A stretch of 64,000 nt of DNA from a virus. The notes under the pieces were generated by a model. That model saw only the letters and a list, made by a program, of their open reading frames with translations, made no database searches and had not been told where the DNA came from. The DNA is taken from positions 1 to 64,000 of the IMG/VR virus record IMGVR_UViG_3300021963_000110; one strand, written 5' to 3'. Shown piece after piece: positions 1 through 64,000 of this stretch. How positions within the stretch are numbered: position 1 is the first letter of the stretch; each line of letters starts with the position of its first letter. The translations under genes and the position numbers were made by a program.

Positions 1-173
1 GCTTTGTTAAATGTTACTTTTACACGCATATTAGCTCCTGTGTTTTGCGCTACAATGTCATTATTATAAGTGCTTTTGGACACTTCGTCAAGCAAAGACC
101 CTTTACTGCGCTGGGTCTTTTGCATTTGCATTTTATTTGCATTTGCACTGTTTGACTGTTTTTTTGTTACCAT
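1..173 (-). CDS. Hypothetical protein, N-terminal part only (runs off the left edge)
   Basis: An open frame of 57 codons begins at ATG 171-173 and stays open to the window edge, so the C-terminus is missing. The visible part is polar and low in complexity (MVTKKQSNSANANKMQMQK, then a Ser/Lys/Asn-rich stretch), and I do not recognise a family. It is transcribed leftward from its own consensus promoter at 180-208. No Shine-Dalgarno stands at a usable distance; the only purine run (AGGG) touches the ATG, so translation may be leaderless. It is divergent from the operon that starts at 288. Confidence 0.6.
   Translation of the reverse strand, partial: MVTKKQSNSANANKMQMQKTQRSKGSLLDEVSKSTYNNDIVAQNTGANMRVKVTFNK
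92..123 (-). other. Inverted repeat inside the 5' coding region
   Basis: The arms GCAAAGACCC (92-101) and GGGTCTTTTGC (113-123) are complementary apart from one extra base, with an 11-base loop. In the leftward mRNA the hairpin would lie about 50 to 80 nt from the predicted 5' end. No U-tract follows, so it does not look like a simple terminator. A regulatory role is only a guess. Confidence 0.35.
119..147. repeat. Two direct 12-bp repeats (TTTGCATTTGCA)
   Basis: The 12-mer occurs at 119-130 and 136-147, offset by 17 bases. Because 17 is not a multiple of three, the leftward gene reads one copy as Ala-Asn-Ala-Asn and the other as Met-Gln-Met-Gln. The repeat is therefore conserved at DNA level rather than protein level. 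Confidence 0.6.
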
Positions 174-179
174 GCCCTA

Positions 180-208
180 ATTATAGCACATTTTGCACAT
201 TCTGTCAA
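180..208 (-). promoter_or_regulatory. Consensus sigma70-type promoter, leftward
   Basis: On the minus strand TTGACA (203-208) and TATAAT (180-185) are both perfect and separated by 17 bp. Only six bases (TAGGGC) separate the -10 box from the ATG at 173, so the start codon coincides with the expected +1. This predicts a leaderless transcript for the partial leftward gene. Confidence 0.8.
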
Positions 209-252
209 CCGAAAACCCTTATCATATCATGGTCTTTTGAATACCCTTACGG

Positions 253-281
253 TTGACACGGATACTAAAAGGTGTTATAAT
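253..281 (+). promoter_or_regulatory. Consensus sigma70-type promoter, rightward
   Basis: TTGACA (253-258) and TATAAT (276-281) are both perfect with a 17-bp spacer. Six bases follow before ATG 288, the same geometry as the divergent promoter at 180-208. It is the likely main promoter of the rightward small-gene operon and predicts a leaderless first gene. Confidence 0.8.
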
Positions 282-287
282 TGTGGC

Positions 288-593
288 ATGATTAGAAAAA
301 AACGCATTGATCGTAAGCACATTGTCTACTGTCTGACTAACGTCGAGACTGGCGACTTCTATATTGGTATTACTCAGGGTTTCAGAAAAAGAGACCTCAA
401 AATACGCGTACAAAAGCACATTAGACGAGCATTGACTGAGCATAAGTCCTGGGCATTATGCGACGCTATAAGGTCCTACGGGGTCTCAGCGTTTGTTGCA
501 CAAGAGCTTGCTGTCATTAGGGGCAAGCGTGAAGCGCATGCTTTGGAAAGATTGCTAATAGGTGAGTTGGCGCCAACATTGAATTCACATTAA
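288..593 (+). CDS. GIY-YIG family nuclease, small
   Basis: A 101-residue protein with the GIY-YIG signature: Val13-Tyr14 (in HIVYCLTN), then Tyr25-Ile26-Gly27 (DFYIG), and a C-terminal AHALERLLIGELAPTLN segment supplying the usual catalytic Glu. This fold cleaves DNA in homing and repair endonucleases; no extra specificity domain is present. The frame is open further upstream, but an ATG at 237 would lie upstream of the -35 box at 253, so I chose ATG 288. No Shine-Dalgarno is well placed before it. It is the first gene of the rightward operon. It could be a free-standing homing nuclease or a host-DNA nuclease; the sequence does not decide. Confidence 0.75.
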   Translation: MIRKKRIDRKHIVYCLTNVETGDFYIGITQGFRKRDLKIRVQKHIRRALTEHKSWALCDAIRSYGVSAFVAQELAVIRGKREAHALERLLIGELAPTLNSH

Positions 594-627
594 TCATGAA
601 AAAAGCGGATGGAGAAAGAGATAGATT

Positions 628-846
628 ATGAATAGTCGAGACATAAATAACTTACAGTTTCTAATGAATGCTTCTAATGAAGAATTCGAGCAATGGTGTT
701 TGCGTGCAACGCCAGATGATTATGATTATGCATTAAGTCTATTTAAGGCAAAACGTGCAATTGATATGATGCATCAATTAGAAAAACCTGTAAACGATAT
801 ATCTGATGCAAAAGATATATTAAAAAAATATACTCTAAAAGGTTAA
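628..846 (+). CDS. Conserved small phage protein, function unknown
   Basis: A 72-residue mostly helical acidic protein starting MNSRDINNLQFLMNASNEEF. The pattern of an FLMNAS-like start, then EEFEQW, then a DDYDYAL stretch resembles short unassigned proteins common in aquatic T4-like phages (recalled, not searched). A GGAG ribosome-binding site lies about 15 bases upstream of ATG 628. It is second in the rightward operon, ahead of another small unknown gene with only four bases between. There are no membrane segments and no Cys motif. Confidence 0.65.
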   Translation: MNSRDINNLQFLMNASNEEFEQWCLRATPDDYDYALSLFKAKRAIDMMHQLEKPVNDISDAKDILKKYTLKG

Positions 847-850
847 TATA

Positions 851-1096
851 ATGGGTAGACAATCCGATTGGTTTATTGCTAATGGTTATAAACATACCTA
901 CGATTTAGGTGATAGGATAATGGGTCTTTGGAATGGCATACCCTTTGTCGGTAGTGTAGGTAATGATCGTTTAGTTAATCTTATTGACGGACCTGAAATT
1001 ACTGTGCATTTAGATCTCCCTATTAAATATAAAGATACAGTGTATAACATCATTATAGTAAAGCACAAAGATGTGGTACGACTTAAGCAAAGCTGA
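851..1096 (+). CDS. Conserved small phage protein, function unknown
   Basis: An 81-residue beta-rich protein. The core GLWNGIPFVGSVGNDRLV followed by a VHLDLPIKYKDTVYNIIIVKH strand pattern looks like a small barrel or SH3-like module, and similar short proteins recur in T4-like aquatic phages (from memory). No catalytic motif is visible. It follows the preceding gene by four bases with an AAGG-type ribosome-binding site, so it is co-transcribed. Its 3' end overlaps a tiny membrane-peptide gene in another frame. Confidence 0.65.
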   Translation: MGRQSDWFIANGYKHTYDLGDRIMGLWNGIPFVGSVGNDRLVNLIDGPEITVHLDLPIKYKDTVYNIIIVKHKDVVRLKQS

Positions 1097-1169
1097 TTGG
1101 TTATTCTTAGCAATCGTCGTGTCATTTGAATTATGCTTTGTCATAATAGTATTGACTTATCTGTTGTAG
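1071..1169 (+). CDS. Tiny single-span membrane peptide
   Basis: A 32-residue frame, MWYDLSKADW followed by a hydrophobic stretch of about 20 residues (LFLAIVVSFELCFVIIVLTY). It overlaps the end of the preceding gene by 26 bases and ends just inside the promoter at 1152-1180. The composition is that of a one-pass membrane peptide. The ribosome-binding site is weak, which lowers confidence. It could be a lysis-timing, anti-holin or host-membrane peptide, but nothing here proves a role. Confidence 0.4.
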   Translation: MWYDLSKADWLFLAIVVSFELCFVIIVLTYLL

Positions 1170-1180
1170 TGCGTTATAAT
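1152..1180 (+). promoter_or_regulatory. Sigma70-type promoter, rightward
   Basis: TTGACT (1152-1157), a 17-bp spacer and TATAAT (1175-1180). A leader of about 15 bases with AAGGA before ATG 1203 follows, so unlike the first two promoters this one makes a conventional leadered mRNA. It sits in the only real gap of the rightward cluster and would re-start transcription of the genes from 1203 to 3516. Confidence 0.7.
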
Positions 1181-1202
1181 ATAAAGATTCACAAGGAACA
1201 AT

Positions 1203-1409
1203 ATGGATTTTAGAACAGAGATTATTGATGTTACTCGACGTCATTATGAGACAAAAATCGAGCAACATCGAATCAATGCAGAAGTTATTCTTAATCATGT
1301 AGTTAGTATCGGATTAGGTGAGGACATTACTAATGCGTTTGATAATGAGATTGCTAGAATGGCGGAGTATGAGAATAAACTGCTGACATTAAAACACTAT
1401 TTTAAATGA
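1203..1409 (+). CDS. Conserved small helical phage protein
   Basis: A 68-residue protein predicted to be all helix, with the pattern HYETKIEQHRINAEVILNH followed by a Gly-rich turn and a charged helix ending LLTLKHYF. I recall similar unassigned proteins from aquatic T4-like phages. It has its own promoter at 1152-1180 and a good AAGGA ribosome-binding site. Its stop overlaps the next start (ATGA at 1406-1409), indicating translational coupling. Confidence 0.7.
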   Translation: MDFRTEIIDVTRRHYETKIEQHRINAEVILNHVVSIGLGEDITNAFDNEIARMAEYENKLLTLKHYFK

Positions 1410-1651
1410 CTGATGATGATGCAGAGCAAGCTAGATTAAAAGCATTAAATGCCGCCCTTAAAGATATAAGAGCAGGCAAAGATCCGGATGCTGTTCTGGA
1501 AGCTATGTCTAAATCATTAACTGCAAAGTTAATGCATCCTATTATAGCTAAGATAAAGAATACTAAAATAGAATTTGATTTAGAAGAACATAAAAGAAAA
1601 TATAACGAAGCATTTACAAATGGAAGACACGGAAATAGCAGCAATAGCTAA
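1406..1651 (+). CDS. Small helical protein with a glutamyl-tRNA-reductase-dimerisation-like motif
   Basis: 81 residues, all-helical. The central MSKSLTAKLMHPIIAKIK resembles the helix of the C-terminal dimerisation domain of glutamyl-tRNA reductase (HemA), whose typical form is LxxxLTxKLxHxP. There is no catalytic or NADPH domain, so it cannot be the enzyme. If the resemblance is real it could be a binding partner or inhibitor of the host enzyme, but the motif is short and may be chance. It is coupled to the upstream gene through ATGA and overlapped by the next small gene. Confidence 0.6.
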   Translation: MTDDDAEQARLKALNAALKDIRAGKDPDAVLEAMSKSLTAKLMHPIIAKIKNTKIEFDLEEHKRKYNEAFTNGRHGNSSNS

Positions 1652-1766
1652 TCATATGCGAGAAGTATTCGGAGATAAAGTCCCCTCGCCTGAGCATTAT
1701 CCCAAGATGTTTGATTATTATCTAAAACTGTATATCTATTTTTATAGGAAAGATTTAGTAGTATGA
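1620..1766 (+). CDS. Conserved 48-residue phage protein
   Basis: The frame MEDTEIAAIANHMREVFGDK continues with a PSPEHYPKMFDYYLKLYIY segment. A short, aromatic-rich FGDK, P-x-P and YY-x-KLY pattern of this kind recurs in small proteins of aquatic T4-like phages, as far as I recall. It overlaps the previous gene by 32 bases and its TGA overlaps the next ATG (ATGA at 1763-1766). This end-to-end coupling on both sides supports it as a real gene despite its size. Confidence 0.6.
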   Translation: MEDTEIAAIANHMREVFGDKVPSPEHYPKMFDYYLKLYIYFYRKDLVV

Positions 1767-2047
1767 TTGTAAATAATATCCCAAGACCAAATGTCGATAA
1801 GCTCGATCATGCTGAATATATTGCAAGACAAATTCTTGATATTAAGCGAGCTGATACTATTAAAATGGATGAAGCACCTAGACGTGCACTTGAGAAAATT
1901 CAAGCAAATGCTCGTATAGAGCAAGCATATATTCAGGCAAAAGAATTAGAAGAATTAAAATTATATACTGCACATAATAAGCGGCAGGATTACTATGATT
2001 ACAAACGAATATTATTCGTTGGATTAAATTTTGATAGATATAGCTAA
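1763..2047 (+). CDS. Hypothetical helical protein
   Basis: A 94-residue, highly charged and largely helical protein (from HAEYIARQILDIKRAD through ALEKIQANARIEQAY), with a more hydrophobic C-terminal segment ending RILFVGLNFDRYS. I do not recognise a family. It overlaps its neighbours by ATGA at the start and by one base (TAATG) at the end, so it belongs to the same translational chain. Confidence 0.65.
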   Translation: MIVNNIPRPNVDKLDHAEYIARQILDIKRADTIKMDEAPRRALEKIQANARIEQAYIQAKELEELKLYTAHNKRQDYYDYKRILFVGLNFDRYS

Positions 2048-2379
2048 TGGCAATCGCACCAACACCCCTGCCTTGGAATAAAGGGATATTATATAATTCA
2101 GATAATGTGAAGCATACTGAGTATGCGATTGGCGGCAAACTGATAACGGCGCAGCTAAATATACAAGATTATGAAGCAATATTGCTTGAAGATGATCCGA
2201 ATTTTAAAGATGCACTTAAAGCTAGATTGCTCAACATGCTAGTAGAATATATGATGGATAATAAGTTAGTTGAATTTACCCAATACCAATCTGCAAGTAC
2301 AATGGCTCGTACTATATATGCTAGATGCTATGTTGCACCTGATTCACAAGTTAAAATACTTAAGACACTAAAAATATGA
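2047..2379 (+). CDS. Hypothetical protein
   Basis: A 110-residue soluble protein starting MAIAPTPLPWNKGILYNS. The N-terminal half appears beta-rich, then a helical acidic segment (ALKARLLNMLVEYMMDNKLV) and a C-terminal strand-like part. No motif was recognised. The Pro-rich start and the TMARTIYARCYVAP segment could suggest a small DNA- or protein-binding fold, without evidence. It is joined to the upstream gene by TAATG and to the nucleotidase gene by ATGA. Confidence 0.65.
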   Translation: MAIAPTPLPWNKGILYNSDNVKHTEYAIGGKLITAQLNIQDYEAILLEDDPNFKDALKARLLNMLVEYMMDNKLVEFTQYQSASTMARTIYARCYVAPDSQVKILKTLKI

Positions 2380-2906
2380 AAACAATTTATATTGATATGG
2401 ATGGAGTCGTTGCAGACTTCAATGGTTTTATAGGTAATGTACTCGGTCGCCCTGTTAAATGGACAGACAGAAGCATTACACCCGAAGAATGGGCTAAAGT
2501 CGGCGCAATTGAAGATGTATACTTTCAATTACCATTACTTAAAGATGCTACAACTCTTGTGGGATATTGCTCACAATTTAAAGATGAATACAATGTAGAG
2601 TTCTTAACAGCTTTACCAAGTAAAAAGTCTGTGCCAACAGCGTCGTCTGATAAAGAAAAATGGATTAATAAATACTTTCCTGGTTACAAAGTAAACTTTG
2701 GACCATTTAGTACTGATAAATGGAAATGGTGCAAGCCTGGCGATATGTTAATCGATGATAAGATGTCTAACATCGATGATTGGTTTGAAAAGGGCAAAGG
2801 CATTAGCATTTATTATAAAGAAAACATTCATGCTACCTTACATCATATTGATAAGGCAATTGGCAAGACAGAACCAATGAGATTTTTAGATGAAACAATT
2901 ACTTGA
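2376..2906 (+). CDS. HAD-family 5'(3')-deoxyribonucleotidase-like phosphatase
   Basis: A 176-residue HAD hydrolase. Motif I is IDMDGVVADF with nucleophile Asp7 and acid/base Asp9, motif II is LTALPS with Thr78, a candidate Lys at about 94 follows, and motif III is DMLIDDK with Asp127-Asp128. The DMDGVxADF form is typical of 5'-nucleotidases that strip phosphate from (d)NMPs. In a phage it would help recycle or rebalance host nucleotides, fitting the reductase, ThyX and dCMP deaminase elsewhere in the window. Length is normal for the family. It starts by ATGA overlap and its 3' end overlaps the next gene by 17 bases. Confidence 0.8.
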   Translation: MKTIYIDMDGVVADFNGFIGNVLGRPVKWTDRSITPEEWAKVGAIEDVYFQLPLLKDATTLVGYCSQFKDEYNVEFLTALPSKKSVPTASSDKEKWINKYFPGYKVNFGPFSTDKWKWCKPGDMLIDDKMSNIDDWFEKGKGISIYYKENIHATLHHIDKAIGKTEPMRFLDETIT

Positions 2907-3153
2907 AGACATAGCAAAAGAAGCAGGATTTGTATTTTGGGGTGAAGAAGAAATCGGAGACGGCATTGACTGGTCTTGCGATTATACTAAAGAACTAGAG
3001 AACCTAGTTGAATTAATCGTTGCAGAATGCGTTGATGCTGTAGAAGTATCTGATACACACCATGCATATACATCATTTACGCTTGGTATAGCAGAAACAT
3101 CTAAGGCCAAAGCAGTTAAAGCCATTAAGGATAGGTTCTATGGAAAAGATTAA
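2890..3153 (+). CDS. Conserved small acidic phage protein
   Basis: 87 residues, acidic and mixed helix. The ELENLVELIVAECVDAVEV helix followed by a Tyr/Phe/Thr-rich segment and a basic C-terminal KAVKAIKDRF helix is a pattern I recall in small unassigned proteins of T4-like phages (ELIVxEC core). No enzymatic motif. It overlaps the nucleotidase gene by 17 bases and the following membrane-peptide gene by 14 bases. Confidence 0.65.
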   Translation: MKQLLEDIAKEAGFVFWGEEEIGDGIDWSCDYTKELENLVELIVAECVDAVEVSDTHHAYTSFTLGIAETSKAKAVKAIKDRFYGKD

Positions 3154-3232
3154 ACCTGCATTATCATTTATACTCATAGCACTGGCAACCATTGCGATTG
3201 TTGTGCTGCAAATCTATCACGGGGCATACTAA
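3140..3232 (+). CDS. Tiny single-span membrane peptide
   Basis: A 30-residue frame, MEKIKPALSF followed by a hydrophobic stretch ILIALATIAIVVLQIYHGAY. The charged N-terminus and about 18 apolar residues give a clear one-pass membrane peptide. It overlaps the gene before it by 14 bases and hands over to the next gene by TAATG (3230-3234), as a coupled gene should. No function can be assigned. Confidence 0.5.
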   Translation: MEKIKPALSFILIALATIAIVVLQIYHGAY

Positions 3233-3516
3233 TGACAAATATTTTAGCTAGCTTTACAGATGACGAAATCGAAGAATGCTTTGAAGGTTCTTCGAATGTT
3301 GATATGGTAAGAGAAATTGCAAGCAAATGCGTAACTGAAAATAAAACCATTGCTGAAATGGCATTTGGTCAGATGTTTGCTCGTGCTATAGAGGGATTCA
3401 TCGGAGTCGAATATGAAGACAGCCCCGATGAATGGGAAGAAGCTTGGGATATAAATGAAGATTGGGGCATTAGTATTGCCCGCAATCTTAATGATCTTAT
3501 CTTATCAAAAAAATAA
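3232..3516 (+). CDS. Hypothetical acidic protein, last gene of the rightward operon
   Basis: 94 residues, strongly acidic (DDEIEECFEGSS, then EYEDSPDEWEEAWDINEDW), with no membrane segment and no recognised motif. The charge could suit a DNA-mimic or inhibitor role, but that is speculation. It is the last rightward gene. Its TAA is immediately followed by the stop of the leftward cupin gene at 3517, and I see no terminator hairpin between the converging operons. Confidence 0.65.
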   Translation: MTNILASFTDDEIEECFEGSSNVDMVREIASKCVTENKTIAEMAFGQMFARAIEGFIGVEYEDSPDEWEEAWDINEDWGISIARNLNDLILSKK

Positions 3517-3903
3517 TTATAAGTCTTTAACCTTATCGACTTTATCCCAATAGTCGTCTGGTACTATATTGGAACAATTTGGATCATGCTGTGGTCCAAA
3601 TATTTCCATGACTTCGCCATCTAAATCACGTAATGCAAACACACAATAGTATATTGTATTATCTTCTAACGCTGTTATTGCGTGTTTCTGTTCTTTGCGA
3701 ATGATGACAAATGTAGGAGCAGTAAACTCTTTAGGTTCTTTGCCTTCTACTTCAACTTTAATTTTACCAGATGTTAACAATGATATATGGTCAAACTTAT
3801 GTTTGTGACCTCCAGCAGTTTCGCCGGCTTTGCTTAAAACATTTTGTCTGACCCAAATGTTACCGAAGTAACCCATTTCAAATAATTGCGGTCCTGCACT
3901 CAT
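3517..3903 (-). CDS. Cupin-fold protein, copy 1 of 3
   Basis: A 128-residue single-domain cupin. The segment GHKHKFDHISLLTSGKIKVEV carries the metal-binding pattern with His33 and His35 (His39 nearby), and TAPTFVIIRKEQKHAI forms the second cupin motif. Two paralogues occur at 24178 and 28314; all three start with GYFGNIW(V/I)RQN. The family is unassigned to me. A sugar-modifying or tail-associated metal-binding role is possible given that each copy lies among adhesin genes. It is coupled to the upstream Trp-rich gene by ATGA and is the last gene of the leftward late unit. Confidence 0.75.
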   Translation of the reverse strand: MSAGPQLFEMGYFGNIWVRQNVLSKAGETAGGHKHKFDHISLLTSGKIKVEVEGKEPKEFTAPTFVIIRKEQKHAITALEDNTIYYCVFALRDLDGEVMEIFGPQHDPNCSNIVPDDYWDKVDKVKDL

Positions 3904-4328
3904 ACTTCAGCAACGGGTGTTTGTGCAATCCAAGATAATGTTGGTTCATCCCAATAATATGCTTTTTCAAAACTAAAATCGTCCGGTCTAGGCACAGGCG
4001 CATCCCACATACAATTTTCTTCCGAGAATACCCATGACGGAAATGGTTGATTCTGCATAGCTTGTGCAATCTTTGCTGCTTTTTCTTCAGCAGTCATATC
4101 GCGGTCTTCCCACACATCCATGACAACTCCGTCAACCCATTGATATGTAGGTTCGCCTCCTATATATTGATATATTCTATTATATGCTGGTCTTGCTACA
4201 CGAACAAATCTTGCAAAATCTGCAGGTAAATTATTCGTATCAATATGCGGGAATGCTTGTCTAAAGTTGTCCCCTAAGATAGGATGATCAACTGGTTGCC
4301 CGTCTACAATTTTAATATATAATTCCAT
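3900..4328 (-). CDS. Trp-rich tail-associated protein
   Basis: A 142-residue protein whose C-terminal third (PSWVFSEENCMWDAPVPRP, then YYWDEPTLSWI) matches the C-termini of the proteins at 22041 and 24642 and the tail of the cupin at 24178. The N-terminal half differs from those copies. The YxWDxxxxxW ending recalls tail-fibre assembly (Tfa-like) proteins. I infer a fibre chaperone or accessory role from this and from its place right after an adhesin gene. It starts at ATG 4328 and ends in an ATGA overlap with the cupin gene. Confidence 0.65.
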   Translation of the reverse strand: MELYIKIVDGQPVDHPILGDNFRQAFPHIDTNNLPADFARFVRVARPAYNRIYQYIGGEPTYQWVDGVVMDVWEDRDMTAEEKAAKIAQAMQNQPFPSWVFSEENCMWDAPVPRPDDFSFEKAYYWDEPTLSWIAQTPVAEV

Positions 4329-4347
4329 TTTATTTTCTCCTTGTACG

Positions 4348-4375
4348 TTTATACGTTTGCTGTATTTGTTGATGG
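4348..4375. repeat. 28-bp repeat at the 3' end of an adhesin gene (copy A)
   Basis: These 28 bases are identical to 18934-18961. Both copies encode the C-terminal PSTNTANV ending and stop codon of glycine-rich adhesins, so the 3' ends of the two genes share recent DNA-level ancestry. Confidence 0.8.
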
Positions 4376-6112
4376 ATACGCCCTATATAGGAATGTAGGA
4401 TTATATCCTGACCACATTAGTCGAACTGCACCATTTGCACCTGCACCGCCAACATACGATCCACTATTTAGAGTTCCACCGCCGCCGCCACCGCCAAAGC
4501 TGCCGCCCAACGCACCGGGCCCGTTGCCACCATTTGTGCCTCCAGAGCCGCCGCCGCCACCATTGAAGGCGGCTCCTGCCGCTCCGTTTGAACCTGCTCC
4601 ATATATACCTACACCGCCACCTGCGCTCGCGTATGCGCCGTTGGTACTCGCACCACCTCCACCGCCACCTCCACCTGAGCCTGCGGTTGAATTTACGGAG
4701 TAGCCATATGCACCTTGCGATCCGGTTCCACCGTTTCCGCTATAACCACCAGCACCACCGCCACCTGTACCAGAATAATCACCAGCGTACGCACCACCTG
4801 AGCCACCATTGCCACCGCCGCCTGGATAACTAGAAGGGTTAATAGCAATACCGCCGGCGGCCTGAGGGACAACTTGATCTTTGCCAGAGGTGCCACCGGT
4901 TGCTCTAATATATGAAGAATTGTTAAACCAACTAGTACCGCCAGGAGTACTTGGGTTATTAGCAGGAGCACCTGCACCAACATTTATTGAATATGTAGTT
5001 CCTGAAGTAACGGCAACGTTATTTACCCAGACAAGGCCACCTCCACCGCCGCCACCGCCGGAATAACGCCCGGGTCCTCCCTGATATCCACCGCCGCCTG
5101 CACCTACTGCAAGAACGCTAATGGTTGATACCCCGGCTGGTGCAACCCATGAGTAAGTGCCCGGTATTGTATATTCTGCTTGTCCCGGAGGAGTTATGCT
5201 TGTATCATTTATTATTACATTTGCATTTGCACGACCATTATCCAATGATATTGTAAAATATTCTGTGCCCTCTGTTAATAGATCTGCATTTGCAGTAAAG
5301 GTTAATACTTGGTTATTAGCTGTTAAATTGCCCGTCATTAAGGGCGAACCATTAAAGTCTACATTACTTACACCGGTAATGGTATATCCAAGCGGCAACT
5401 GGCTAAGTGCATTGGTTACAAATGTTACCGTGAAACTATTATCTTCATTTACAGATGCAACATTCGCCGTTAACGTATAATATGCAACAGATGTATCATT
5501 TATTATTACATTTGCATTTGCACGACCGTTATCCAATGATATTGTAAAATATTCTACACCGTCAAGTATTAAGTCTGCATTTGCAGTAAATGTTAATACT
5601 TGACCATTTGATGTAAAATTACCTGTTAGAGAAGGAGATCCAATGAAATCAATACTACTTACACCGCCTGTAATAGTATATCCCAATGGCAATGCGTGAA
5701 TAGCATTTGTATCAAGTGTTATATTAAACACATTGCCACCATATTCATTAACAGATGCAACATTTGCTGTTAATGTATAATACGAATCAGATATAGTAAC
5801 CGGTGCACGAGCTTGACCGTTATCAAGCGACATTACAAATGTTTCTGCCCCTTCTGTTACCAAATCATCGCTAATAGTATACGTTCTAGTTTCACCATTT
5901 GCGGTAAATGTTCCAGTTAACGATGCATTACCAATATCGGCAGAACTCACACCTGTAATTGTATAACCAAAAGAACCAGGTTTGTTCGTTGTAAAGGTTA
6001 TAGTAAATGAATTACCTTCTACGATATTTGTTACAGCTGTGAATAATCCGCTAACAGCCGGGGTAAGCACCATACTCAATCCCCCGCCAAATGATACGTT
6101 TCTTATTTCCAT
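4349..6112 (-). CDS. Calx-beta plus glycine-rich adhesin-like virion protein
   Basis: 587 residues. After a short anchor (MEIRNVSFGGGLSM) come three Calx-beta-like repeats of about 95 residues (roughly 20-110, 115-210 and 213-308). Each carries a DxxxEGxExFxxSLDNGxA motif and ends near NDT. Then comes a glycine-rich domain (about 320-570) opening YTIPGTYSWVAPAGVSTISV, of the type found in phage tail adhesins, where Gly-rich loops form the receptor-binding surface. The ending YPSTNTANV is shared with the protein at 18935. It is probably a distal fibre or tip protein. A late-type promoter motif lies at 6139-6145. Confidence 0.75.
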   Translation of the reverse strand: MEIRNVSFGGGLSMVLTPAVSGLFTAVTNIVEGNSFTITFTTNKPGSFGYTITGVSSADIGNASLTGTFTANGETRTYTISDDLVTEGAETFVMSLDNGQARAPVTISDSYYTLTANVASVNEYGGNVFNITLDTNAIHALPLGYTITGGVSSIDFIGSPSLTGNFTSNGQVLTFTANADLILDGVEYFTISLDNGRANANVIINDTSVAYYTLTANVASVNEDNSFTVTFVTNALSQLPLGYTITGVSNVDFNGSPLMTGNLTANNQVLTFTANADLLTEGTEYFTISLDNGRANANVIINDTSITPPGQAEYTIPGTYSWVAPAGVSTISVLAVGAGGGGYQGGPGRYSGGGGGGGGLVWVNNVAVTSGTTYSINVGAGAPANNPSTPGGTSWFNNSSYIRATGGTSGKDQVVPQAAGGIAINPSSYPGGGGNGGSGGAYAGDYSGTGGGGAGGYSGNGGTGSQGAYGYSVNSTAGSGGGGGGGGASTNGAYASAGGGVGIYGAGSNGAAGAAFNGGGGGSGGTNGGNGPGALGGSFGGGGGGGTLNSGSYVGGAGANGAVRLMWSGYNPTFLYRAYPSTNTANV

Positions 6113-6138
6113 TTATTTAACCTTTTATTTCTAAATTC

Positions 6139-6145
6139 TATTTAT
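6139..6145 (-). promoter_or_regulatory. Late-promoter-like ATAAATA
   Basis: On the minus strand this reads CATAAATAG, one base off the T4-type late octamer TATAAATA. It lies about 27 bases upstream of ATG 6112 and overlaps the TAA stop of the gene before it (6142-6144), as at 8503, 22038 and 28311. Confidence 0.5.
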
Positions 6146-7254
6146 GCCGGATATCCGAGCAATATGTTTGATGTAAAATATACATTAGCAAATCCAAACA
6201 TATAATAATTGCCATTAGTATCGTCCCACGGCACTTGCCCAGGGCCGTCATTAACTCCATCTTTAAAATTCGCATTTACGTTTGCTACAATATATTCTGT
6301 TCCGGCAAGTACTACACGGCTTACATTAGCTGTTAATGTAAGTGTTTCGGCAAAAGAAACTGACGGAGAATATTGGTAAAAATCAAGCGTGGTTCCTGTT
6401 GTCATTGCATTGATAATTACATTCTGCTGACTTTGTGTGGGATTATTTTGCGATCCCCCGCCCAAATAATAATTCAATCTACTTGTACTTTCAGTAGACC
6501 AATAATTGCTGAAAACAATTTGATTATTTGCAGTAAATATATCACTGCCCATATTCCGCCTGCCCCAGTGAACACTAGTAATTCCTATAGTATTACTAGT
6601 ACCAGCTAATTGATAGTCTTCTCCCATAAACCATTTATAAGTAACATTCGCGGGTGCTTGCTCAATTTGCACCGGCAATGAAGCTAATACGTTTGTTTTG
6701 TAATTGATATTTGCAAATCCAATCATATATCTTTCGCCGCCTGAACCTGTAACATATTCTCCAGGACCATCATTAACACCATCTAATAAATTAACATTCA
6801 CATTTGCAATAATATAATCATTATTTAGTACACTTAATAATGTTGCATTTTGTGTCAATGTTACTGTTTCTGCAAATCGTGTTGGTAGATAATCATAAAA
6901 ATCAATTGTAGTTCCAGTAGTCATTGCATTGACAAATACATTTACTTCAGCATTACTAAGAGTTTTTCTTCCGCCGCTAACAGTTCCGCTTAAATAACCA
7001 TTCGCTCTACTAGCAACAGGCGCATAAAATGGGCGCTGAAAAATAATTTGATTATTGCCTGTCCAAATTGGAGTTTCGGGAGTGCTTAAATTTATACGAC
7101 CCCAAGTAACACTGGACATTGTAATATTATTATTTGTTCCAGACCAATCGTCACTTTCTCCCATAAACCATTTATAAGTAACATTATCAGGTACAGGTGA
7201 TGCGCTTGGAATACTCCAATTTCCCGACATTACTATTCCGCCAGATATTTCCAT
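6142..7254 (-). CDS. Tail-associated protein with two tandem copies of an unknown domain
   Basis: 370 residues made of two repeats of about 170 residues. Each runs VTYKWFMGE, then a Thr/Ser segment with a WGR motif, then NAMTTGTT(I/L)DFY, FAET(V/L)TLT, a DGVNDGPG loop and a closing (R/Y)YM(I/F)GFAN. I know no domain with this signature. The short anchor MEISGGIVMSGNW resembles the starts of the proteins at 4349, 7265 and 20529. The location between adhesins and the beta-rich composition point to a virion surface protein. Confidence 0.65.
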   Translation of the reverse strand: MEISGGIVMSGNWSIPSASPVPDNVTYKWFMGESDDWSGTNNNITMSSVTWGRINLSTPETPIWTGNNQIIFQRPFYAPVASRANGYLSGTVSGGRKTLSNAEVNVFVNAMTTGTTIDFYDYLPTRFAETVTLTQNATLLSVLNNDYIIANVNVNLLDGVNDGPGEYVTGSGGERYMIGFANINYKTNVLASLPVQIEQAPANVTYKWFMGEDYQLAGTSNTIGITSVHWGRRNMGSDIFTANNQIVFSNYWSTESTSRLNYYLGGGSQNNPTQSQQNVIINAMTTGTTLDFYQYSPSVSFAETLTLTANVSRVVLAGTEYIVANVNANFKDGVNDGPGQVPWDDTNGNYYMFGFANVYFTSNILLGYPA

Positions 7255-7264
7255 TTATTTTTCC

Positions 7265-7945
7265 TTAGAATGGGTCTAGAGCAGAACTTACAGCTCCACC
7301 GTTATTTATTATTGTGCGATTATTCTCTGAACTATCTATTAAGAAATTATCGCTATTGAACATAGTATTTAACAATAAATCTGTGCCAGATATTGCTGTT
7401 AATTGAGAAGTTGCAGGAGTGAAGTTTCCAGTATATACTTGAGAACCTTTAACATATCTAAAGTTACTTATATATCCAGTATACCCTTCATTTGACGCAA
7501 GAAGTCCTATCCATAATGTAGTACTACTTGTAGTTGGACCTGTGAATGTGCCTTGACTACTACCATCTAAATAAACTGTCCAAGTATTTGATGCAGATGG
7601 TCTTGTTACTGCAACATGGTGCCATGTATTTGTAGTTATAGTTGGCCCGTTAAAGATGACCGATCCAAACTGAGAAACATTTAAAGTTGTATTTGCAATA
7701 TAAACAACAATACCGCCCGTACTACTACCACCGCTTCGTGTATTTAACATAGCATAATTTCCGTCACCGCTTGCAGTTGGATACGCCCACCATTCATATG
7801 CGACTGCATCCGTATTTGGTGCGGTCACAGTTGTAGACAAATACTGAGGAACTGTTCTGTCAAAGAACACACTGCCTGGTTCTGGTGGTGGCGGTTTGTT
7901 AAATTGCGCGCCCCCTGTAATAGTAACTCCGTTTATTGTAATCAT
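7265..7945 (-). CDS. Single-LamG-domain adhesin-like protein
   Basis: 226 residues from ATG 7945 (MITINGVTITGGAQFN). The frame is open further upstream, but that part overlaps the small gene at 7951. After the anchor and a Pro stretch comes one LamG/concanavalin-like domain: VAYEWWAYP, then HHVAVTR, WTVYLDGSSQGTF and the GYISNFRYVKGSQVYTGNFTP signature. It ends with the short linker seen between LamG modules in the large fibres. Sugar binding at the virion surface is the likely role. Confidence 0.7.
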   Translation of the reverse strand: MITINGVTITGGAQFNKPPPPEPGSVFFDRTVPQYLSTTVTAPNTDAVAYEWWAYPTASGDGNYAMLNTRSGGSSTGGIVVYIANTTLNVSQFGSVIFNGPTITTNTWHHVAVTRPSASNTWTVYLDGSSQGTFTGPTTSSTTLWIGLLASNEGYTGYISNFRYVKGSQVYTGNFTPATSQLTAISGTDLLLNTMFNSDNFLIDSSENNRTIINNGGAVSSALDPF

Positions 7946-7950
7946 TTTAG

Positions 7951-8073
7951 TTAAAAGTTTTGCATCGTTAATGAAGTACTTGTAGCAAGCACAGGCGTAC
8001 CTACTGCTGGCAATTGATAGTTGTCTAAAAAGACAACCCCTCCTAAGATTGTGCAATCATATGAATTTATCAT
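7951..8073 (-). CDS. Hypothetical 40-residue protein
   Basis: The frame MINSYDCTILGGVVFLDNYQ continues with LPAVGTPVLATSTSLTMQNF and a TAA. Its ATG overlaps the TGA of the upstream GIY-YIG gene (ATGA, 8070-8073), and its stop lies six bases before the next start. The GG-V-F pattern resembles the anchors of neighbouring adhesins (such as VTITGGAQF), so it could be a separate anchor or tip peptide. It could also be a remnant of a lost adhesin. Confidence 0.5.
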   Translation of the reverse strand: MINSYDCTILGGVVFLDNYQLPAVGTPVLATSTSLTMQNF

Positions 8074-8480
8074 CTCTGTGTTTCTTTTAAATTCTTGATA
8101 TGAGTTTTATGCACTCGGCATTGCACTTGCCCATTATAATATGCATCTGATTCTAAAACTCGTCTATCCATTTGTTCTCTTGCCTCTAGATAATTGCATA
8201 GTCCTTTGTTAGGACATATATGCAGTATCTCTCTTATAAATTTATCCGCGCCGTGTTTTTCTACATCAGCTTTAACTTCATCAGATGAAGACCAATAATC
8301 TCTCCAATCTGACTCTACTTTTAATCTTTTCTTTTTACCCTTAACTACTTTGGTCTTACGAAACCAGAATAGCTTTTTACCTATATACTTGCGCCCCGTG
8401 GCAGTATTAGTAATCAAGTACACATAACCATATGCATCCTCAGGGATAACTTCTAATTCTTTATTATCGTATAACCACAT
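8070..8480 (-). CDS. GIY-YIG-domain protein
   Basis: 136 residues. The GIY-YIG core YGYVYLITNTATGRKYIGKK (about residues 17-36) is followed by a Lys-rich insert, a WRDYWSSSDEVKADVEKHGADKF segment and a CNYLEAREQMDRRVL helix with the candidate catalytic Glu. This layout recurs in tailed phages and is often listed as a Seg-like or homing-type endonuclease; mobility cannot be shown here. It sits directly behind a perfect late promoter octamer at 8503-8510 and starts the leftward group that ends at 3517. Confidence 0.7.
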   Translation of the reverse strand: MWLYDNKELEVIPEDAYGYVYLITNTATGRKYIGKKLFWFRKTKVVKGKKKRLKVESDWRDYWSSSDEVKADVEKHGADKFIREILHICPNKGLCNYLEAREQMDRRVLESDAYYNGQVQCRVHKTHIKNLKETQR

Positions 8481-8502
8481 CTAAATACCAATGTTAAATT
8501 AG

Positions 8503-8510
8503 TATTTATA
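8503..8510 (-). promoter_or_regulatory. T4-type late promoter TATAAATA
   Basis: A perfect octamer on the minus strand, 23 bases upstream of ATG 8480. It overlaps the TAA stop of the preceding zinc-finger gene (8506-8508). It marks the boundary between the metabolic block upstream and the structural genes downstream. Confidence 0.65.
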
Positions 8511-8841
8511 CGGTCTCCCAATAGTCGTTTCCATCGGAAAAGTTATCACCCTCATCTCTTGGTGGAACAAAGAAATAATCATCTGGGTTGGTCATTATAT
8601 CTTCAGCATCCTCTGCAAGGCCACCACTACCCATAATGCCAGCTTTTTGTAGCATTCTGGATTGTATTGATTTTTTGTATCTGTGTTCCTCAGATTCTTC
8701 TCGTGCCATATACTCAGTTTGTTTTTCTGAGAATACTTTCTTTTGCGCTTCATTCCATTGGCGGGAATTGGCACAAGCCCGAGAACAAAAAGTTCCGGGC
8801 TTGCTATGAGCAGTACCACATTTAGGACAAGTCTTCGTCAT
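8506..8841 (-). CDS. Small zinc-finger protein
   Basis: 111 residues. The N-terminus has Cys5-x2-Cys8 and Cys19-x3-Cys23 (CPKCGTAHSKPGTFCSRACA), a treble-clef-like zinc site often seen in phage DNA-binding proteins. It is followed by a charged helix (QKKVFSEKQTEYMAREESEEH) and an acidic C-terminus. No nuclease motif is visible. It overlaps the upstream zinc-ribbon gene by 20 bases and ends in the late promoter. Confidence 0.65.
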   Translation of the reverse strand: MTKTCPKCGTAHSKPGTFCSRACANSRQWNEAQKKVFSEKQTEYMAREESEEHRYKKSIQSRMLQKAGIMGSGGLAEDAEDIMTNPDDYFFVPPRDEGDNFSDGNDYWETV

Positions 8842-8971
8842 CCTCTTCTTTATCTTCCACCTCTGCTCCGCAGAAAGGGCAGTTGGTTACTGTATAATAA
8901 TCTTCGTCAAGTGTATGACTTATCTTGAAGAGTGCATCGCATTCGACGCATTCGTAGTTTTTTCTTGCCAT
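8822..8971 (-). CDS. Zinc-ribbon miniprotein
   Basis: A 49-residue frame from ATG 8971 (MARKNYECVECDALF). Cys8-x2-Cys11 and Cys31-x2-Cys34 (CPFCGAE) make a rubredoxin-like zinc ribbon, followed by an acidic tail. An AGGAG ribosome-binding site precedes the ATG. It overlaps the cytidylyltransferase gene by 52 bases and the next zinc-finger gene by 20 bases, both out of frame. The two clean knuckles make chance unlikely. Confidence 0.65.
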   Translation of the reverse strand: MARKNYECVECDALFKISHTLDEDYYTVTNCPFCGAEVEDKEEDDEDLS

Positions 8972-9411
8972 TGTGCTCCTCTTTTCTTAGCTTCTGCGTC
9001 AAATACTCGCTGACGTAAATCAGATGAGCTGAAGAAGTGATCTCGTTTATTGAAGTATAATTCTATTCCTCTTTTCATGCAAATATCTTTGCCCGTATAT
9101 TCCGTATCTTTATATTCTTCGCCCAAGATGCGAACATCAATAGGTAAAGCCATGAAGATATCTTCAAGTTCTTTTTCTGTAGAATATACTATAATCTCAT
9201 CAACATGCTTGCACGCTGATACCTGAATCTGTCTTTCAATAATTGATTGGACAGGTTTATTTTTTGTTTCTCTATCAAGTGTTGGATCGACTTGAATCGC
9301 TGCAATTAAATAATCGCATTGACGCTTTGCTTCTTCCAACATAATTACATGACCCGCATGGAACAGGTCAAATGTAGAACAAGTTACTCCAATTTTCTTA
9401 TTCGCACTCAT
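8920..9411 (-). CDS. Cytidylyltransferase-like nucleotidyltransferase (TagD/HldE type)
   Basis: 163 residues. The nucleotide-binding motif is at the N-terminus (STFDLFHAGH, His18 and His21), and the second family motif is FSSSDLRQR near residue 130. Members transfer CMP or AMP to glycerol phosphate or sugar phosphates for envelope, teichoic-acid or LPS precursors. In a phage the target could be surface glycans or virion decoration; the substrate is not readable. It overlaps the dCMP deaminase gene upstream by ATGA and a zinc-ribbon gene at its 3' end. Confidence 0.75.
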   Translation of the reverse strand: MSANKKIGVTCSTFDLFHAGHVIMLEEAKRQCDYLIAAIQVDPTLDRETKNKPVQSIIERQIQVSACKHVDEIIVYSTEKELEDIFMALPIDVRILGEEYKDTEYTGKDICMKRGIELYFNKRDHFFSSSDLRQRVFDAEAKKRGAQWQEKTTNASNAMHSSR

Positions 9412-9875
9412 ATTTTCTCCACTTCAATGTTACATTTATTTAAAAATTCTATACCTTCAGTATTTCTATAACTATTTCTATAAAATACTTTTTTAATGCC
9501 TGCTATATGTATAAGCTTTGCACAATCAAAACACGGTGCATGGGTAATATACATTGTAGCACCTAACCCCGATTCATTAGATTGTGCTAGTTTGCCGATA
9601 GCATTCATTTCTGCATGAATAACCTCGGGCTTTGTCTTTGTACTAATAGTAGTTGTAGGATACTCAGGGCCACCCATGTCAATTATATATGTTGAATGTT
9701 CTTCAATTATATCTTCACAAGTATTATTCCAACCAGCAGGAGTACCGTTGTATCCAATAGATATAATTCTATTATCTTTCTCAACAACAGCACCAACCTG
9801 TAATCTTTTAGCAGAGGATAATTTAGCATAGGTCTCTGCTACAATTATATGAGCATTATCAAATTTATTCGGCAT
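9408..9875 (-). CDS. dCMP deaminase
   Basis: 155 residues from ATG 9875 (MPNKFDNAHI), preceded by GAAGGA at good spacing. The zinc and catalytic motif is His87-Ala-Glu89 with Pro114-Cys115-x2-Cys118. GAVVEKDNRIISIGYNGTPAG and the HAEMNAIGKLA context identify the deoxycytidylate deaminase family. It converts dCMP to dUMP, the substrate of the ThyX encoded at 15979. The start overlaps the upstream zinc-ribbon gene by 11 bases. Confidence 0.85.
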   Translation of the reverse strand: MPNKFDNAHIIVAETYAKLSSAKRLQVGAVVEKDNRIISIGYNGTPAGWNNTCEDIIEEHSTYIIDMGGPEYPTTTISTKTKPEVIHAEMNAIGKLAQSNESGLGATMYITHAPCFDCAKLIHIAGIKKVFYRNSYRNTEGIEFLNKCNIEVEKI

Positions 9876-10044
9876 TCCATTTTCCTTCGGGGCATTTTGT
9901 ATTAGGCAATAATGTCTTTGCCCATATAGAGCAACCACATTTATTACATACCTTAGCACCAATTATAGTAGTAAGGTGTTCACATTCATTACAAATATTT
10001 CTTCGTCTTTCGACAAAAGTTATTACTTTTCTATCTTCACCCAT
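9865..10044 (-). CDS. Zinc-ribbon or metal-binding miniprotein, paralogue of 25965
   Basis: A 59-residue frame from ATG 10044 (MGEDRKVITFVERRRNICNE). Cysteines lie at 18, 21, 33, 36, 38 and 51. The pattern C-x2-C, C-x2-C-x-C, x12-C with the KTLLP-x-x-KCP-x-x-xW ending is shared with the 67-residue protein at 25965. The family is unassigned to me. It overlaps the 4-Cys protein gene upstream and the deaminase gene downstream, so it sits inside the reductase and Fe-S operon. Zinc binding is the simplest reading; Fe-S binding is possible. Confidence 0.65.
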   Translation of the reverse strand: MGEDRKVITFVERRRNICNECEHLTTIIGAKVCNKCGCSIWAKTLLPNTKCPEGKWNAE

Positions 10045-10235
10045 TTTTTACAATAATATTCTGGACGTACTTTAGCGTCCCAAGTTTTACAATACTTTGT
10101 GCCAGGTACATAAGCACCGCAGTTTGCACAATTCTTTTCACCCTTTGCTTTTTCATAAGCTGGTGGCAATTTTGCTGATATTAACGCACCATCAGCATAG
10201 TGTCTCGGTGCGATTACTTCTTTAAATGATTTCAT
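10023..10235 (-). CDS. Small 4-Cys protein, HiPIP-like cysteine pattern
   Basis: 70 residues from ATG 10235, which overlaps the nrdB stop (ATGA). Cysteines are at 36, 39, 49 and 62 in CANCGAYVPGTKYCKTW and YYCKKW. The pattern C-x2-C-x9-C-x12-C-x2-W resembles high-potential iron-sulfur proteins (CANC start, WCxxW end) with a shortened first loop. A zinc site is the alternative. No signal peptide is present, whereas bacterial HiPIPs are periplasmic. Coupling to nrdB and closeness to erpA and iscA make a small redox or Fe-S partner plausible (inference). Confidence 0.65.
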   Translation of the reverse strand: MKSFKEVIAPRHYADGALISAKLPPAYEKAKGEKNCANCGAYVPGTKYCKTWDAKVRPEYYCKKWVKIEK

Positions 10236-11224
10236 TTTTGTTTTGCCCAAACATCTTCCCAGTTACCTGTGTGCGCGGCTTTTGCGTAATCTGTTGCTCT
10301 ATTCTCAAAGAAGTTTGTGTGAATAGGAGCGTTAATCATTTCCTCAACCCAAGGTAGCGGATTTCTTTTAACTTTCATAATACCCTTAAGACCAAGGCTA
10401 ATAAGGCGACGATCAGTAATATAGCGGATGTACTGTTTAACGTCATTAGCGTCCAAATTGTCCATAGGCCCCATAGCGAATGCCAGATCAATAAACCGGT
10501 CCTCGAGTAAAACCATTTGTTCAGCAATTGTATACAGTTGGCCTTTGAGGTCATCGTTCCAAATCTCCGGATTTTCTTGTATATATGTTCTGAATAATTT
10601 AATCATGGACTCACAATGCTGAGTCTCATCTACAATAGACCAAGTAACAATTTGTCCCATGCCCTTCATCTTACCATGACGAGGGAAATTCAACAACATA
10701 ATAAAAGAACTAAACAACTGCATACCTTCAGTAAATGCTGAGAAGATAGCAATATGCTTTGCTGTATTTTCTTTTGTAGTGTTTTGTTGAGATATATCCA
10801 AGACATAGTCATGCTTAGCTTTCATTTCCTCATAAGCTAAAAACTCATTATACATTGTCTCGGGCAATCCCAATGTCTCAATCAAATGAGAATATGCTGC
10901 AATATGCAGAGCTTCGCGTGCTGCAAAGCCTAATAGCATCATTCGTATTTCTGGCTGAGGAAAATAAGGAAGGTAGTTATTGACATACCCGCCAGCAACA
11001 TCAATATCACCTTGTGTAAAGAATCTAAAGATGTGTGTTAAGAATTGTTTTTCTTCAGTCGTTAACTTCTTTTTCCAATCTTTAACATCTTCTACCATTG
11101 GTACTTCAGTATGCAACCAATGGGATTGCTCATGCTTCAACCATGCGTCATACGCCCACGGGTAATTAAAGGGTTTGAAAGAATCTCGTGTATCTGTAAG
11201 ATTCGATTTTGTCTTTTTAATCAT
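10232..11224 (-). CDS. nrdB: Ribonucleotide reductase class Ia small subunit
   Basis: 330 residues. Aligned by spacing to E. coli NrdB, all diiron ligands are present: Asp73, Glu104, His107, Glu166, Glu200 and His203. The radical tyrosine is Tyr111 (EALHIAAYSH), so this is the tyrosyl-radical class Ia type. It generates the radical used by NrdA to make dNDPs. It lies downstream of iscU, iscA, erpA and thioredoxin, separated by them from nrdA. The 3' end is coupled to the small 4-Cys gene by ATGA, and the start overlaps the thioredoxin stop. Confidence 0.93.
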   Translation of the reverse strand: MIKKTKSNLTDTRDSFKPFNYPWAYDAWLKHEQSHWLHTEVPMVEDVKDWKKKLTTEEKQFLTHIFRFFTQGDIDVAGGYVNNYLPYFPQPEIRMMLLGFAAREALHIAAYSHLIETLGLPETMYNEFLAYEEMKAKHDYVLDISQQNTTKENTAKHIAIFSAFTEGMQLFSSFIMLLNFPRHGKMKGMGQIVTWSIVDETQHCESMIKLFRTYIQENPEIWNDDLKGQLYTIAEQMVLLEDRFIDLAFAMGPMDNLDANDVKQYIRYITDRRLISLGLKGIMKVKRNPLPWVEEMINAPIHTNFFENRATDYAKAAHTGNWEDVWAKQK

Positions 11225-11465
11225 TGATGAACTCTTCTACTAAGTTTTTAGCTTTTACGCCTACCATCTTATTTAATACTTGACCATTCTCATCAAGTTT
11301 AACAAGTGTCGGCACTCCCCTGATACCATATTTCATTGCTAACGCTTCATTATCATCTATATCAACAACTTCAATAGGTACATTGGAATCAATGCCTTCC
11401 ATAATACTTGCCAATGCTTTACATGGTTGGCACCATGATGCTGTAAATCTTATTACTTTATTCAT
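11217..11465 (-). CDS. Thioredoxin-like protein
   Basis: 82 residues from ATG 11465, with a GGAG ribosome-binding site; an upstream in-frame start is not supported. The active site is ASWCQPCK (Cys12 and Cys15) and the cis-proline is Pro52 in RGVPTLV. It is shorter than bacterial thioredoxin (about 105), as is usual for phage versions. The likely role is to re-reduce NrdA, whose C-terminal Cys pair is intact. It overlaps nrdB by eight bases. Confidence 0.85.
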   Translation of the reverse strand: MNKVIRFTASWCQPCKALASIMEGIDSNVPIEVVDIDDNEALAMKYGIRGVPTLVKLDENGQVLNKMVGVKAKNLVEEFIND

Positions 11466-11479
11466 TTTTTTATTCTCCG

Positions 11480-11803
11480 TTAAATCGAAAATGAAGAGCC
11501 ACATCCGCAAGTTGATTGCGCATTTGGATTTGTTATTTTAAATTCAGATCCCTGTAGATCTTCCTTATAATCTATACTTGCACCTTGCAAATACTGCATA
11601 CTCATTGCATCAATTAAAACTTTACAATCGCCCAAAGGCACCTCGAAGTCATCTTCGTTCATTATTTCATCAAAGGTAAATCCATAACTAAACCCAGAAC
11701 ATCCCCCACCCTGCACAAATGTTCTTAGTTTTAAATTAGGATTGCCCTCTTCTGCGAAAAGATCTAATATTTTTGCTTTTGCTGATTCTGTTATTGTTAT
11801 CAT
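11480..11803 (-). CDS. erpA: A-type Fe-S carrier, ErpA-like
   Basis: 107 residues from ATG 11803. Three conserved cysteines, Cys35 (GGGCSGF), Cys99 and Cys101 ([11 protein letters not shown]), bind the transferred cluster. The motifs LKLR-x-F, GGGCSGF-x-YGFTFDE and [16 protein letters not shown] match bacterial ErpA almost word for word. It delivers Fe-S clusters from the IscU scaffold to target proteins. The start overlaps the iscA stop (ATGA). The alternative start upstream would lie inside iscA and is unlikely. Confidence 0.9.
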
Positions 11804-12126
11804 ACTCGAAAACTTTCTCCGCAACCACAACGGTCACGTTCATTTGGATTTTTAAAATCAAAGCCTTCATTGAGTCCATTTCGAACCCAATCCATTGTTA
11901 GTCCATTTAGATACACATCATTTTTTTTATTAACAAGAATAACAAAGTCTTGCTGTCCATAATTAATACAGGTATTATCATAATTATAATTATCAACATA
12001 TTCTAATGTGTATGCAAGTCCACTGCAACCAGTAGTCTTCACGCCCAATTGAATTCCAACTCCTTTGCCGCGTTTTTGAAGTAGAGTTTTAATTTTCTCG
12101 CGTGCTTTTTCAGTAAGCAAAATCAT
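11800..12126 (-). CDS. iscA: A-type Fe-S carrier, IscA-like
   Basis: 108 residues. The three cluster cysteines are Cys34 (TGCSGLAY), Cys100 and Cys102 ([10 protein letters not shown]). [18 protein letters not shown] and [12 protein letters not shown] follow bacterial IscA closely, and differ from the ErpA-like product encoded just downstream, so two distinct A-type carriers are present. The order iscU then iscA is that of the bacterial isc operon. The start overlaps the end of iscU by 17 bases. Confidence 0.9.
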
Positions 12127-12502
12127 GTTTTTTTCTATAATCTTCTACTGCCGCTTTGATTGCATCTTCGGCAAGTATTGAGCAATGTATCTTTACTGGG
12201 GGCAATGCTAGTTCTTCGGCGATTTCGGAGTTTTTGATTGATCCGGCTTCGTCAAGGGTTTTTCCTTTGACCCATTCTGTAATGAGGCTCGAACTCGCAA
12301 TAGCCGATCCGCAGCCATACGTTTTAAATTTTGCATCTGTAATAATACCTGTATCATTGTCAACCTTTATTTGTAGTTTCATTACATCGCCGCAAGCTGG
12401 CGCGCCAACCATACCAGTACCAATATCATTATCAGTCTTATCAAAAGATCCGACATTCCTGGGATTTTCATAGTGATCGATTACTTTATTTGAGTATGCC
12501 AT
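12110..12502 (-). CDS. iscU: Fe-S cluster scaffold IscU
   Basis: 130 residues, full length. The cluster ligands Cys37, Cys64 and Cys107 and the key Asp39 (GAPACGD) are present, with the HscA-binding LPPVK (100-104) and His106. MAYSNKVIDHYENPRNVGSF is nearly that of proteobacterial IscU. The protein assembles 2Fe-2S clusters on sulfur supplied by IscS, which is not encoded here, so host IscS, HscA and HscB would be needed. It sits three bases downstream of nrdA. Strong similarity to cellular IscU points to acquisition from a host. Confidence 0.93.
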   Translation of the reverse strand: MAYSNKVIDHYENPRNVGSFDKTDNDIGTGMVGAPACGDVMKLQIKVDNDTGIITDAKFKTYGCGSAIASSSLITEWVKGKTLDEAGSIKNSEIAEELALPPVKIHCSILAEDAIKAAVEDYRKKHDFAY

Positions 12503-12504
12503 GG

Positions 12505-14316
12505 TTAACCTTCACATGCTAAACAAACGTCTTCGGTTGCTAATGCTTTCAAGTCAATCTCTTCCATGACTTGTCGCTCTATTTTCTTTGATATCTTATC
12601 TGCCTTACCAATCTTTTCTGAACGGCAATAGTATAATGTCTTTAAGCCTTGTTTCCACGCTTGAAAGTGAACAGCATGGATATACTTAATATTACTATCG
12701 GGTCTAAAGAATAGATTAACAGATTGTGCTTGATCTATATACTGTTGTCTATCTGCAGAATGTTGAACAACCCAACGCTGGTCAATTTCCATAGATGTTT
12801 TAAATACTTCTTTATCCCAATCAGACAACCAAGTTAAATGCTGTACCGATCCATCATTAGCAATAATTGAAGACCAGATATCATTGTAGTCATTTTGTGA
12901 TACTGTACCACTGTCACTTGAAAGATGCTTTTCAATAACTCTATTTAACCATTTGTTTTTGTTGAGCATTGAACCCGATAAAGTATCTTGTCTATATGCG
13001 TTCGCACGAAGGGGCTCAATAGAAGGGGAAGTATTACCCATAATGATAGAAGAAGAAGCGTTTGGAGCAATAGCAAGCATATGAGAGAAGCGGCGTCCAG
13101 TACCTGCCGCATCGGGTGCTTCGCCTCTTTCGGTACCCAATTGAATATTTGCATTATCTAGTTCCTTGCGAATGTGACCGAATATCTTATGGTTCAATCC
13201 TGTTGCTGATGCCGATTCCCATGGGATGCTTTTCTTTTGTAAAAGAGCATGCCAACCGAGAGCACCAATACCAATAGACCGTTCGCGAATAGCAGAATAT
13301 CGTGCGCGTGATATGCTATCAGGAGCATTATCAATGAAATACTGCAAGACGTTATCGAGCATCTCTGCAACGTCCCGAAGAAAAAGTCTGTCATCTTTCC
13401 AATCATCGTAATACTCCAAGTTCAAAGAGGATAAGCAACATACCGCAGTACGATCTTTATCCGTAGGTAAAATAATTTCACTGCACAAATTAGATTGTTT
13501 AATACTTAGTCCCAGTTTCTTTTGGAACTCAGGCATTGCTCTATTGCTACTATCAATAAAATGTAGATAGGGCTCACCTGTTTGCATACGCATATCTAAA
13601 ATACGTTGCCATAATTCTCTTGCTGACACTTTATCTCTAACTTCGCCATTGTGAGGATCTTTTAATTCCCATGTGTCATCCATCTCGGGATCAATCATTG
13701 CACGTTCAATTAAATGCATAAAATCATCAGTGATATTAATACCGTGATGCAAATTCAAACAACGCATATTGGGATCGCCTGTTGGCTTTCTCATCTCTAG
13801 AAAAATAAGAATGTCCGGATGAGAAATATCAAGATAAGCGGCATAGCTACCACGACGAGTCCTACCTTGTCTATAAGCGAGAGATGATGCGTCATATGTG
13901 CGAAGGTGGGGCATGACTCCAACCGATTTATCATCCGATGAACGTATTCCGATACCAATTCCAACTCCTCCACCCATCATGGATAACCAATTTACTTCGG
14001 CCAGACAATCGACCAAACCTTCTGCACTATCATGTAGATAAGGTAAAAAACATGATATAGGAAGGCCACGCTTACTACGCCCAAAGCTGAGAATAGGAGT
14101 AGAATAAGACAACCAATGTCTACTGCTGTACTCATAAAGTCTTTGCGAATGTTCTCGATTTGACCCGAACGTCTTGGAAACATATGCGAACCTTTCTTGC
14201 GGTGAGACCTCATCCTCCTTCATATAGCTTTCTTTTAATCTTTTAATACCTAGCTCGTCAAATAGACTATCTCTAGAATAGTCGACATTAATCCCATGCA
14301 CAATTTCTTGCGTCAT
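12505..14316 (-). CDS. nrdA: Ribonucleotide reductase class I large subunit, short form
   Basis: 603 residues, against about 750-760 for E. coli and T4 NrdA. The N-terminal ATP-cone is missing, so dATP inhibition through that domain is not expected. The catalytic radical Cys278 sits in NLCSE with Asn276 and Glu280. Cys89 and Cys293/294 supply the active-site disulfide, LYYCRS gives the radical-transfer tyrosine pair, and the C-terminal shuttle cysteines are Cys598 and Cys601 (CLACEG). It reduces NDPs to dNDPs with NrdB. A GGAG ribosome-binding site lies five bases upstream of ATG 14316. iscU follows after two bases. Confidence 0.92.
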   Translation of the reverse strand: MTQEIVHGINVDYSRDSLFDELGIKRLKESYMKEDEVSPQERFAYVSKTFGSNREHSQRLYEYSSRHWLSYSTPILSFGRSKRGLPISCFLPYLHDSAEGLVDCLAEVNWLSMMGGGVGIGIGIRSSDDKSVGVMPHLRTYDASSLAYRQGRTRRGSYAAYLDISHPDILIFLEMRKPTGDPNMRCLNLHHGINITDDFMHLIERAMIDPEMDDTWELKDPHNGEVRDKVSARELWQRILDMRMQTGEPYLHFIDSSNRAMPEFQKKLGLSIKQSNLCSEIILPTDKDRTAVCCLSSLNLEYYDDWKDDRLFLRDVAEMLDNVLQYFIDNAPDSISRARYSAIRERSIGIGALGWHALLQKKSIPWESASATGLNHKIFGHIRKELDNANIQLGTERGEAPDAAGTGRRFSHMLAIAPNASSSIIMGNTSPSIEPLRANAYRQDTLSGSMLNKNKWLNRVIEKHLSSDSGTVSQNDYNDIWSSIIANDGSVQHLTWLSDWDKEVFKTSMEIDQRWVVQHSADRQQYIDQAQSVNLFFRPDSNIKYIHAVHFQAWKQGLKTLYYCRSEKIGKADKISKKIERQVMEEIDLKALATEDVCLACEG

Positions 14317-14337
14317 CTTTACTCCAATTTTTTTATT

Positions 14338-14526
14338 TTAAACTACTGATAGTGCAGCATTACAAATTTGTACTACATATCTTATTGTTTTTTCATCTCC
14401 AGCACATTCTTGTGCTACTCTAACATCTTTTATTTCTTGTAACAAATAATTTCGTTCCTCAACACTAATGTTTCCTATTTGGCAGGCTTCAACTATTGAT
14501 TGTATCTCTTGTTCTAATGGATGCAT
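14338..14526 (-). CDS. Hypothetical helical protein
   Basis: 62 residues from ATG 14526 (MHPLEQEIQSIVEACQIGNI), chosen because a GGAGA stands seven bases upstream. Starting one codon group earlier would put that site inside the frame. All-helical and soluble, with three Cys that form no motif. I do not recognise it. It overlaps the stop of the lipoprotein gene by TAATG and precedes nrdA by 21 bases. Confidence 0.6.
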   Translation of the reverse strand: MHPLEQEIQSIVEACQIGNISVEERNYLLQEIKDVRVAQECAGDEKTIRYVVQICNAALSVV

Positions 14527-14888
14527 TATCGATTCTCCCATGCGGTTTTTGTTGCGTTTATTCTTTGTGTCGCTGTCTTTTTGCCTAATTCACAAAAGGT
14601 TTTACTTGCACCGCTATTCATCTTTATTGCGTGACTATGTAATCCTTTGATATTATCTTTCTGCGGATCATTTCGCCATTCTGTATATTTTGACAAATGC
14701 TCTGTATATGCAATTACATTTGACCAATTACTTTTTTCACAATCAACTTTATTAATCTCAATATCAGCACTGACTAAATAACCAAACATAATTGGGTCAT
14801 GTGGTCTTGGCCAATATTTTTGCAAATTGCTTACAGTACTACATCCTGCAAGCAAAGTAATACTTAATAATACTAATAACTTTTTCAT
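14526..14888 (-). CDS. Small lipoprotein
   Basis: 120 residues with a clear lipoprotein signal: MKKLLVLLSITLLAGC, lipobox LAGC with lipidated Cys16. The mature part is soluble and basic and contains Cys at about 50 and 98. The family is unknown to me. It sits directly after the o-spanin gene (ATGA overlap), so it may be a lysis accessory or a superinfection-exclusion lipoprotein; position is the only support. Confidence 0.65.
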   Translation of the reverse strand: MKKLLVLLSITLLAGCSTVSNLQKYWPRPHDPIMFGYLVSADIEINKVDCEKSNWSNVIAYTEHLSKYTEWRNDPQKDNIKGLHSHAIKMNSGASKTFCELGKKTATQRINATKTAWENR

Positions 14889-15151
14889 TTTATTCCTTCG
14901 TATATTGTTTTTTGTACGTTATACCATTCTATCCATGCATCCATTTTAACTGCACATTCATAATATGCAGTATAGTTTACAGTAACTATTTTTGCTACAT
15001 CGCTTAATTTTGCGTCAGGGCTAAGTTCTTGTAGATTTGGGCATTTTGTCAGTAATACTTTAGGCACTTCTGGAAATTTTGCAACAACAGGAACAGTTGT
15101 TGAACATCCCGTTAATGATATGAGCAATAAAAGCATAATGATAGATTTCAT
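14885..15151 (-). CDS. Outer-membrane spanin subunit (Rz1-like lipoprotein)
   Basis: 88 residues. The lipoprotein signal is MKSIIMLLLLISLTGC (Cys16), followed by a short mature protein with VAKFPEVPKVLLTKCPNL and a C-terminal WIEWYNVQKTIYEGIK helix. This arrangement is common in phage Rz1-like proteins. With the upstream gene it would form the spanin complex that fuses inner and outer membranes at lysis, implying a Gram-negative host. The start overlaps the i-spanin stop (ATGA). Confidence 0.7.
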   Translation of the reverse strand: MKSIIMLLLLISLTGCSTTVPVVAKFPEVPKVLLTKCPNLQELSPDAKLSDVAKIVTVNYTAYYECAVKMDAWIEWYNVQKTIYEGIK

Positions 15152-15594
15152 CTGCGTTCCTTCGCTGCGTCATTGTGCGATATAAAAAATTCCTTAGGAA
15201 GTTCACAAATACCGCCAGGAGCAAATTTAGTATCGTATTTGATAATTTCTCTATCTATGTACTTTATAACTTCTTCGCCTTTTTCGCGAACTACCTTTTG
15301 CTTATATACTACCTTTTCCTGTATCTTAATGTTTTCTTTTTTGCTCTCAACTTCTGCGGCGGCAACTTTTGCTTCTAACTCTTTTACTTTTTCCATCATT
15401 GCGGCTTGTATGCCAAGTCCGCCTTCAAAGTATACACCCATTACAAACAATACAAATCCTACTATTCTAATAGGAATGTAATAATTGCTTATGAATGGTA
15501 TAACCTTAAGTACCATGCTGATAATGATAATTAGCAATCCTGCTGCTAAGATAGCATGAAAGAAAGTACTAGGTAATAGAGATAGATACCACAT
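15148..15594 (-). CDS. Inner-membrane spanin subunit (Rz-like)
   Basis: 148 residues. There are two N-terminal membrane segments (about 10-29 and 40-56), then a long charged coiled coil (about 66-125), then CELPKEFFISHNDAA, the kind of terminal motif seen in Rz-like i-spanins. Classical Rz has a single membrane span, so the doubled hydrophobic region is unusual and might add holin-like activity. It is coupled to the MazG-like gene upstream (TAATG) and the o-spanin gene downstream. Confidence 0.65.
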   Translation of the reverse strand: MWYLSLLPSTFFHAILAAGLLIIIISMVLKVIPFISNYYIPIRIVGFVLFVMGVYFEGGLGIQAAMMEKVKELEAKVAAAEVESKKENIKIQEKVVYKQKVVREKGEEVIKYIDREIIKYDTKFAPGGICELPKEFFISHNDAAKERR

Positions 15595-15989
15595 TAAGAT
15601 TCTAATATTTGTTTAATGTTTGGCGGTACAAATGTGTCAGGTTTTAATACCTTACCATCTTCCCGTTTGATCAACTTACCATCAACCATCTTAGACATAT
15701 TAGATCGCGCAACTTCATCCCATACTGCTTGTTGCGGAATGCCCAATGAATGTTCTAAGCCTTCAATAACCCATTTCAAATCTGCACACGCATCTGCGAT
15801 TTCAATTATATCGGTTTCATTCCACGCGTGCATCAATTCTTTATATTCTTCTACAATTAACTTCATATAAAGTGCTGCTTGCTCAAATCTTTCTGGTGGT
15901 AAACCTGTGTGATCTGGAACACCGGGTTCACCGTAGACGTTTTGCTCGCCTGCAAGCATAAACTTCTTCACATCATCATTACTGTTCAT
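15594..15989 (-). CDS. MazG-like NTP pyrophosphohydrolase
   Basis: 131 residues, all-alpha. EEYKELMHAWNETD followed by EIADACADLKWVIEGL gives the ExxE(L) and ExxD metal-binding pattern of the MazG/PRA-PH superfamily. Members hydrolyse dNTPs or NTPs to monophosphates and PPi and may alter nucleotide pools or alarmone levels. It overlaps the thyX 3' end by 11 bases, so it fits the nucleotide block. Confidence 0.75.
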   Translation of the reverse strand: MNSNDDVKKFMLAGEQNVYGEPGVPDHTGLPPERFEQAALYMKLIVEEYKELMHAWNETDIIEIADACADLKWVIEGLEHSLGIPQQAVWDEVARSNMSKMVDGKLIKREDGKVLKPDTFVPPNIKQILES

Positions 15990-16665
15990 TTACTAAATCC
16001 TTAGTCATAGGGAAAATTTCTGTAATCACTTCAGCAATAGCTAGGGCAATTTCAGCGTGTTCTTTCTGAGTTCCATTGCCAGCTCGTAGAACTATATAGT
16101 GGATCCAACTTCTCAAGGTACCATTCATATAAAGTCTACTAACCGTCAACCCCTCGGGTAGAACTGCACGAGCTTGTTCTTTGGCAATGCCTTTAGCTAC
16201 TGCCCAAGAATATATATCCCGGGTTTTATTTATAAGATCGCGCTGTAAATTTTGCCACTGATAAGCAATTTGTCTCTGTTCATCATTCTGTAAATCTATC
16301 TCAACAGAATTTTGTCTGTTTTTAGTATCTTGCAGACGAGCTTCACGAATAACAAAATCTAAATCCTGTGTAGGATCAGCATATCTTTGACTAAACTCCT
16401 GAAAAGAAAAACTTCTATGACGAAGAATCTGTCGCGCAATATCCCTTGTAGTTTCAATCTCAACGCACGCAGATACCATCTCAAGTGGTGACCAGTGTTG
16501 ATGTTTAATCAAATACTTAATCAACTTCTCAGATGTCTCTGTGTTGTATTGGTTTGCTGGATTCGAAACTCTTGCACAAAATGCTACTAGATCTTGTGCG
16601 TCATACAAACCGTCGGACACTAACTCTCGTGTCGGTTTGCTATAACTAATTAACTTACATTTCAT
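15979..16665 (-). CDS. thyX: Flavin-dependent thymidylate synthase
   Basis: 228 residues with the ThyX signature RHRSFSFQEFSQRY at 82-95 and a C-terminal GNGTQKEHAEIALAIAEVI helix. It methylates dUMP to dTMP using FAD, NADPH and methylene-tetrahydrofolate. Together with dCMP deaminase and the reductase it gives a complete dCMP to dTMP route. It starts three bases after the primase stop and overlaps the MazG-like gene. Confidence 0.92.
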   Translation of the reverse strand: MKCKLISYSKPTRELVSDGLYDAQDLVAFCARVSNPANQYNTETSEKLIKYLIKHQHWSPLEMVSACVEIETTRDIARQILRHRSFSFQEFSQRYADPTQDLDFVIREARLQDTKNRQNSVEIDLQNDEQRQIAYQWQNLQRDLINKTRDIYSWAVAKGIAKEQARAVLPEGLTVSRLYMNGTLRSWIHYIVLRAGNGTQKEHAEIALAIAEVITEIFPMTKDLVNEQ

Positions 16666-17682
16666 TTAACACCTCTTCCATGATACGAATTTCATTTTTG
16701 CTTCTAGACCATTATATATGTTCTTCTTAATTATGTTCAATGGTTCTTTGCCCGTTAACACAATATCATTAATATCTTTTTCTTCTAAAGTCTGCGGCCA
16801 TACAACAATATTATAATTGCTATTGATAGCTTTGTCTATAATTTTACAAACTTCTTTGTTTCTAGGTTGGTTGTCAAAAATAACAACTAATCTTTCTTTT
16901 GGAATGCCCAATGAATCTAGTTTACCAAATGCTGTACCTGCAACCGCAATACAATTTGGAATGAATAAACTATCAATAGGACCCTCAACAACATAAACCT
17001 TTTTGTTCTTATCCACAAAATCTAAACCAAATATAAATGGTTTATCATCATTGATCTTAATAGTAACATATCTTAAAGATTCGCCTCTTAGGGCTCTACA
17101 AGTTACACCAACTAATAAACCTTTTTCATCATAGAAAGGAATAACCAATCTGGGTTCTTTGGTCTTTAATGTGTCTTTATACTTGTCCGATAATTGTTCT
17201 ATTTTTCTAATGTCGTCGACAAAGTATAACTGTTTAAATTTTTCTCTTGGGATTTTTCTTTTTAAACAAAACTGCACTGCTTCATTATCATCGGGCAATT
17301 TATCTAAACGGTCAAGTAATTCATCTAATAAATTTTTTGGTTCAAACACAGGCGCAGCCATTTTAAATTTATCTTCAACCTTTTGATGCGGTTTATTTAA
17401 TGGCAGACCTTCACTATATCGTTCCATAGTATATTGATTATACATCAAAGAGTCCATTTGTTTTAAGAATGACCCAAAGTGTAATGATGCATCGCAGTTA
17501 TGACATTTATAAAACAAATCGTTTTTAACGGCATAAAAGTACCCACGCGTTTTATTCTTTTTTGAAGAAGAATCTCCGCAAATGGTACAACGACAGTTAT
17601 ACAGATGGTCGTTCTTTTGTTTGAACAACGGCAACCGATTACTGATTAATTTTAAGTATTTAAGATCAAGAAATAAAGACAC
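16666..17682 (-). CDS. DNA primase, T4 gp61-like
   Basis: 338 residues, near the T4 gp61 length. The N-terminal zinc site is Cys32-x2-Cys35 with Cys60-x2-Cys63 (CTICGD and CHNCDA). The TOPRIM motifs are VYVVEGPIDSLF (Glu near 233) and VVIFDNQPRN (near 270). It makes RNA primers for lagging-strand synthesis with the replicative helicase. The start is GTG at 17680-17682, with GGAG seven bases upstream. A promoter (17705-17733) and palindrome (17683-17707) lie immediately before it, so it heads the metabolic operon. Confidence 0.85.
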   Translation of the reverse strand: MSLFLDLKYLKLISNRLPLFKQKNDHLYNCRCTICGDSSSKKNKTRGYFYAVKNDLFYKCHNCDASLHFGSFLKQMDSLMYNQYTMERYSEGLPLNKPHQKVEDKFKMAAPVFEPKNLLDELLDRLDKLPDDNEAVQFCLKRKIPREKFKQLYFVDDIRKIEQLSDKYKDTLKTKEPRLVIPFYDEKGLLVGVTCRALRGESLRYVTIKINDDKPFIFGLDFVDKNKKVYVVEGPIDSLFIPNCIAVAGTAFGKLDSLGIPKERLVVIFDNQPRNKEVCKIIDKAINSNYNIVVWPQTLEEKDINDIVLTGKEPLNIIKKNIYNGLEAKMKFVSWKRC

Positions 17683-17707
17683 AATAAGACTCCAGGAGAG
17701 TCTTATT
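17683..17707. promoter_or_regulatory. Perfect 10-bp palindrome over the primase leader (possible operator)
   Basis: Arms AATAAGACTC (17683-17692) and GAGTCTTATT (17698-17707) flank a 5-base loop. It covers the last bases of the -10 box, the expected +1 and the GGAG ribosome-binding site, and touches the GTG start. The mRNA probably begins inside it, so a DNA operator fits better than an RNA hairpin. No U-tract follows it as a terminator would need. Confidence 0.5.
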
Positions 17708-17733
17708 ATAATATAAACAGGCTATAAGGTCAA
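17705..17733 (-). promoter_or_regulatory. Sigma70-type promoter for the primase/metabolic operon
   Basis: On the minus strand TTGACC (17728-17733), a 17-bp spacer and TATAAT (17705-17710). The -35 box overlaps the stop codon of the gene at 17730. It is the only near-consensus sigma70-type promoter I found on the minus strand right of 3517. Confidence 0.7.
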
Positions 17734-18035
17734 TTGAAAAGTGGTTGAATCTTATCAATATGGCCAGCTAGGAAGCCAACTACGGCTAATCCGCCCCATG
17801 CCATATATGTCCATTTGTCTTTTAATTTTTCCATTTGCTCAATCTTATGATTAAGCTCGGCATGCTGAGCGCAAGAAGCATCGTACATCTTATCGAGTTT
17901 TGCGCTAAGATCATCGCGCGTTTTATCCAAACAATCATGCATTTCCTTAACATCGGTTTTTAAGGTATCAATTTTTTCATTAATACCTTCGACCTTAGTC
18001 TCAAGTATGCCGATTCTTTCTTGCGAAGTAGCCAT
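17730..18035 (-). CDS. Coiled-coil protein with C-terminal membrane anchor
   Basis: 101 residues. Heptad-like charged helices run to about residue 72 (GILETKVEGINEKIDTLKTD and so on), then one membrane span at about 76-91 (YMAWGGLAVVGFLAG) and a short tail. The layout recalls XhlA-like phage membrane proteins linked with holins, but it is too generic to name. A lysis or membrane-remodelling role is possible. It is followed by the primase promoter. Confidence 0.65.
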   Translation of the reverse strand: MATSQERIGILETKVEGINEKIDTLKTDVKEMHDCLDKTRDDLSAKLDKMYDASCAQHAELNHKIEQMEKLKDKWTYMAWGGLAVVGFLAGHIDKIQPLFN

Positions 18036-18038
18036 TTT

Positions 18039-18374
18039 TTATTTTTTCTTTTTAGCTTTTGCAACAGCTGTTTTTGTTTTTGTTGTAGCTTTTTTAACTA
18101 CAGCAGTTGCGTCAGCCAAATTAACTTTGCCGTCATCATTTACATCAAGTGTAGCTTTTGCCTCTTCAACAAATTCTTTAACTTCTTGAGTAACTGTAGG
18201 AACAAATGTAGGTGTTACAGGTGCGGTTGGTGTTGGTTCAGCCGGCGGTACTTCTTCTACAACAGGTTGAGCCTGTTCTGTTTTTACAACAGTTTCAGGA
18301 ATATCTTTACCTTTTCTCAAAATAAAATAACCTGCTACTGCAAGAATTGCGACTGCTACGATGATAATTTCCAT
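18039..18374 (-). CDS. Membrane-anchored protein with a dockerin-like calcium loop
   Basis: 111 residues. An N-terminal membrane span (2-19) is followed by a Pro/Glu/Thr linker (about 25-62), then a canonical 12-residue calcium loop, DVNDDGKVNLAD (Asp77, Asn79, Asp81, Asp88) with a flanking helix, and a Lys-rich C-terminus. The loop is exactly the dockerin type I or EF-hand-like form, but only one of the usual two repeats is present. The function in a phage is unknown; calcium-dependent contact with a cell-envelope or virion partner can be imagined. The start overlaps the upstream stop (TAATG). Confidence 0.65.
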   Translation of the reverse strand: MEIIIVAVAILAVAGYFILRKGKDIPETVVKTEQAQPVVEEVPPAEPTPTAPVTPTFVPTVTQEVKEFVEEAKATLDVNDDGKVNLADATAVVKKATTKTKTAVAKAKKKK

Positions 18375-18922
18375 TATTTTCTCCTAAAAATACTATTTGA
18401 ATCAACCCATTTTTTCTGACGCTTTTTGCTAATCGGCGGTTGATCTGGCGGCAATCCCGCAATCCCCGGAGTTACTGCGGCATTGTTTGCTGCAACTGCT
18501 CCCTCGCCCTCTTCAGAAAACTGCTTGAATGTGAACATTTTACGATCATTGAGATACTCCTCAACTAATATAAGTTCTTCATTTAAATCAGACTTAACTT
18601 TATTTATATATCTTAATTCCAAGTCAATCGGCTCTTTGCCTTCTTCTAATGATTCTTTTATTAATGCATATGCAGCTGCTAATGAAACAAATTGTTTATT
18701 TGCGATTGGCACCTTTTCCACAATTTTCTTTAATCTAAATACTAATCTGTGTAAAAGAGTATAAGCATCTCTTTCCTGTACAGTATTTAGATCGCGCATT
18801 TTAATTAATTCATTGCCCTTATCGTCAATGATACCTAACTTGAATGCATCTGTTTTGTTAAATGGCGTTACTAGAAGTTTAAGTATTCTATATGCTATAA
18901 CTGAATCTACAAATTTTCCCAT
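18374..18922 (-). CDS. Conserved T4-like phage protein, possibly virion-related
   Basis: 182 residues. The N-terminal part (KFVDSVIAYRILKLLVTPFN, then AFKLGIIDDKGNEL and AYTLLHRLVFRLKKI) is a sequence type I recall as widely conserved in aquatic T4-like phages without an assigned role. The C-terminus is Pro/Ala-rich with a basic end (KKRQKKW). A capsid, prohead-core or scaffold role would fit a helical protein with a basic tail, but this is a guess. Confidence 0.65.
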   Translation of the reverse strand: MGKFVDSVIAYRILKLLVTPFNKTDAFKLGIIDDKGNELIKMRDLNTVQERDAYTLLHRLVFRLKKIVEKVPIANKQFVSLAAAYALIKESLEEGKEPIDLELRYINKVKSDLNEELILVEEYLNDRKMFTFKQFSEEGEGAVAANNAAVTPGIAGLPPDQPPISKKRQKKWVDSNSIFRRK

Positions 18923-18933
18923 TTTATTTCTCT

Positions 18934-18961
18934 TTTATACGTTTGCTGTATTTGTTGATGG
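18934..18961. repeat. 28-bp repeat at the 3' end of an adhesin gene (copy B)
   Basis: Identical to 4348-4375. It encodes the terminal PSTNTANV and stop of the glycine-rich adhesin at 18935. Confidence 0.8.
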
Positions 18962-20125
18962 GTAATATCTATTAGTGCCCCAAATAATTCTAACGGCGCC
19001 TTTAGCACCCCAACCAGTGGAGTGCGGGAATCCTGCGTACCAAAGAGATCCGCCACCACCGCCACCGAATGCGTATCCAGAGCTTCCTACAGTTTGACCA
19101 TACCCCTGATTGATACTCGCTGGAGGTTCTCCGCCTGAACCACCTTGACCAGTCCAGCCGGAGTCAAGATAATTTCCAACGCCGCCAGCACCACTTGCGC
19201 CTTCACCGTAGATACCTACACCGCCACCGCCTTTACCTTCATATCTAGTTCTACCGCCAGCACCACCACCGCCACCGTTTCCTGCTAATCCACTAAATGT
19301 TTCAGCATTACCACCGTTTCCGCTATAACCCGCAGCACCACCGCCACCGCCAGTATTAGAATATCCGCCATTGCCGCCGCCTTGACCTATTCGTAAATCG
19401 CCGCCGACGCCTTTGCCGCCCAAGACTTGCGCACCATAACCACCGCCGGCAAGAATTAAATTCGGTCCAAATGAACTATATCCTCCAGAAGCACCAATTG
19501 CGGTATTACTTTGTCCTGCTTGCCCGACAATCACCGTATAATTTTGGCCTCCAGTTGTTGTAACATTTCCCCATGACAATGCGCCGCCACCACCACCTGT
19601 AGAACCACCGCAACCACCACCACCAACCGCTACAACGCTGACAGAAGTAAATCCAAACGGCGCCACAAATGTGTATGTACCTGGAATGGTATATTCTTGT
19701 TGACCAGGTGGGGTTTGACTTGTATCATTTATAACGATTGAAGAAGATATTCCAGCAAGAGAACTTAATGTTCTACTTGGATCAGTATATACTGCAATAA
19801 CAAAAGATTCCGTTATGGGTTCAGTTGTTATATCTGAGATCAGAGTTATTCCTGTTGCAGTACCAGCGTTTTTAGATATAGAAATAGTGCCTGTAGGTAT
19901 AGTATTGGATGCAAAGTCAATATTACTAGCATTGGTAGGTTCTACTGCCCAATAAAGAGTTGTTGATCCGGTTGGCACATATTGTGCAAATACACTGAAT
20001 GATATACTGTTGCCTTCATTTACACTGTATGCAGATGGAGTAACCGAACAGGTAATCCTAGGTGATCCGGTGGAAGCAACTGTTATTGGGCCTGCAAATG
20101 ATATGTCTTGAAAAAACAATGACAT
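18935..20125 (-). CDS. Calx-beta plus glycine-rich adhesin-like protein
   Basis: 396 residues. One Calx-beta-like domain (about 25-135; YSVNEGNSISFSV, then a TEPITESF motif ending VINDTS) is followed by a glycine-rich domain (about 143-380) opening YTIPGTYTFVAPFGFTSVSV with many GGGGG runs, and the ending YYPSTNTANV. The order matches the protein at 4349 with two fewer Calx-beta repeats. It is likely a tail tip or fibre adhesin. Confidence 0.7.
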   Translation of the reverse strand: MSLFFQDISFAGPITVASTGSPRITCSVTPSAYSVNEGNSISFSVFAQYVPTGSTTLYWAVEPTNASNIDFASNTIPTGTISISKNAGTATGITLISDITTEPITESFVIAVYTDPSRTLSSLAGISSSIVINDTSQTPPGQQEYTIPGTYTFVAPFGFTSVSVVAVGGGGCGGSTGGGGGALSWGNVTTTGGQNYTVIVGQAGQSNTAIGASGGYSSFGPNLILAGGGYGAQVLGGKGVGGDLRIGQGGGNGGYSNTGGGGGAAGYSGNGGNAETFSGLAGNGGGGGAGGRTRYEGKGGGGVGIYGEGASGAGGVGNYLDSGWTGQGGSGGEPPASINQGYGQTVGSSGYAFGGGGGGSLWYAGFPHSTGWGAKGAVRIIWGTNRYYPSTNTANV

Positions 20126-20126
20126 T

Positions 20127-20516
20127 CTATACCTTTCTTAATATCTCTATTATATTATTATCTAAAGGTATTTCTGAATCTATCAGAATAAGATCTTTAG
20201 ATATAATTATTTTTTCCGGCATATAATTTAAAAATACTAAAAATGTTTTTAACTGAGGCCAAAACTTTTGATCTATCTTATAGAACAACATCTTTGTGGC
20301 CGCCTCAACTCCAAACAAATTGTTTAGTACAATTATATGATTTAAAATTAATCTTTCCTTTAATTCTTTACCACTATGATACTTACCAAGAAGTCGTTTA
20401 ACATATTTAAACCTCTTAATATCATCTAAGAATTCCGCCATACCTTTACAGTATGGGTTATCATAGTATTTCATAGCATACATTATAAAGTTTTCTTCAG
20501 TCAATTCAAATGTCAT
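20127..20516 (-). CDS. Conserved phage protein of unknown function
   Basis: 129 residues, helical. The start TEENFIMYAMKYYDNPYCKG and the FLDDIKRFKYVKRLLGKY segment form a pattern I know from many aquatic T4-like phages, always unassigned. No catalytic residues are apparent. It sits between two glycine-rich adhesin genes, so a virion assembly or regulatory role is possible. It is not itself an adhesin. Confidence 0.7.
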   Translation of the reverse strand: MTFELTEENFIMYAMKYYDNPYCKGMAEFLDDIKRFKYVKRLLGKYHSGKELKERLILNHIIVLNNLFGVEAATKMLFYKIDQKFWPQLKTFLVFLNYMPEKIIISKDLILIDSEIPLDNNIIEILRKV

Positions 20517-20528
20517 ATTTTTATTTTA

Positions 20529-21575
20529 TTATAGATACACTGTATCATTACCTGCTGTTGCATCGGAAACATTAGTTGACGGGAAAGCTCTATTAAATCC
20601 CCAAACTATTCGAACTGCTCCAGGTCCACCGCGACCTGCAATCATATTAGAAGCAGGAGTTTGCGTTGATGAATAATAGTAACCTCCGCCACCACCGCCG
20701 TACAGTCCACCATTATTTCGTATAGAATTAGAAGGGTTTATACTTGTTACTACATATGAATTGCCATTATATAGTTGCGGTATACCTACATTGTAGCTTC
20801 CACCGCCACCGTTGCGAGCAGTTAATGTGCCACCTGCTCCGTCTCTACCAAGACCGTAAACATTTACACCGCCACCCCCGGCTCCTTCAACATTAGCAGC
20901 AGGTCCGCGTTTCCAAATACTACTGCCGCCACCTCCCCCGCCGCCACCTGTCACGGCAGCGTTTCCTGCTACGTTGCTGGCATATAAATTTACAACACTT
21001 GCATCTCCGCCATTTTGCGTATATCCTGCAGCTCCACCTCCAGCAAGAATACTTGGCTCGGCCCCACTCGGGCTCACGCCTGAATTTCCACCCAGCGCTC
21101 CCCCATCATATGTGCCTGCAGGATATCCTCTACCATTGGTGCCGCCTGCATAAAGTTGATTATATCCGCCAGCTGCAATAGTGGATACACCACTTACAGT
21201 AACAGAAGAATTTGGGGCTCGCATGGTAATTATTCCATCTCCAAATATTCTGGTTTGAGAATTACCAACTACAACTGTAACAGTTTGTCCAGGAGTTACT
21301 GGTACATTATTTCTATATGCAAGACCACCACCTTTTCCGCCTAGAGCAGCATCTGTACCACTAAGTTGTACATACCCAGCTTCTCCCCCACCAATTACAA
21401 CATAAGATATTGAGTATACATTTGATGGTACTATAAAACTATACGTTGTGTTTCCGCTAATACTAGCATTTCCCGGATAAAACGCATTACCTCTTGGCAC
21501 AGTACCAAGTGTAGGATTAAATTTGACATTGCCTGAAAAGGTCATGCCGCGGCCGGAAAATGTAAATGTTCCCAT
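20529..21575 (-). CDS. Glycine-rich adhesin-like protein
   Basis: 348 residues. The anchor MGTFTFSGRGMTFSGNVKFN is similar in style to the starts at 6142 and 7265. A glycine-rich domain (about 38-320) follows, with TYSFIVPSNVYSISYVVIGG and repeated GGGGG runs. The C-terminus FNRAFPSTNVSDAT is a variant of the YPSTNTANV ending used by two other adhesins. It is coupled to the upstream gene by TAATG. Confidence 0.7.
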   Translation of the reverse strand: MGTFTFSGRGMTFSGNVKFNPTLGTVPRGNAFYPGNASISGNTTYSFIVPSNVYSISYVVIGGGEAGYVQLSGTDAALGGKGGGLAYRNNVPVTPGQTVTVVVGNSQTRIFGDGIITMRAPNSSVTVSGVSTIAAGGYNQLYAGGTNGRGYPAGTYDGGALGGNSGVSPSGAEPSILAGGGAAGYTQNGGDASVVNLYASNVAGNAAVTGGGGGGGGSSIWKRGPAANVEGAGGGGVNVYGLGRDGAGGTLTARNGGGGSYNVGIPQLYNGNSYVVTSINPSNSIRNNGGLYGGGGGGYYYSSTQTPASNMIAGRGGPGAVRIVWGFNRAFPSTNVSDATAGNDTVYL

Positions 21576-22015
21576 TATACTACGCTAGCTGTTCCGCCAA
21601 TCATAAACCATTTATGATTTGAATACATTAGTGTAGCAGTGTCGCCTACATTAGCAAAACGAACATTTGCACCATTGGCAACATTATAACCTAACGAATA
21701 AGAACCACCTGCCGATACAGTAGTTAATATAATTTTGATTTGACCATTGGCTCCGTTAGGAATTGAAATGTCTGCAGGCGTGCCGCCAATATTAAGATAT
21801 GTCGTAGGCGTAGTTATACTTACAACACCTGCAGAAGATAATGTCTGCGGTGTGCCTGTTATCTTAACATTGCCCTGTAGATTTGGATCAGTTAAATCTG
21901 CAAGAAAATTAGCAACCGTGATGCTTTTACTTGTATTTGATTGTACAAGATAAAGCAAATCATTTGGATTTGTTGCTGTTGCTGCAACCAGGTCTGAGAT
22001 TTTTTGTTTTGCCAT
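21575..22015 (-). CDS. Tail-fibre-associated protein
   Basis: 146 residues. The N-terminus MAKQKISDLVAATATNPNDL with LLYLVQSNTSKSITVANFL is a common opening of phage tail-fibre and baseplate-associated proteins. The rest is beta-rich (SSAGVVSITTPTTYLNI and so on) and ends in KWFMIGGTASVV, a typical fibre-tip closing strand. It is probably a short fibre or connector. A late-promoter-like ATAAATA lies just upstream. Confidence 0.65.
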   Translation of the reverse strand: MAKQKISDLVAATATNPNDLLYLVQSNTSKSITVANFLADLTDPNLQGNVKITGTPQTLSSAGVVSITTPTTYLNIGGTPADISIPNGANGQIKIILTTVSAGGSYSLGYNVANGANVRFANVGDTATLMYSNHKWFMIGGTASVV

Positions 22016-22037
22016 TTTGGTATTAAGTTGTTTTGTT

Positions 22038-22044
22038 TATTTAT
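22038..22044 (-). promoter_or_regulatory. Late-promoter-like ATAAATA
   Basis: Reads AATAAATA on the minus strand, one base off the T4 late octamer. It is 23-29 bases upstream of ATG 22015 and overlaps the stop TAA of the preceding gene (22041-22043). Confidence 0.45.
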
Positions 22045-22400
22045 TCAGGCAAGACTAGCTCAACCCATGCAAGAGTAGGCTCATCCCAACGATATAATTT
22101 ACCGTCATTTGGATACGCAACAGGCGCTTCCCATAAACATTTATCCTCATTTAATACCCATGAATCAAATCCTTTAGGCGGAATAAATGCATCTCTTGCT
22201 GCATCATACGTATATCCAATGCCTGCATAATTTTTACGCAAAGGAGTCCCGCCTTGTGTATGTACTCCGCCGTGAGTATTATATGATGTTTGAATCCATG
22301 TTGCAGGGTCTCCAAACAGACCAGTGTTAATTACATCCTGTTCTGCTACAATAACTTGTGCAACAATATTATTTCCATCGATTTGTGCAAAATGTGCCAT
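22041..22400 (-). CDS. Trp-rich tail-associated protein (GIGYTYD family)
   Basis: 119 residues. MAHFAQIDGNNIVAQVIV, GGTPLRKNYAGIGYTYD, RDAFIPPK and SWVLNEDKCLWEAPV are landmarks of a family I recall beside tail-fibre genes of aquatic T4-like phages. The end YRWDEPTLAWVEL is shared with 3900 and 24642. I infer a tail-fibre accessory or chaperone. AAGGAG gives a strong ribosome-binding site. Confidence 0.7.
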   Translation of the reverse strand: MAHFAQIDGNNIVAQVIVAEQDVINTGLFGDPATWIQTSYNTHGGVHTQGGTPLRKNYAGIGYTYDAARDAFIPPKGFDSWVLNEDKCLWEAPVAYPNDGKLYRWDEPTLAWVELVLPE

Positions 22401-22412
22401 TATATTTTCTCC

Positions 22413-24170
22413 TTAAAAAATGATTGATCCTGATTGCCAGAATCTATAAATTCTATATCCGCCTGTTACTATAACATTCGGCGAACCTGTTGTTGAAGTT
22501 GCTGCATCATATGTATCTGGGTAACGAATAATAACAACACCGGAACCACCTGCTCCTGCGGGATTTGAGAGATCGGATACACCACCGCCACCGCCGCCCA
22601 CGTTTACATTACCAGAATTGCCAGGTCCGGTTACTTTGCCTGCCCCACCTCCACCTGCACCTCCAGCGCCTCCGCTATTGCCAACACCTCCGCCACCGCC
22701 GGCATAGGTTACACTTGTACCTGTTATTGAATTGGCAATACCAGCACCACCCGGGCCGCCTACTGTGCCGCTTGGAGCATTTCCACCAACTGCTCCCGCA
22801 CCGCCACCGCCTGCACCGGCAGCATTGCCATCTTGTGCCCACGGAGTTCCTCCAGCATATCCTTGAGGGGGCGAAGTGGGCGGAGTATTGCCTGCGCCAC
22901 CTGCTCTTTGTTGCCCGCTACCACCGCCACCGCCACCGCCACCTGAACCGCCAGGAGAACCATTTGTGGTTGCACCGCCATTATAATAACCACCGCCACC
23001 GCCTCCGTTTGCTATAACGGTCATTGCTGCAACGATTGAAGAGTTGCCGCCCGTTACACCTTGATTGTAACCTGTTATTGCAGTACCGCCTGCGCCTACT
23101 GTGACTAAAATATTACTACTAGGAGCAATTACAAGATTTGCGCCAGATACATAACCACCTGCTCCGCCGCCGCCACCGTAAATGCCTCCGCCTCCGCCAC
23201 CACCAGCAACTACTAAATATTCTACCAACGATGGTTTTGTTGAAGTAGTCACATTCAATGATCCTGATTGCCAGAATCTATAAATGATATTGCCTCCAGA
23301 TATAGTTACATTTGGAGAACCTGTTGTTGCAGCAGCCGGATATGTCATTGGGTAACTAATAAAGAATACACCTGAACCACCTTGTCCTGCGCCTGATGAA
23401 CTGCTATAATTGCCACCACCTCCACCACCACCTAAATTAGTAGCGCCTGCAGTTCCTGCTCCATTGCCACCTCCACCGGTACCGCCACCCCCAAGTCCGC
23501 CCGCAGGAGATGAACCAGTAGTTCCGCCTCCACCTCCACCGGCATAAGCAACATTGGAACCAGATATTGTAGAATTTGCTCCTCGGCCGCCTACACCTAT
23601 ACCAACTGTTCCATTTGTGCCAGCTGCGCTTGCGCCACCGCCACCGCCACCATTGTCATATGAGGAATTGTCAGATGCACCATTGCCGCCAGCAAAACCT
23701 TGTCCCGGATATGCTGATCCACCAGCATTGCCTTTTGAGTTTGCACCGCCGCCTGAGCCACCCGATTTACCTACAAATGCTCCGCTAGATTGAGGGTATG
23801 ATGCTGAACCATTCCAGCTACCACCACCGCCACCACCTACGGATAAGACAATATTTGCACCGCCTACGGGTTGTATATAAGTGTTTCCGCCATTGCCGCC
23901 AGAAACACCTGAACTACCGGTTGTTCCACCTGCGCCAACTAAAATAGAATATGTTGTTCCGATTGCAAGTGCTGTAGTATTTGTTAGATAACCACCGCCA
24001 CCACCGCCACCACCCCAAACAGATCCACCTCCACCACCGCCACCGGCAACTGATAGATATGAAATTGCAAGCTGTAAAGATGGGTCAGTTGGAAATGTAG
24101 TTGGCCAAAGGTTTAACCCGGCAAACTCATTTACCTTATTTAGCGTTAGAATGTCGTTGTATATTGCCAT
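22413..24170 (-). CDS. Double glycine-rich adhesin-like protein
   Basis: 585 residues. The anchor MAIYNDILTLNKVNEFAGLN is similar to the protein at 25043. Two glycine-rich domains follow (about 36-300 and 310-585), each closing with GSPNV-x-x-GG and YRFWQSGS. The second copy shows that whole domains duplicate. The long GGN codon runs make the opposite strand look proline-rich. It is a likely receptor-binding fibre component. Confidence 0.7.
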   Translation of the reverse strand: MAIYNDILTLNKVNEFAGLNLWPTTFPTDPSLQLAISYLSVAGGGGGGGSVWGGGGGGGGYLTNTTALAIGTTYSILVGAGGTTGSSGVSGGNGGNTYIQPVGGANIVLSVGGGGGGSWNGSASYPQSSGAFVGKSGGSGGGANSKGNAGGSAYPGQGFAGGNGASDNSSYDNGGGGGGASAAGTNGTVGIGVGGRGANSTISGSNVAYAGGGGGGTTGSSPAGGLGGGGTGGGGNGAGTAGATNLGGGGGGGNYSSSSGAGQGGSGVFFISYPMTYPAAATTGSPNVTISGGNIIYRFWQSGSLNVTTSTKPSLVEYLVVAGGGGGGGIYGGGGGAGGYVSGANLVIAPSSNILVTVGAGGTAITGYNQGVTGGNSSIVAAMTVIANGGGGGGYYNGGATTNGSPGGSGGGGGGGGSGQQRAGGAGNTPPTSPPQGYAGGTPWAQDGNAAGAGGGGAGAVGGNAPSGTVGGPGGAGIANSITGTSVTYAGGGGGVGNSGGAGGAGGGGAGKVTGPGNSGNVNVGGGGGGVSDLSNPAGAGGSGVVIIRYPDTYDAATSTTGSPNVIVTGGYRIYRFWQSGSIIF

Positions 24171-24177
24171 TGTACTC

Positions 24178-24639
24178 TTAGATTAATATCCAATCGTTAG
24201 TATCTTTATCCCATTCATATAAATTACCATCCATTGGATATGGTTTATTCGCAACATCGATACTTAGTTCTTCTAATTTTTTACGTCTTTCCCAATACTC
24301 AGGATGAACATCGTTAATAAAATATGGACGTGATGTTTCTGGTACTATGTCAGATACATCGCCATCTACATCTCGTATAGCAAAAACACAGTACCAAGCT
24401 ACATTGTCTGTTATTGCTTTAAATTTATGAGGCTTTTCTTTTTTAATAACAATGAATGTGGGCGCAGTAAAAGTTCTAGGAGGATTGCCTTCTACTTCAA
24501 CTTCTACTGTGCCGCTAACCAATAAACTCACATGATCAAACAAATGATAATGACCTGATGTTTCATCACCTGCATTCTGTAATTCATTTTGTCTTACCCA
24601 TATGTTGCCAAAATAACCCAAGTCATGTCGTTTTCTCAT
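24178..24639 (-). CDS. Cupin-fold protein, copy 2 of 3, fused to a Trp-rich tail
   Basis: 153 residues from ATG 24639 (MRKRHDLGYFGNIWVRQN), preceded by AGGA. The cupin core GHYHLFDHVSLLVSG holds the metal-type histidines, with TAPTFIVIKKEKPHKF as second motif. Unlike copies 1 and 3 it has an extra C-terminal segment, PYPMDGNLYEWDKDTNDWIL, resembling the ends of the Trp-rich proteins. This looks like a gene fusion or exchange with the neighbouring family. A longer in-frame start would overlap the upstream gene and is less likely. Confidence 0.75.
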   Translation of the reverse strand: MRKRHDLGYFGNIWVRQNELQNAGDETSGHYHLFDHVSLLVSGTVEVEVEGNPPRTFTAPTFIVIKKEKPHKFKAITDNVAWYCVFAIRDVDGDVSDIVPETSRPYFINDVHPEYWERRKKLEELSIDVANKPYPMDGNLYEWDKDTNDWILI

Positions 24640-24641
24640 AT

Positions 24642-25031
24642 TTATCCTAAAATTGCAACATTGGGCATTTCCACCCAATCTTTAATATCTTCATCCCATG
24701 CATAAAATTTACCATCTGTTCCATTATATTTTGACGGAACAGGTGGTTCCCACCTGCAAGTATTTTCATTTAAAATCCAACTAGGATATAACTTAGGTGG
24801 AATAAATGCATCTCTGCCTTCATCATATGTATAACCTATACCTGCAGTGTTTTTTCTAAATCTTTGAGTAAAACTAGATTGTACCCATTTTTTGCTATTC
24901 GGCCATAGTGTTTTACAAAACTCTATTCCTTTTTGTTCGCTTTCAACGCCATCAACAATGATATCAGAATTGTTTATCGCTACAATTTGAATTACAACAT
25001 TGCTCTCGTCAACTTCTGCAAAATTTGCCAT
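24642..25031 (-). CDS. Trp-rich tail-associated protein
   Basis: 129 residues, a paralogue of 22041: MANFAEVDESNVVIQIVAIN, KNTAGIGYTYDEGRDAFIPPK, SWILNENTCRWEPPVP and YAWDEDIKDWVEM. It carries an insert around residues 22-45. It stands directly upstream of a cupin gene, as the pair at 3900 and 3517 also does. A fibre accessory role is inferred from family context. Confidence 0.7.
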   Translation of the reverse strand: MANFAEVDESNVVIQIVAINNSDIIVDGVESEQKGIEFCKTLWPNSKKWVQSSFTQRFRKNTAGIGYTYDEGRDAFIPPKLYPSWILNENTCRWEPPVPSKYNGTDGKFYAWDEDIKDWVEMPNVAILG

Positions 25032-25042
25032 CTATAATCCTT

Positions 25043-25981
25043 TCACGCAAGAGTTGTAAAGGTGCCGCTACCGGTAAATATGTGCAGATACCATCCTGGT
25101 CTTGTTGTAGTATCTATTGTGCCACCTGTAGCTTTTGCTCTAGATGATTGATATGCAATAATTACAATACCACTACCACCAAAACCTTTTACCGCATTAC
25201 CGTCACCATTGTGCAGGTCCGACCCTCCACCGCCACCTCCGCCAGAATTTTGTACACCAGGATTACCCCATGAACCAGATGCACCATATGCTGCACCATA
25301 TGGACCATATCCGCCGGCACCGCCACCGCCGGCACCACCAACACCACCTGAGCCTGCACCGTTTAATAATCCACCGCCACCGCCACCGCCAGCAAACCAG
25401 CCGCCGGTTACTATACCATTGGGTTGACCTCCAGATGCTCCTCCAGTAACAACTGCGAATTCTGTATATCGCAAACCTGCGCCTCCAGCCCCACCTGCAT
25501 TGCCCGATGAATTACTACCAGCAGCGCCTGCACCGCCACCACCGCCACCTGCACTATTGTTACCGCCGCCTGCAGGCGTACCGCCAGCAAAACCTTGTCC
25601 TGATATACCGGCTTGTGCCGCACCACCGGAACCACCCGTCGAATTAAATTTACCGCCACCTACTGCTATAAGATTAACGGTTCCCCCCACTACTGAACTA
25701 TTAGATCCGTTAGACCCAGCACCAGTAGCACCTGCAACAGTAACAGTATATGCAGTACTTTTCGTCAATTCTATAGGTGCACCGTTTGGAGTCTTTGGTG
25801 TAGAATTATCGCCATAATATAATAAACCACCTGCACCACCGCCGCCTGTACGATGGTCTCCGCCCGAACCACCCGCAGCAACAATTAACATTTCATATGT
25901 ATCAGGAGGAATAAACCAAGAACCTTCTATAGATAATTGGTAAACTTTACTTAAATTAAAAATATTATTGTATACTGCCAT
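25043..25981 (-). CDS. Glycine-rich adhesin-like protein
   Basis: 312 residues. The anchor MAVYNNIFNLSKVYQLSIEG precedes SWFIPPDTYEMLIVAAGG and a glycine-rich domain to about residue 285, closing with TRPGWYLHIFTGSGTF, a variant of the YRFWQSGS ending. The start overlaps the small zinc-ribbon gene by 17 bases. Confidence 0.7.
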   Translation of the reverse strand: MAVYNNIFNLSKVYQLSIEGSWFIPPDTYEMLIVAAGGSGGDHRTGGGGAGGLLYYGDNSTPKTPNGAPIELTKSTAYTVTVAGATGAGSNGSNSSVVGGTVNLIAVGGGKFNSTGGSGGAAQAGISGQGFAGGTPAGGGNNSAGGGGGGAGAAGSNSSGNAGGAGGAGLRYTEFAVVTGGASGGQPNGIVTGGWFAGGGGGGGLLNGAGSGGVGGAGGGGAGGYGPYGAAYGASGSWGNPGVQNSGGGGGGGSDLHNGDGNAVKGFGGSGIVIIAYQSSRAKATGGTIDTTTRPGWYLHIFTGSGTFTTLA

Positions 25982-26168
25982 TTTTATTTTCTATAGTAAT
26001 TCTATCCCATAAATCTATTGGACATTTTTTATAAGGCAATTTTGTTTTAACTGGCATAAAGCAATTGCATTTATTGCAAAATTTTAGAGTAGTAAAATTC
26101 TCACAACCTTCACAAATTTTATATCTGTACTGTTGTACTTCTTCAGATACAAATAAATTATCTAACAT
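25965..26168 (-). CDS. Zinc-ribbon or metal-binding miniprotein, paralogue of 9865
   Basis: 67 residues with Cys19, 22, 31, 34, 36 and 49 in the pattern C-x2-C-x8-C-x2-C-x-C-x12-C and a KTKLPYKKCPIDLW ending. This is the same signature as the 59-residue protein in the reductase operon. Here it lies among adhesin genes, overlapping both neighbours by 11-17 bases. It may bind zinc; its role is unknown. Confidence 0.65.
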   Translation of the reverse strand: MLDNLFVSEEVQQYRYKICEGCENFTTLKFCNKCNCFMPVKTKLPYKKCPIDLWDRITIENKNGSIQ

Positions 26169-27426
26169 AAATTTCTACTCTTGCAGATCGGTTAATACCT
26201 GTAGTATCTTGGCAGCAAGAAATTCTATCTCCTGCAGAATAATTTCCCCAAGCACTATCCATACCTATACCACCTGATACGTCACTTGAACCTGTTGCAC
26301 CACCGCTCGCAAGTGTAGCGGGCGTGGCATAATTGCCTTCACCATTCTCATTCCATCCAAATCCCCATCTAACTTTAGCGGCGTTAGAGCCACTGTATGA
26401 TAATCCTTCATTTTTAAAGTTAAATCCATAAAAATTAACATCGGCTTGGCTAGAAAACACTCCATTTGCCCAATTAGATGAAGATTTAGCGAGACCAATA
26501 AATTTTCCACCATAATTGCCTGCGGTGTTAACTGTGCCGGTATTAAATGTACCTGCAGTATTAAAGAAACTTATGGGAGTTATTCTCGTGCCATCATTAA
26601 AATTATTTTGCAACCATGACCAGCAACTATATGGGTTAGTTCCAAGGCCGCCCCCATTAGTTGTAATGTCTGGCCATAATGCCATTATATCTTTAGCTGC
26701 AAAATAATTCATAGTATCAAATTTTGCATCTTGATTCGTTCTGTCAGTATATGTAGGATTTAACGTATTATTTGTTGTCCAATAATTTGCAGAATAATTA
26801 AAGGTCGTACCTGTAGTAGCCTTCATTGCCATCATCCATCCGCCACCATTTGCAGATGAATTCATTAAACAGTATACTTGAGTGGGTCCAACCGTTGGTA
26901 AATTGATCCAATACAGGCCATCTGTATTTGTGCCCGTCAATGATTTAATTGACTCAGCGGATAAAGCTGCTCTTGCCGCTGAAGAACCATCTGCGGATAA
27001 AGTAGCAATTGTGGATGTTGATACTGGTATAACAGGACTAATTAAAATATTACTTGTACTAATAATATTGGGGCCTGTAATAGAATCTGTTCTTAATTGA
27101 AATGTTGATATTTTAGAATTAGCATTTATATCAATTGAATTTCGTTTTGTAAATTTTATAATGCCTGTGGAATCTACATACAATTGACCGGATAAAGAAT
27201 TATCATCAAAATCTGCTCTTGTAAGCGCATTAGGAGAATTTACAGGACTTAGTGTGTAATAAAGAAACTGATTTTGATATTGCTTTTGCGTATCAATTGT
27301 AAATTCAATTACTTTTGAGTCCTGTGTCACGGTTACTATAGGTGTAGCATTTGCCCAGGCATTTTGATTTTGCCTGATCTTTACGTCATTTAACGTAAAA
27401 ATACCTACTGTATTTGTATCAGCCAT
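26158..27426 (-). CDS. Fibrinogen/intelectin-like lectin-domain protein
   Basis: 422 residues. The anchor MADTNTVGIFTLNDVKIRQN is followed by a beta-sandwich part to about 160. From about residue 172, DGLYWINLPTVGPTQVYCLM then GGGWMMAMKATTG resembles the start of fibrinogen-related or intelectin domains (G-x-Y-W-I, Y-C-x-M, GGGW). The rest is rich in Trp, Asn and Gly and ends RSARVEIYVR, as such domains do. These folds bind sugars or acetylated groups, so a receptor-binding role is likely. Confidence 0.65.
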   Translation of the reverse strand: MADTNTVGIFTLNDVKIRQNQNAWANATPIVTVTQDSKVIEFTIDTQKQYQNQFLYYTLSPVNSPNALTRADFDDNSLSGQLYVDSTGIIKFTKRNSIDINANSKISTFQLRTDSITGPNIISTSNILISPVIPVSTSTIATLSADGSSAARAALSAESIKSLTGTNTDGLYWINLPTVGPTQVYCLMNSSANGGGWMMAMKATTGTTFNYSANYWTTNNTLNPTYTDRTNQDAKFDTMNYFAAKDIMALWPDITTNGGGLGTNPYSCWSWLQNNFNDGTRITPISFFNTAGTFNTGTVNTAGNYGGKFIGLAKSSSNWANGVFSSQADVNFYGFNFKNEGLSYSGSNAAKVRWGFGWNENGEGNYATPATLASGGATGSSDVSGGIGMDSAWGNYSAGDRISCCQDTTGINRSARVEIYVR

Positions 27427-27427
27427 T

Positions 27428-28282
27428 TTAAGAAATTACTCTACCTGAAACAAAAGCGGAAATTGTATTTGCAAATGATGTATATGCAACCAAACGATCA
27501 TTTGCATCTAAGCGTTTTACATTCTCACAAATTTCTACCACACAATTCGTAGGAATAATTAGTGTGTAAACAAAATATGCCTTAGGAGAACCTGTTGCGT
27601 TTGCCCAGTACATTGTTGTTGCTACATTTGCTGTACCAGTATTAACTAAACGAATTGATTCAATAACTGTAGGCGCACCCGTTGAAACATAAACATTTGT
27701 GTTTGATAATGTCAACAATGCTGCATTGCTAACATATGCATTGCTAGCAATTCTTTCAAATGTGATTGTAGCATTTAAACTAGTTGTTCCGCCGCATTTT
27801 AATTTTAAAATTTCACCTGGTCTAAAGACTTGTGGCTTCTTTAAAAGCTCTAAAGATAATCTATACGGAATAGGTATCTCGTTACAGTGATTTATTTCTT
27901 GATTAGTTACGGTAACAATGTTACTGGATACGTTAACATTAAGTGCCCCTGCATTATCCATATTTGTAACTAATATTGAATCTACAAGATAACTAAAACC
28001 GGGGGTAGAAGGAAACACTATAGCATTTGCCATAGATGTTGTTACTGTATATGCCGCAACATTTGAAACTGCGCCAGAAAACAATCCGCTGGTAACTACG
28101 CCGCCGGGTGTATATTTGCCGGTAGCACTGTCCCAAATAAGTCCCTGCCCTGCAGTAGGAGCGGTAGTACTGTTATCAATAATCAATGATGTAAAATTAA
28201 CATTACTTGCATTAACTGAAGCAACACTGCCTTCAGAACTTGCAATAGGATTAATTAGTCTTGGATTAATTCTCGTGGTCAT
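27428..28282 (-). CDS. Virion structural protein with two tandem beta-sandwich domains
   Basis: 284 residues. After MTTRINPRLINPIASSEGSV come two related domains (about 65-175 and 185-284). Each has a (S/T)I(L/R)(V/L)TNM/VNTG-type strand and a segment such as IPIPYRLSLELLKKPQVF or LIIPTNCVVEICENVKRL. It is a paralogue of the C-terminal part of 37817, and single-domain relatives occur at 46938, 52590 and 61690. It is likely a baseplate or fibre attachment protein. A late promoter lies 29 bases upstream. Confidence 0.65.
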   Translation of the reverse strand: MTTRINPRLINPIASSEGSVASVNASNVNFTSLIIDNSTTAPTAGQGLIWDSATGKYTPGGVVTSGLFSGAVSNVAAYTVTTSMANAIVFPSTPGFSYLVDSILVTNMDNAGALNVNVSSNIVTVTNQEINHCNEIPIPYRLSLELLKKPQVFRPGEILKLKCGGTTSLNATITFERIASNAYVSNAALLTLSNTNVYVSTGAPTVIESIRLVNTGTANVATTMYWANATGSPKAYFVYTLIIPTNCVVEICENVKRLDANDRLVAYTSFANTISAFVSGRVIS

Positions 28283-28310
28283 TTACAGATGCCTTTTGTT
28301 TTTCTAATAT

Positions 28311-28318
28311 TATTTATA
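28311..28318 (-). promoter_or_regulatory. T4-type late promoter TATAAATA
   Basis: A perfect octamer on the minus strand, 29-36 bases upstream of ATG 28282. It includes the TAA stop of the cupin gene (28314-28316). With 8503-8510 it is one of two perfect octamers placed next to a gene start. Confidence 0.65.
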
Positions 28319-28709
28319 TGTCAAGCTTTAATTGTTTTTCCCAATAATTATCTCTGCAACCTCTAGCAGATCTAGGATCATGCTGCTCGCCGTAAATATC
28401 TTCTATTACTTCACCATCTAAATTTCGCAATGCAAAAACACAGTAATAAATTACATCGTCTTCCAAAGCTACAATTTGATGTTTTAATTCTTTTTTAATT
28501 ACTATAAATGTGGGAGCAACAAACTCTTTTGGTTCTTCGCCCTCGACACTTACCAACACACTACCTTTAACAAGCATTGTAACATGGTCAAAGTAATGAC
28601 GATGCCCATCTTGCGCCTCACCTTTTTTATCAAGTCTATTTTGTCGTATCCAAATATTACCAAAATAACCAAGATCAGTATGCTTATTGTTTATAATTGG
28701 TTCTGTCAT
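28314..28709 (-). CDS. Cupin-fold protein, copy 3 of 3
   Basis: 131 residues, close to copy 1 (LGYFGNIWIRQN, GHRHYFDHVTMLVKGSVLVSV, APTFIVIKKELKHQIVALED, YYCVFALRNLDGEVIE). The metal-type histidines are conserved. It directly follows a six-LamG fibre gene and has no Trp-rich partner next to it. The shared EPKEF and QHDP motifs show copies 1 and 3 are closer to each other than to copy 2. Confidence 0.75.
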   Translation of the reverse strand: MTEPIINNKHTDLGYFGNIWIRQNRLDKKGEAQDGHRHYFDHVTMLVKGSVLVSVEGEEPKEFVAPTFIVIKKELKHQIVALEDDVIYYCVFALRNLDGEVIEDIYGEQHDPRSARGCRDNYWEKQLKLDI

Positions 28710-28710
28710 T

Positions 28711-31700
28711 TTATCTTACCTGTAGCATTCCAATTGAGGGTGTAAAGTTTGCGGTGTAACGAACATTGCCCTTAGTTACTCGAACATCATCGAGGTATCC
28801 ATAAAAGAATTCAGACGGACCCGAAGTATAATATCCGCCAACAAATTGAATTGCTTCTGTTAAATTGTAACTAGTTGAAGTACCAGCAACATTGCCATTT
28901 AAATACAGAGTTTGTGTTGATCCGTTGTTACTGCCAACCCAAGCAACGTGTGTCCAAGTATTTGCTGCAGGGATAGCTGCAGTTATGCCGTTGCCACCAA
29001 GTGCGCCCGCAGCAAAATTGCCGGCACTAAATCTAATACAGAATGTGCCGCCACCGAAGCCTCCACTTGTAGATGTTACTATTCTACGATATCCATCTGT
29101 TTGTATAGGATACATCCAAAATTCTACAGTTGCGTTGGCGCCACCTATAACTTCTTGCGTGCTTGAAGCAATTTGTAAATAGTCACCTGATCCATCAAAG
29201 AATAAACTACTACCTGGGTTTCTTCTGAATGGATTAAATGTTCTAACTGCAGTTTGGCCTGTAACAGTAATAGCAAAATTATTTGTAGAATTATCTCTAA
29301 ATCTATTTGACTGACAAGTTAATAACGATGTGCCGGATACTGCTGTTAGTGGCTCGGTTGGAGGTGTAAATGCTGCAGTATAAAGTGCTGTGCCTTTTAC
29401 TACTCGGAAATTACTAATATTGCCTAATAAAAATCCGCCTACCCCTGCACCTAAACATCCTAAGAACATTCCGTTACTGGCTCCAGCTGTAAATGATGAG
29501 GAAGTTGTATATGTACTGCCACTTTGTACACCATTCACAAATAACTTCATGGAAGAACCAGCGCGAGTTAGCGCAACATGATTCCATTGACTATTAGCTA
29601 CCGGTATTGTGCCAGTAATAACAACACCAGTATTAGGAATTTGTATGCACAAACTTGATGTAATCCCGCTGCCATCATAAAACATTGCGTCTAGGTAGAA
29701 AGCGGATCCTGATCCAAAAGACCAAAGTCTACGACCGTATGGATCTAATGAAATTGTAGATGTATTAACCCAACACTCTATTGTAAAATCTGCGTCAAAA
29801 CTTAAAGCGGAAGAAGCCGGAACACTTAAATAATCTCCAGCACCATCAAAGTAATTACTGTAATAAGAACCTGAGTATGCAGTCTCAAATCCCAACTTAG
29901 CATCGCCTACAGATTCAGCATCAATATACATCGTAGCATCTTTAATTGCGCCATCTGTAAAATTCAGCATTGCTGCAGTATTTGCAACTGAGAATGTTGT
30001 GTTTACATTAGTTGTATTTGAGTATATTAAAGAATTGCCACTTAGAGTCAGAGGTAAAGATGGAGGTGTAAAATTGCCAGTATAAACTGCATTTCTAACA
30101 AATCTAAAATCGGAAACATATCCACTAAAGTAATACGCGTATGTGCCAGGATTGCCGCCAACGTATATAGTAGTAGGCGCATCTACCCACGATACAGTTC
30201 CCGATCCCCCGGCAATACCATTAATATATAAGGTAGTTGTGCTTCCACTTTTTACCAAAGCAATATGTTGCCAACGATATAATGTTGATGGAATTGAAGT
30301 ACTTATGGGACTACTAGTTCCAAACTGATTTAAAATAAAAGCATTATTTCCTGGTAGTACACCATAAGTAGCTCCAGAAGATGGAATAAAGGTCATATAT
30401 CTAGCACTTTGGCTTAGATCGGAAAAACTGTAATACCATGCTTCAATTGTCCAATTACCAATAGATAAATTATAAATAGCACTTTGCGGACTACCAATAT
30501 AATCGCCATTACTGTCAAAATACGCAGATCCACCTGTAATTTCCGGACTTACATTGGCAGTGCGACCAAATGGTGAGAACGTTTGAGCTACAACTGTTCC
30601 TGTAATAGTTTGTGATATTTTATTAATACTTGTATCTGCAAGATTATAAGAATTTAATCCAAGATAAGAAACATTAGCTGAAGTAATTGCAGTAACATTT
30701 GCACCTGCAGTAACAGTTGTTGTTAACGGTACAGTTGAAGGAGTAAAGTTTCCTGTATAAACAGCTGCACCTTTAACAACTCTAAAGTTGGACATATTGC
30801 CAACTAATTCAGTAGTAGAATATCCAGGTGAATCGCCTACAGTACTTAATGATAAAGTATTTGTAGATCCAAAGTCTTGACTACCTGTATAAGGTGTGCC
30901 AGATAGAACACCATTGATGTATATTCTTGTAACACCTGTTTGTCTTACAACTGCGATATGTCCCCAAGTTCTTTGAGGTATGCCCGCAGCACTAATAACT
31001 GTTGTGGTTCCAATATAAAGAATAGTATCCGTTGCAGATATAGACATTAAAGGTTTTGTCTGACCCGATCCGCCACCTCCAACTCTAAAGTCCCATGGAT
31101 ATGAATAAGAATCATCTGCAGAGAAATACCAGAATTCTACAGTATAATCTCCAGTACCAAATCCAAATGCGGTACTTGACGCAGTGATAATATAAGCGGA
31201 TCCATCAAAATATCCAGACCAATTTGAACCGTATGGGCTGAATGTACCTGAATAAGGATTGCCGGCACGAGTAATTAATTGCCTAAAATTACTCTTATCT
31301 AAGAACGCATTGTTGTTATGCGGTTGCGAAGTCTGCAATAATGACAATGAAGTATTTGCAGATGGGAATGTTGTGTTTACATTAGCTGTAACTGCATATT
31401 GTGACGTAGATCCTGCAATAGATACCGGTGCAGTCGGCGGAGTAAAATTGCCGGTATATACTACGGTGCCTTTAGTTAATCGGAAGTCGCTCATATACCC
31501 ATAAACAGGCAGACCTCCTAAACCATTTCCAATTTGCAAAGCAGCAGAGTTGTTAGAATAAACCCCGGTAGTTCCAGATGCAACAGACACGCCATTTACA
31601 TAGATTGTAGTAGTTGTCCCGTTGTACGTATATGCAATATGATACCATGTATTGGTTGTAATAACGCCCGAAGCACTAACAATCTCATTTGTACCCTGAA

Positions 31701-32790
31701 TGCCGAGACCAATTCTACCATTGGAATAATTATAAAAGTTTGTATATCCTGAACCACCAGTACTTGCGTATGTTTGATTAGTGGCAGACATAGATGTATG
31801 ATACACCCAAAATTCAATTGTGTAACTGCCAAACGTTGACCAATTAATAGCGTATGTACTATTTAAATAATCGCCGGTACCATCCATGTATGTTGAACCA
31901 TATGTTGTGTAACTTGCGGGCAATTCAAATGGATCCGCAGGATCAATTCTAGTATCACCATTTTTAGTAATAGTAAAATTGTTTGTTGATCTATCTACAA
32001 ATCTATTATCTTGGCAAGTTAACAGTTGTGTACCTGATACTGCTGTCAATGGTGTTGTACTCGGAGTAAAGTTACTTGTATATAACGCAGTACCTTTAAC
32101 AACTCTTAAATTAGATAGATAACCATTTATGTAGTCGCCCGGAGTAGACCACGCTCCAATATACAATGAACTTGAAACATCATTGATTGTTGGGTATGAG
32201 AATGTTGCGCCAGCTTGAGTCCCGTTAATAAACATATAGCCAGTAGTACCACTTTTTACGACAGCAATGTGTACCCAATTATTTAGAGGAGAATTTTGAT
32301 TTCTTGCTGTCTTTTGTTCGCCGGCCCCGTTATGGTAAAAGAAACACCATCCTAAGCTGGTGTCATAATTAATACCCCAGTAAGAAGATGAGCCACCGTA
32401 TTGATTTATAATATTATTATATTGGCCTGGCAAAGATGATGCATAAAACCAAAATTCAATAGTATAATCTGTATTCATTACCCAACCAGCGTTATCAGGC
32501 AATGTTAAATAATCTCCGCTGCCATCAAAGTATGCGCTATAATATCCAGGTGTATATGGATTAAAGTTGCTGGCTCTAGCATCGCCGACAACTGTTACGT
32601 TTAAATTATTTAAACTATTGTCAGCATTAAATGGCAAGTAATCTGTTTCACCTGTTAGCAATAACGAGTTGAATCTAAATGCAGGATCAGAAACATATGT
32701 AGGTATTGCGTATTCAACCGTGGCGTATGTGCCACGTAACATTCCTACATACGTTCTATTTGTGGTATAAAGACCTTTTGTTGTTGCCAT
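28711..32790 (-). CDS. Giant fibre with six LamG domains
   Basis: 1359 residues. The anchor MATTKGLYTTNRTYVGMLRG precedes six concanavalin/LamG modules of about 200 residues. Each is recognised by YFDG(S/T)GDYL, (I/V)E(F/C)W, WxHIAxVR, an ING turn, G(Y/N)(L/M)SN(F/L)R(V/L)xKG-x-x-x-YT-x-x-FTP, and a linker ending FxxxSxNNFxI. The modules start near residues 85, 295, 525, 760, 985 and 1190. Such domains bind glycans, so this is probably a long receptor-binding fibre. A 100-bp stretch is identical to part of 42497. Confidence 0.75.
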   Translation of the reverse strand: MATTKGLYTTNRTYVGMLRGTYATVEYAIPTYVSDPAFRFNSLLLTGETDYLPFNADNSLNNLNVTVVGDARASNFNPYTPGYYSAYFDGSGDYLTLPDNAGWVMNTDYTIEFWFYASSLPGQYNNIINQYGGSSSYWGINYDTSLGWCFFYHNGAGEQKTARNQNSPLNNWVHIAVVKSGTTGYMFINGTQAGATFSYPTINDVSSSLYIGAWSTPGDYINGYLSNLRVVKGTALYTSNFTPSTTPLTAVSGTQLLTCQDNRFVDRSTNNFTITKNGDTRIDPADPFELPASYTTYGSTYMDGTGDYLNSTYAINWSTFGSYTIEFWVYHTSMSATNQTYASTGGSGYTNFYNYSNGRIGLGIQGTNEIVSASGVITTNTWYHIAYTYNGTTTTIYVNGVSVASGTTGVYSNNSAALQIGNGLGGLPVYGYMSDFRLTKGTVVYTGNFTPPTAPVSIAGSTSQYAVTANVNTTFPSANTSLSLLQTSQPHNNNAFLDKSNFRQLITRAGNPYSGTFSPYGSNWSGYFDGSAYIITASSTAFGFGTGDYTVEFWYFSADDSYSYPWDFRVGGGGSGQTKPLMSISATDTILYIGTTTVISAAGIPQRTWGHIAVVRQTGVTRIYINGVLSGTPYTGSQDFGSTNTLSLSTVGDSPGYSTTELVGNMSNFRVVKGAAVYTGNFTPSTVPLTTTVTAGANVTAITSANVSYLGLNSYNLADTSINKISQTITGTVVAQTFSPFGRTANVSPEITGGSAYFDSNGDYIGSPQSAIYNLSIGNWTIEAWYYSFSDLSQSARYMTFIPSSGATYGVLPGNNAFILNQFGTSSPISTSIPSTLYRWQHIALVKSGSTTTLYINGIAGGSGTVSWVDAPTTIYVGGNPGTYAYYFSGYVSDFRFVRNAVYTGNFTPPSLPLTLSGNSLIYSNTTNVNTTFSVANTAAMLNFTDGAIKDATMYIDAESVGDAKLGFETAYSGSYYSNYFDGAGDYLSVPASSALSFDADFTIECWVNTSTISLDPYGRRLWSFGSGSAFYLDAMFYDGSGITSSLCIQIPNTGVVITGTIPVANSQWNHVALTRAGSSMKLFVNGVQSGSTYTTSSSFTAGASNGMFLGCLGAGVGGFLLGNISNFRVVKGTALYTAAFTPPTEPLTAVSGTSLLTCQSNRFRDNSTNNFAITVTGQTAVRTFNPFRRNPGSSLFFDGSGDYLQIASSTQEVIGGANATVEFWMYPIQTDGYRRIVTSTSGGFGGGTFCIRFSAGNFAAGALGGNGITAAIPAANTWTHVAWVGSNNGSTQTLYLNGNVAGTSTSYNLTEAIQFVGGYYTSGPSEFFYGYLDDVRVTKGNVRYTANFTPSIGMLQVR
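29298..29397. repeat. 100-bp perfect repeat in a LamG gene (copy A)
   Basis: Base-for-base identical to 43807-43906. It encodes the end of one LamG module and the linker (KGTALYTAAFTPPTEPLTAV and onward). Identity at third codon positions shows recent recombination or gene conversion rather than protein-level selection. Confidence 0.85.
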
Positions 32791-32794
32791 TTTA

Positions 32795-35700
32795 TTATCT
32801 TGTAGGTAATACAGCGATTGCTGGTGTAAAGTTTGCAGTATATCTTGCGTTAGCTGTTATTCGCACATCATCCATGTAACCAAAATATCCGTTTCCTCCA
32901 GTACTATCAGAACCAAGTCTTAACGGACCGTTACCAATAACTGCGGATGTAACATATGTATTAGGCAAAACGTTTCCGTTATAATAACCTCTAATATTTG
33001 CATTTGCTCTAACAACCGCAATATGTGTCCAAGTATTTGGAAGAATAACGGGACCTGATAATGTTAAATTAGCATTAGTAGCACCAAATAGATTAAGAAC
33101 CAATGTGCCATTTACCGTGATTATATTTAATCTTCCTGCTGCCTCAGAACCAATTGTCATTGGATAATATGTGCCAGATGAAGTATATGGGTTGAGCCAC
33201 ATCTCTGCGGTAAAGTCGCTTGTGCCTAAAATTAATGCATTGGATACCAATGTAATATTACCATAATCACCTGTACCGTCAAAGAACATAGACGATCCGC
33301 CGAATTTACTGCTAACAGATGATACTTTTAGGTCAGCAGTTGTTTCCATATTATTTCGCATAGTATAATCTTTAATTGCAGCATCAGTAAAGTTTAACAT
33401 TACTGTTGTGTTGCCATATACTTGCAATGGTCGCTGCGAAGGAACAAACGGACCTTTATATAATGCTGCACCATTTGTAAATCTAATATCGGACATGTAT
33501 CCCATTAATTCATAATCAGAATTAATTCCCTGGTCTTTACTACCTATTCTAGGAGCGGTTGCACCTGGGCTAATTGCGCCTGTGCCATAACTTGCATTAT
33601 AGTAATCTCTTGCGCCGTTTACATACCCCGTTAACACACTACCGTTTCTTTCAAAAGCAATATGTGTCCATGTATTTAAGGGAATTGTAGTTGATCCGGT
33701 ATAATTTGTGCCTGTATAAAAATTTACTCTATATGTACCAGAAGTAACACCCAAATTAAATATCCATGCTGCAGCAGTGGCTCCATTTGCCCTTGCATCA
33801 ATGATTGTCCAAGTTCCGCCATTCTGTTTTGTCGGATACACCCATGCTTCAACCGTAAAGTCTCCAACTAGATCGTACAATGTACTTGATGGCAAAGTTA
33901 ACCAATCCGATATAGAATCAAAATATACAGAACCACCAAATGTGTTAGCTGTGTAATCTATTAATGTGGGCGAATTAAATCCGAACGGATTTGCCATAAT
34001 CGGTTTAGCATCTCCTGTTACAGTAACCGCAAAATTATTTGTACTGTTGTCAACTATTGTTACCGCATTACAAGCCAATACAGATGTATTTGCGATAGCG
34101 GTTAGTGGTGCAGTTGGGGGCGTAAATGTAGTGGTGTAGACGGCTGTGCCTTTAACAATACGCAGATTGGAGATATATCCAGTAGTATAACCTGTTAAAT
34201 CTCCTCTGGCACCAAAATACATCGTAGATGCAGAGCCTAAAGTTCCACTTAAAGTACGAGATGCGTTATTAACACCATTAATGTATAATGTTGACGTTGT
34301 TCCGTTACGCACCCAAGCTATGTGTGTCCATGTATTGGTTGGCGCAGATCCCGTACCTATAGGAAAATCGGTACCAGACATATATACGCTTATATTTCCA
34401 CTTTGTCGTTGAAATAAATATGAATTATTGGTATCCCCGCTAATAGCACTGTATCCATCGGTTGTTGGGTAGAACCAAAATTCAAATGTAAAGTCTCCTG
34501 GAAATGAGTTGGCTCCAGCCGACACAGTTAAATAATCGCCATTGCCATCAAAAGATACACTATATGATGTAGGAGTAGGTTGTGTGTATGCAGGTGAGAA
34601 TGGAGTCTCTGTACTAACAGTCACAGAGCCTGCTCGACTTAAAGTATAGTTATTAGGGCTTAAATCAATTAAACGATTTGTGCAAGAAGTTAATAACTGA
34701 GTATTTGTAATAGGCAGCAAAGGAGAGGTTGGGGGACTAAATGTTGAAGTATATAATGCGGTACCTTTTAGTACTCGTAAATTTGAAATAAAACCAAAAG
34801 TATTATATACCGTGCCTAACCCGCCAAAATAATTCGCATATATTGTAGATGAATCAGTTATTGCGGAAGAGAATGCTTTCTCCACACCATCAACATATAC
34901 CTTTACGACATTACTTGAACGAACCAACGCAACGTGTTGCCATTTATTAAATGTTAGTGCAGGTGCGCTTGTTGTAAGTTGCCCATACCCCGGAGTATAG
35001 TAACCTATCTGACCAGTTGAATTATAATAGAATTGGAAGTATCCGCCATTTGTATTAGTTGCAACTAACATAGAATACCCGCTACCAGATGCACCGGTTG
35101 GATATAACCACATTTCTATAGTATAATTTGCATCTAAAGTAACACCACCTGTGCCAGATGATTGAGCAGATATGTACAATGAATTTCCGTTTGCTACACC
35201 AAAATAATTTGACCACGATCCCTTATAAGGTGTAACAGTTCCTTGATTCGCGTTACCATTTCTAGTAATTAAATGTCTATAATTACTTTTATCTAAGAAT
35301 GTTGTATTGTTATGCGGTTGATTGTTTTGCATAGTCAACATCAAAACATTAGTAGTTGCAAATGTAGTATTCACATTAGCAGTACTTCTATAAGGCAACG
35401 ATGAAGCAATTGGTAATACTGGAGCAACAGGTGGAGTAAAGTTACCAGTATAAACGGCTGCAGAAGACATTCTGACATCTGACAGATAACCACCAAATGA
35501 TGTAGCTGATGCACTTAATACGCCAGATCCATTATAATAATTTCCAAAACTATAATTAACAGATAACGCCGCACGGGTAGCTGAAGATGTGCCTGTTGCG
35601 GTTGAAACACCATTTACATATAAAGTAAATGCGGAACCCGATCTAACTACAGCAACATGATGCCAACTATTTGCAATAGATGTCGCTGAACTAGTTAAAA

Positions 35701-36835
35701 AATCTGATGCCTCAGATTGCGCGCCAAACGACATTGCAAACTGTCCACTGGAATTTAAACTAAGAAGGAACCCGCCATTGCCAGTAGTTTGTAACCATTG
35801 ACCAAATATTGGCTGAAAAGCATTTACAACTAAAGGATACACCCACATCTCTATAGTAAAATCACTTGTAAGAATACTGGGTGCATTTTGATATGGGATA
35901 GTTACAAAATCACCTGTACCATCCATGTATGTTGAACCGTAAGTAGAATAACTTACATTAGGTGTGAAAGGATTTGCTGATACGATTTTAGTATCACCAT
36001 TTTTAGTAATAGTAAAATTATTTGTAGAATTGTCTATAAATCTATTTGACTGGCAGGTTAATAAACTTGTTCCAGAGATAGCAGTTAAGGGTGCTGTACT
36101 TGGGGTAAAGTTACTTGTATATAACGCAGTACCTTTAACAAATCGAAAATTACTAATATAACCAGTAAAGAAATATCCCGCAGTTTGATTTGCCGCAATT
36201 CTTTTTGTTGTTACTGTAGTAGTTAAATTCTGTGTTTGTGATGTTTTTGTTTGGTCTAACACACCATTTACAAAAGTATAAGTAGTGGTTCCAGTTCTGA
36301 CAAAAGCGACATGATTCCAAGTGTTCACTGCCATTGCAATAGTGCCTGTCGATACTGTTGGTGAACTAGCTACTTCCGCTAAATAGCAATCCAATTTGTT
36401 AGTATTTTGGCGTAACTCCATTATGCTACCTGCACTGTGTACCTTAAATATAGGCGCTTCTGATGCCGCAACTTGGGTTGGGTATATCCATGCTTCAATA
36501 GTAAAATCACCCGTACCAACTACAAAAGCGGCATTATCTGGAATTTGTAAATAATCTCCTGTGCCGTCAAAGTATGCACTATAATATCCGGGTTCGTATG
36601 GGTTAAAATTAGAGGCTTTAGTGTCGCCTACAATATTTAAATTTAATTTATTTGTACTAATGTCTGAGTTAAACGGATAGCTTATACTTGTTCCGGTTGC
36701 AACAAATTTTGTCAAGTAATATAACGAGTCAATCGGTGTAATGATTGGATCGCCATACCCATATACAGGCCAAACTTCTGCCAAGCGAAGTTGATATACA
36801 TCGTTTACTACAAATATGCCGTCAAAATAACTCAT
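32795..36835 (-). CDS. Giant fibre with six LamG domains
   Basis: 1346 residues. The anchor MSYFDGIFVVNDVYQLRLAE is of the same type as 25043 and 36851. Six LamG modules begin with YFDGTGDYLQIPD, YMDGTGDFVTIPY, a degenerate NYFGVANGNSLYI, SFDGNGDYLTV, YFDSISDWLTL and FFDGTGDYGNI. Module order and linkers parallel 28711. The two genes are four bases apart and probably arose by duplication. Likely a glycan-binding long fibre. Confidence 0.75.
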   Translation of the reverse strand: MSYFDGIFVVNDVYQLRLAEVWPVYGYGDPIITPIDSLYYLTKFVATGTSISYPFNSDISTNKLNLNIVGDTKASNFNPYEPGYYSAYFDGTGDYLQIPDNAAFVVGTGDFTIEAWIYPTQVAASEAPIFKVHSAGSIMELRQNTNKLDCYLAEVASSPTVSTGTIAMAVNTWNHVAFVRTGTTTYTFVNGVLDQTKTSQTQNLTTTVTTKRIAANQTAGYFFTGYISNFRFVKGTALYTSNFTPSTAPLTAISGTSLLTCQSNRFIDNSTNNFTITKNGDTKIVSANPFTPNVSYSTYGSTYMDGTGDFVTIPYQNAPSILTSDFTIEMWVYPLVVNAFQPIFGQWLQTTGNGGFLLSLNSSGQFAMSFGAQSEASDFLTSSATSIANSWHHVAVVRSGSAFTLYVNGVSTATGTSSATRAALSVNYSFGNYYNGSGVLSASATSFGGYLSDVRMSSAAVYTGNFTPPVAPVLPIASSLPYRSTANVNTTFATTNVLMLTMQNNQPHNNTTFLDKSNYRHLITRNGNANQGTVTPYKGSWSNYFGVANGNSLYISAQSSGTGGVTLDANYTIEMWLYPTGASGSGYSMLVATNTNGGYFQFYYNSTGQIGYYTPGYGQLTTSAPALTFNKWQHVALVRSSNVVKVYVDGVEKAFSSAITDSSTIYANYFGGLGTVYNTFGFISNLRVLKGTALYTSTFSPPTSPLLPITNTQLLTSCTNRLIDLSPNNYTLSRAGSVTVSTETPFSPAYTQPTPTSYSVSFDGNGDYLTVSAGANSFPGDFTFEFWFYPTTDGYSAISGDTNNSYLFQRQSGNISVYMSGTDFPIGTGSAPTNTWTHIAWVRNGTTSTLYINGVNNASRTLSGTLGSASTMYFGARGDLTGYTTGYISNLRIVKGTAVYTTTFTPPTAPLTAIANTSVLACNAVTIVDNSTNNFAVTVTGDAKPIMANPFGFNSPTLIDYTANTFGGSVYFDSISDWLTLPSSTLYDLVGDFTVEAWVYPTKQNGGTWTIIDARANGATAAAWIFNLGVTSGTYRVNFYTGTNYTGSTTIPLNTWTHIAFERNGSVLTGYVNGARDYYNASYGTGAISPGATAPRIGSKDQGINSDYELMGYMSDIRFTNGAALYKGPFVPSQRPLQVYGNTTVMLNFTDAAIKDYTMRNNMETTADLKVSSVSSKFGGSSMFFDGTGDYGNITLVSNALILGTSDFTAEMWLNPYTSSGTYYPMTIGSEAAGRLNIITVNGTLVLNLFGATNANLTLSGPVILPNTWTHIAVVRANANIRGYYNGNVLPNTYVTSAVIGNGPLRLGSDSTGGNGYFGYMDDVRITANARYTANFTPAIAVLPTR

Positions 36836-36850
36836 TTGATTCCGTTATTG

Positions 36851-37801
36851 TTAGAATGTGATTGTGCCTGATTGCCAGAATCTATAAATTCTATATCCAC
36901 CAGAAACAGTTACGTTAGGTGACCCGGTAGTTGTAGCTGCAGGTGCTCCATCCGAATATCTTAAAATTACAACACCGGAACCACCAGCACCACCGCTGCC
37001 ACCATATGAGCCGCCGCCACCACCACCGCCAGTATATGAAGTACCCGCAGTTGCTTCAACGGAACCTTGAGCTGCACCATTGCCGCCACCCCCAACACCG
37101 CCAAATCCAATTGTGCCGTTTGTATAAACACCGCCTGCGCCACCTCCAGCATATGCTACATTGGAACCAGATATTGTGGTATAAATTCCTGGACCACCAT
37201 TAGCACCCATTGTACCATTAGATTTACCCGCCATACCTACGCCTGCCGCACCTCCACCGCCACCATGAGAATAACTAGGTGTACCTGAAGTACCATCGCC
37301 GCCTTTGCCGCCAGAGAATCCAAAACCGCCAAATGATGTGTTTGCTTGTTGTGCTGCGCCACCAAGTCCACCAGTTGTGGAATCTGAATTTCCGCCGCCA
37401 CCTCCAGATCCACCGGGATTGCCTACATTACCAGTATAAGGTGCTCCAAAACGAGTTGCGCCGCCGCCACCGCCTAAAGATAATTTAAGATTTCCGGTTG
37501 CGACTGTACTTATGTATGAGTTTGAACCGTTTAATCCATTTATGCCGCTATCCGATGTTGTCGCGGCAGCACCACCTGCACCCACCCCAATCGTATATAC
37601 GACAGAAGGAGTGTATGAAATAGTTGAAAGAATAAGACCGCCCGCGCCTCCACCGCCGCCAAACGATCCACCACCTCCACCGCCACCAACAACTAATACA
37701 TCTACAACTCCGGCGTAGGCAGACGTTACCCACATATCATTTAGTAGGTAATCGTAAACGTCTGTTATTATAAAAACGCCTGTTGTGTTACTTGCTGCCA
37801 T
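36851..37801 (-). CDS. Glycine-rich adhesin-like protein
   Basis: 316 residues. The anchor MAASNTTGVFIITDVYDYLL shares the IxDVY core with 32795 and 26158. A single glycine-rich domain (about 32-285) follows, and the close GSPNVTVSGGYRIYRFWQSG is nearly identical to those of 22413 and 46022. It is a likely receptor-binding tip. Confidence 0.7.
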   Translation of the reverse strand: MAASNTTGVFIITDVYDYLLNDMWVTSAYAGVVDVLVVGGGGGGGSFGGGGGAGGLILSTISYTPSVVYTIGVGAGGAAATTSDSGINGLNGSNSYISTVATGNLKLSLGGGGGATRFGAPYTGNVGNPGGSGGGGGNSDSTTGGLGGAAQQANTSFGGFGFSGGKGGDGTSGTPSYSHGGGGGAAGVGMAGKSNGTMGANGGPGIYTTISGSNVAYAGGGAGGVYTNGTIGFGGVGGGGNGAAQGSVEATAGTSYTGGGGGGGSYGGSGGAGGSGVVILRYSDGAPAATTTGSPNVTVSGGYRIYRFWQSGTITF

Positions 37802-37816
37802 AATTTAACCCTTCGA

Positions 37817-38971
37817 TTAAACTGCTTTTGCGGCAACAAAAATAGCTATAGCGTTTGCAGCATTTGTGTATGCTTGTATCTTATGCCCTGAAGCAATACG
37901 TCTTGGTTTCTCGCATAATTCAATTGTAGCGCCAATTGGTACTAACAACGTATATGCCATATAACCTTGTATTACATTTGATGAGTCTGTAATTGTAACT
38001 GTGACCGGGACATTTCCTAAATTGTTAGTGCTACTTAACATAACACTTTCAATAATAGATGCACCTGTTGCAGTAAATACATCTACATTTGCGGATGCAG
38101 CTGTAATGTTTGCGCTTATACCTGTGTATGTACCTGAAGAAATTTCCTCATATACAATTGTAGCATGGACATTATTGTTAACACCTAAGTCTTGTATAAG
38201 GCCTTGCATGGTTAATCTATCACCAACATTAACAACTTTTGGTTTCTTTAATGCTTCAAATGAACTTCTGTACGGTAAAGGAATATTCCAAAGTAAAGGT
38301 GCGCCTGAAATTGCTGCACTTACAGAAACATTTGTATTACCTGCAGAGTTAATATTCGTAACATAAACACTATGTAAAATTGATTTTGCAGTAAACACTA
38401 CGGCATTAGCCAATGTATTTGTTGCTAAATAATTTATAGAGTTTGTAATGGATGTATTAAACAATCCACTACCACCACCTGAACCTGCACCAATAACCGT
38501 GGAATTTGCACCAGGGATAAAAATAATATTTTCTGTAGCAGTAATCGTTAAATTACCTGTGGCACCCACTGTCGATGCAGCGTTGCCTGTAGTAAAATAT
38601 GAACCAGCATATATATTAGCAGGAGTTATTATGCTACCATTACTAGGTATTAAAATAATATTGTCTGTAGCAGTAACTGTTAAATTACCTGTAGCACCTA
38701 GCTGGGATGAGGCATTGCCTGTAGTATAATATGCAGTTGCAATTACATTAGCAGGAATTACTACGTTACCGTTAACAGCAGTTAATCCTGCCGCGACGGC
38801 AACAACCGCACTTGCCGGGTTAACTTCGGTCCAAGTTACAGTTGTACCAGAATTTGCTAATAACTTATACCACTTATTAGTCGACGGGTTGTACCACTCA
38901 TCCCCCAAGTTTCCTGACAATGGGGGTTGAGTTGTAGATACCGTATGTTTAAAATTAGTTTTGCTGCTCAT
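37817..38971 (-). CDS. Virion structural protein with fibre-type N-terminus
   Basis: 384 residues. The N-terminal NLGDEWYNPSTNKWYKLL is the GDEWYNP motif found at the start of many phage fibre proteins. Two copies of a 45-residue repeat (TGNLT(V/I)TATxNII(L/F)IP) follow. The C-terminal half repeats the two-domain unit of 27428 (LPYRSSFEALKKPKVVNVGD and LLVPIGATIELCEKPRRI). It likely bridges baseplate and fibre. Confidence 0.65.
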   Translation of the reverse strand: MSSKTNFKHTVSTTQPPLSGNLGDEWYNPSTNKWYKLLANSGTTVTWTEVNPASAVVAVAAGLTAVNGNVVIPANVIATAYYTTGNASSQLGATGNLTVTATDNIILIPSNGSIITPANIYAGSYFTTGNAASTVGATGNLTITATENIIFIPGANSTVIGAGSGGGSGLFNTSITNSINYLATNTLANAVVFTAKSILHSVYVTNINSAGNTNVSVSAAISGAPLLWNIPLPYRSSFEALKKPKVVNVGDRLTMQGLIQDLGVNNNVHATIVYEEISSGTYTGISANITAASANVDVFTATGASIIESVMLSSTNNLGNVPVTVTITDSSNVIQGYMAYTLLVPIGATIELCEKPRRIASGHKIQAYTNAANAIAIFVAAKAV

Positions 38972-38990
38972 CGCGCAACCTTATATTAGA

Positions 38991-41900
38991 TTAAGCTTGA
39001 GCCTCTGTCCATGACATACGACAATTAATATTAGCGCTGATTGGTCCAATATTTTGAGCAACAACTGTTACCATATCTGGGCCGTTAGGATAAATATCAA
39101 CATTCGATAATGTAGATGATCCGCCGCTTAAAATACTTGTACCTAAGTCACGAACCAAGTTCAAATCTTGCTGTGTTGTATTAAACTGTGCCGCAATACC
39201 TGTTGTATTCAAGTAGAAACCATAAATAACTTCTCCACCTTCTATTCTTGTAGCAGCAGAGTGGTTAATATATTGTGCCAAACTAGATCCACCGACTGTT
39301 TGCCAATTAGGAGTTCCAGGAGAAACAATACCGTTCAATACCAAACTAACAAGAACAGAACCATTAGAGAACAAGTCAATTTGTCGTAAAACCATCTGCA
39401 TACGATTTACAATTTCTCTTACACCTAATGCACCAGGAACACCATTACTTACGCTAGGTGCAACGCGGAAACTTTGAATAGCGAATCTTTGACCTGCTGG
39501 AACTGTTACACCGTTTTGTGTACCTTGCGTAAACACGAATGATTTATCATCATCAAATCTACCGTCCATGATAACAGAAGTACCCCAGTGTGAAAGTGCC
39601 GGTGCATAGAATGGACCGTGATGCTCAACAATAATAGGTGTCGTTGCAGAATATGTCCACGTCTGCGCTGTCAACGCCATTGGAGAGAACACGCCTGTGG
39701 TTGCGCCGGATGCAAATGCAGCCTGTGACAATGTAACTGAAGAGTTTGTTACAATGTTAGAAATAAATGCGTTTTCAGGTACACCTGGAATAGTAACATA
39801 CATACTAACTTGTAAATTAGATGTATCAGTAACTCCTACCACTGGGCTATTAGCCGTTGTTGTAACTGCCAAATTTGTTTGACCAGCTTTGCCTCTAGTG
39901 CAACCAGTGAATGTATTTGCAGAAATACCTGTGTAATTTATATATTCATATTGATTCGCGGTTCTAATTACTGCTGTACCTGCGGGAGGGAATCCAGATG
40001 TATCTGCAACATTGATAATCGTATCAGACTGACCAATTGAAGAAGTAACAGTTGTTACTTTTGGAATTGAAGTAGTTTCGTATCTTGCTGGCAAATTACC
40101 AGAACGCATATATGCTTCATAGTTTACGTTGTTATTAATTAACTTATGGCAATAAACGATATCACCGTTTCCGCCTCTCATACCCCAACGAATAAAGCCT
40201 GCACCGTACCATGAATAATCCATGTAGAACATCTGCATCTTTGTTAGATCGATCGTCATTCCAGAAGGACCCGTACCGTCTAACTTATCTAAGTTCCACT
40301 GACTTTGTGGGATTTTTGTGTCAACTGTTTTACTTACAATTGCATTTGTAATTGCAACTGTACCACGATATGAAGGAGTAATCGTCATAGATGTATCAGA
40401 TGCAATACTATCTACACGATATGGCATACCTTTAATAACAATAGAATCGCCAGGTGTTAATTGTTTTGAGAACAATGTAGAAACACCATTATTTACTACA
40501 CCTGTTACTGTTTCGCTACCTGGACTGATTGAGCAGAAACCAGATAATTGATATGTTGAAGATCTCTTAACCGCATATAATGTTTGACCATCATATTCGA
40601 AGAAGATACCGTTTTGGTGATCAAAAATACCAATACGATTAGATGCACCATACCATGAGCTTACTGACAAATAATATTGTCCGCTTGCAGTAGTTTTTGA
40701 AGGAGTGGATAATGCAGTATATTTAAATACGTATGGATTGATAACTTCTGTTACAGTGAATGTTCCATTGTATGCAGTTTCGTTTGCACCTGTTACAGTA
40801 ACACCTGTGCCTGGAGACATATTGTGTTGACCTTTACAAGTAACTGTTACAGTTGTACCAGAACTTGTAATTTGATCTACATTTAAACTTGGCTCTAAAA
40901 TTGAACCTGTACTAACTTGAATACCTTTACCAGATTGATAACGGAAATATCTACGTGTTTGTCTGATAAATTGTTGATTATGACTCTGTGAGTTTGTACT
41001 GAAAATAACACCGCCGTCAAACGCTCTATGGTAGCCCATACCAGTAGGTCTTACATATAAGTTACCGCCGGTAATTGCACCGCTTGGTGTAGCATTGGCA
41101 ACAAAGCTGAATACTGTGTTATTAGAAACTGTAGAAACAGTCCATGAACCGTTTGGTGCATTTGTACCTGTAGATAATACAAAAGCAATTTCATTACCAA
41201 TTAACAATCCATGTGGAATAGATGTTGTCATTGTTATGATATTACCATTGTAGTTAACATTGGCAACACCAATAATAGCATTACTGAAAATATTAGCTGA
41301 GAATGCAGTTGTTACGTTAGCTGTAAAGATATTAGGTGCATTACCGTAATATTCTTGTTTACCCTGATATTCAATTGTGTTTGCTGCTAAATTAACATAG
41401 TCTACAACATACAATCCATCCGCGCCTGCAAATGTTGTATCTTGAATAAAGAATGGTGAACCTTGAACAGGTGGAATTGAAGGGAATACGTTAGCAATAT
41501 AAACTCTACTGTTAGGAGTACGAGCAAATACGTTAGATACATTCAATGGACGTGATACGTCATAATAGGCAAATGGTCTATTATTCATCATTGAAATAGA
41601 TTCCCACTTTGTAGCCTGTTGACCATATTCAAAGTCGGTATCAATTAACGCTTGTGGTTGAGATGTTCTAAACTTGTTAACAGGATCCATGTATTCCTGT
41701 GATGGCATGAACGATTCATTAGTCTCTTCTACAATGATACTAAGTTTATCAGTACTACTATGTCCACCGGTATTATAATTTAATATAATTGTTGTTGTTT
41801 GTTGACCGGTAACTGCTGCAGCTGAAGTGGTATAACTTGCTGCACCCAATGAAGGATCGCTGAAATTGTATATAACAGTTCCACGAGTTACGTTAGTAAT

Positions 41901-41999
41901 CAACAACAATTGCTCTTGACGAACATATTTGTTATTGATAACTATTGTTTTTGTTGACGGTGTGAAGGTATAACCTTCAGCGATTACATGCTTAGCCAT
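38991..41999 (-). CDS. Large conserved virion structural protein
   Basis: 1002 residues. MAKHVIAEGYTFTPSTKTIV, PSQEYMDPVNKFRTSQPQAL and DTDFEYGQQATKWESISMMN are landmarks of a large tail or baseplate-associated protein I recall from aquatic T4-like phages. The middle holds Ig-like segments (VTGANETAYNGTFTVTEV) and a GCTRGKAG motif. It is the least adhesin-like large gene here and is probably a core virion component. It ends GPISANINCRMSWTEAQA. Confidence 0.7.
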   Translation of the reverse strand: MAKHVIAEGYTFTPSTKTIVINNKYVRQEQLLLITNVTRGTVIYNFSDPSLGAASYTTSAAAVTGQQTTTIILNYNTGGHSSTDKLSIIVEETNESFMPSQEYMDPVNKFRTSQPQALIDTDFEYGQQATKWESISMMNNRPFAYYDVSRPLNVSNVFARTPNSRVYIANVFPSIPPVQGSPFFIQDTTFAGADGLYVVDYVNLAANTIEYQGKQEYYGNAPNIFTANVTTAFSANIFSNAIIGVANVNYNGNIITMTTSIPHGLLIGNEIAFVLSTGTNAPNGSWTVSTVSNNTVFSFVANATPSGAITGGNLYVRPTGMGYHRAFDGGVIFSTNSQSHNQQFIRQTRRYFRYQSGKGIQVSTGSILEPSLNVDQITSSGTTVTVTCKGQHNMSPGTGVTVTGANETAYNGTFTVTEVINPYVFKYTALSTPSKTTASGQYYLSVSSWYGASNRIGIFDHQNGIFFEYDGQTLYAVKRSSTYQLSGFCSISPGSETVTGVVNNGVSTLFSKQLTPGDSIVIKGMPYRVDSIASDTSMTITPSYRGTVAITNAIVSKTVDTKIPQSQWNLDKLDGTGPSGMTIDLTKMQMFYMDYSWYGAGFIRWGMRGGNGDIVYCHKLINNNVNYEAYMRSGNLPARYETTSIPKVTTVTSSIGQSDTIINVADTSGFPPAGTAVIRTANQYEYINYTGISANTFTGCTRGKAGQTNLAVTTTANSPVVGVTDTSNLQVSMYVTIPGVPENAFISNIVTNSSVTLSQAAFASGATTGVFSPMALTAQTWTYSATTPIIVEHHGPFYAPALSHWGTSVIMDGRFDDDKSFVFTQGTQNGVTVPAGQRFAIQSFRVAPSVSNGVPGALGVREIVNRMQMVLRQIDLFSNGSVLVSLVLNGIVSPGTPNWQTVGGSSLAQYINHSAATRIEGGEVIYGFYLNTTGIAAQFNTTQQDLNLVRDLGTSILSGGSSTLSNVDIYPNGPDMVTVVAQNIGPISANINCRMSWTEAQA

Positions 42000-42003
42000 T
42001 TAT

Positions 42004-42456
42004 TTAATCTCCTAATGCGATCGTTGTCGCAGAATATGGGTATTTTCTTCTCTGTACAGTTGCGTTATTACTTATAATTGTAACTACCGCTTGATCACCT
42101 GTGTCAGGCGGGTTATAAATTGTGATGTTACTGCCTCTTAATCTAAATCCTTTAAACGAATCATATTCCGTAAACCAAGGAAAAGTCTGAGTCGTAACAT
42201 ATGGTGCTAGGTATTGTCCTGCAACTGATACTTGTAAATTTCTTGAATCTGCTATAGTATTTATATAGTCTTGTTCAACCATAATTGTGAAGTTTGTGGT
42301 CAAACCATCAAACCTATTACTAATATCGTTGCATACTATAGGATAACCTTCACCGAATGGTTGGAATGATGTAATGCCGCCAGATGCAGTAACAACATAG
42401 CTATTCGCCACATTGTTTGAACTAATCAAACTAGCATCTATTTTAAGCAAAGCCAT
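42004..42456 (-). CDS. Conserved virion-associated protein
   Basis: 150 residues, beta-rich. ASGGITSFQPFGEGYPI, FDGLTTNFTIMVEQDYI and SVAGQYLAPYVTTQTFPW are reminiscent of small structural proteins that accompany the 38991-type protein in aquatic T4-like phages (recalled). No catalytic motif. A late-promoter-like element is 18-24 bases upstream. Confidence 0.65.
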   Translation of the reverse strand: MALLKIDASLISSNNVANSYVVTASGGITSFQPFGEGYPIVCNDISNRFDGLTTNFTIMVEQDYINTIADSRNLQVSVAGQYLAPYVTTQTFPWFTEYDSFKGFRLRGSNITIYNPPDTGDQAVVTIISNNATVQRRKYPYSATTIALGD

Positions 42457-42473
42457 CTAATGTCCTTTTCTAT

Positions 42474-42480
42474 TATTTAT
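42474..42480 (-). promoter_or_regulatory. Late-promoter-like ATAAATA
   Basis: Reads AATAAATA on the minus strand in the 40-base gap before ATG 42456, one base off the T4 late octamer. The gap holds no other feature. Confidence 0.5.
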
Positions 42481-42496
42481 TATTTGTGAATTCTAC

Positions 42497-45400
42497 TCAT
42501 CTTAAAGGAAATGTGCTAGTTGCAGGGGTAAAATTGCCGGTATAACGGGCATTTCCTTTTGTAAAGCGTAGATCATCTAAGTATCCTACAAGATACGCCG
42601 GAGTTGTCAACACACCAACTGCAGCGCCAGATTGAGTAAATCCTATACCACTTTGCGTAGAAGCATTTGTTGTAACTACTACACCATTTACAAATAGTCT
42701 AACTGTTCCAGAAGCTCTTGTAGCTGCTACGTGATACCACGTTCCGGCTGTAGGCGACCAAGTGTAGGAAACCGCATATGTGCCAGATCCATGCTGAGAA
42801 GATTTTAATGCCCCTGATTCATAACCAAACCAAAATGGGCCGTTTGCGCTTGAGATATTATTTGTAGTTTGCCAAAACGCACATGTCTGCACCGTACTAA
42901 AATTTACCCAACATTCTATTGTATAGTCTTCAGTTGCACCAATTGCATATAGAGGATTTGAAGGGAAACTTAAATAATCACCTGTACCATCAAAGTACAT
43001 GGCAGATCCGCCAAACTTACTATTAGCAGTTGTTATCTTTGAATCGCCCAATGTTTCCATAACTCCAGACATAGATAAATCTTTTATTGCTGCATCTGTA
43101 AAGTTTAACAATGCCATAGTATTTGCGACTGAGAATGTTGTATTTACATTCGCTGTACTTGTATACGATGCGGCCGAACCATTTACTAATAACGGTGCGA
43201 TTGGAGGTGTGAAGTTTCCTGCATATACTGCGGTACCCTTAACAAGTCTAACATCGGAGATATATCCATTAAGATATATTGGATTTGATGCATACCCATA
43301 TCTACCAATCAATACCGGAACTCCGCTGATAAAAAATTGTCTTGATTCTGAAGCGCTTCCTCCTGCTAGAGTCAATCTAACACCATTCACATACGCATAT
43401 AATGTATTAGATGCTCGTACAAATGCAATATGATACCATTGATTAGTTTTGAACGCATACGACCATGACGGGTAATTTGGCGATGAGGTTGCGCTAATAG
43501 CAAATGCAAGCTCTGTCGGAGTCATATAAAAATAATCAGATGATGCCCCATTGTCGGATCCAAATATCATACCAGTTACAGATAAAGGATACACCCATGC
43601 TTCAATTGTAAAATCTCCTGTTAAACAATTATGCGAATCTGAATTTGCTATTGATACATAATCGCCTGAGCCATCTAAATATATAGACCCCCCATATGTC
43701 TCCGGTGTATAATAATTATTAGTTGCGCTCGGGGCAAAAGGAGAGAATCGTTGTACACTAACATCGCCATTCTTTGTAATAGTAAAATTATTTGTAGAGG
43801 TATCAATAAATCTATTTGACTGACAAGTTAATAACGATGTGCCGGATACTGCTGTTAGTGGCTCGGTTGGAGGTGTAAATGCTGCAGTATAAAGTGCTGT
43901 GCCTTTAACAATCCGGAAGTTTGAAATGTACCCAGTTAAGAAAAAATCAGCACTTCTTGTTCCAATTGTATAAGTTCCAGAAGTGTAATTTATTGTCGAC
44001 GGTATGGTGCCAGCAGAACCTTGCAAAACACCGTTAATAAAAAATCTCCTTGTTGTTCCACTTCCTTCGTATGAAATAGCAACGTGAGTCCAAATATTTG
44101 CTGATAAAATTCCAATATTATGCCAAGCAGTGCCGTCCCACCATTGAAGTTGATTATTAGTTGTATTAGCTCCTATTCCTATTCCATAACCGGAATAAGG
44201 GTTTAACTCATTATATCCTCTAAAAATAAATGCGGATGACCCGACAGCAGGTATTACAAATGGGTTAACCCAAAATTCAATTGTAAATGCTGTAGTATTA
44301 TTTAACTGTATCGCTGGTGCAGAAGCAATAGATAAATAATCCCCAGTACCATCAAAGTAATTACTCCAATTCGCGCCATACGGAGTAAACGTGCCTTGCG
44401 TCGCATTACCATAACGTGTAACCAAACTCTTAAAATTACTTCTATCCAAGAATGTAGAGTTATTGTGCGGTTGATTATTTTGCAGGGTTAGTAAACTTGT
44501 ACCAGACACAGCAGTCAACGGTGTTGTACTTGGTGTAAAATTACTTGTATATAACGCAGTATCGTTAACTATTCTAAAATTACTAATATATCCAATAAAA
44601 TAATGTTCATATCCAGAAAACTTTGCTGCCGCGCCGATATTTAAAGTACTAGATGCCGCTGAACCGCCGGTATAAGCATCAATAGTCAATGTTTGTGATG
44701 CCCCATTTACAAACAAATAGTTACTTGATCCATTACGAACTACGGCAACATGATACCAAGTATTTAATGAAAATGTATATGAGCATCTCATGTAGTTACT
44801 GTTACTACCCATAACACTAAAATAAAGAATATTACTGGTTTGGTCTATAAAAAATTCCCAACCTTGACCGACTGTAGCAGGGCCGAATACAGCAATTGCC
44901 CCTTGCTTGTTACCACCCGAATCAGTAGCAAATGACCCTGTTATGTTTATCCATGCTTCAATAGTGAATGTACCTCCTGCAACATTAAACGCAGAATTAT
45001 AAGGCACAGATAAATAATCCCCAGTACCATCAAAGTATCCACTACCGTATGTACTATAACTACTTACAGGTGAAAATGGATTTGCTACTGTTACTTTAGT
45101 ATCTGCGTTTACAGTAATTGTAAAGTTATTTGTAGAGTTATCTATAAATCTATTTGACTGGCAGATTAATAATTGTGTACCCGATACTGCTGTTAGAGGA
45201 GACGTAGGAATTGTAATAGAAGATGAGGTTGGATCATATATTGAAGATCCCTTGGATATTCTTAGGTTTGAAATATATCCTATTAAGTATCCGCTATTAG
45301 TAGCTTGACGACCTATATTAAAAGAGTTCGTACTTGAAAAATTATTAGTTACTGTCGCAGTCGCCACTCTAACACCATTTAAGAACATAGATGCGGTTGT

Positions 45401-46009
45401 CCCGTTCCTACAAACAGCTATGTGATTCCATCTACCTGCAGTTGATGCTACACTTGATGTAAGAAATGCTGTGCTCCATCCATATACTGTTGGGTAATAT
45501 GTAGATGCTGATATTTGTATTTCAAATTGAGCGTCTCCATATAAAGGGGCCGATCCATTTTGAACACTATTACTAATTAACGCTGCAAATGCAATTGTTG
45601 GTTGATAATACCACATCTCAACACAGAAATCACCTGTATCAAAAGCAAGATTAGATGAAGATGGAATTGATAAATAATCCCCGGTGCCGTCAAAATATGC
45701 GCTATAATATCCAGGTGTGTACGGATTAAAGTTTGTCGCTTTTGCATCAGCTAAAACTGATATATTAAACTTATTTGTACTAGCATCGGCATTAAATGGA
45801 GTTGCGGTTGTATCTGCATTTATTAATAACGAGTTGTAACTAAAGAATGGATCAGTTACATAAACAGGAATTTTTATAGTAGTATCTGGCCATGCAGCAG
45901 CTTTAACTGCTTGTATATGGATATTTTTATTATAGATGCCGGAAGCAATTGTAGCGTTTGCAACAATTTTTCTAGATGTGATTAATCCGCCATAGTATCT
46001 TTTTACCAT
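42497..46009 (-). CDS. Giant fibre with five LamG domains
   Basis: 1170 residues. The anchor MVKRYYGGLITSRKIVANAT is shared with the glycine-rich protein encoded just upstream (46022). Five LamG modules begin YFDGTGDYLSIPSS, YFDGTGDYLSVPYN, YFDGTGDYLSIASA, YLDGSGDYVSIANS and YFDGTGDYLSFPSN, each ending in the SNxR(I/V)xKG and FTP signature. Linkers repeat LTAVSGTxLL-x-CQSNRF. It carries copy B of the 100-bp repeat. Likely a glycan-binding fibre. Confidence 0.75.
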   Translation of the reverse strand: MVKRYYGGLITSRKIVANATIASGIYNKNIHIQAVKAAAWPDTTIKIPVYVTDPFFSYNSLLINADTTATPFNADASTNKFNISVLADAKATNFNPYTPGYYSAYFDGTGDYLSIPSSSNLAFDTGDFCVEMWYYQPTIAFAALISNSVQNGSAPLYGDAQFEIQISASTYYPTVYGWSTAFLTSSVASTAGRWNHIAVCRNGTTASMFLNGVRVATATVTNNFSSTNSFNIGRQATNSGYLIGYISNLRISKGSSIYDPTSSSITIPTSPLTAVSGTQLLICQSNRFIDNSTNNFTITVNADTKVTVANPFSPVSSYSTYGSGYFDGTGDYLSVPYNSAFNVAGGTFTIEAWINITGSFATDSGGNKQGAIAVFGPATVGQGWEFFIDQTSNILYFSVMGSNSNYMRCSYTFSLNTWYHVAVVRNGSSNYLFVNGASQTLTIDAYTGGSAASSTLNIGAAAKFSGYEHYFIGYISNFRIVNDTALYTSNFTPSTTPLTAVSGTSLLTLQNNQPHNNSTFLDRSNFKSLVTRYGNATQGTFTPYGANWSNYFDGTGDYLSIASAPAIQLNNTTAFTIEFWVNPFVIPAVGSSAFIFRGYNELNPYSGYGIGIGANTTNNQLQWWDGTAWHNIGILSANIWTHVAISYEGSGTTRRFFINGVLQGSAGTIPSTINYTSGTYTIGTRSADFFLTGYISNFRIVKGTALYTAAFTPPTEPLTAVSGTSLLTCQSNRFIDTSTNNFTITKNGDVSVQRFSPFAPSATNNYYTPETYGGSIYLDGSGDYVSIANSDSHNCLTGDFTIEAWVYPLSVTGMIFGSDNGASSDYFYMTPTELAFAISATSSPNYPSWSYAFKTNQWYHIAFVRASNTLYAYVNGVRLTLAGGSASESRQFFISGVPVLIGRYGYASNPIYLNGYISDVRLVKGTAVYAGNFTPPIAPLLVNGSAASYTSTANVNTTFSVANTMALLNFTDAAIKDLSMSGVMETLGDSKITTANSKFGGSAMYFDGTGDYLSFPSNPLYAIGATEDYTIECWVNFSTVQTCAFWQTTNNISSANGPFWFGYESGALKSSQHGSGTYAVSYTWSPTAGTWYHVAATRASGTVRLFVNGVVVTTNASTQSGIGFTQSGAAVGVLTTPAYLVGYLDDLRFTKGNARYTGNFTPATSTFPLR
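43807..43906. repeat. 100-bp perfect repeat in a LamG gene (copy B)
   Basis: Identical to 29298-29397, 14.5 kb away in a different fibre gene. Divergence starts abruptly on both sides. Confidence 0.85.
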
Positions 46010-46021
46010 TACAACCCTTAA

Positions 46022-46936
46022 TTAAAATTGGATACTACCAGATTGCCAGAATCTATAAATTCTGTAACCACCGGATACAGTTACGTTAGGCGAGCCTGTT
46101 GTATTTGCAGATGCAAATGTATCAGGATAACGAATTATTACAACACCTGAACCTCCAGCTCCGCCTGTACCTGAAACCTGCCAACCTCGTGTGCCGCCGC
46201 CACCACCTGTATTTACGTTGCCAGCAGCACCAACAGTCACACCTTCAGATCCAATACCACCTCCACCTAGACCACCAAGCCCTGCAGGGTTTGTACCACC
46301 TCCCCCTCCGCCACCACCAGCATAATATGTAGCTGTACCAGTAATAGATGATTGTAATCCAATGCCGCCGTCCGTACCGTTATTGGTAGAATTATCTACA
46401 CCCTGCGCCCCTGCACCGCCGCCGCCAGCACCACCATATGCTGAAGTATTACCACCTCGATTCCCTTGCCCGGCAGTGGCCGCACCGCCAGTACCGCCAC
46501 TCAGGTGACCTCCACCGCCGCCTGACCCGCCAGCAAGGCCGTTTACTGTACCGGTATAATATCCACCTGCGCCGCCGCCTATTGAAACTATACCAGAAAA
46601 CGAAGAATTACTTCCGTTGGTGCCACGCGCTTCATATGAGCCTGTGCCACCTGCACCAACTGTTACTAATATATTTGCTCCGGGAGTTACTGCATATCCG
46701 GTGTCTGTTCTATATCCGCCTGCACCGCCTCCACCAATTGTACCGGATCCGCCTCCTGCAACTACTAAATATTCTACTGAGGTTGCAGCAGGTGCTACAA
46801 AAATAGGGACTGAAGGCCAAGTATTACTTACTTTATTTTGTGCTACATCCACAGATGACCACATTCCAGATGCAGATAACGATGATACGCCGGCTTGCGT
46901 TGAAGACATTAAACCGCCGTAAAATCTTTTAACCAT
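46022..46936 (-). CDS. Glycine-rich adhesin-like protein
   Basis: 304 residues. The anchor MVKRFYGGLMSSTQAGVSSL resembles that of the LamG fibre at 42497, although the rest of the protein is a glycine-rich domain (about 45-275) with the ending GSPNVTVSGGYRIYRFWQSG. The SASGMW segment also resembles the anchors at 47737 and 50191. It is a clear case of one anchor used with different tips. Confidence 0.7.
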   Translation of the reverse strand: MVKRFYGGLMSSTQAGVSSLSASGMWSSVDVAQNKVSNTWPSVPIFVAPAATSVEYLVVAGGGSGTIGGGGAGGYRTDTGYAVTPGANILVTVGAGGTGSYEARGTNGSNSSFSGIVSIGGGAGGYYTGTVNGLAGGSGGGGGHLSGGTGGAATAGQGNRGGNTSAYGGAGGGGAGAQGVDNSTNNGTDGGIGLQSSITGTATYYAGGGGGGGGTNPAGLGGLGGGGIGSEGVTVGAAGNVNTGGGGGTRGWQVSGTGGAGGSGVVIIRYPDTFASANTTGSPNVTVSGGYRIYRFWQSGSIQF

Positions 46937-46937
46937 A

Positions 46938-47312
46938 TTAACTGATATCTTCGTAACTTGCTGTTACAACTAACAAACCGCCAGCACTAGCAATCGCACC
47001 AATACTTGTGTTCTCTTCCATGTAATAAGGAGAACCTTTATCAATTACGTTTAGTGTAGAACCTGCAGGTACTGTTATGTTTCCGACAATAGGAAATGCT
47101 GTTCCGCTTAAACTTGCGGCAGTATGATAATTGATTGAAATGTTTGCCGCTACAGATGTATTAGAATTTGCGACGTTCAATGTGTTAAGTTTAAGACACT
47201 TACCTGAACTAGATGCATTATTTAATACTGAAAATGCTGCCGTATTAGATAACGCAACACCTGTTGTCCTGCCATATATTATCGATGCCCCGATTAAATT
47301 AGGTGCTGCCAT
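46938..47312 (-). CDS. Small single-domain beta-sandwich virion protein
   Basis: 124 residues. MAAPNLIGASIIYGRTTGVA and SSSGKCLKLNTLNVANSNTS, then ITVPAGSTLNVIDK and a closing VVTASYEDIS. The layout follows 52590 (SSSGKSLRVVNLSLA, ITIPVKSTVIILGK, TVAYEEIF). It is probably a fibre-attachment or baseplate spacer protein. It starts directly after the 49-residue gene, whose stop contains its ribosome-binding site. Confidence 0.65.
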   Translation of the reverse strand: MAAPNLIGASIIYGRTTGVALSNTAAFSVLNNASSSGKCLKLNTLNVANSNTSVAANISINYHTAASLSGTAFPIVGNITVPAGSTLNVIDKGSPYYMEENTSIGAIASAGGLLVVTASYEDIS

Positions 47313-47313
47313 T

Positions 47314-47463
47314 TTATCCTCCGAAAATTATTGAGTAACCAAACGCGGCCGCGCCGGTTGCGACATTTGCCCAGACAAGATTGTTTGATACAACAGCAAT
47401 AACTTGATTATTACTACTACCAGCTGTACTTATTTGACTTAGATCTATTTGACGCAATGCCAT
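47314..47463 (-). CDS. Hypothetical 49-residue virion-associated protein
   Basis: The frame MALRQIDLSQISTAGSSNNQ continues with VIAVVSNNLVWANVATGAAA and ends GYSIIFGG. The terminal GGAGGATAA combines ribosome-binding site and stop for the next gene. A late-promoter-like element lies 17 bases upstream. No known family; the composition suits a small beta structural peptide. Confidence 0.55.
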   Translation of the reverse strand: MALRQIDLSQISTAGSSNNQVIAVVSNNLVWANVATGAAAFGYSIIFGG

Positions 47464-47478
47464 TTGTTATCCTTTTGA

Positions 47479-47727
47479 TTATTTATTGTCGTTATTCAAA
47501 CGGCTTTGGCAATGGACACAGAGGTGAACCCACTCTTTGTTATCATGATTCCATTTCCATTTTGAATACGTTGTTTCTGTTGGCTTTGGATCTCTTATGA
47601 TCCATTCCCAGTTTAACCATACAACTTCTTTACCTTCGGGACAATCTGGTTTATCAGGTGTTTCTACCCAACCTTCTGTGCCGTCTGTTGCTTCTTGCGG
47701 TATTGATCCGTTTTTAGTATATAACAT
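47479..47727 (-). CDS. Small Trp-rich protein
   Basis: 82 residues with eight Trp. The segments WLNWEWIIRDPKPTETTYSKW and WNHDNKEWVHLC recall the Trp-rich family at 3900, 22041 and 24642, but without their GIGYTYD core. Two Cys near the end (CVHC) could bind metal. It follows a LamG fibre gene, so a fibre accessory role is possible. Confidence 0.6.
   Translation of the reverse strand: MLYTKNGSIPQEATDGTEGWVETPDKPDCPEGKEVVWLNWEWIIRDPKPTETTYSKWKWNHDNKEWVHLCVHCQSRLNNDNK
47480..47486 (-). promoter_or_regulatory. Late-promoter-like ATAAATA
   Basis: Reads AATAAATA on the minus strand and overlaps the TAA stop of the Trp-rich gene (47479-47481). ATG 47463 is 17 bases downstream. Confidence 0.45.
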
Positions 47728-47736
47728 TATTATTCC

Positions 47737-50184
47737 TTATATGCCAGCATATGCTCTTGTTGGCACAGTAAAATTCGTAGTGTATCGTGCGTAACCTTTT
47801 GTAACACGAACATCGTCAAGATATCCTTGATAAAATTGACTATATCCTGATATGCCACCCACCCATAGTGCAGCAGTTGCGGTTATATTAAATCCAGTTG
47901 TAGAACCAGTTAATGCCTGCGATTGTCCATTAAAATATATTTTAGAAGTGCCTGAGTTTAAAACACAAGCAACGTGTGTCCAAGTATTTAATGGTAATGT
48001 GTTGGATGTATATCCCGCATTACAAAATCCTATTACTCCGCTTGAATAATATACGTCAACAAATGCAGAACCAACTGCACCGTTGTTTACAATTCTAGCA
48101 ACTGCCGGTGCGCTTGTAGGATATGCCCAAAATTCTACAGTACAATTTGCGCCTAGAGCCCAATCCGGACTTGCCTGTGCTGCAATATAGTCTCCTGTAC
48201 CGTCAAAGTACATTGCAGTTCCGCCAAAAACAGATTGAGTAGATGATACTTTAGAATCACCTGCTGTCTCAAAATCACTAATCATTGTACCATCATATAT
48301 ACCTGCATTTGTAAAATTACATAATAGCCCTGTATTAGCTGCGGCAAATGTAGTGTTTACGTTAGCCGTACTTGTATATGGTGCAGATGAACCGCTTGTT
48401 AATACCGGTGCAGATGGCGGAGTAAAGTTGCCTGTATATACTGCGGAACCTTTAACAATACGCAAGTTAGAGATATATCCTGTTACATAAGCAGATCCAT
48501 TGCCATAAGAACACAACTTTAGTGTTGAACTTGCAGGATCGCTAACAGTAACTCCTGTTAAATTGGCAGTAGTTCCTCCTGCGACTCCATTTACATATGT
48601 TGTAAGTGTATTGCCATTTCTTACGCATGCCACATGATTCCATGAATATGTTCTGAATGCAGTAGAAGAGGAAATATATTGAGTAGCACCTTGAAGTACG
48701 CTAAACTGCATAGTAGTTGCGTCTACTTGATATAGTTCCCACGCAAAATTTGTGTTAGTAGATTGTCCGTTTGAATAATTTAAAACGGTACCGGAAGATC
48801 CTGTTATATAAACCCAAAGATCTATTGTAAAATCTCCTGCCCCAAAAGCAAACCCCGCATTGTTAGGTATTGTTAACCAATCTCCTGCACCATCAAAGTA
48901 TGCAGAACCCCCGAATGTCGTAGTAGAATACGGAGATGATAATGTCAGTGGACTAAACTTCTTAACAGTTACATCGCCATTTCGTGTAAATGTAAAGTTG
49001 CTGGGGCCGTTGTCTTTAAAACTACCTGATTGACAACATAGAATTTTTGTATTTGTAACCGCAGTTAATGGTGTTGTACTTGGTGTAAATGTTGTGGTAT
49101 ATAAGCAACTGCCGGAACCATTTACAACTCTAACATTACTAATATAACCCGTAAATACATTATATAGACCCCCATCTGCAAGTTGGCCTGCAATCATTGT
49201 TGTTGGTGCCTGACTTGTCTGTAGATTCAAACTTGTGGAATAACTTACTGTTGTAGCATCCAGCACACCATTAATGAAAGAACGTATAACATTACTTGCG
49301 TCACGAGTAATTGCAACGTGTGACCATTTATGTGTGGGGACGCCACTTGTTGAGGCATAAATTTCTGGATATGTATTATATACCCCTGCTGATGCAGCAA
49401 GACCTAATACCCCTGTAGATTTTATATAGAACTGATATCCAGAATTTTGGCCAATGTTCCAATTTGAATTAGTTATAATTTGATTAGCAGTATTTAATAC
49501 CGTGGGATATACCCATGCTTCAATTGTAAACTCACCGGTTGCAATATCTGCTCTACCACTTGATACTAGATAATCCCCTGACCCGTCAAAGTACCAAGAC
49601 CAATTATTTGCGTAAGGGCTAAATGCACCCTGTGTTGCGTTGCCGTTACGAGTTATTGTAAGATTGTTTGTAGATGAATCTAAAAACGTATTGTTTTGTG
49701 CGTTGTTTGTCCCATCACCGTTTAACAATAACACGGTATATGGGAACTGTGCATCAGATGGGAATGAGGTATCGTTAATTGTAACATTTGCAGTTTGACC
49801 TGCAGCAGTCATTTGTATAATCTCAGTTCCTTCTAAAGTAACGTCTGCCGATGCATTAAACGAAACTGTGCCAGAGCCATTGGATATAACAAAATTACCT
49901 GTTAGAATGTTATTTGCAGAGTCAGCAGTTGTTACATTTGTACCGGATAAGGTGTAAGGTATAACTGTGCCGTTAGGAATGCCCGTTGTTGTTAATGTGA
50001 AGTTAACAGATGCACCCTCATTTACAGTACCGGCTGAAGATGAAAGAGTAAACGTAGGTGGGACTTGCCATGTACCTTTTTTCTGTAAGGTATATGCCTC
50101 TTTACCTGTCCATATGCCGGATGCACTTGTGTTAGATGCAGTGGCATAATTTCCTATTACTGATCCTCTTTGTCTTAGTCCCAT
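47737..50184 (-). CDS. Fibre with one Calx-beta and three LamG domains
   Basis: 815 residues. The anchor MGLRQRGSVIGNYATASNTS with SASGIWTGKEAYTLQKKGTW is followed by a Calx-beta-like domain (about 45-130; GTVNEGASVNFTLTTTGIPN ending VTINDTS). Three LamG modules follow, from about 185, 430 and 650 (YFDGSGDYLVSS, YFDGAGDWLTIPN, YFDGTGDYIAAQ). It is a tandem paralogue of 50191. It is likely a glycan-binding fibre. Confidence 0.75.
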   Translation of the reverse strand: MGLRQRGSVIGNYATASNTSASGIWTGKEAYTLQKKGTWQVPPTFTLSSSAGTVNEGASVNFTLTTTGIPNGTVIPYTLSGTNVTTADSANNILTGNFVISNGSGTVSFNASADVTLEGTEIIQMTAAGQTANVTINDTSFPSDAQFPYTVLLLNGDGTNNAQNNTFLDSSTNNLTITRNGNATQGAFSPYANNWSWYFDGSGDYLVSSGRADIATGEFTIEAWVYPTVLNTANQIITNSNWNIGQNSGYQFYIKSTGVLGLAASAGVYNTYPEIYASTSGVPTHKWSHVAITRDASNVIRSFINGVLDATTVSYSTSLNLQTSQAPTTMIAGQLADGGLYNVFTGYISNVRVVNGSGSCLYTTTFTPSTTPLTAVTNTKILCCQSGSFKDNGPSNFTFTRNGDVTVKKFSPLTLSSPYSTTTFGGSAYFDGAGDWLTIPNNAGFAFGAGDFTIDLWVYITGSSGTVLNYSNGQSTNTNFAWELYQVDATTMQFSVLQGATQYISSSTAFRTYSWNHVACVRNGNTLTTYVNGVAGGTTANLTGVTVSDPASSTLKLCSYGNGSAYVTGYISNLRIVKGSAVYTGNFTPPSAPVLTSGSSAPYTSTANVNTTFAAANTGLLCNFTNAGIYDGTMISDFETAGDSKVSSTQSVFGGTAMYFDGTGDYIAAQASPDWALGANCTVEFWAYPTSAPAVARIVNNGAVGSAFVDVYYSSGVIGFCNAGYTSNTLPLNTWTHVACVLNSGTSKIYFNGQSQALTGSTTGFNITATAALWVGGISGYSQFYQGYLDDVRVTKGYARYTTNFTVPTRAYAGI

Positions 50185-50190
50185 TTTATT

Positions 50191-52590
50191 TTAATAACCT
50201 GGTAATGTTATTGTTGGCGGCGTAAAGTTTGAAGTGTATCTTGCGTAGCCGTTTGTGATACGAAGGTCATCCATATAACCATACCAAGGATAATCAGTAG
50301 TTGTATTAAATCTACCGATAAACAAAGAGCTACCGGAACTTAAAAAAGACGCAGATTGCGATCCATTGGTCATTGACAACGCAGTTCCATTTATATAAAA
50401 CACAACATTGTTGCTACTACGAACTACTGCAATATGATACCATATATTTTGCGAAAAGGTATAAGTCGCGGAAGCGCGAGTAGCCGTAGAACCACCAAAC
50501 TGTGCTTCTAACCCAGAAGAATTAAGAGATATGTATCCTTGACTTCCACCGTCGGAAATAATCATTCTGTAATTTGTTTGTGCTGCAGTTAAATAAAACC
50601 AACCCTCAATTGTAAAATCTGCACTTGCACCAATTGACCAATTCTTGGGACTATATAACCAATCACCTGTACCATCAAAGTACATAGCAGATCCGCCGAA
50701 TTTAGATTGCGCTGTAGATATTTTTGAATCTGCAACTGTTTCCATGTTATTCATCATTGCATTATCAATGATACCTGCATTTGTAAAATTACATAATAAC
50801 GATGTCCCTGATATAGCAGTTACTGGCGCAGTCGGAGGAGTAAATGCAGAAGTATATACTGCAGAACCATTAACCAATCTCAAATTAGAAATCCAACCGG
50901 TAATATAATTGCCTAACCCACTACCAGATTTATATACGCCTATGGCCGGATAATAAGTTGCATTAGATGCACTGAAAGTAGCAGTTCCAGATATTGTTAG
51001 TGATTGCGACACACCATTTACATAAATTGAAAATGTAGATCCGTTATATGTGACAGCAAAATGATTCCATGCATTTACATTCCATGCAGCGCCAGTATAA
51101 AATCTATAAAAATTTCCAGATGAACCTCTATAAATTTGTACATCTATATTTCGTGATGCACCGTTTGATAAAGAAATATTAATACCAACAGAAACCGAGT
51201 CAGCATCAGTACTAAAAATTACTTGGGCAGATGTTGAACTAGTATAAAACCAAGATTCAATTGTCCAAGGAGCAGTGCAAGTATGAAGAAAATTAGCAGA
51301 GTTTGGGGGCAATTCTAAGTAATCGCCGGTGCCATCAAAGTATGCGGAGCCCCCGTATATACTTGGACTATACGCAGATGTTGGTGAGAATGGCGAGAAT
51401 CTTTGAACCGATACATCACCTGCAGGGGTAATTACAGCTGCGGTGGAACTATTGTCTTTAAAGCTATTGGATTGACAAGTAAGCAAACCTGTGCCAGCAA
51501 TAGCAGTTAAGGGTGTAGTTTCGGGGGTAAAAGCAGAGGTATATACTGCTGAATTTTGAACTAATCGTAAATTAGAAATATAGCCCGTAAATGGTGAATT
51601 TCCTCCATCCACAGTACCAATATAAAGAGTGCTTGAATCGTCACCCATAGTAAATGAAGCAGTTGTTGTAACTTGAGATACACCATTGACCCAAATAGTA
51701 AATACATTGGATGCATTTCGTGTAACAGCAACATGATGCCATTGGTTAGGTTCAAACGTATTAGTAGTTGTTAAGGTCACTTCCCATGCTGCATTATTTG
51801 TATCACCTGCGTAGAAAGAAAATTTCTTGGATGTGATATTGCCATATGAAAGCCAAAAGCCCCTGGCAGTCACTACTGCACGTCTGCCAATAATTACACC
51901 GTTGTCTGTCCTAGGATATACCCAAGCTTCTATAGTAAACGGATTAGCTGCTAGATACGTTGTTGCGGCTGACGGTAATGATAAGTAATCTCCAGTACCA
52001 TCAAAATAGTTAGACCAATTACTACCATACGGAGTAAATGAACCTTGCGTTGTATTACCATTACGGGTTATTGTAAAATTATTTGTAGATGAATCTAAGA
52101 ATGTATTGTTTTGAGTATTATTTGTACCATCGCCGTTTAATAATAAAGTTGTATAGTTAAATTGCGAATCTCCTCCACGGGAAGTATCATTAATTGTAAC
52201 ATTTGCAGATGCACCGCCTGCAGTTATAGTTAATGTTTCTGCACCTTCAAGTGTCAAGTCTGCATTTGCTGCAAATGATATAGTATTTGAATTATTCTGT
52301 ATTACGAAATTGCCTGATATATTACCATCGCTCGAAGTTACATTTGCACCAGTTATAACGTAAGGAACAACTGCACCATTTGGAATACCGGTAGTTGTCA
52401 AAGTAACAGTAATGGATGCACCCTCATTAACTGTAGCTGCGCTAGGAGTTAATGTAAATGTAGGTGCAATTTGCCAAATACCATCTTGTTGTAATGCCGC
52501 AACTTCTTGCGATGTCCACATTCCCGTGGCGGAAGTACTTGAAGAAGTAATCGGTTCACCAATAACGGAACCGGTTATTCTTAGAGCCAT
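50191..52590 (-). CDS. Fibre with one Calx-beta and three LamG domains
   Basis: 799 residues with the same order as 47737: anchor MALRITGSVIGEPITSSSTS and SATGMWTSQEVAALQQDGIW, Calx-beta-like domain (AATVNEGASITVTLTTTGIP), then LamG modules starting YFDGTGDYLSLPS, YFDGTGDYLELPP and YFDGTGDWLYSPK. Tandem duplication with drift is evident. The start is coupled to the upstream small virion protein by TAATG. Confidence 0.75.
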   Translation of the reverse strand: MALRITGSVIGEPITSSSTSATGMWTSQEVAALQQDGIWQIAPTFTLTPSAATVNEGASITVTLTTTGIPNGAVVPYVITGANVTSSDGNISGNFVIQNNSNTISFAANADLTLEGAETLTITAGGASANVTINDTSRGGDSQFNYTTLLLNGDGTNNTQNNTFLDSSTNNFTITRNGNTTQGSFTPYGSNWSNYFDGTGDYLSLPSAATTYLAANPFTIEAWVYPRTDNGVIIGRRAVVTARGFWLSYGNITSKKFSFYAGDTNNAAWEVTLTTTNTFEPNQWHHVAVTRNASNVFTIWVNGVSQVTTTASFTMGDDSSTLYIGTVDGGNSPFTGYISNLRLVQNSAVYTSAFTPETTPLTAIAGTGLLTCQSNSFKDNSSTAAVITPAGDVSVQRFSPFSPTSAYSPSIYGGSAYFDGTGDYLELPPNSANFLHTCTAPWTIESWFYTSSTSAQVIFSTDADSVSVGINISLSNGASRNIDVQIYRGSSGNFYRFYTGAAWNVNAWNHFAVTYNGSTFSIYVNGVSQSLTISGTATFSASNATYYPAIGVYKSGSGLGNYITGWISNLRLVNGSAVYTSAFTPPTAPVTAISGTSLLCNFTNAGIIDNAMMNNMETVADSKISTAQSKFGGSAMYFDGTGDWLYSPKNWSIGASADFTIEGWFYLTAAQTNYRMIISDGGSQGYISLNSSGLEAQFGGSTATRASATYTFSQNIWYHIAVVRSSNNVVFYINGTALSMTNGSQSASFLSSGSSLFIGRFNTTTDYPWYGYMDDLRITNGYARYTSNFTPPTITLPGY

Positions 52591-52949
52591 TAGAAGATTT
52601 CCTCATATGCGACTGTTGCCCAAGCTTGGTGATTTCCCGATGCTTGAATGCGTAAATCGTCGCCCTCTTCTAAGAATAATAGATTTTCTTTACCCAGAAT
52701 AATAACAGTAGACTTAACTGGAATTGTAATATTAGCAACAATATAATTTGTTATACCGTTTCGAACAACGCCTACTGTTACGTTGGGGGAAATTACTCCA
52801 TCTACGCCAGCCAATGATAAATTAACAACCCTTAAAGATTTTCCACTTGAACTTGGGTTCTGTACCACATTAGCAAACGTCGTTGTTACATTCGCATATG
52901 CAGTTTTGCCCTGCATAGACGTTGCGACGAATACATTTGGATTTGCCAT
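52590..52949 (-). CDS. Small single-domain beta-sandwich virion protein
   Basis: 119 residues: MANPNVFVATSMQGKTAYAN, SSSGKSLRVVNLSLAGVDG, NITIPVKSTVIILGKENLLF and a closing ATVAYEEIF. It is a paralogue of 46938 and related to the domains of 27428 and 37817. Its place between the giant repeat fibre and a LamG fibre suggests a connector or attachment subunit. Confidence 0.65.
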   Translation of the reverse strand: MANPNVFVATSMQGKTAYANVTTTFANVVQNPSSSGKSLRVVNLSLAGVDGVISPNVTVGVVRNGITNYIVANITIPVKSTVIILGKENLLFLEEGDDLRIQASGNHQAWATVAYEEIF

Positions 52950-52961
52950 TCTTCTTTACCT

Positions 52962-55900
52962 TTAATAAAATATTCTTGAAAACGCGTAAGCTGATGATCT
53001 AATAATTTGTCTGACCAATGTGTCATTTGACAACACCGTTGGCAATACTGCGGTTACCATTGCCTGTGTTAGATTTGCATTAAATGCCTCTGCGCCAAAG
53101 AACTTAACTTCAACCAATGAACCTACAGCTGGAACCGATGTACCAAATGATAATGTGTTACCCGATACTGTGTAGTTTAAATCTGGAATCTGTGTAACAC
53201 CGTCGATGTTAACAATAATGTTTCTTGCTAAAAGAACATTTGAACCAAGATCTAAATTAGCACTGCCGCCAGCATATGTTCTGCTATTGCTTATGTATGC
53301 AGTTGTATATTGTGCGCCTGCAAGAGCAACTGCCTCTTGACCAAAGAATCTAATTTCAATATTAGAACCTTCAGGTGGCGCTGGTATCATTGTTATCGTT
53401 GTATTGTTGACTGTGTAGTCAACTGTTGGTCTTTGAATTAGACCATCCAACGCAACCATAATACTTTGTGCTTGCGTTACATTTGCACCCATCATATATG
53501 CAGCTTGACCTGCAACTGTTGGGATTGTTACGCTACTTGATACAACTGCAACATTAGGAGATAATGCAGAGTAACCATAATACTTAACTTCAATTAACGC
53601 ATTTGCTGTAGTATTTGCACTGAACTGTAAACCTTGGCCACCATTCAATGTGTAATCTGTTGTTGGCGCTTGAACCAAACCGTTAATAGAAACAATTATT
53701 GAATTAGCATTATTAACTGGGCTTGCTAATGTATAATTCTGATTGCCGCCGGTTAACTGCTGAGAGCTGCTAACGGTTAATTGAGTGGCACCTGCTTCAC
53801 CTGAAGAAATTCTACCATTGGCTTCAATTGTAATATTGTTACCTGCAATCAATGCAGAAACAACTCTTGTATTTGTGAAATACAGATTGCCGGCGGTCTC
53901 AATTACATTAGCAGTATATAAATTATTCCATACATTAGATGTAATAGTGTTAGCAGTTATTGTATCAGATGTACTAATACCGGAAGTTACATTTCCTGCT
54001 AATACTGTATCTGTTACGTTAATGCCGCGAATAATTAAACCATTCGCAATCAAATTACCTGCTACTGTAGCAGTCCCGGTTATTACTAAGTTAGCAAATG
54101 TCACCGATGCGTTAGGTGATACATTTTGTCCAATTGAAATAACACCAGTAGTATTACTATAAAGTATACCTGTACCAGATGACAACGCTGCAAATACTCT
54201 TGCATTCGTGTAATACAGATTACCGGGTGTTTCAATTACATTAGCAGAATATAGGCCAACCCAAGAATTTGCTGAAATTGTATCACTAGAAATTGCAAGA
54301 TTTCCTGCAGAACTTCTGACTTCCAATCCGCCATTTGCATTTTCAGATAATGAAATATTACCTAGACGAAGCGTTGATCCGGATAACCATAAGTCTTTAA
54401 ATCTGCGATTAGGTGAACCTAAATCGTAAACACTATCTTCTAAAGGAACAATATTAGTACTTAAGTTTGCAAATATTTGTGTTACATTGGCATAAACACG
54501 AGCATTTGTAAAGAATAAATTGTCGGTTTCAATTATATTTGATGTGTATAATCCTGTCCAGGTGGATGCAATAATAATATTAGTACTAATTAAATTAGCA
54601 CCAGTAATAAATCCACCAGATGTTGTGCCTACAATAGCATTTGCATAAACAGTATCAGCTTGAATGTTACCTGTATATGTTGGCAACAATGAGATTACAT
54701 TAGAGTAAACTCTAGAATTTGTGTAATATAAGTTTGTTAACTCTGCAACATTAGCTGTTGTCAAATCAACAACATTTGCCTTTGTTTCCAACAACGGTGT
54801 TACATAGCTTAAAACACGAGCATTAGTATAATATAAGTTACTTGCTGCTTCTGCAACATTAGCTGTGTTTAAACCAATAACTGTATTTGCATAAACAATT
54901 CCACCCAATGATGCGGAAATAACACCATTACCATCAATTGAAATACCGGAACCTGCTAATGTTGGCAATAATGCAATAACATTAGATTGTACTCTGGAAT
55001 TTGTATAATACAAAATATCAGAAGTTTCAATAACATTAGTTGTGTATAATCCAGTCCATATTGAAGAAACAATAATGTTGGTGCTAATTAAATTAGCGCC
55101 TGTAATGAATCCACCAGATGTTGTACCTACAATAGCATTTGCGTAAACAGTATCTGCTTTTACGTTGCCAGTATATTCTGGTAATAACTGAATAATGTTA
55201 GAATAAACTCTAGCATTTGTATAAAATAAGTTTGTCAACTCTGCAACATTAGCAGTTGTTAAGTCTACTACATTTGCTTTTGCGTTTAATAATGGAGTTA
55301 CATTACTTAAAACGCGAGCATTCGTGTAATATAAGTTGCTTTCGGATTCTGAAACATTTGAAGTATTCAATCCAACAATAGTATTAGCAGTAACTATGCC
55401 ACCTAATGATGCAGAAATAACACCGTTTGCGTCAATTACGATACCTGTTCCAGCTAATGTTGGTAACAAGGCAATAACATTAGATTGTACTCTAGAATTT
55501 GTATAGTACAAATTGTCAGGTGTTTCAATAACATTAGCAGTATAAAGACCTGTCCAGGTGGATGCAATAATAATATTAGTGCTAATTAAATTTGCACCAG
55601 TAATAAATCCACCAGATGCCGTACCTATTAATGTGTTTGCGTATAATATATCTGCTTGTATATTACCTGTATATGTAGGTAAGAATGAAGTTATATTTGA
55701 TGCAACTCTTGCATTTGTATAATATAGATTATTTCCTTCTGGCAAATTAGTTGTAGAAAGATTACTAATCGATAACACTGCATTTGCAATGTTCGCAGTT
55801 TGTGCAAAAATTGCGGAATTTGCCGCGTCTGCAACTTGTGCAAATGTTGCAGTTCCTATAGTAACACCTAAATTTTCAACGAAAGTTTTTGTTACTCTAT

Positions 55901-58900
55901 TATCAATTGCTAAATTAGCTCTTACATTACTATAATATAAGTTTGCACCTTCTGCAATATCACTTGTAGTAATTGTACTTACAGATTTCTGTATAACAAT
56001 ACTTCCAACCATTCCACTATGAATAGAACATTGGTACACATAGGTGTTACCTGCTAAACTATATGGTATTTTCCAAAATAATCTACCAGATACTTTTCCT
56101 TGAGCGGATGAACCTGTTGAGATAGTTCCATCATTAGCAACATGAGTTAACCCAGTATCATAATTAGAACCGCCCGCTGAAACACGGATCATGAATGGGT
56201 GGCCTGGGCTATTAAGACCAAATGCTATAGTTTCACCGGCTCTTACATCTAGAGCAGGATTATTTCCAGTATATTGATCTATACTATAGTACAACCCAGG
56301 AGAAGTAACCAATAGTTCTGTTACCGCAGGAATAACATTTAATATTGCTCTTGCATTAGTATAATATAAATTACTTGCCGACTCAATTACGTTAGCAGTA
56401 TTTAATCCTGTAACAGAACCTGCAGAAGTTGTTGCTGAAATTTGACCATTTGCCGCAATATTAATTCCTGAGCCGGCTAATGTTGGTAGCAACGTAACTA
56501 CATTAGATCTAACTCTATCATTAGAATAATATAAGTTATTGCCTTCATCTAAATTGCTTGTAGTAAAGTTACTGATACTAGAAACAAATCCCGTTACATT
56601 ACCAACAACATTACCTTCAAATGTTGTAGCTACAACATTCGCTAAACGGAATGAACTATCTGCAGTGTTAATAGTGCCTGCGCCGGGCTCAACGGTGTAA
56701 TCATCAAAGAACTTATATTTCTTATCGGATGCATCTCTGAATAGACCAGAATGTTTTTCAGTTCCATCATTGTAATGTCCTATAAAACCTAGGTCTAATG
56801 CATCAGATGGGTTATTATAACCTAATTGAATTAACGGATCGTTTACAATTAATGTATTTGAATAAAATCCAACTAAGTTGCCAAGAACATTTAAGTTGCC
56901 AGTAATGGTCATTTCATTGAATGTCACATTAGCATGAGTAGCAACATTCTGGCCAATTGAAATAATACCGGTAATATCATCATATGTAACACCGGTACCT
57001 GCGGATATTGCAGTTCTTGCACGAGCATTTGTATAATACAGATTACTGTCAGATTCGATAACATTAGCTGTATTTAAACCTGTAACAGATCCTGCGGAAG
57101 TTGTTGCAGAAATTTGACCATTTGCTGCAATACTAATTCCAGATCCAGCTAATGTTGGCAATAGTTCAATAGTATTGGCTTGTACTCGAGCATTGGTATA
57201 ATATAAATTATTTACAGATTCAATTACGTTAGCAGTTGTTAAATCAACAATATTTGCTTTGTCATTTAATAAACCAATTACATTGGCATAAACTCTAGCA
57301 TTTGTGTAATATAAATTATTTACAGATTCAAGTACGTTAGCAGTTGTTAAATCGATTACATTGGCTTTTTCGTTTAATAAACCAATTACATTAGAGTAAA
57401 CTCTTGCATTTGTAAAATACAAATTGCTTGCAGATTCAATTACGTTAGCTGTATAAAGACCTACCCAAACATTAGCGGTAATCCTGTTAACACTAATATC
57501 GTTATTGGAGAATAATTCATATCCATTGATAACCAACGTATTAGTTACTAACGTATTTGTACTAATTAAATCTGCGCCAGTGATACGTCCTGTGCCGCCA
57601 GAAGTAATTATATTACCTACTTGTAAATTGCCGGTATATGTTGGCAATAATGCTAATACATTTGCATAAACTCTAGCATTAGTATAATATAAATTAGATG
57701 CCGACTCTGCAACATTTGCAGTATTCAATCCAATAATGGAAGTTGCAAAAACACTAGGAGCGGCCGTTGTTATTGTTGCAGAAATTTGACCGTTTGCTGC
57801 AATAACAATATTATTACCCGCCAATGTTGGCAATAATTCTAATACATTTGCATAAACTCTATTATTAGTATAATATAAATTACTGCCTTCAGAAATATTT
57901 GAAGTAGTTAAATTAGCAACTACGTTTGCTGTAACAATACCTGTTAGCGTAGAACTAATAACACCCGAGCCAGAAATCGATATACCTGTACCAGGAGTAA
58001 ATGCGTTAATCGCTCTAGTATTGGTAAAGAATACATTACCTGCAGATTCAATTACATTTGCTGTGTATAAATTAGTCCAAACATTTGCAGTAATTCTATT
58101 AACAACGATGTCATTGTTAGAAAATAATTCGTAACCATTAATAACCAACGTATTAGTTACTAACGTATTTGTACTAATAAATTCTGCACCGGTGATTCTA
58201 CCAGAACCACCTGAAGTAATTATGTTACCAACTTGCAAATTACCAGTATATGTTGGCAACAACGCCAATACATTAGCGTAAACTCTTGCATTAGTATAAT
58301 ATAGATTGCTTGCAGATTCTGTAACATTAGCTGTATTTAAACCTGCAATAGAACCAACAGCGGTCGTAGATGAAATCTGACCATTTGCTGCAATTGCAAT
58401 ACCTGTTCCTGCTAATGTTGGCAACAACGCCAATACATTAGAGTAAACTCTTGCATTTGTAAAATACAAATTGCTTGCAGATTCAATTACATTTGCGGTG
58501 TATAAATTAGTCCAAACATTAGCAGTAATTCTATTAACACTAATATCGTTATTGGAGAATAATTCATATCCGTTTATAACCAACGTATTAGTTACTAATA
58601 CATTTGTAGTTATATTGCCAGTAACTGTTAAATTACTTAAAGTTCCAACTGAGGTTGCGCTTGCGGTTGAAGAAATTTGACCGTTTGCTGCAATACTAAT
58701 ACCTGAACCAGCTAATGTTGGTAACAGGGCAATTACGTTAGATCTAACTCTATTATTAGTATAATATAGATTGCTTGCAGATTCAATTACATTTGCGGTG
58801 TATAAATTAGTCCAAATGTTGGCAGTAACTCTCGTAACAGTAATATCATTGTTAGAGAAGAATTCTGAACCATTAATAATTAATGTATTTGCTACAACTG

Positions 58901-61697
58901 AATTCACTCGAACATTAGTCGCGTTAATATTTGTTACAGATTCGGTACCATTAACAATTTCTTGGCCGTTTATAATCAATCCGTTTGATGTTAAGAAACC
59001 ATTTACTCGCAAATTACCATTAATAGTTGTCTTATTATTAACTATTAATGTATCAGCCGGGGCCAATATAATATTTGAATCGGATGCAATTGTTGGGATA
59101 CCTGCGCTAGCAACTGAAATTGCGTTAGCATATATGACATCTCTTACAGACAAATTGCCTTGTATAGAAATGTTCCCAGTCAATGTAGTAATATTTGCAA
59201 CGGCTGCTGAAACATCTGCGGATATTCTACCGTTTGCTGCAATAGAAATTCCTGTGCCAGCTAATGTTGGCAATAATGCAATAACATTAGATCTTACTCT
59301 ATCATTAGAATAGAATAAATTGCCTGTAGATTCAACTATGTTTCCTGTATAAAGGTTTGTCCAAACATTTGCAGTAATTCTATTAACAACGATGTCATTG
59401 TTAGAGAACAATTCATAACCATTTATAATTATTGTGTTGGTTACTAATGTGTTTGTACTAATAAATTCTGCACCGGTGATTCTACCAGAACCGCCTGAAG
59501 TAATTATATTCCCTACTTGTAAATTGCCCGTATATGTTGGCAATAATGCCAATACATTAGCGTAAACTCTTGCATTAGTATAATATAGATTTGTGCCTTC
59601 TGATAAATTAGAAGTAGTTAAATTACTTAGGCTTAATACTAAGTTAGCAATATTTGATCTTTCAGCAAACGCCGAAGATGTACCACCGGTAACTGCAGAA
59701 ATTTGGCCGTTTGCTGCAATAGAAATTCCTGTACCTGCTAATGTTGGCAATAATGCAATAACATTGGAGTAAACTCTTGCATTTGTAAAATACAAATTAC
59801 TTGCAGATTCTACGACATTCGCAGTTGTTAAATCTGTTACGTTGGCTTTTGTGTTTAAAAGACTTATAACATTGGCATAAACACGAGCATTAGTATAATA
59901 TAGATTTGTGCCTTCAGCTAAATTACTTGTTGTAAAGTTACTGATAGATAGTACAGTATTAGCAACATTTGCAGAACTTGCAAATATAGCTGTTACACCC
60001 AATGCATCAATAAAGGGTTTATTGACACGAGTATCAATTGCTAAATTTGCTCTAGTATTACTGTAATATAGATTTATACCTTCAACTAAATTAGTTGTTG
60101 TAAAATTATCGATTCTGCTTACAAAACCAGTTAGATTACCTACAAATCCGGCAAACACAGTAGTTGCTTGAATATTTGCCAAACGGAATGTTGGATGAGA
60201 TGTATCTAAATATACATTTGCATCTGGTTCTGGAGCATAATTATCAAATACTTTAAATCTTCCATCTGTATGGTCTCTGAAGAAACCAGCATGATGATAT
60301 GTTCCATCGTTATAATTAAATGTAATACCTAAATCTGGATTAGATGTTGTTGATCCCTGATTTAAATAAATCATATTGTCCGAAATGGACAAATTGTTTG
60401 AGCTATATGTGGTTACATTTCCATATACATTTAACGGTCCGTATATAGAAACTCCGGCAAATGATACTGAAGCATTTGGTGCAACATTTTGACCAATTGC
60501 AATTACACCGGTTGTTTGATTATAACTAACGCCTGTACCTTCAGATAATGCAGATTTAACTCTTGCATTTGTGTAATATAAATTACCATCAGTTTCTATT
60601 ACGTTTGCAGTATAAATACCATTCCATATATTAGCAGTAACCGTATTTGCACGAAGACCTGTAATAGATAAAGAATTATCTGGGCTTGAGGACAATACAG
60701 TATTGCCCAAGTTAATTGTAAAGCCTGAAAGATAAAGGTCTTTAAACTTTCGAGTGGGTGAACCTAAGTTATAAACTTCATCCGCTGCTGGGATAATATT
60801 ACTATCTAAATTTAGTAATCTGTTTGTTACGTTTGCATATACACGATTATCGGTATAATATAAATTACCAGATGTTTCAATAACATTAGCAGTGTATAAA
60901 TTTAACCAATTTACTGCAGAAATATTGTTTGCACTAATTAAATTAGCACCAGTAATAGAACCGCCTGAACCTGTACCAACAATAACATTACCAGCAGCTA
61001 CATTGCCAGTATATGTGGGTAATGCGGCAACTATATTAGAATGAACTCTTGCATTCGTATAATATAGATTGCTTGCCGATTCTGCAACATTTGCAGTTGT
61101 AAGATCAACAATATTGGCTTTGGCGTTTAATAAACCAATTACATTAGAGTAAACTCTTGCATTAGTATAATATAGATTTACACCTTCTGCTAAATTAGAA
61201 GTAGTTAAATTGCCTAAACTTATTACTAGGTTAGCAATATTTGATCTTTCAGCAAAGACCGCAGTATTTGATGTTTCAGCAAATACCGCATTATTTGCAA
61301 TGAGAGAACCTTGCACAATAGTTAAAACAGTATTTGCTACATTTGCTAACTCAGTAGATGATACAGTAATTACATTTGGAACCCATTTTGTACCATTCCA
61401 AACTAATCCGTATCCCAATACAGGTGTAACTGTTGAAGTATCAACATCAAGCAATTCATTAATACTATTTAAATCAATATTAGCTTTTGTTGTGGATATT
61501 AAATTTGCAACTCTTTGTTCTGTTACCGGAACAATCCAAGTTCTAAGCCCGTTAACATTGGAAGCAAGAACATACCCGTTACCCGCAGGCAACCCTAAGT
61601 CTGGTTCTGTTTCAGATAACTTTATAAATTCATAACGACTAGCGCTTACATTAGCGCTAGGTATCTTTTTTACTCTACCCGATATTAGTTTAGTCAT
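52962..61697 (-). CDS. Giant repetitive tail fibre with embedded cupredoxin-like domain
   Basis: 2911 residues. About 32 copies of a short motif (NLYYTNARVYSNV and variants) alternate with LPTLAGTGISIAANGQIS or GNIITSGGSGRITGAEFIST blocks, a rod-like beta repeat. Two copies of a 100-residue unit (FNYNDGTYHHAGFFRD and GHYNDGTEKHSGLFRD) are inserted. At about 1800-1905 lies a cupredoxin-like domain with His1833 (SPGHPFMI), Cys1890, His1893 and Met1896 (YQCSIHSGMVG). Near the C-terminus three Ig-like repeats share I-x-V-x-x-(N/D)-G-(L/V)-x-Q. It is likely a long tail fibre or whisker. Confidence 0.75.
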   Translation of the reverse strand: MTKLISGRVKKIPSANVSASRYEFIKLSETEPDLGLPAGNGYVLASNVNGLRTWIVPVTEQRVANLISTTKANIDLNSINELLDVDTSTVTPVLGYGLVWNGTKWVPNVITVSSTELANVANTVLTIVQGSLIANNAVFAETSNTAVFAERSNIANLVISLGNLTTSNLAEGVNLYYTNARVYSNVIGLLNAKANIVDLTTANVAESASNLYYTNARVHSNIVAALPTYTGNVAAGNVIVGTGSGGSITGANLISANNISAVNWLNLYTANVIETSGNLYYTDNRVYANVTNRLLNLDSNIIPAADEVYNLGSPTRKFKDLYLSGFTINLGNTVLSSSPDNSLSITGLRANTVTANIWNGIYTANVIETDGNLYYTNARVKSALSEGTGVSYNQTTGVIAIGQNVAPNASVSFAGVSIYGPLNVYGNVTTYSSNNLSISDNMIYLNQGSTTSNPDLGITFNYNDGTYHHAGFFRDHTDGRFKVFDNYAPEPDANVYLDTSHPTFRLANIQATTVFAGFVGNLTGFVSRIDNFTTTNLVEGINLYYSNTRANLAIDTRVNKPFIDALGVTAIFASSANVANTVLSISNFTTSNLAEGTNLYYTNARVYANVISLLNTKANVTDLTTANVVESASNLYFTNARVYSNVIALLPTLAGTGISIAANGQISAVTGGTSSAFAERSNIANLVLSLSNLTTSNLSEGTNLYYTNARVYANVLALLPTYTGNLQVGNIITSGGSGRITGAEFISTNTLVTNTIIINGYELFSNNDIVVNRITANVWTNLYTGNIVESTGNLFYSNDRVRSNVIALLPTLAGTGISIAANGRISADVSAAVANITTLTGNISIQGNLSVRDVIYANAISVASAGIPTIASDSNIILAPADTLIVNNKTTINGNLRVNGFLTSNGLIINGQEIVNGTESVTNINATNVRVNSVVANTLIINGSEFFSNNDITVTRVTANIWTNLYTANVIESASNLYYTNNRVRSNVIALLPTLAGSGISIAANGQISSTASATSVGTLSNLTVTGNITTNVLVTNTLVINGYELFSNNDISVNRITANVWTNLYTANVIESASNLYFTNARVYSNVLALLPTLAGTGIAIAANGQISSTTAVGSIAGLNTANVTESASNLYYTNARVYANVLALLPTYTGNLQVGNIITSGGSGRITGAEFISTNTLVTNTLVINGYELFSNNDIVVNRITANVWTNLYTANVIESAGNVFFTNTRAINAFTPGTGISISGSGVISSTLTGIVTANVVANLTTSNISEGSNLYYTNNRVYANVLELLPTLAGNNIVIAANGQISATITTAAPSVFATSIIGLNTANVAESASNLYYTNARVYANVLALLPTYTGNLQVGNIITSGGTGRITGADLISTNTLVTNTLVINGYELFSNNDISVNRITANVWVGLYTANVIESASNLYFTNARVYSNVIGLLNEKANVIDLTTANVLESVNNLYYTNARVYANVIGLLNDKANIVDLTTANVIESVNNLYYTNARVQANTIELLPTLAGSGISIAANGQISATTSAGSVTGLNTANVIESDSNLYYTNARARTAISAGTGVTYDDITGIISIGQNVATHANVTFNEMTITGNLNVLGNLVGFYSNTLIVNDPLIQLGYNNPSDALDLGFIGHYNDGTEKHSGLFRDASDKKYKFFDDYTVEPGAGTINTADSSFRLANVVATTFEGNVVGNVTGFVSSISNFTTSNLDEGNNLYYSNDRVRSNVVTLLPTLAGSGINIAANGQISATTSAGSVTGLNTANVIESASNLYYTNARAILNVIPAVTELLVTSPGLYYSIDQYTGNNPALDVRAGETIAFGLNSPGHPFMIRVSAGGSNYDTGLTHVANDGTISTGSSAQGKVSGRLFWKIPYSLAGNTYVYQCSIHSGMVGSIVIQKSVSTITTSDIAEGANLYYSNVRANLAIDNRVTKTFVENLGVTIGTATFAQVADAANSAIFAQTANIANAVLSISNLSTTNLPEGNNLYYTNARVASNITSFLPTYTGNIQADILYANTLIGTASGGFITGANLISTNIIIASTWTGLYTANVIETPDNLYYTNSRVQSNVIALLPTLAGTGIVIDANGVISASLGGIVTANTIVGLNTSNVSESESNLYYTNARVLSNVTPLLNAKANVVDLTTANVAELTNLFYTNARVYSNIIQLLPEYTGNVKADTVYANAIVGTTSGGFITGANLISTNIIVSSIWTGLYTTNVIETSDILYYTNSRVQSNVIALLPTLAGSGISIDGNGVISASLGGIVYANTVIGLNTANVAEAASNLYYTNARVLSYVTPLLETKANVVDLTTANVAELTNLYYTNSRVYSNVISLLPTYTGNIQADTVYANAIVGTTSGGFITGANLISTNIIIASTWTGLYTSNIIETDNLFFTNARVYANVTQIFANLSTNIVPLEDSVYDLGSPNRRFKDLWLSGSTLRLGNISLSENANGGLEVRSSAGNLAISSDTISANSWVGLYSANVIETPGNLYYTNARVFAALSSGTGILYSNTTGVISIGQNVSPNASVTFANLVITGTATVAGNLIANGLIIRGINVTDTVLAGNVTSGISTSDTITANTITSNVWNNLYTANVIETAGNLYFTNTRVVSALIAGNNITIEANGRISSGEAGATQLTVSSSQQLTGGNQNYTLASPVNNANSIIVSINGLVQAPTTDYTLNGGQGLQFSANTTANALIEVKYYGYSALSPNVAVVSSSVTIPTVAGQAAYMMGANVTQAQSIMVALDGLIQRPTVDYTVNNTTITMIPAPPEGSNIEIRFFGQEAVALAGAQYTTAYISNSRTYAGGSANLDLGSNVLLARNIIVNIDGVTQIPDLNYTVSGNTLSFGTSVPAVGSLVEVKFFGAEAFNANLTQAMVTAVLPTVLSNDTLVRQIIRSSAYAFSRIFY

Positions 61698-62025
61698 TTG
61701 CTGTTTCTAGTAAACTCATAACTAATTTTAACGCTGTATTTGCGCCCGCTTGACCCACAATTTTTTGTCCTGTTTCTAATACTAGTTTGCCAGTTAAAAT
61801 ACTAGCAGAATCTTTTGTTGGAATTTCAAAATCTTTGCACAATTCAACTAAATGGTTTCCTACTGTGCTATGAAAAAATGTAGTATTGGCTGTCGCCTCT
61901 GTTATATTTGTTACCTGCAATGAAAGGACAATTGAAGTTTTTAGAGCAGGCGCAGTATATATTACATTTGAATTTGTTGTAAGATTTGCTGTTATTGTTT
62001 TAAATACGTTTAATGCGGTTGCCAT
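61690..62025 (-). CDS. Small single-domain virion protein
   Basis: 111 residues, beta-rich: MATALNVFKTITANLTTNSN, VIYTAPALKTSIVLSLQVTN, then EIPTKDSASILTGKLVLETG. It has the size and strand layout of the single-domain proteins at 46938 and 52590, though more distant. It precedes the giant fibre gene, which it overlaps by eight bases, and could be its attachment partner. Confidence 0.6.
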   Translation of the reverse strand: MATALNVFKTITANLTTNSNVIYTAPALKTSIVLSLQVTNITEATANTTFFHSTVGNHLVELCKDFEIPTKDSASILTGKLVLETGQKIVGQAGANTALKLVMSLLETAND

Positions 62026-62028
62026 TTA

Positions 62029-64000
62029 TTATCCTTCGATTGCTAGCATGTATGGTGTCATAACAGCAAACAATGCTTTATTGAATGTTCTGCCTGTAAT
62101 TGTACCGTCAACTCTATTTATAACCAATCCTGTGCCGATTCTAAAATCGCCCAATTGGTCTGTACTTGTGAAGTAAACCTTACCTCCGCGCAATTCTTTA
62201 ACTTCATTTTCCTGTATTGGCACACCCCCTAAATACGGTAATGCTGTTGCAATAGTAGTGCCCGATCCTACATATTCAAATGTATGACCGCTGGATGAAA
62301 TATAACTTCCTTGATGGAAAGAAACTCTAGAATTTGCTAATATATTTTCATTTATTGTTTCTAAAACTGTAACTACACTAGTATTGCTTATTAAATTCGT
62401 TGCGGACTGCACTGTGTAGAATGTCCCCGAACCATTACTAATATTTGCCCAATTTTGATTTACAAATTCTAATACCTCAGCTTTAATAAAATCTTTATTA
62501 GCTAATACCAACTTTGTAGCATTAATTATATTAGTATTTGAACTAGGAGTAAATGTTATTGGTTGTTTTTCAGACGCAACATTTGGACCAAAGGTAACAA
62601 TGTTTGCAATCAATCTAACATCATCTAATAATAAGTTTGCTTCTGCAATTGTTGCATAAGATGCTGCTGTTGTATTTTGTACTACTGTATTTTGATATAC
62701 GTTAGCAATAACATTGCCTCGTATAATTTTATCAACTAGACCGCCAATGAAATAATATGCAGCGCCCGTCTGAACAATTTGATCGTTGATTTGCGTATCA
62801 GTTGCGTCATATTGGTAATAATATGTTCCAGCAGTAACAGTCTGTCTATTGCCGCCGTGTCTCAAATCAAAGGTCACACTTTCTAAAATATATCCAACGT
62901 CGCGAGAACATTTTATTTGAGCATTAGCCGGGTCTAAGAACATTGCGGCATTAGCAAAGAATCCTGGATATGCGTTTTCAATGTATCCAATGGTTTCAGC
63001 TGCAATAAATGCCTTATTATCTATAATGTTGTTTGCAGCATTTGTAACGTTTACATTTGTATTTGCAGGATATTGATTTGGAACAATTATATCTGTTACA
63101 CCTACTGTACCATTTGCAATAATATCCGTTAACAATGTTTTAAGAGTTGCAATAACCGCGCCTTCTGTCGCTGTACCAGTAGGTCCGTTTATAGGGGTTT
63201 CTGTTCCCTGATATGTTGCACCTAACGCAACACCTGTAGCTGCATCATATGCCAAATCAAGAGCAAAATTAATTGCTTCAATCGTTTCTGGAGATTGATT
63301 TGGGATTGCAGATGTAACTTGTGACCAATATTGCAATCCTGCAAATGTTGATTGTGTGTTGCTGTTGTAAGCTAAATCAAATGCCAAAGAATCTACAATT
63401 AAACCTGTATCTCTAGCACATTTAGCTTGATTATAATTTGCAAATAATACAGAATCTCCGTAATTTGGTTTTATATTCAAATTACTTATAGTTATTTCGT
63501 TTGTAGCCTCAGTTGTTCCTGTTTGAACTTTTCCAAAATATAGTGGTTCACTAACACCATCAGCCCATAATCCATAGTTGCCGAATGATGCGTTAGAATT
63601 TGTAACAGAACAGAAGCCGCCTGACTCGCATAAAATAGCAATATGGCAGCAAATTGTAAACACCGATACTAACTGAGTGTACCCTTTGTTTAGCATATGT
63701 ATGCCGATTCCACCCTCGTTCGTTTGTGTATATGCGTCACACACCATAGAACGCAACCCCGTAACATAACGGCCATCTACACGCATACCTGTTCCAGTAG
63801 TTGTGATAGAAGAACAGTTCTGAATATACGGGCTTGTTACAATAGTTCCAGCAGATCCGTTTGGATTATATGAGAATACGGCTGATGGAGATAAATGATC
63901 TCTGAATGTAATACCTGTTACATAACAAGCATTCTCAACATAGAACATATCAACGGTTGGCTGGGATGGTCTAATTGTAGTTGTTCTTAAATTGTCGCCA
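62029..64000 (-). CDS. Beta-helix tail-fibre protein, 5' end beyond the window
   Basis: The frame is open to the right edge, upstream of the first internal Met at 63948 (preceding residues RTTTIRPSQPTVD). The N-terminus is therefore missing and at least 656 residues remain. GIGIHMLNKGYTQLVSVFTI then CESGGFCSVTNSNASFGNYG is a parallel-beta-helix signature I recall from structural proteins of aquatic T4-like phages. Two copies of a DxxYILESVTFDLRHGG-type helical segment follow, and the C-terminus carries GDFRIGTGLVINRVDGTITG. Probably a baseplate or tail-fibre protein. Confidence 0.7.
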   Translation of the reverse strand, partial: GDNLRTTTIRPSQPTVDMFYVENACYVTGITFRDHLSPSAVFSYNPNGSAGTIVTSPYIQNCSSITTTGTGMRVDGRYVTGLRSMVCDAYTQTNEGGIGIHMLNKGYTQLVSVFTICCHIAILCESGGFCSVTNSNASFGNYGLWADGVSEPLYFGKVQTGTTEATNEITISNLNIKPNYGDSVLFANYNQAKCARDTGLIVDSLAFDLAYNSNTQSTFAGLQYWSQVTSAIPNQSPETIEAINFALDLAYDAATGVALGATYQGTETPINGPTGTATEGAVIATLKTLLTDIIANGTVGVTDIIVPNQYPANTNVNVTNAANNIIDNKAFIAAETIGYIENAYPGFFANAAMFLDPANAQIKCSRDVGYILESVTFDLRHGGNRQTVTAGTYYYQYDATDTQINDQIVQTGAAYYFIGGLVDKIIRGNVIANVYQNTVVQNTTAASYATIAEANLLLDDVRLIANIVTFGPNVASEKQPITFTPSSNTNIINATKLVLANKDFIKAEVLEFVNQNWANISNGSGTFYTVQSATNLISNTSVVTVLETINENILANSRVSFHQGSYISSSGHTFEYVGSGTTIATALPYLGGVPIQENEVKELRGGKVYFTSTDQLGDFRIGTGLVINRVDGTITGRTFNKALFAVMTPYMLAIEG

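What the first reader, a model, noticed from the sequence alone, without database searches (positions are those of the whole stretch)
10023..14316. A phage Fe-S assembly set (iscU, iscA, erpA) placed between nrdA and nrdB
Scaffold and two distinct A-type carriers have all ligand cysteines and read like proteobacterial proteins. They lie between the two reductase subunit genes, with thioredoxin, and just ahead of nrdB and a 4-Cys protein coupled to it by ATGA. No IscS is visible, so host sulfur delivery is needed. I propose a mobile iron-cofactor module that keeps the diiron NrdB or a redox partner supplied while host synthesis fails. Single Fe-S genes have been reported in aquatic viromes; this linked arrangement looks unusual.
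Basis: partly seen in the sequence, partly recalled or inferred. Interest (0 to 1): 0.85.

Follow-up and report, generated by a model that had tools for sequence, protein, structure and literature searches.

The report
Phage iron-sulfur cassette inside reductase operon
A freshwater-type tailed phage carries a movable three-gene kit for building and handing over iron-sulfur clusters, inserted cleanly between the genes for its DNA-precursor enzyme, and the same kit recurs in this neighbourhood in many other phages, although which enzyme it serves is not yet shown.

Summary
Confirmed. On the minus strand, nrdA, iscU, iscA, erpA, trx, nrdB and a 4-Cys gene form a tightly packed operon in a tailed phage. 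All ligand and catalytic residues are kept, and no desulfurase is found in the 68-kb record.

The linkage is not a one-off. iscU, iscA or erpA lie between nrdA and nrdB in several arrangements, in phages with two very different reductase types. On one NrdB tree the trait changes at least 11 times. Near relatives lack the trio at an exact empty site (nrdA stop, then trx start). Between two lineages the iscA/erpA DNA is 98% identical while nrdA and nrdB are 88-90%, so the trio moves as a cassette. The 4-Cys protein resembles a high-potential iron-sulfur protein and accompanies nrdB.

Best reading: a mobile Fe-S delivery relay (IscU to IscA to ErpA) that plugs into host IscS/HscBA and is co-expressed with the reductase. 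A role dedicated to diiron NrdB is not shown: most nrdB phages lack the trio, some trio phages show no class I reductase, the gap takes other inserts, and large trio-bearing phages encode many radical-SAM enzymes. Phage iscU and A-type carriers were known; the mobile trio inside the reductase operon looks new.

The parts
12505..14316 (-). nrdA, class I ribonucleotide reductase large subunit, 603 aa, without N-terminal ATP-cone; catalytic Cys and C-terminal CxxC kept
11470..12504 (-). mobile cassette of about 1,035 bp: exactly iscU-iscA-erpA plus a few bases; absent in close relatives, where the nrdA stop is followed after 3-4 nt by the trx ATG
12110..12502 (-). iscU, Fe-S scaffold, 130 aa; C37, D39, C63, H105, C106 and the LPPVK motif for HscA kept
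11800..12126 (-). iscA, A-type carrier of ATC-II type, 108 aa; three ligand Cys kept; overlaps iscU by 17 nt
11480..11803 (-). erpA, A-type carrier of ATC-I type, 107 aa from the ATG at 11803; overlaps iscA by ATGA
11217..11465 (-). thioredoxin-like protein (CxPC), 82 aa from the ATG at 11465; present with or without the cassette
10232..11224 (-). nrdB, class I small subunit, 330 aa; diiron ligands and radical Tyr kept
10023..10235 (-). 70-aa 4-Cys protein, HiPIP-like (profile match to PDB 3h31 at E 1.3e-4; one homologue matches PF01355 at 5.9e-5); ATGA-coupled to nrdB
9865..10044 (-). zinc-ribbon-like protein (DUF6171-like, below cut-off), overlaps the 4-Cys gene

Best explanation
The three genes form a mobile phage cassette that encodes the delivery half of the proteobacterial ISC pathway: scaffold (IscU), receiving carrier (IscA, ATC-II) and delivering carrier (ErpA, ATC-I). 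The phage record supplies no desulfurase, so host IscS would load sulfur onto phage IscU. Host HscA/HscB would act through the kept LPPVK motif, and clusters would pass from IscU to IscA to ErpA to apo-proteins. Placed in the nrdA-trx-nrdB operon, the set is presumably made together with the reductase, when host synthesis is failing. The likely clients are several: phage Fe-S proteins (the HiPIP-like protein translationally coupled to nrdB, and radical-SAM enzymes in the larger relatives) and host Fe-S enzymes that must keep working. Shown: gene content, intact ligands, purifying selection, operon geometry, mobility, recurrence near nrd. Inferred: activity, use of host IscS/HscBA, co-expression and client identity.
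For: Families over curated cut-offs for IscU and ErpA. All ligands and LPPVK kept in 147 of 147 phage IscU; carrier cysteines kept in 142 of 142 and 82 of 82. dN/dS of the three genes 0.02-0.23. Operon overlaps. Exact empty site. Cassette iscA/erpA dS 0.06-0.08 against flank dS 0.46 (nrdA) and 0.79 (nrdB). The same trio, 84% identical over 1,027 nt, lies in L007/L166/L167 with no nrd gene found in the fetched stretch. erpA, iscA and iscU occur together in 70 of 80 erpA loci, whereas bacterial erpA is not clustered with Fe-S genes (Vinella 2009, PMC2682760; no erpA beside 80 bacterial isc loci). The aerobic relay IscU-IscA-ErpA is published for E. coli (PMC2682760). Close to nrdB in 19 lineages, Fisher p 2e-11, or 3e-7 for 12 contigs of 50 kb or more. 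HiPIP-like partner within 1 kb of nrdB in 55 of 55 copies whose locus holds nrdB. Up to 19 radical-SAM genes in large isc-bearing phage contigs.
Against: No biochemical data. The uniform-placement null ignores that phage metabolic genes cluster by expression time, and the lineages were grouped by eye. No radical-SAM gene lies in the 68-kb record itself. The IscU tree is poorly resolved. The HiPIP assignment rests on a short profile match, and the AlphaFold model found no fold match.
Confidence: 0.6

Rival explanations
1. Reductase-dedicated module: the cassette serves NrdB itself, by supplying iron or by maturing an Fe-S electron donor (the HiPIP-like protein, or the host's YfaE-type ferredoxin) that assembles or repairs the diferric-tyrosyl cofactor.
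For: Position inside the operon, at least 11 changes of the trait on one NrdB tree, presence in two reductase types, HiPIP-like gene ATGA-coupled to nrdB and beside it wherever nrdB is seen, kept diiron and Tyr sites. In E. coli the ferredoxin YfaE maintains the NrdB cofactor (Wu 2007, cited in PMC8463856).
Against: Isc in the gap in only 8 of 65 window-type and 4 of 74 T4-type nrdA-nrdB pairs. Trio carriers without NrdB in the record, including 128 kb and 80 kb contigs. No Fer2 ferredoxin in 50 records. The HiPIP-like gene stays with nrdB when the cassette is absent. A scaffold plus both carriers is the route to general apo-targets, not a known NrdB route.
Confidence: 0.2
2. Expression slot only: the space between nrdA and nrdB is a tolerant landing place in an early, highly expressed operon, and the cassette lies there for timing or by recombination at shared flanks, with no functional tie to the reductase.
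For: The gap also holds trx, a BPL_N-like family (32 copies), an unnamed 211-aa family (25), nuclease-like, aldolase-like and oxygenase-like genes. The trio also sits elsewhere (L007, L167; distances of 15 and 38 kb in G013 and G036). In Phage C48C1 (OQ984149) iscU is near the DnaB helicase gene with no nrd gene annotated within 15 kb.
Against: Proximity to nrdB in 19 lineages beyond uniform placement. Repeated entry in several arrangements and two reductase types. Clean in-operon insertion with coding overlaps.
Confidence: 0.3
3. Mis-binned bacterial DNA: the genes are a host isc operon in a contig wrongly called viral.
For: IscU is 84-89% identical to Comamonadaceae IscU.
Against: All 80 bacterial loci have iscS and/or hscB/hscA around iscU; no phage locus has that set. 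Flanks are phage nrd genes and tail genes. The empty site lies between phage genes.
Confidence: 0.01

Closest known systems
Fe-S assembly genes of marine phage genomes (Nishimura et al. 2017, PMC5332604)
   Same: T4-like environmental phages with IscU and A-type carriers, some with many radical-SAM genes; proteobacterial origin
   Different: The passages read do not mention reductase linkage, a three-gene cassette, an empty site, a HiPIP-like partner or Burkholderiales-type proteins; the terms nrdA and ribonucleotide reductase do not occur in the text
HMO-2011-type phage genomes with iscU and erpA (PMC9038755)
   Same: iscU and erpA in phages that also have a reductase
   Different: No linkage to the reductase and no mobile trio is described in the passages read
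Bacterial isc operon (iscR-iscS-iscU-iscA-hscB-hscA-fdx)
   Same: IscU and IscA homologous in sequence and motifs
   Different: Phage set lacks iscS, hscB, hscA and fdx and adds erpA, which bacteria keep elsewhere
E. coli nrdA-nrdB-yfaE operon
   Same: Reductase genes followed by a small putative Fe-S electron carrier
   Different: Phage carrier is HiPIP-like rather than a Fer2 [2Fe-2S] ferredoxin; the yfaE position is from general knowledge

Membership tests
ISC scaffold IscU | Over curated cut-off of TIGR01999 | tested here: met
   225.4 bits, cut-off 192.4
ISC scaffold IscU | Cluster ligands C37, D39, C63, H105, C106 and LPPVK motif | tested here: met
   147 of 147 phage sequences
ISC scaffold IscU | Builds clusters with IscS | not testable with these tools
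   no biochemistry; no IscS-family gene in the record
Complete ISC system | iscS, hscB, hscA and fdx present | tested here: not met
   not found beside phage iscU; IscS family absent from G000, Fer2 absent
A-type carrier ErpA (ATC-I) | Over cut-off of NF010147; three Cys | tested here: met
   163 bits, cut-off 117
A-type carrier IscA (ATC-II) | Over cut-off of TIGR02011 | tested here: not met
   127.7 bits against 150.6; still its best family, all three Cys kept, and over the cut-off of the wider TIGR00049
Class I ribonucleotide reductase, diiron-Tyr type | Diiron ligands, radical Tyr, NrdA catalytic Cys | tested here: met
HiPIP | Four-Cys motif and sequence match to HiPIP | tested here: inconclusive
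   PDB 3h31 at E 1.3e-4 with the Cys aligned; one homologue matches PF01355 at 5.9e-5, the window protein itself does not; no fold match
Mobile gene cassette | Empty site in related flanks and discordant divergence | tested here: met

The most novel reading that the evidence does not exclude
These phages carry a self-contained reductase activation pathway: a HiPIP-like protein translationally coupled to nrdB gives the electron needed to assemble or repair the diferric-tyrosyl cofactor, and the mobile IscU-IscA-ErpA cassette matures that carrier during infection.
Probability: 0.12. Interest if true: 0.85.

Novelty: new variant of a known kind. Interest (0 to 1): 0.6.

Why it matters
Fe-S genes in phages have been noted without a gene context that suggests a client. 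A recurrent, mobile, three-step delivery set inside the reductase operon, with an Fe-S-like protein coupled to nrdB, gives a concrete and testable place where phages may control iron cofactors. It also bears on the open question of how class I reductases get their iron and electrons in the cell, and it joins ErpA to its scaffold in one transcription unit, which bacteria generally do not do.

Tried and rejected
HiPIP-like motif as a general feature of all isc phages: a pattern scan over 80 loci found it only in near relatives. A close relative of the trio in deposited phage records: most hits are unannotated records or contigs that look bacterial by reading, and none is a close relative. Fold search for the 4-Cys protein gave nothing. 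Literature search for nrd plus isc linkage gave no report; one apparent hit (PMC9531940) did not contain the term in its main text. Naming a single donor from the IscU tree was dropped because support is poor. The Hsp70 hits near isc in T4-type loci begin like DnaK (my reading; not tested against HscA), so they were not counted as part of the module. An iron theme of the nrdA-nrdB gap was dropped because most other inserts have no iron link.
Full report
WHAT IS THERE. The window is the first 64,000 bases of a 68,219-base virus record with baseplate wedge, tail-fibre and virion structural families. On the minus strand lie, in order of transcription, nrdA (12505-14316), iscU (12110-12502), iscA (11800-12126), erpA (ATG at 11803 to 11480), trx (ATG at 11465 to 11217), nrdB (10232-11224), a 4-Cys gene (ATG at 10235 to 10023) and a zinc-ribbon-like gene. 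Spacing is 2 nt, then overlaps of 17 and 4 nt, a 14-nt gap, and overlaps of 8 and 4 nt (coordinates), so this reads as one operon with translational coupling. No promoter evidence was sought.

INTACT PROTEINS. IscU and ErpA pass curated cut-offs; IscA is best described by TIGR02011 but falls below its cut-off. Every phage IscU examined keeps the cluster ligands and the LPPVK motif by which E. coli HscA binds IscU (general knowledge), and every carrier keeps its three cysteines. NrdB keeps the diiron ligands and the radical tyrosine, and NrdA its catalytic cysteines. dN/dS of the three isc genes is 0.02-0.23 where it can be computed.

NO SULFUR SOURCE. The aminotransferase family of IscS/SufS is absent from the record, and hscB, hscA and fdx are not found beside phage iscU. 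All 80 bacterial IscU loci, from Burkholderiales and mostly Comamonadaceae at 84-89% identity, have iscS and/or the hscB-hscA genes around iscU. ErpA is 60-73% identical to its best match in 29 of 30 of those genomes.

RECURRENCE. Scans of IMG/VR with IscU, NrdB, ErpA and a T4-type NrdB show isc genes strictly between nrdA and nrdB in these arrangements: iscU-iscA-erpA, iscU-erpA-iscA, erpA-iscU-iscA, iscU-iscA, iscU-erpA, and single iscU or erpA. This holds for two reductase types whose NrdB share only about 20% identity. On a tree of 111 window-type NrdB the trait 'isc in the gap' changes at least 11 times and 'isc in the locus' at least 20 times; the count cannot tell gain from loss, and truncated loci inflate it somewhat. 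In sets chosen by NrdB alone, isc lies in the gap in 8 of 65 (window type) and 4 of 74 (T4 type, with 26 more elsewhere in the fetched stretch). In 19 lineages with both genes in one contig, the distance is shorter than uniform placement would give (Fisher p 2e-11; 3e-7 for 12 contigs of 50 kb or more). This null is simple: it does not allow for clustering of early genes, and the lineages were grouped by eye.

MOBILITY. L357, L365, L085 and L361 (sequences shown), and L359, L367 and L404 by the same interval length, have the nrdA stop followed after 3-4 nt by the trx start; the window has about 1,035 extra bases there that hold exactly the trio, with the aligned flanks 73-95% identical. Between the window and L003/L165 the iscA and erpA DNA is 98% identical (dS 0.06-0.08), while nrdA is 90% (dS 0.46), nrdB 88% (dS 0.79) and trx 78%. 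The cassette therefore moved, or was replaced, after these lineages split; iscU itself is 94% (dS 0.30), so the exchanged tract may begin inside it. Window nrdB and trx are nearer to an empty-site relative (L357) than to the cassette-bearing L003. The same trio is found at 84% over 1,027 nt in L007, L166 and L167, where no reductase gene was found in the fetched stretch.

THE 4-CYS PROTEIN. Its four cysteines are invariant. A profile of 11 homologues matches a high-potential iron-sulfur protein of known structure (3h31) at E 1.3e-4, with two further HiPIP-type chains among the five hits listed, and one homologue matches Pfam HIPIP at 5.9e-5. The AlphaFold model (mean pLDDT 79 in the best of five, the others below 50) has no significant PDB match, so a zinc protein is not excluded. 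In all 55 copies where nrdB is in the same locus it lies within 1 kb of nrdB, with or without the isc trio; 14 copies lie in loci where no nrdB is seen. It goes with nrdB rather than with the trio.

MECHANISM. In E. coli under air, IscA receives clusters from IscU and passes them to ErpA, which serves apo-proteins, and the gene context of proteobacterial erpA-type genes is devoid of Fe-S assembly genes (Vinella et al. 2009, PMC2682760). The phage has put this relay into one unit: erpA, iscA and iscU occur together in 70 of 80 erpA loci. The most economical reading is a delivery booster that depends on host IscS and HscA/HscB and is made with the reductase. Clients are inferred. Large isc-bearing contigs carry many radical-SAM genes (19 matches in a 347-kb contig, 14 in 342 kb, 6 in the 222-kb contig G044, which has the window-type operon). 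Of 10 contigs of 80 kb or more with an isc gene, 7 have a radical-SAM match; of 6 without, 1 does (my count with one contig per obvious lineage; small numbers). The window record itself has none. A role for NrdB alone is possible through an Fe-S electron donor but is not shown, and isc genes occur in records without a NrdB match; such records may be fragments.

KNOWN OR NEW. Phage IscU and A-type carriers, and the idea that they feed phage Fe-S enzymes, are published (Nishimura 2017, PMC5332604; also PMC9038755 and PMC10580990). I found no report of the link to nrdA/nrdB, of the mobile trio, or of the HiPIP-like neighbour in the open-access library; subscription papers are mostly not held. Verdict: real, recurrent, a new variant of a known kind; the functional tie to the reductase stays open.

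Noticed in passing
L034:6517-9852 and L405-L410 (contigs up to 245,550 bases): Phage operon of sufC-like ABC ATPase, SufB/D core protein, SufS-like aminotransferase, iscU, iscA: some phages carry SUF-type machinery too. By reading, the SufS-like protein keeps the PLP lysine but seems to lack the usual catalytic Cys (GHLNARP in place of GHHCAQP). L411-L413 hold more distant copies.
   Followed up: partly
G005, G012, G006, G008 (records behind L041, L067, L042, L053): 9 to 19 radical-SAM matches per contig in phage contigs that also carry iscU and iscA.
   Followed up: partly
L417:19050-20978, L450:18702-20603, L474:11193-13064: Phage-encoded Hsp70 (begins like DnaK) several kb downstream of iscU-iscA in T4-type loci.
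   Followed up: no
L087:3104-3751 and L117:942-1577: Two frequent inserts of about 212 aa between nrdA and nrdB: one BPL_N-like (32 copies), one without a Pfam match (25 copies).
   Followed up: partly
window 4349-63948, minus strand: Most of the window is a long array of large fibre-like proteins (up to 2,911 aa), with glycine-rich and repeated Calx-beta-like stretches by reading.
   Followed up: no
window 237-593 (+) and 8070-8480 (-): The first matches homing-endonuclease families with a GIY-YIG motif; the second looks similar by reading. They lie on either side of the tail-fibre genes downstream of the operon.
   Followed up: no
G036:C1:44527-44898: IscU frame with one internal TAA in a 95.7-kb contig whose isc genes lie 38 kb from nrdB: a possible decaying copy.
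   Followed up: no

What the first reader, a model, noticed from the sequence alone, without database searches (positions are those of the whole stretch)
55985..56310. Complete type-1 copper ligand set inside a tail fibre
Residues His1833, Cys1890, His1893 and Met1896 of the 2911-residue fibre have the C-x2-H-x2-M spacing of amicyanin-type cupredoxins, in a domain of about 105 residues with the expected strands. Copper or metal binding on a virion fibre could stabilise it, bind a metal-loaded receptor, or be relic scaffolding.
Basis: partly seen in the sequence, partly recalled or inferred. Interest (0 to 1): 0.75.

Follow-up and report, generated by a model that had tools for sequence, protein, structure and literature searches.

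The report
Blue-copper-type domain in cyanophage tail proteins
A virus of aquatic bacteria carries, inside a giant tail fibre, a small protein domain with the complete set of copper-gripping residues of blue copper proteins, and the same module with the same four residues sits on tail and baseplate proteins of hundreds of ocean cyanobacterial viruses, so these virus particles may carry copper.

Summary
Residues about 1790-1906 of the 2911-aa fibre are predicted as a cupredoxin (pLDDT 95); all leading PDB fold matches are copper proteins. H1833, C1890, H1893 and M1896 are present as stated, and C1890 is the only cysteine in the protein. The proposed refutation test (ligands not conserved) was run in two ways that could not favour ligand-bearing sequences. 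A search with a stretch lacking all four ligands gave 137 of 137 readable loci with H/C/H/M kept (some with one extra residue before Met). A search with only the N-terminus of baseplate protein gp9 gave 79 of 79 complete gp9 proteins with the full set. The domain cysteine is lone in every case, which excludes a disulfide within the domain. One relative (L032) lost both histidines together. The domain is a portable module of tail proteins: internal in long fibres, at fibre tips, C-terminal in gp9, on a subtilase-like protein, and twice in the P-SSM2 spike. I found no held open-access paper describing a cupredoxin in a phage virion, though one homologue already passes Pfam Copper-bind. Copper binding is inferred, not shown. 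The role (metal-stabilised surface module versus redox or receptor use) is open.

The parts
52962..61697 (-). 2911-aa tail-fibre-type structural protein carrying the domain; repeats of the NLYYTNAR type lie on both sides of the domain
   Evidence: PHROG 697 structural protein 1.7e-77, PHROG 2952 minor tail protein 3e-21, PHROG 33244 tail fiber 4e-11
55980..56330 (-). cupredoxin-fold domain, residues about 1790-1906, inserted between repeat units
   Evidence: AF2 pLDDT 95.1, pTM 0.88; Foldseek PDB top hits all copper proteins; PDB profile search
56199..56201 (-). His1833 codon, predicted type 1 ligand 1, in HPF motif
56028..56030 (-). Cys1890 codon, predicted thiolate ligand; only Cys in the protein
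56019..56021 (-). His1893 codon, predicted type 1 ligand 2
56010..56012 (-). Met1896 codon, predicted axial ligand
56142..56144 (-). His1852 codon, a further invariant histidine of the fibre-type subfamily (absent from gp9-type); role unknown
   Evidence: 45/45 representatives; position computed from the ORF mapping

Best explanation
The segment is a cupredoxin domain with an intact type 1 copper-type site (His, Cys, His, Met; amicyanin-like loop) that works as a portable surface module of tail proteins in T4-like cyanophages and their relatives. Most likely mechanism: the fibre, presumably a trimer, carries three copies projecting from its repeat shaft; each binds one copper ion, presumably taken up after lysis because the cytosol offers almost no free copper. 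The bound metal pins the loops at one end of the beta-sandwich and gives a rigid surface module used in attachment or fibre docking (in gp9 it lies at the end where, in T4, the long fibre joins). Shown: sequence, fold prediction, ligand conservation under purifying selection, distribution, virion-type protein context. Inferred: that a metal is bound and that it is copper, that it is acquired outside the cell, trimeric projection, and the structural/attachment role (the role alone I would put near 0.45).
For: Fold: pLDDT 95; 35 PDB matches at E<=1e-3, almost all cupredoxins, nitrite reductases or multicopper oxidases; the gp9 model gives rusticyanin and amicyanin independently. Sequence: profile search of PDB led by copper nitrite reductase, plastocyanin, amicyanin, rusticyanin; PF00127 subthreshold for the window but above cut-off for the P-SSM2 spike homologue (23.3 vs 21.2), whose two domains both have the full set. 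Ligand-blind conservation: 137/137 and 79/79 gp9, plus all gp9-type proteins read from named cyanophages and Pelagibacter phage Mosig. Lone Cys in all 137 and 79 domains; both synonymous codons are used at the ligand codons (TGT/TGC, CAT/CAC), so conservation is at protein level. Axial Met kept even where the loop gains a residue. Portable architecture. T4 gp9: long fibre attaches to its C-terminal domain (PMC3004832).
Against: No metal was measured and no coordinates were available to check ligand distances. TM-scores to solved cupredoxins are modest (0.45-0.63). The residue after His1833 is Pro (HPF), not the Asn/Ser usual in small blue copper proteins (own knowledge). L032 has lost both His ligands yet keeps the domain, so the fold can persist without a full site. 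Nothing tested here shows an attachment role or trimeric projection.
Confidence: 0.72

Rival explanations
1. Redox use: the site cycles Cu(I)/Cu(II), for instance scavenging superoxide or other oxidants in sunlit water, or taking electrons from a host surface partner, so the virion is protected or triggered.
For: The axial Met, dispensable for mere Cu binding in other cupredoxins (own knowledge) but important for potential, is invariant; family centred on phages of sunlit-water cyanobacteria.
Against: No redox partner or enzyme identified; the site is on external tail proteins, away from the lumenal and periplasmic chains where cupredoxins normally work.
Confidence: 0.2
2. Metal as receptor bait: copper-loaded domains are recognised by a host metal-uptake receptor, a copper counterpart of the Trojan/Ferrojan horse idea proposed for iron in tail fibres.
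For: Iron in T4 fibre tips and the Trojan horse proposal (PMC11705849); many copies lie at the C-terminal end of their protein (70 of 136 classifiable loci).
Against: Also common internally and on gp9, which is not a fibre tip; no receptor known.
Confidence: 0.12
3. Metal other than copper (for example zinc or nickel) held for structure in a cupredoxin-like site.
For: Ligand identity alone does not exclude other thiophilic metals; the HPF deviation could alter the site.
Against: Cys-His-His-Met in a cupredoxin fold is the type 1 copper signature; PDB neighbours are copper proteins.
Confidence: 0.12
4. Relic scaffold: fold retained, site no longer used.
For: L032 lost both histidines.
Against: Invariance of all four ligands in 216 ligand-blind homologues with variable neighbours.
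Confidence: 0.04

Closest known systems
Amicyanin and plastocyanin (Pfam PF00127 Copper-bind, type 1 copper proteins)
   Same: Cupredoxin fold; His upstream, then Cys-x2-His-x2-Met at the last strand; loop length as in amicyanin
   Different: A domain of phage tail proteins rather than a soluble electron carrier; HPF after first ligand; below Pfam cut-off for the window copy; different from the soluble cyanophage petE plastocyanin
Copper nitrite reductases and multicopper oxidases (type 1 domains)
   Same: Best PDB profile match ends in YVYICSIHPYMKG (6hbe); HPF resembles HPFHLH of multicopper oxidases (own knowledge)
   Different: Single domain, no type 2/3 copper ligands found
C-terminal domain of cyanophage gp9 (PHROG 677; N-terminus PF07880 T4_gp9_10_N)
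   Same: Homologous cupredoxin domain with the same four ligands
   Different: Baseplate socket protein rather than long fibre; lacks the invariant His1852
T4 gp37 iron sites and HxH fibres (Trojan/Ferrojan horse hypothesis)
   Same: Metal on tail fibres
   Different: Iron held by HxH motifs of the fibre trimer versus a predicted mononuclear copper site within one cupredoxin fold

Membership tests
Cupredoxin fold superfamily | Greek-key beta-sandwich of cupredoxin type | tested here: met
   AF2 model pLDDT 95.1 and Foldseek PDB hits; TM-scores modest 0.45-0.63
Type 1 (blue) copper proteins | His...Cys-x(2-4)-His-x(2-4)-Met ligand set in the right places of the fold | tested here: met
   conserved ligand-blind
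Type 1 (blue) copper proteins | Ligand geometry (Cu-S(Cys) near 2.1 A, trigonal N2S plus axial Met) | not testable with these tools
   no coordinates returned by the structure tool
Type 1 (blue) copper proteins | Bound copper with intense 450-600 nm charge-transfer band | not testable with these tools
   needs expression and spectroscopy
Pfam PF00127 Copper-bind | Score above curated cut-off 21.2 bits | tested here: not met
   window copy 17.0 bits, E 0.008; 16 of 22 homologues match at E<=0.1; homologue in P-SSM2 spike passes with 23.3
Cyanophage tail/baseplate cupredoxin module (PHROG 677 C-terminus) | Homology to the C-terminal domain with HPF and CxxHxxM | tested here: met
   PHROG 677 positions 319-410, E 2e-20

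The most novel reading that the evidence does not exclude
Virions of most T4-like cyanophages, and of related freshwater phages such as this one, are copper metalloparticles: each tail carries many type 1 copper sites whose redox state or copper loading after lysis controls fibre or baseplate behaviour, and which make phage particles a copper-binding ligand in surface waters.
Probability: 0.25. Interest if true: 0.9.

Novelty: new variant of a known kind. Interest (0 to 1): 0.7.

Why it matters
Blue copper proteins are known as soluble or membrane-bound electron carriers and enzyme domains. An intact, strictly conserved type 1 site in tail and baseplate proteins of very abundant aquatic phages would be a new setting for this site. 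It would give the iron-centred idea of metal-carrying phage tails a copper counterpart, and it is directly testable with laboratory cyanophages and a 110-residue recombinant domain.

Tried and rejected
Chance motif: rejected by ligand-blind conservation. Disulfide role of the Cys: no second Cys in any domain, none in the 2911-aa fibre. Recent fusion of phage petE plastocyanin: unlikely, since similarity to plastocyanin is only detectable by profile and loop spacing differs. Cellular donor: two scans of 84,980 genomes with the close family gave no confirmed relative, so origin is unresolved. My first homologue scans used patterns containing the ligand motif and are biased; I therefore based the conservation claim only. 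Whole gp9 was predicted poorly outside its C-terminal domain (pLDDT 64). Literature searches for cupredoxin, plastocyanin-like or blue copper with phage, cyanophage, virion or tail fiber gave nothing relevant; only open-licence papers are held.

Full report
Observation. The ORF at 52962-61697 (-) encodes 2911 residues. The named residues H1833, C1890, H1893 and M1896 are correct, and C1890 is the only cysteine in the protein. The protein has 27 NLYYTNAR-type repeats, and its PHROG matches include structural protein, minor tail protein and tail fiber, so 'tail fibre' is a fair description. The domain lies between two repeat units. The record is a 68-kb IMG/VR fragment. A neighbouring 1002-aa structural protein is about 45% identical over its full length to cyanophage virion structural proteins such as that of S-PM2, so the phage is a relative of the T4-like cyanophages; its host is not known.

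Fold. An alignment of the domain with 21 relatives gave an AlphaFold2 model with pLDDT 95.1 and pTM 0.88. The Cys ends one strand, His and Met lie in the following loop, and the first His precedes a short strand, as in cupredoxins. Foldseek against the PDB returned 35 hits at E<=1e-3, led by AcoP, rusticyanin and nitrite reductase, with laccases and amicyanin further down; TM-scores are modest. Against viral predictions the best named hits are cyanophage tail and baseplate proteins. A profile search of PDB sequences is led by copper nitrite reductase, plastocyanin, amicyanin and rusticyanin. The window copy is below the PF00127 cut-off, but the P-SSM2 spike homologue is above it.

Ligand conservation. 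The first scans used patterns that include the Cys-His loop and cannot test conservation. Two unbiased tests were therefore made. (a) Queries of 52-53 residues lying between the first His and the Cys, hence without any of the four ligands, gave 139 loci. In all 137 that reach the site, His, Cys, His and Met are present, several with C-x2-H-x3-M; the other two end at the contig edge. Over 45 representatives (median identity 57%) the ligand columns have zero entropy, while the intervening residues vary at 1.5-2.5 bits; other columns (for example P1834, F1835, W1875) are invariant too, as expected of a fold. The scans keep only the best 80 loci each, so the most distant relatives are under-sampled. 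(b) The N-terminal 295 residues of P-RSM4 gp9 retrieved 80 viral contigs; together with three annotated gp9 genes, all 79 complete proteins have HPF/HPL and CxxHxxM at the C-terminus. Named cyanophages Syn9, S-RIM8, S-RIM14, P-SSM4, S-SSM4, ACG-2014b/c/d, S-SZBM1 and Pelagibacter phage Mosig also have it; the gp9 and gp10 of an Aeromonas T4-like phage and the corresponding protein of Methylophilales phage Melnitz do not. The Cys is lone in every domain, and both synonymous codons are used at the Cys and His ligands. One homologue, L032, has Leu and Tyr in place of the two His: the only loss seen, and of both together.

Distribution and architecture. The gp9 version is found in 329 phage records, nearly all cyanophages. 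The module occurs inside fibres and at protein C-termini (66 versus 70 loci), at the tip of a collagen-repeat fibre, at the end of a subtilase-domain protein in ACG-2014e, at the end of gp9, whose N-terminus matches PF07880, and twice in the P-SSM2 spike. No relative was confirmed in 84,980 bacterial and archaeal genomes with close-family queries.

Interpretation. Strict conservation of all four ligands, including the axial Met, with variation between them is best explained by use of a bound metal, most likely copper. How it is used is not shown. In T4 the long fibre joins gp9 at its C-terminal domain (PMC3004832), so in cyanophages the module may sit near a moving joint, and elsewhere it sits on fibre shafts and tips. 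A metal-stabilised surface or docking module fits this spread of positions best; redox and receptor-bait roles remain possible. Iron in tail fibres has been proposed as a Trojan horse (PMC11705849); a copper equivalent was not found in the held literature. Cyanophage papers that discuss plastocyanin refer to the soluble petE gene.

Verdict. Observation confirmed and extended; metal binding likely but unproven; role open. A known domain family in an apparently undescribed setting.

Noticed in passing
window 56142-56144 (-), His1852: A fifth histidine outside the classic ligand set is invariant in 45/45 fibre-type representatives but absent from the gp9 type.
   Followed up: partly
L045:2189-4249 (ACG-2014e) and L044:1905-3740 (P-SSM2): Subtilase-family (PF00082) proteins lie in cyanophage tail gene clusters; in ACG-2014e the subtilase itself ends in a cupredoxin domain with CxxHxxM, in P-SSM2 it is the gene just upstream of the double-cupredoxin spike.
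   Followed up: partly
L032:5944-6300: A domain relative with both ligand histidines replaced (LPF, CxxYxxM) while Cys and Met remain: a natural site-loss variant useful as a control.
   Followed up: partly
window 10232-17000 (-): Nucleotide metabolism genes: ribonucleotide reductase large and small subunits and ThyX.
   Followed up: no
window 28711-36835, 42497-46009, 47737-52590 (-): Several very large repeat proteins match the same PHROG set (24074, 3545, 13163), apparently duplicated baseplate/structural modules.
   Followed up: no
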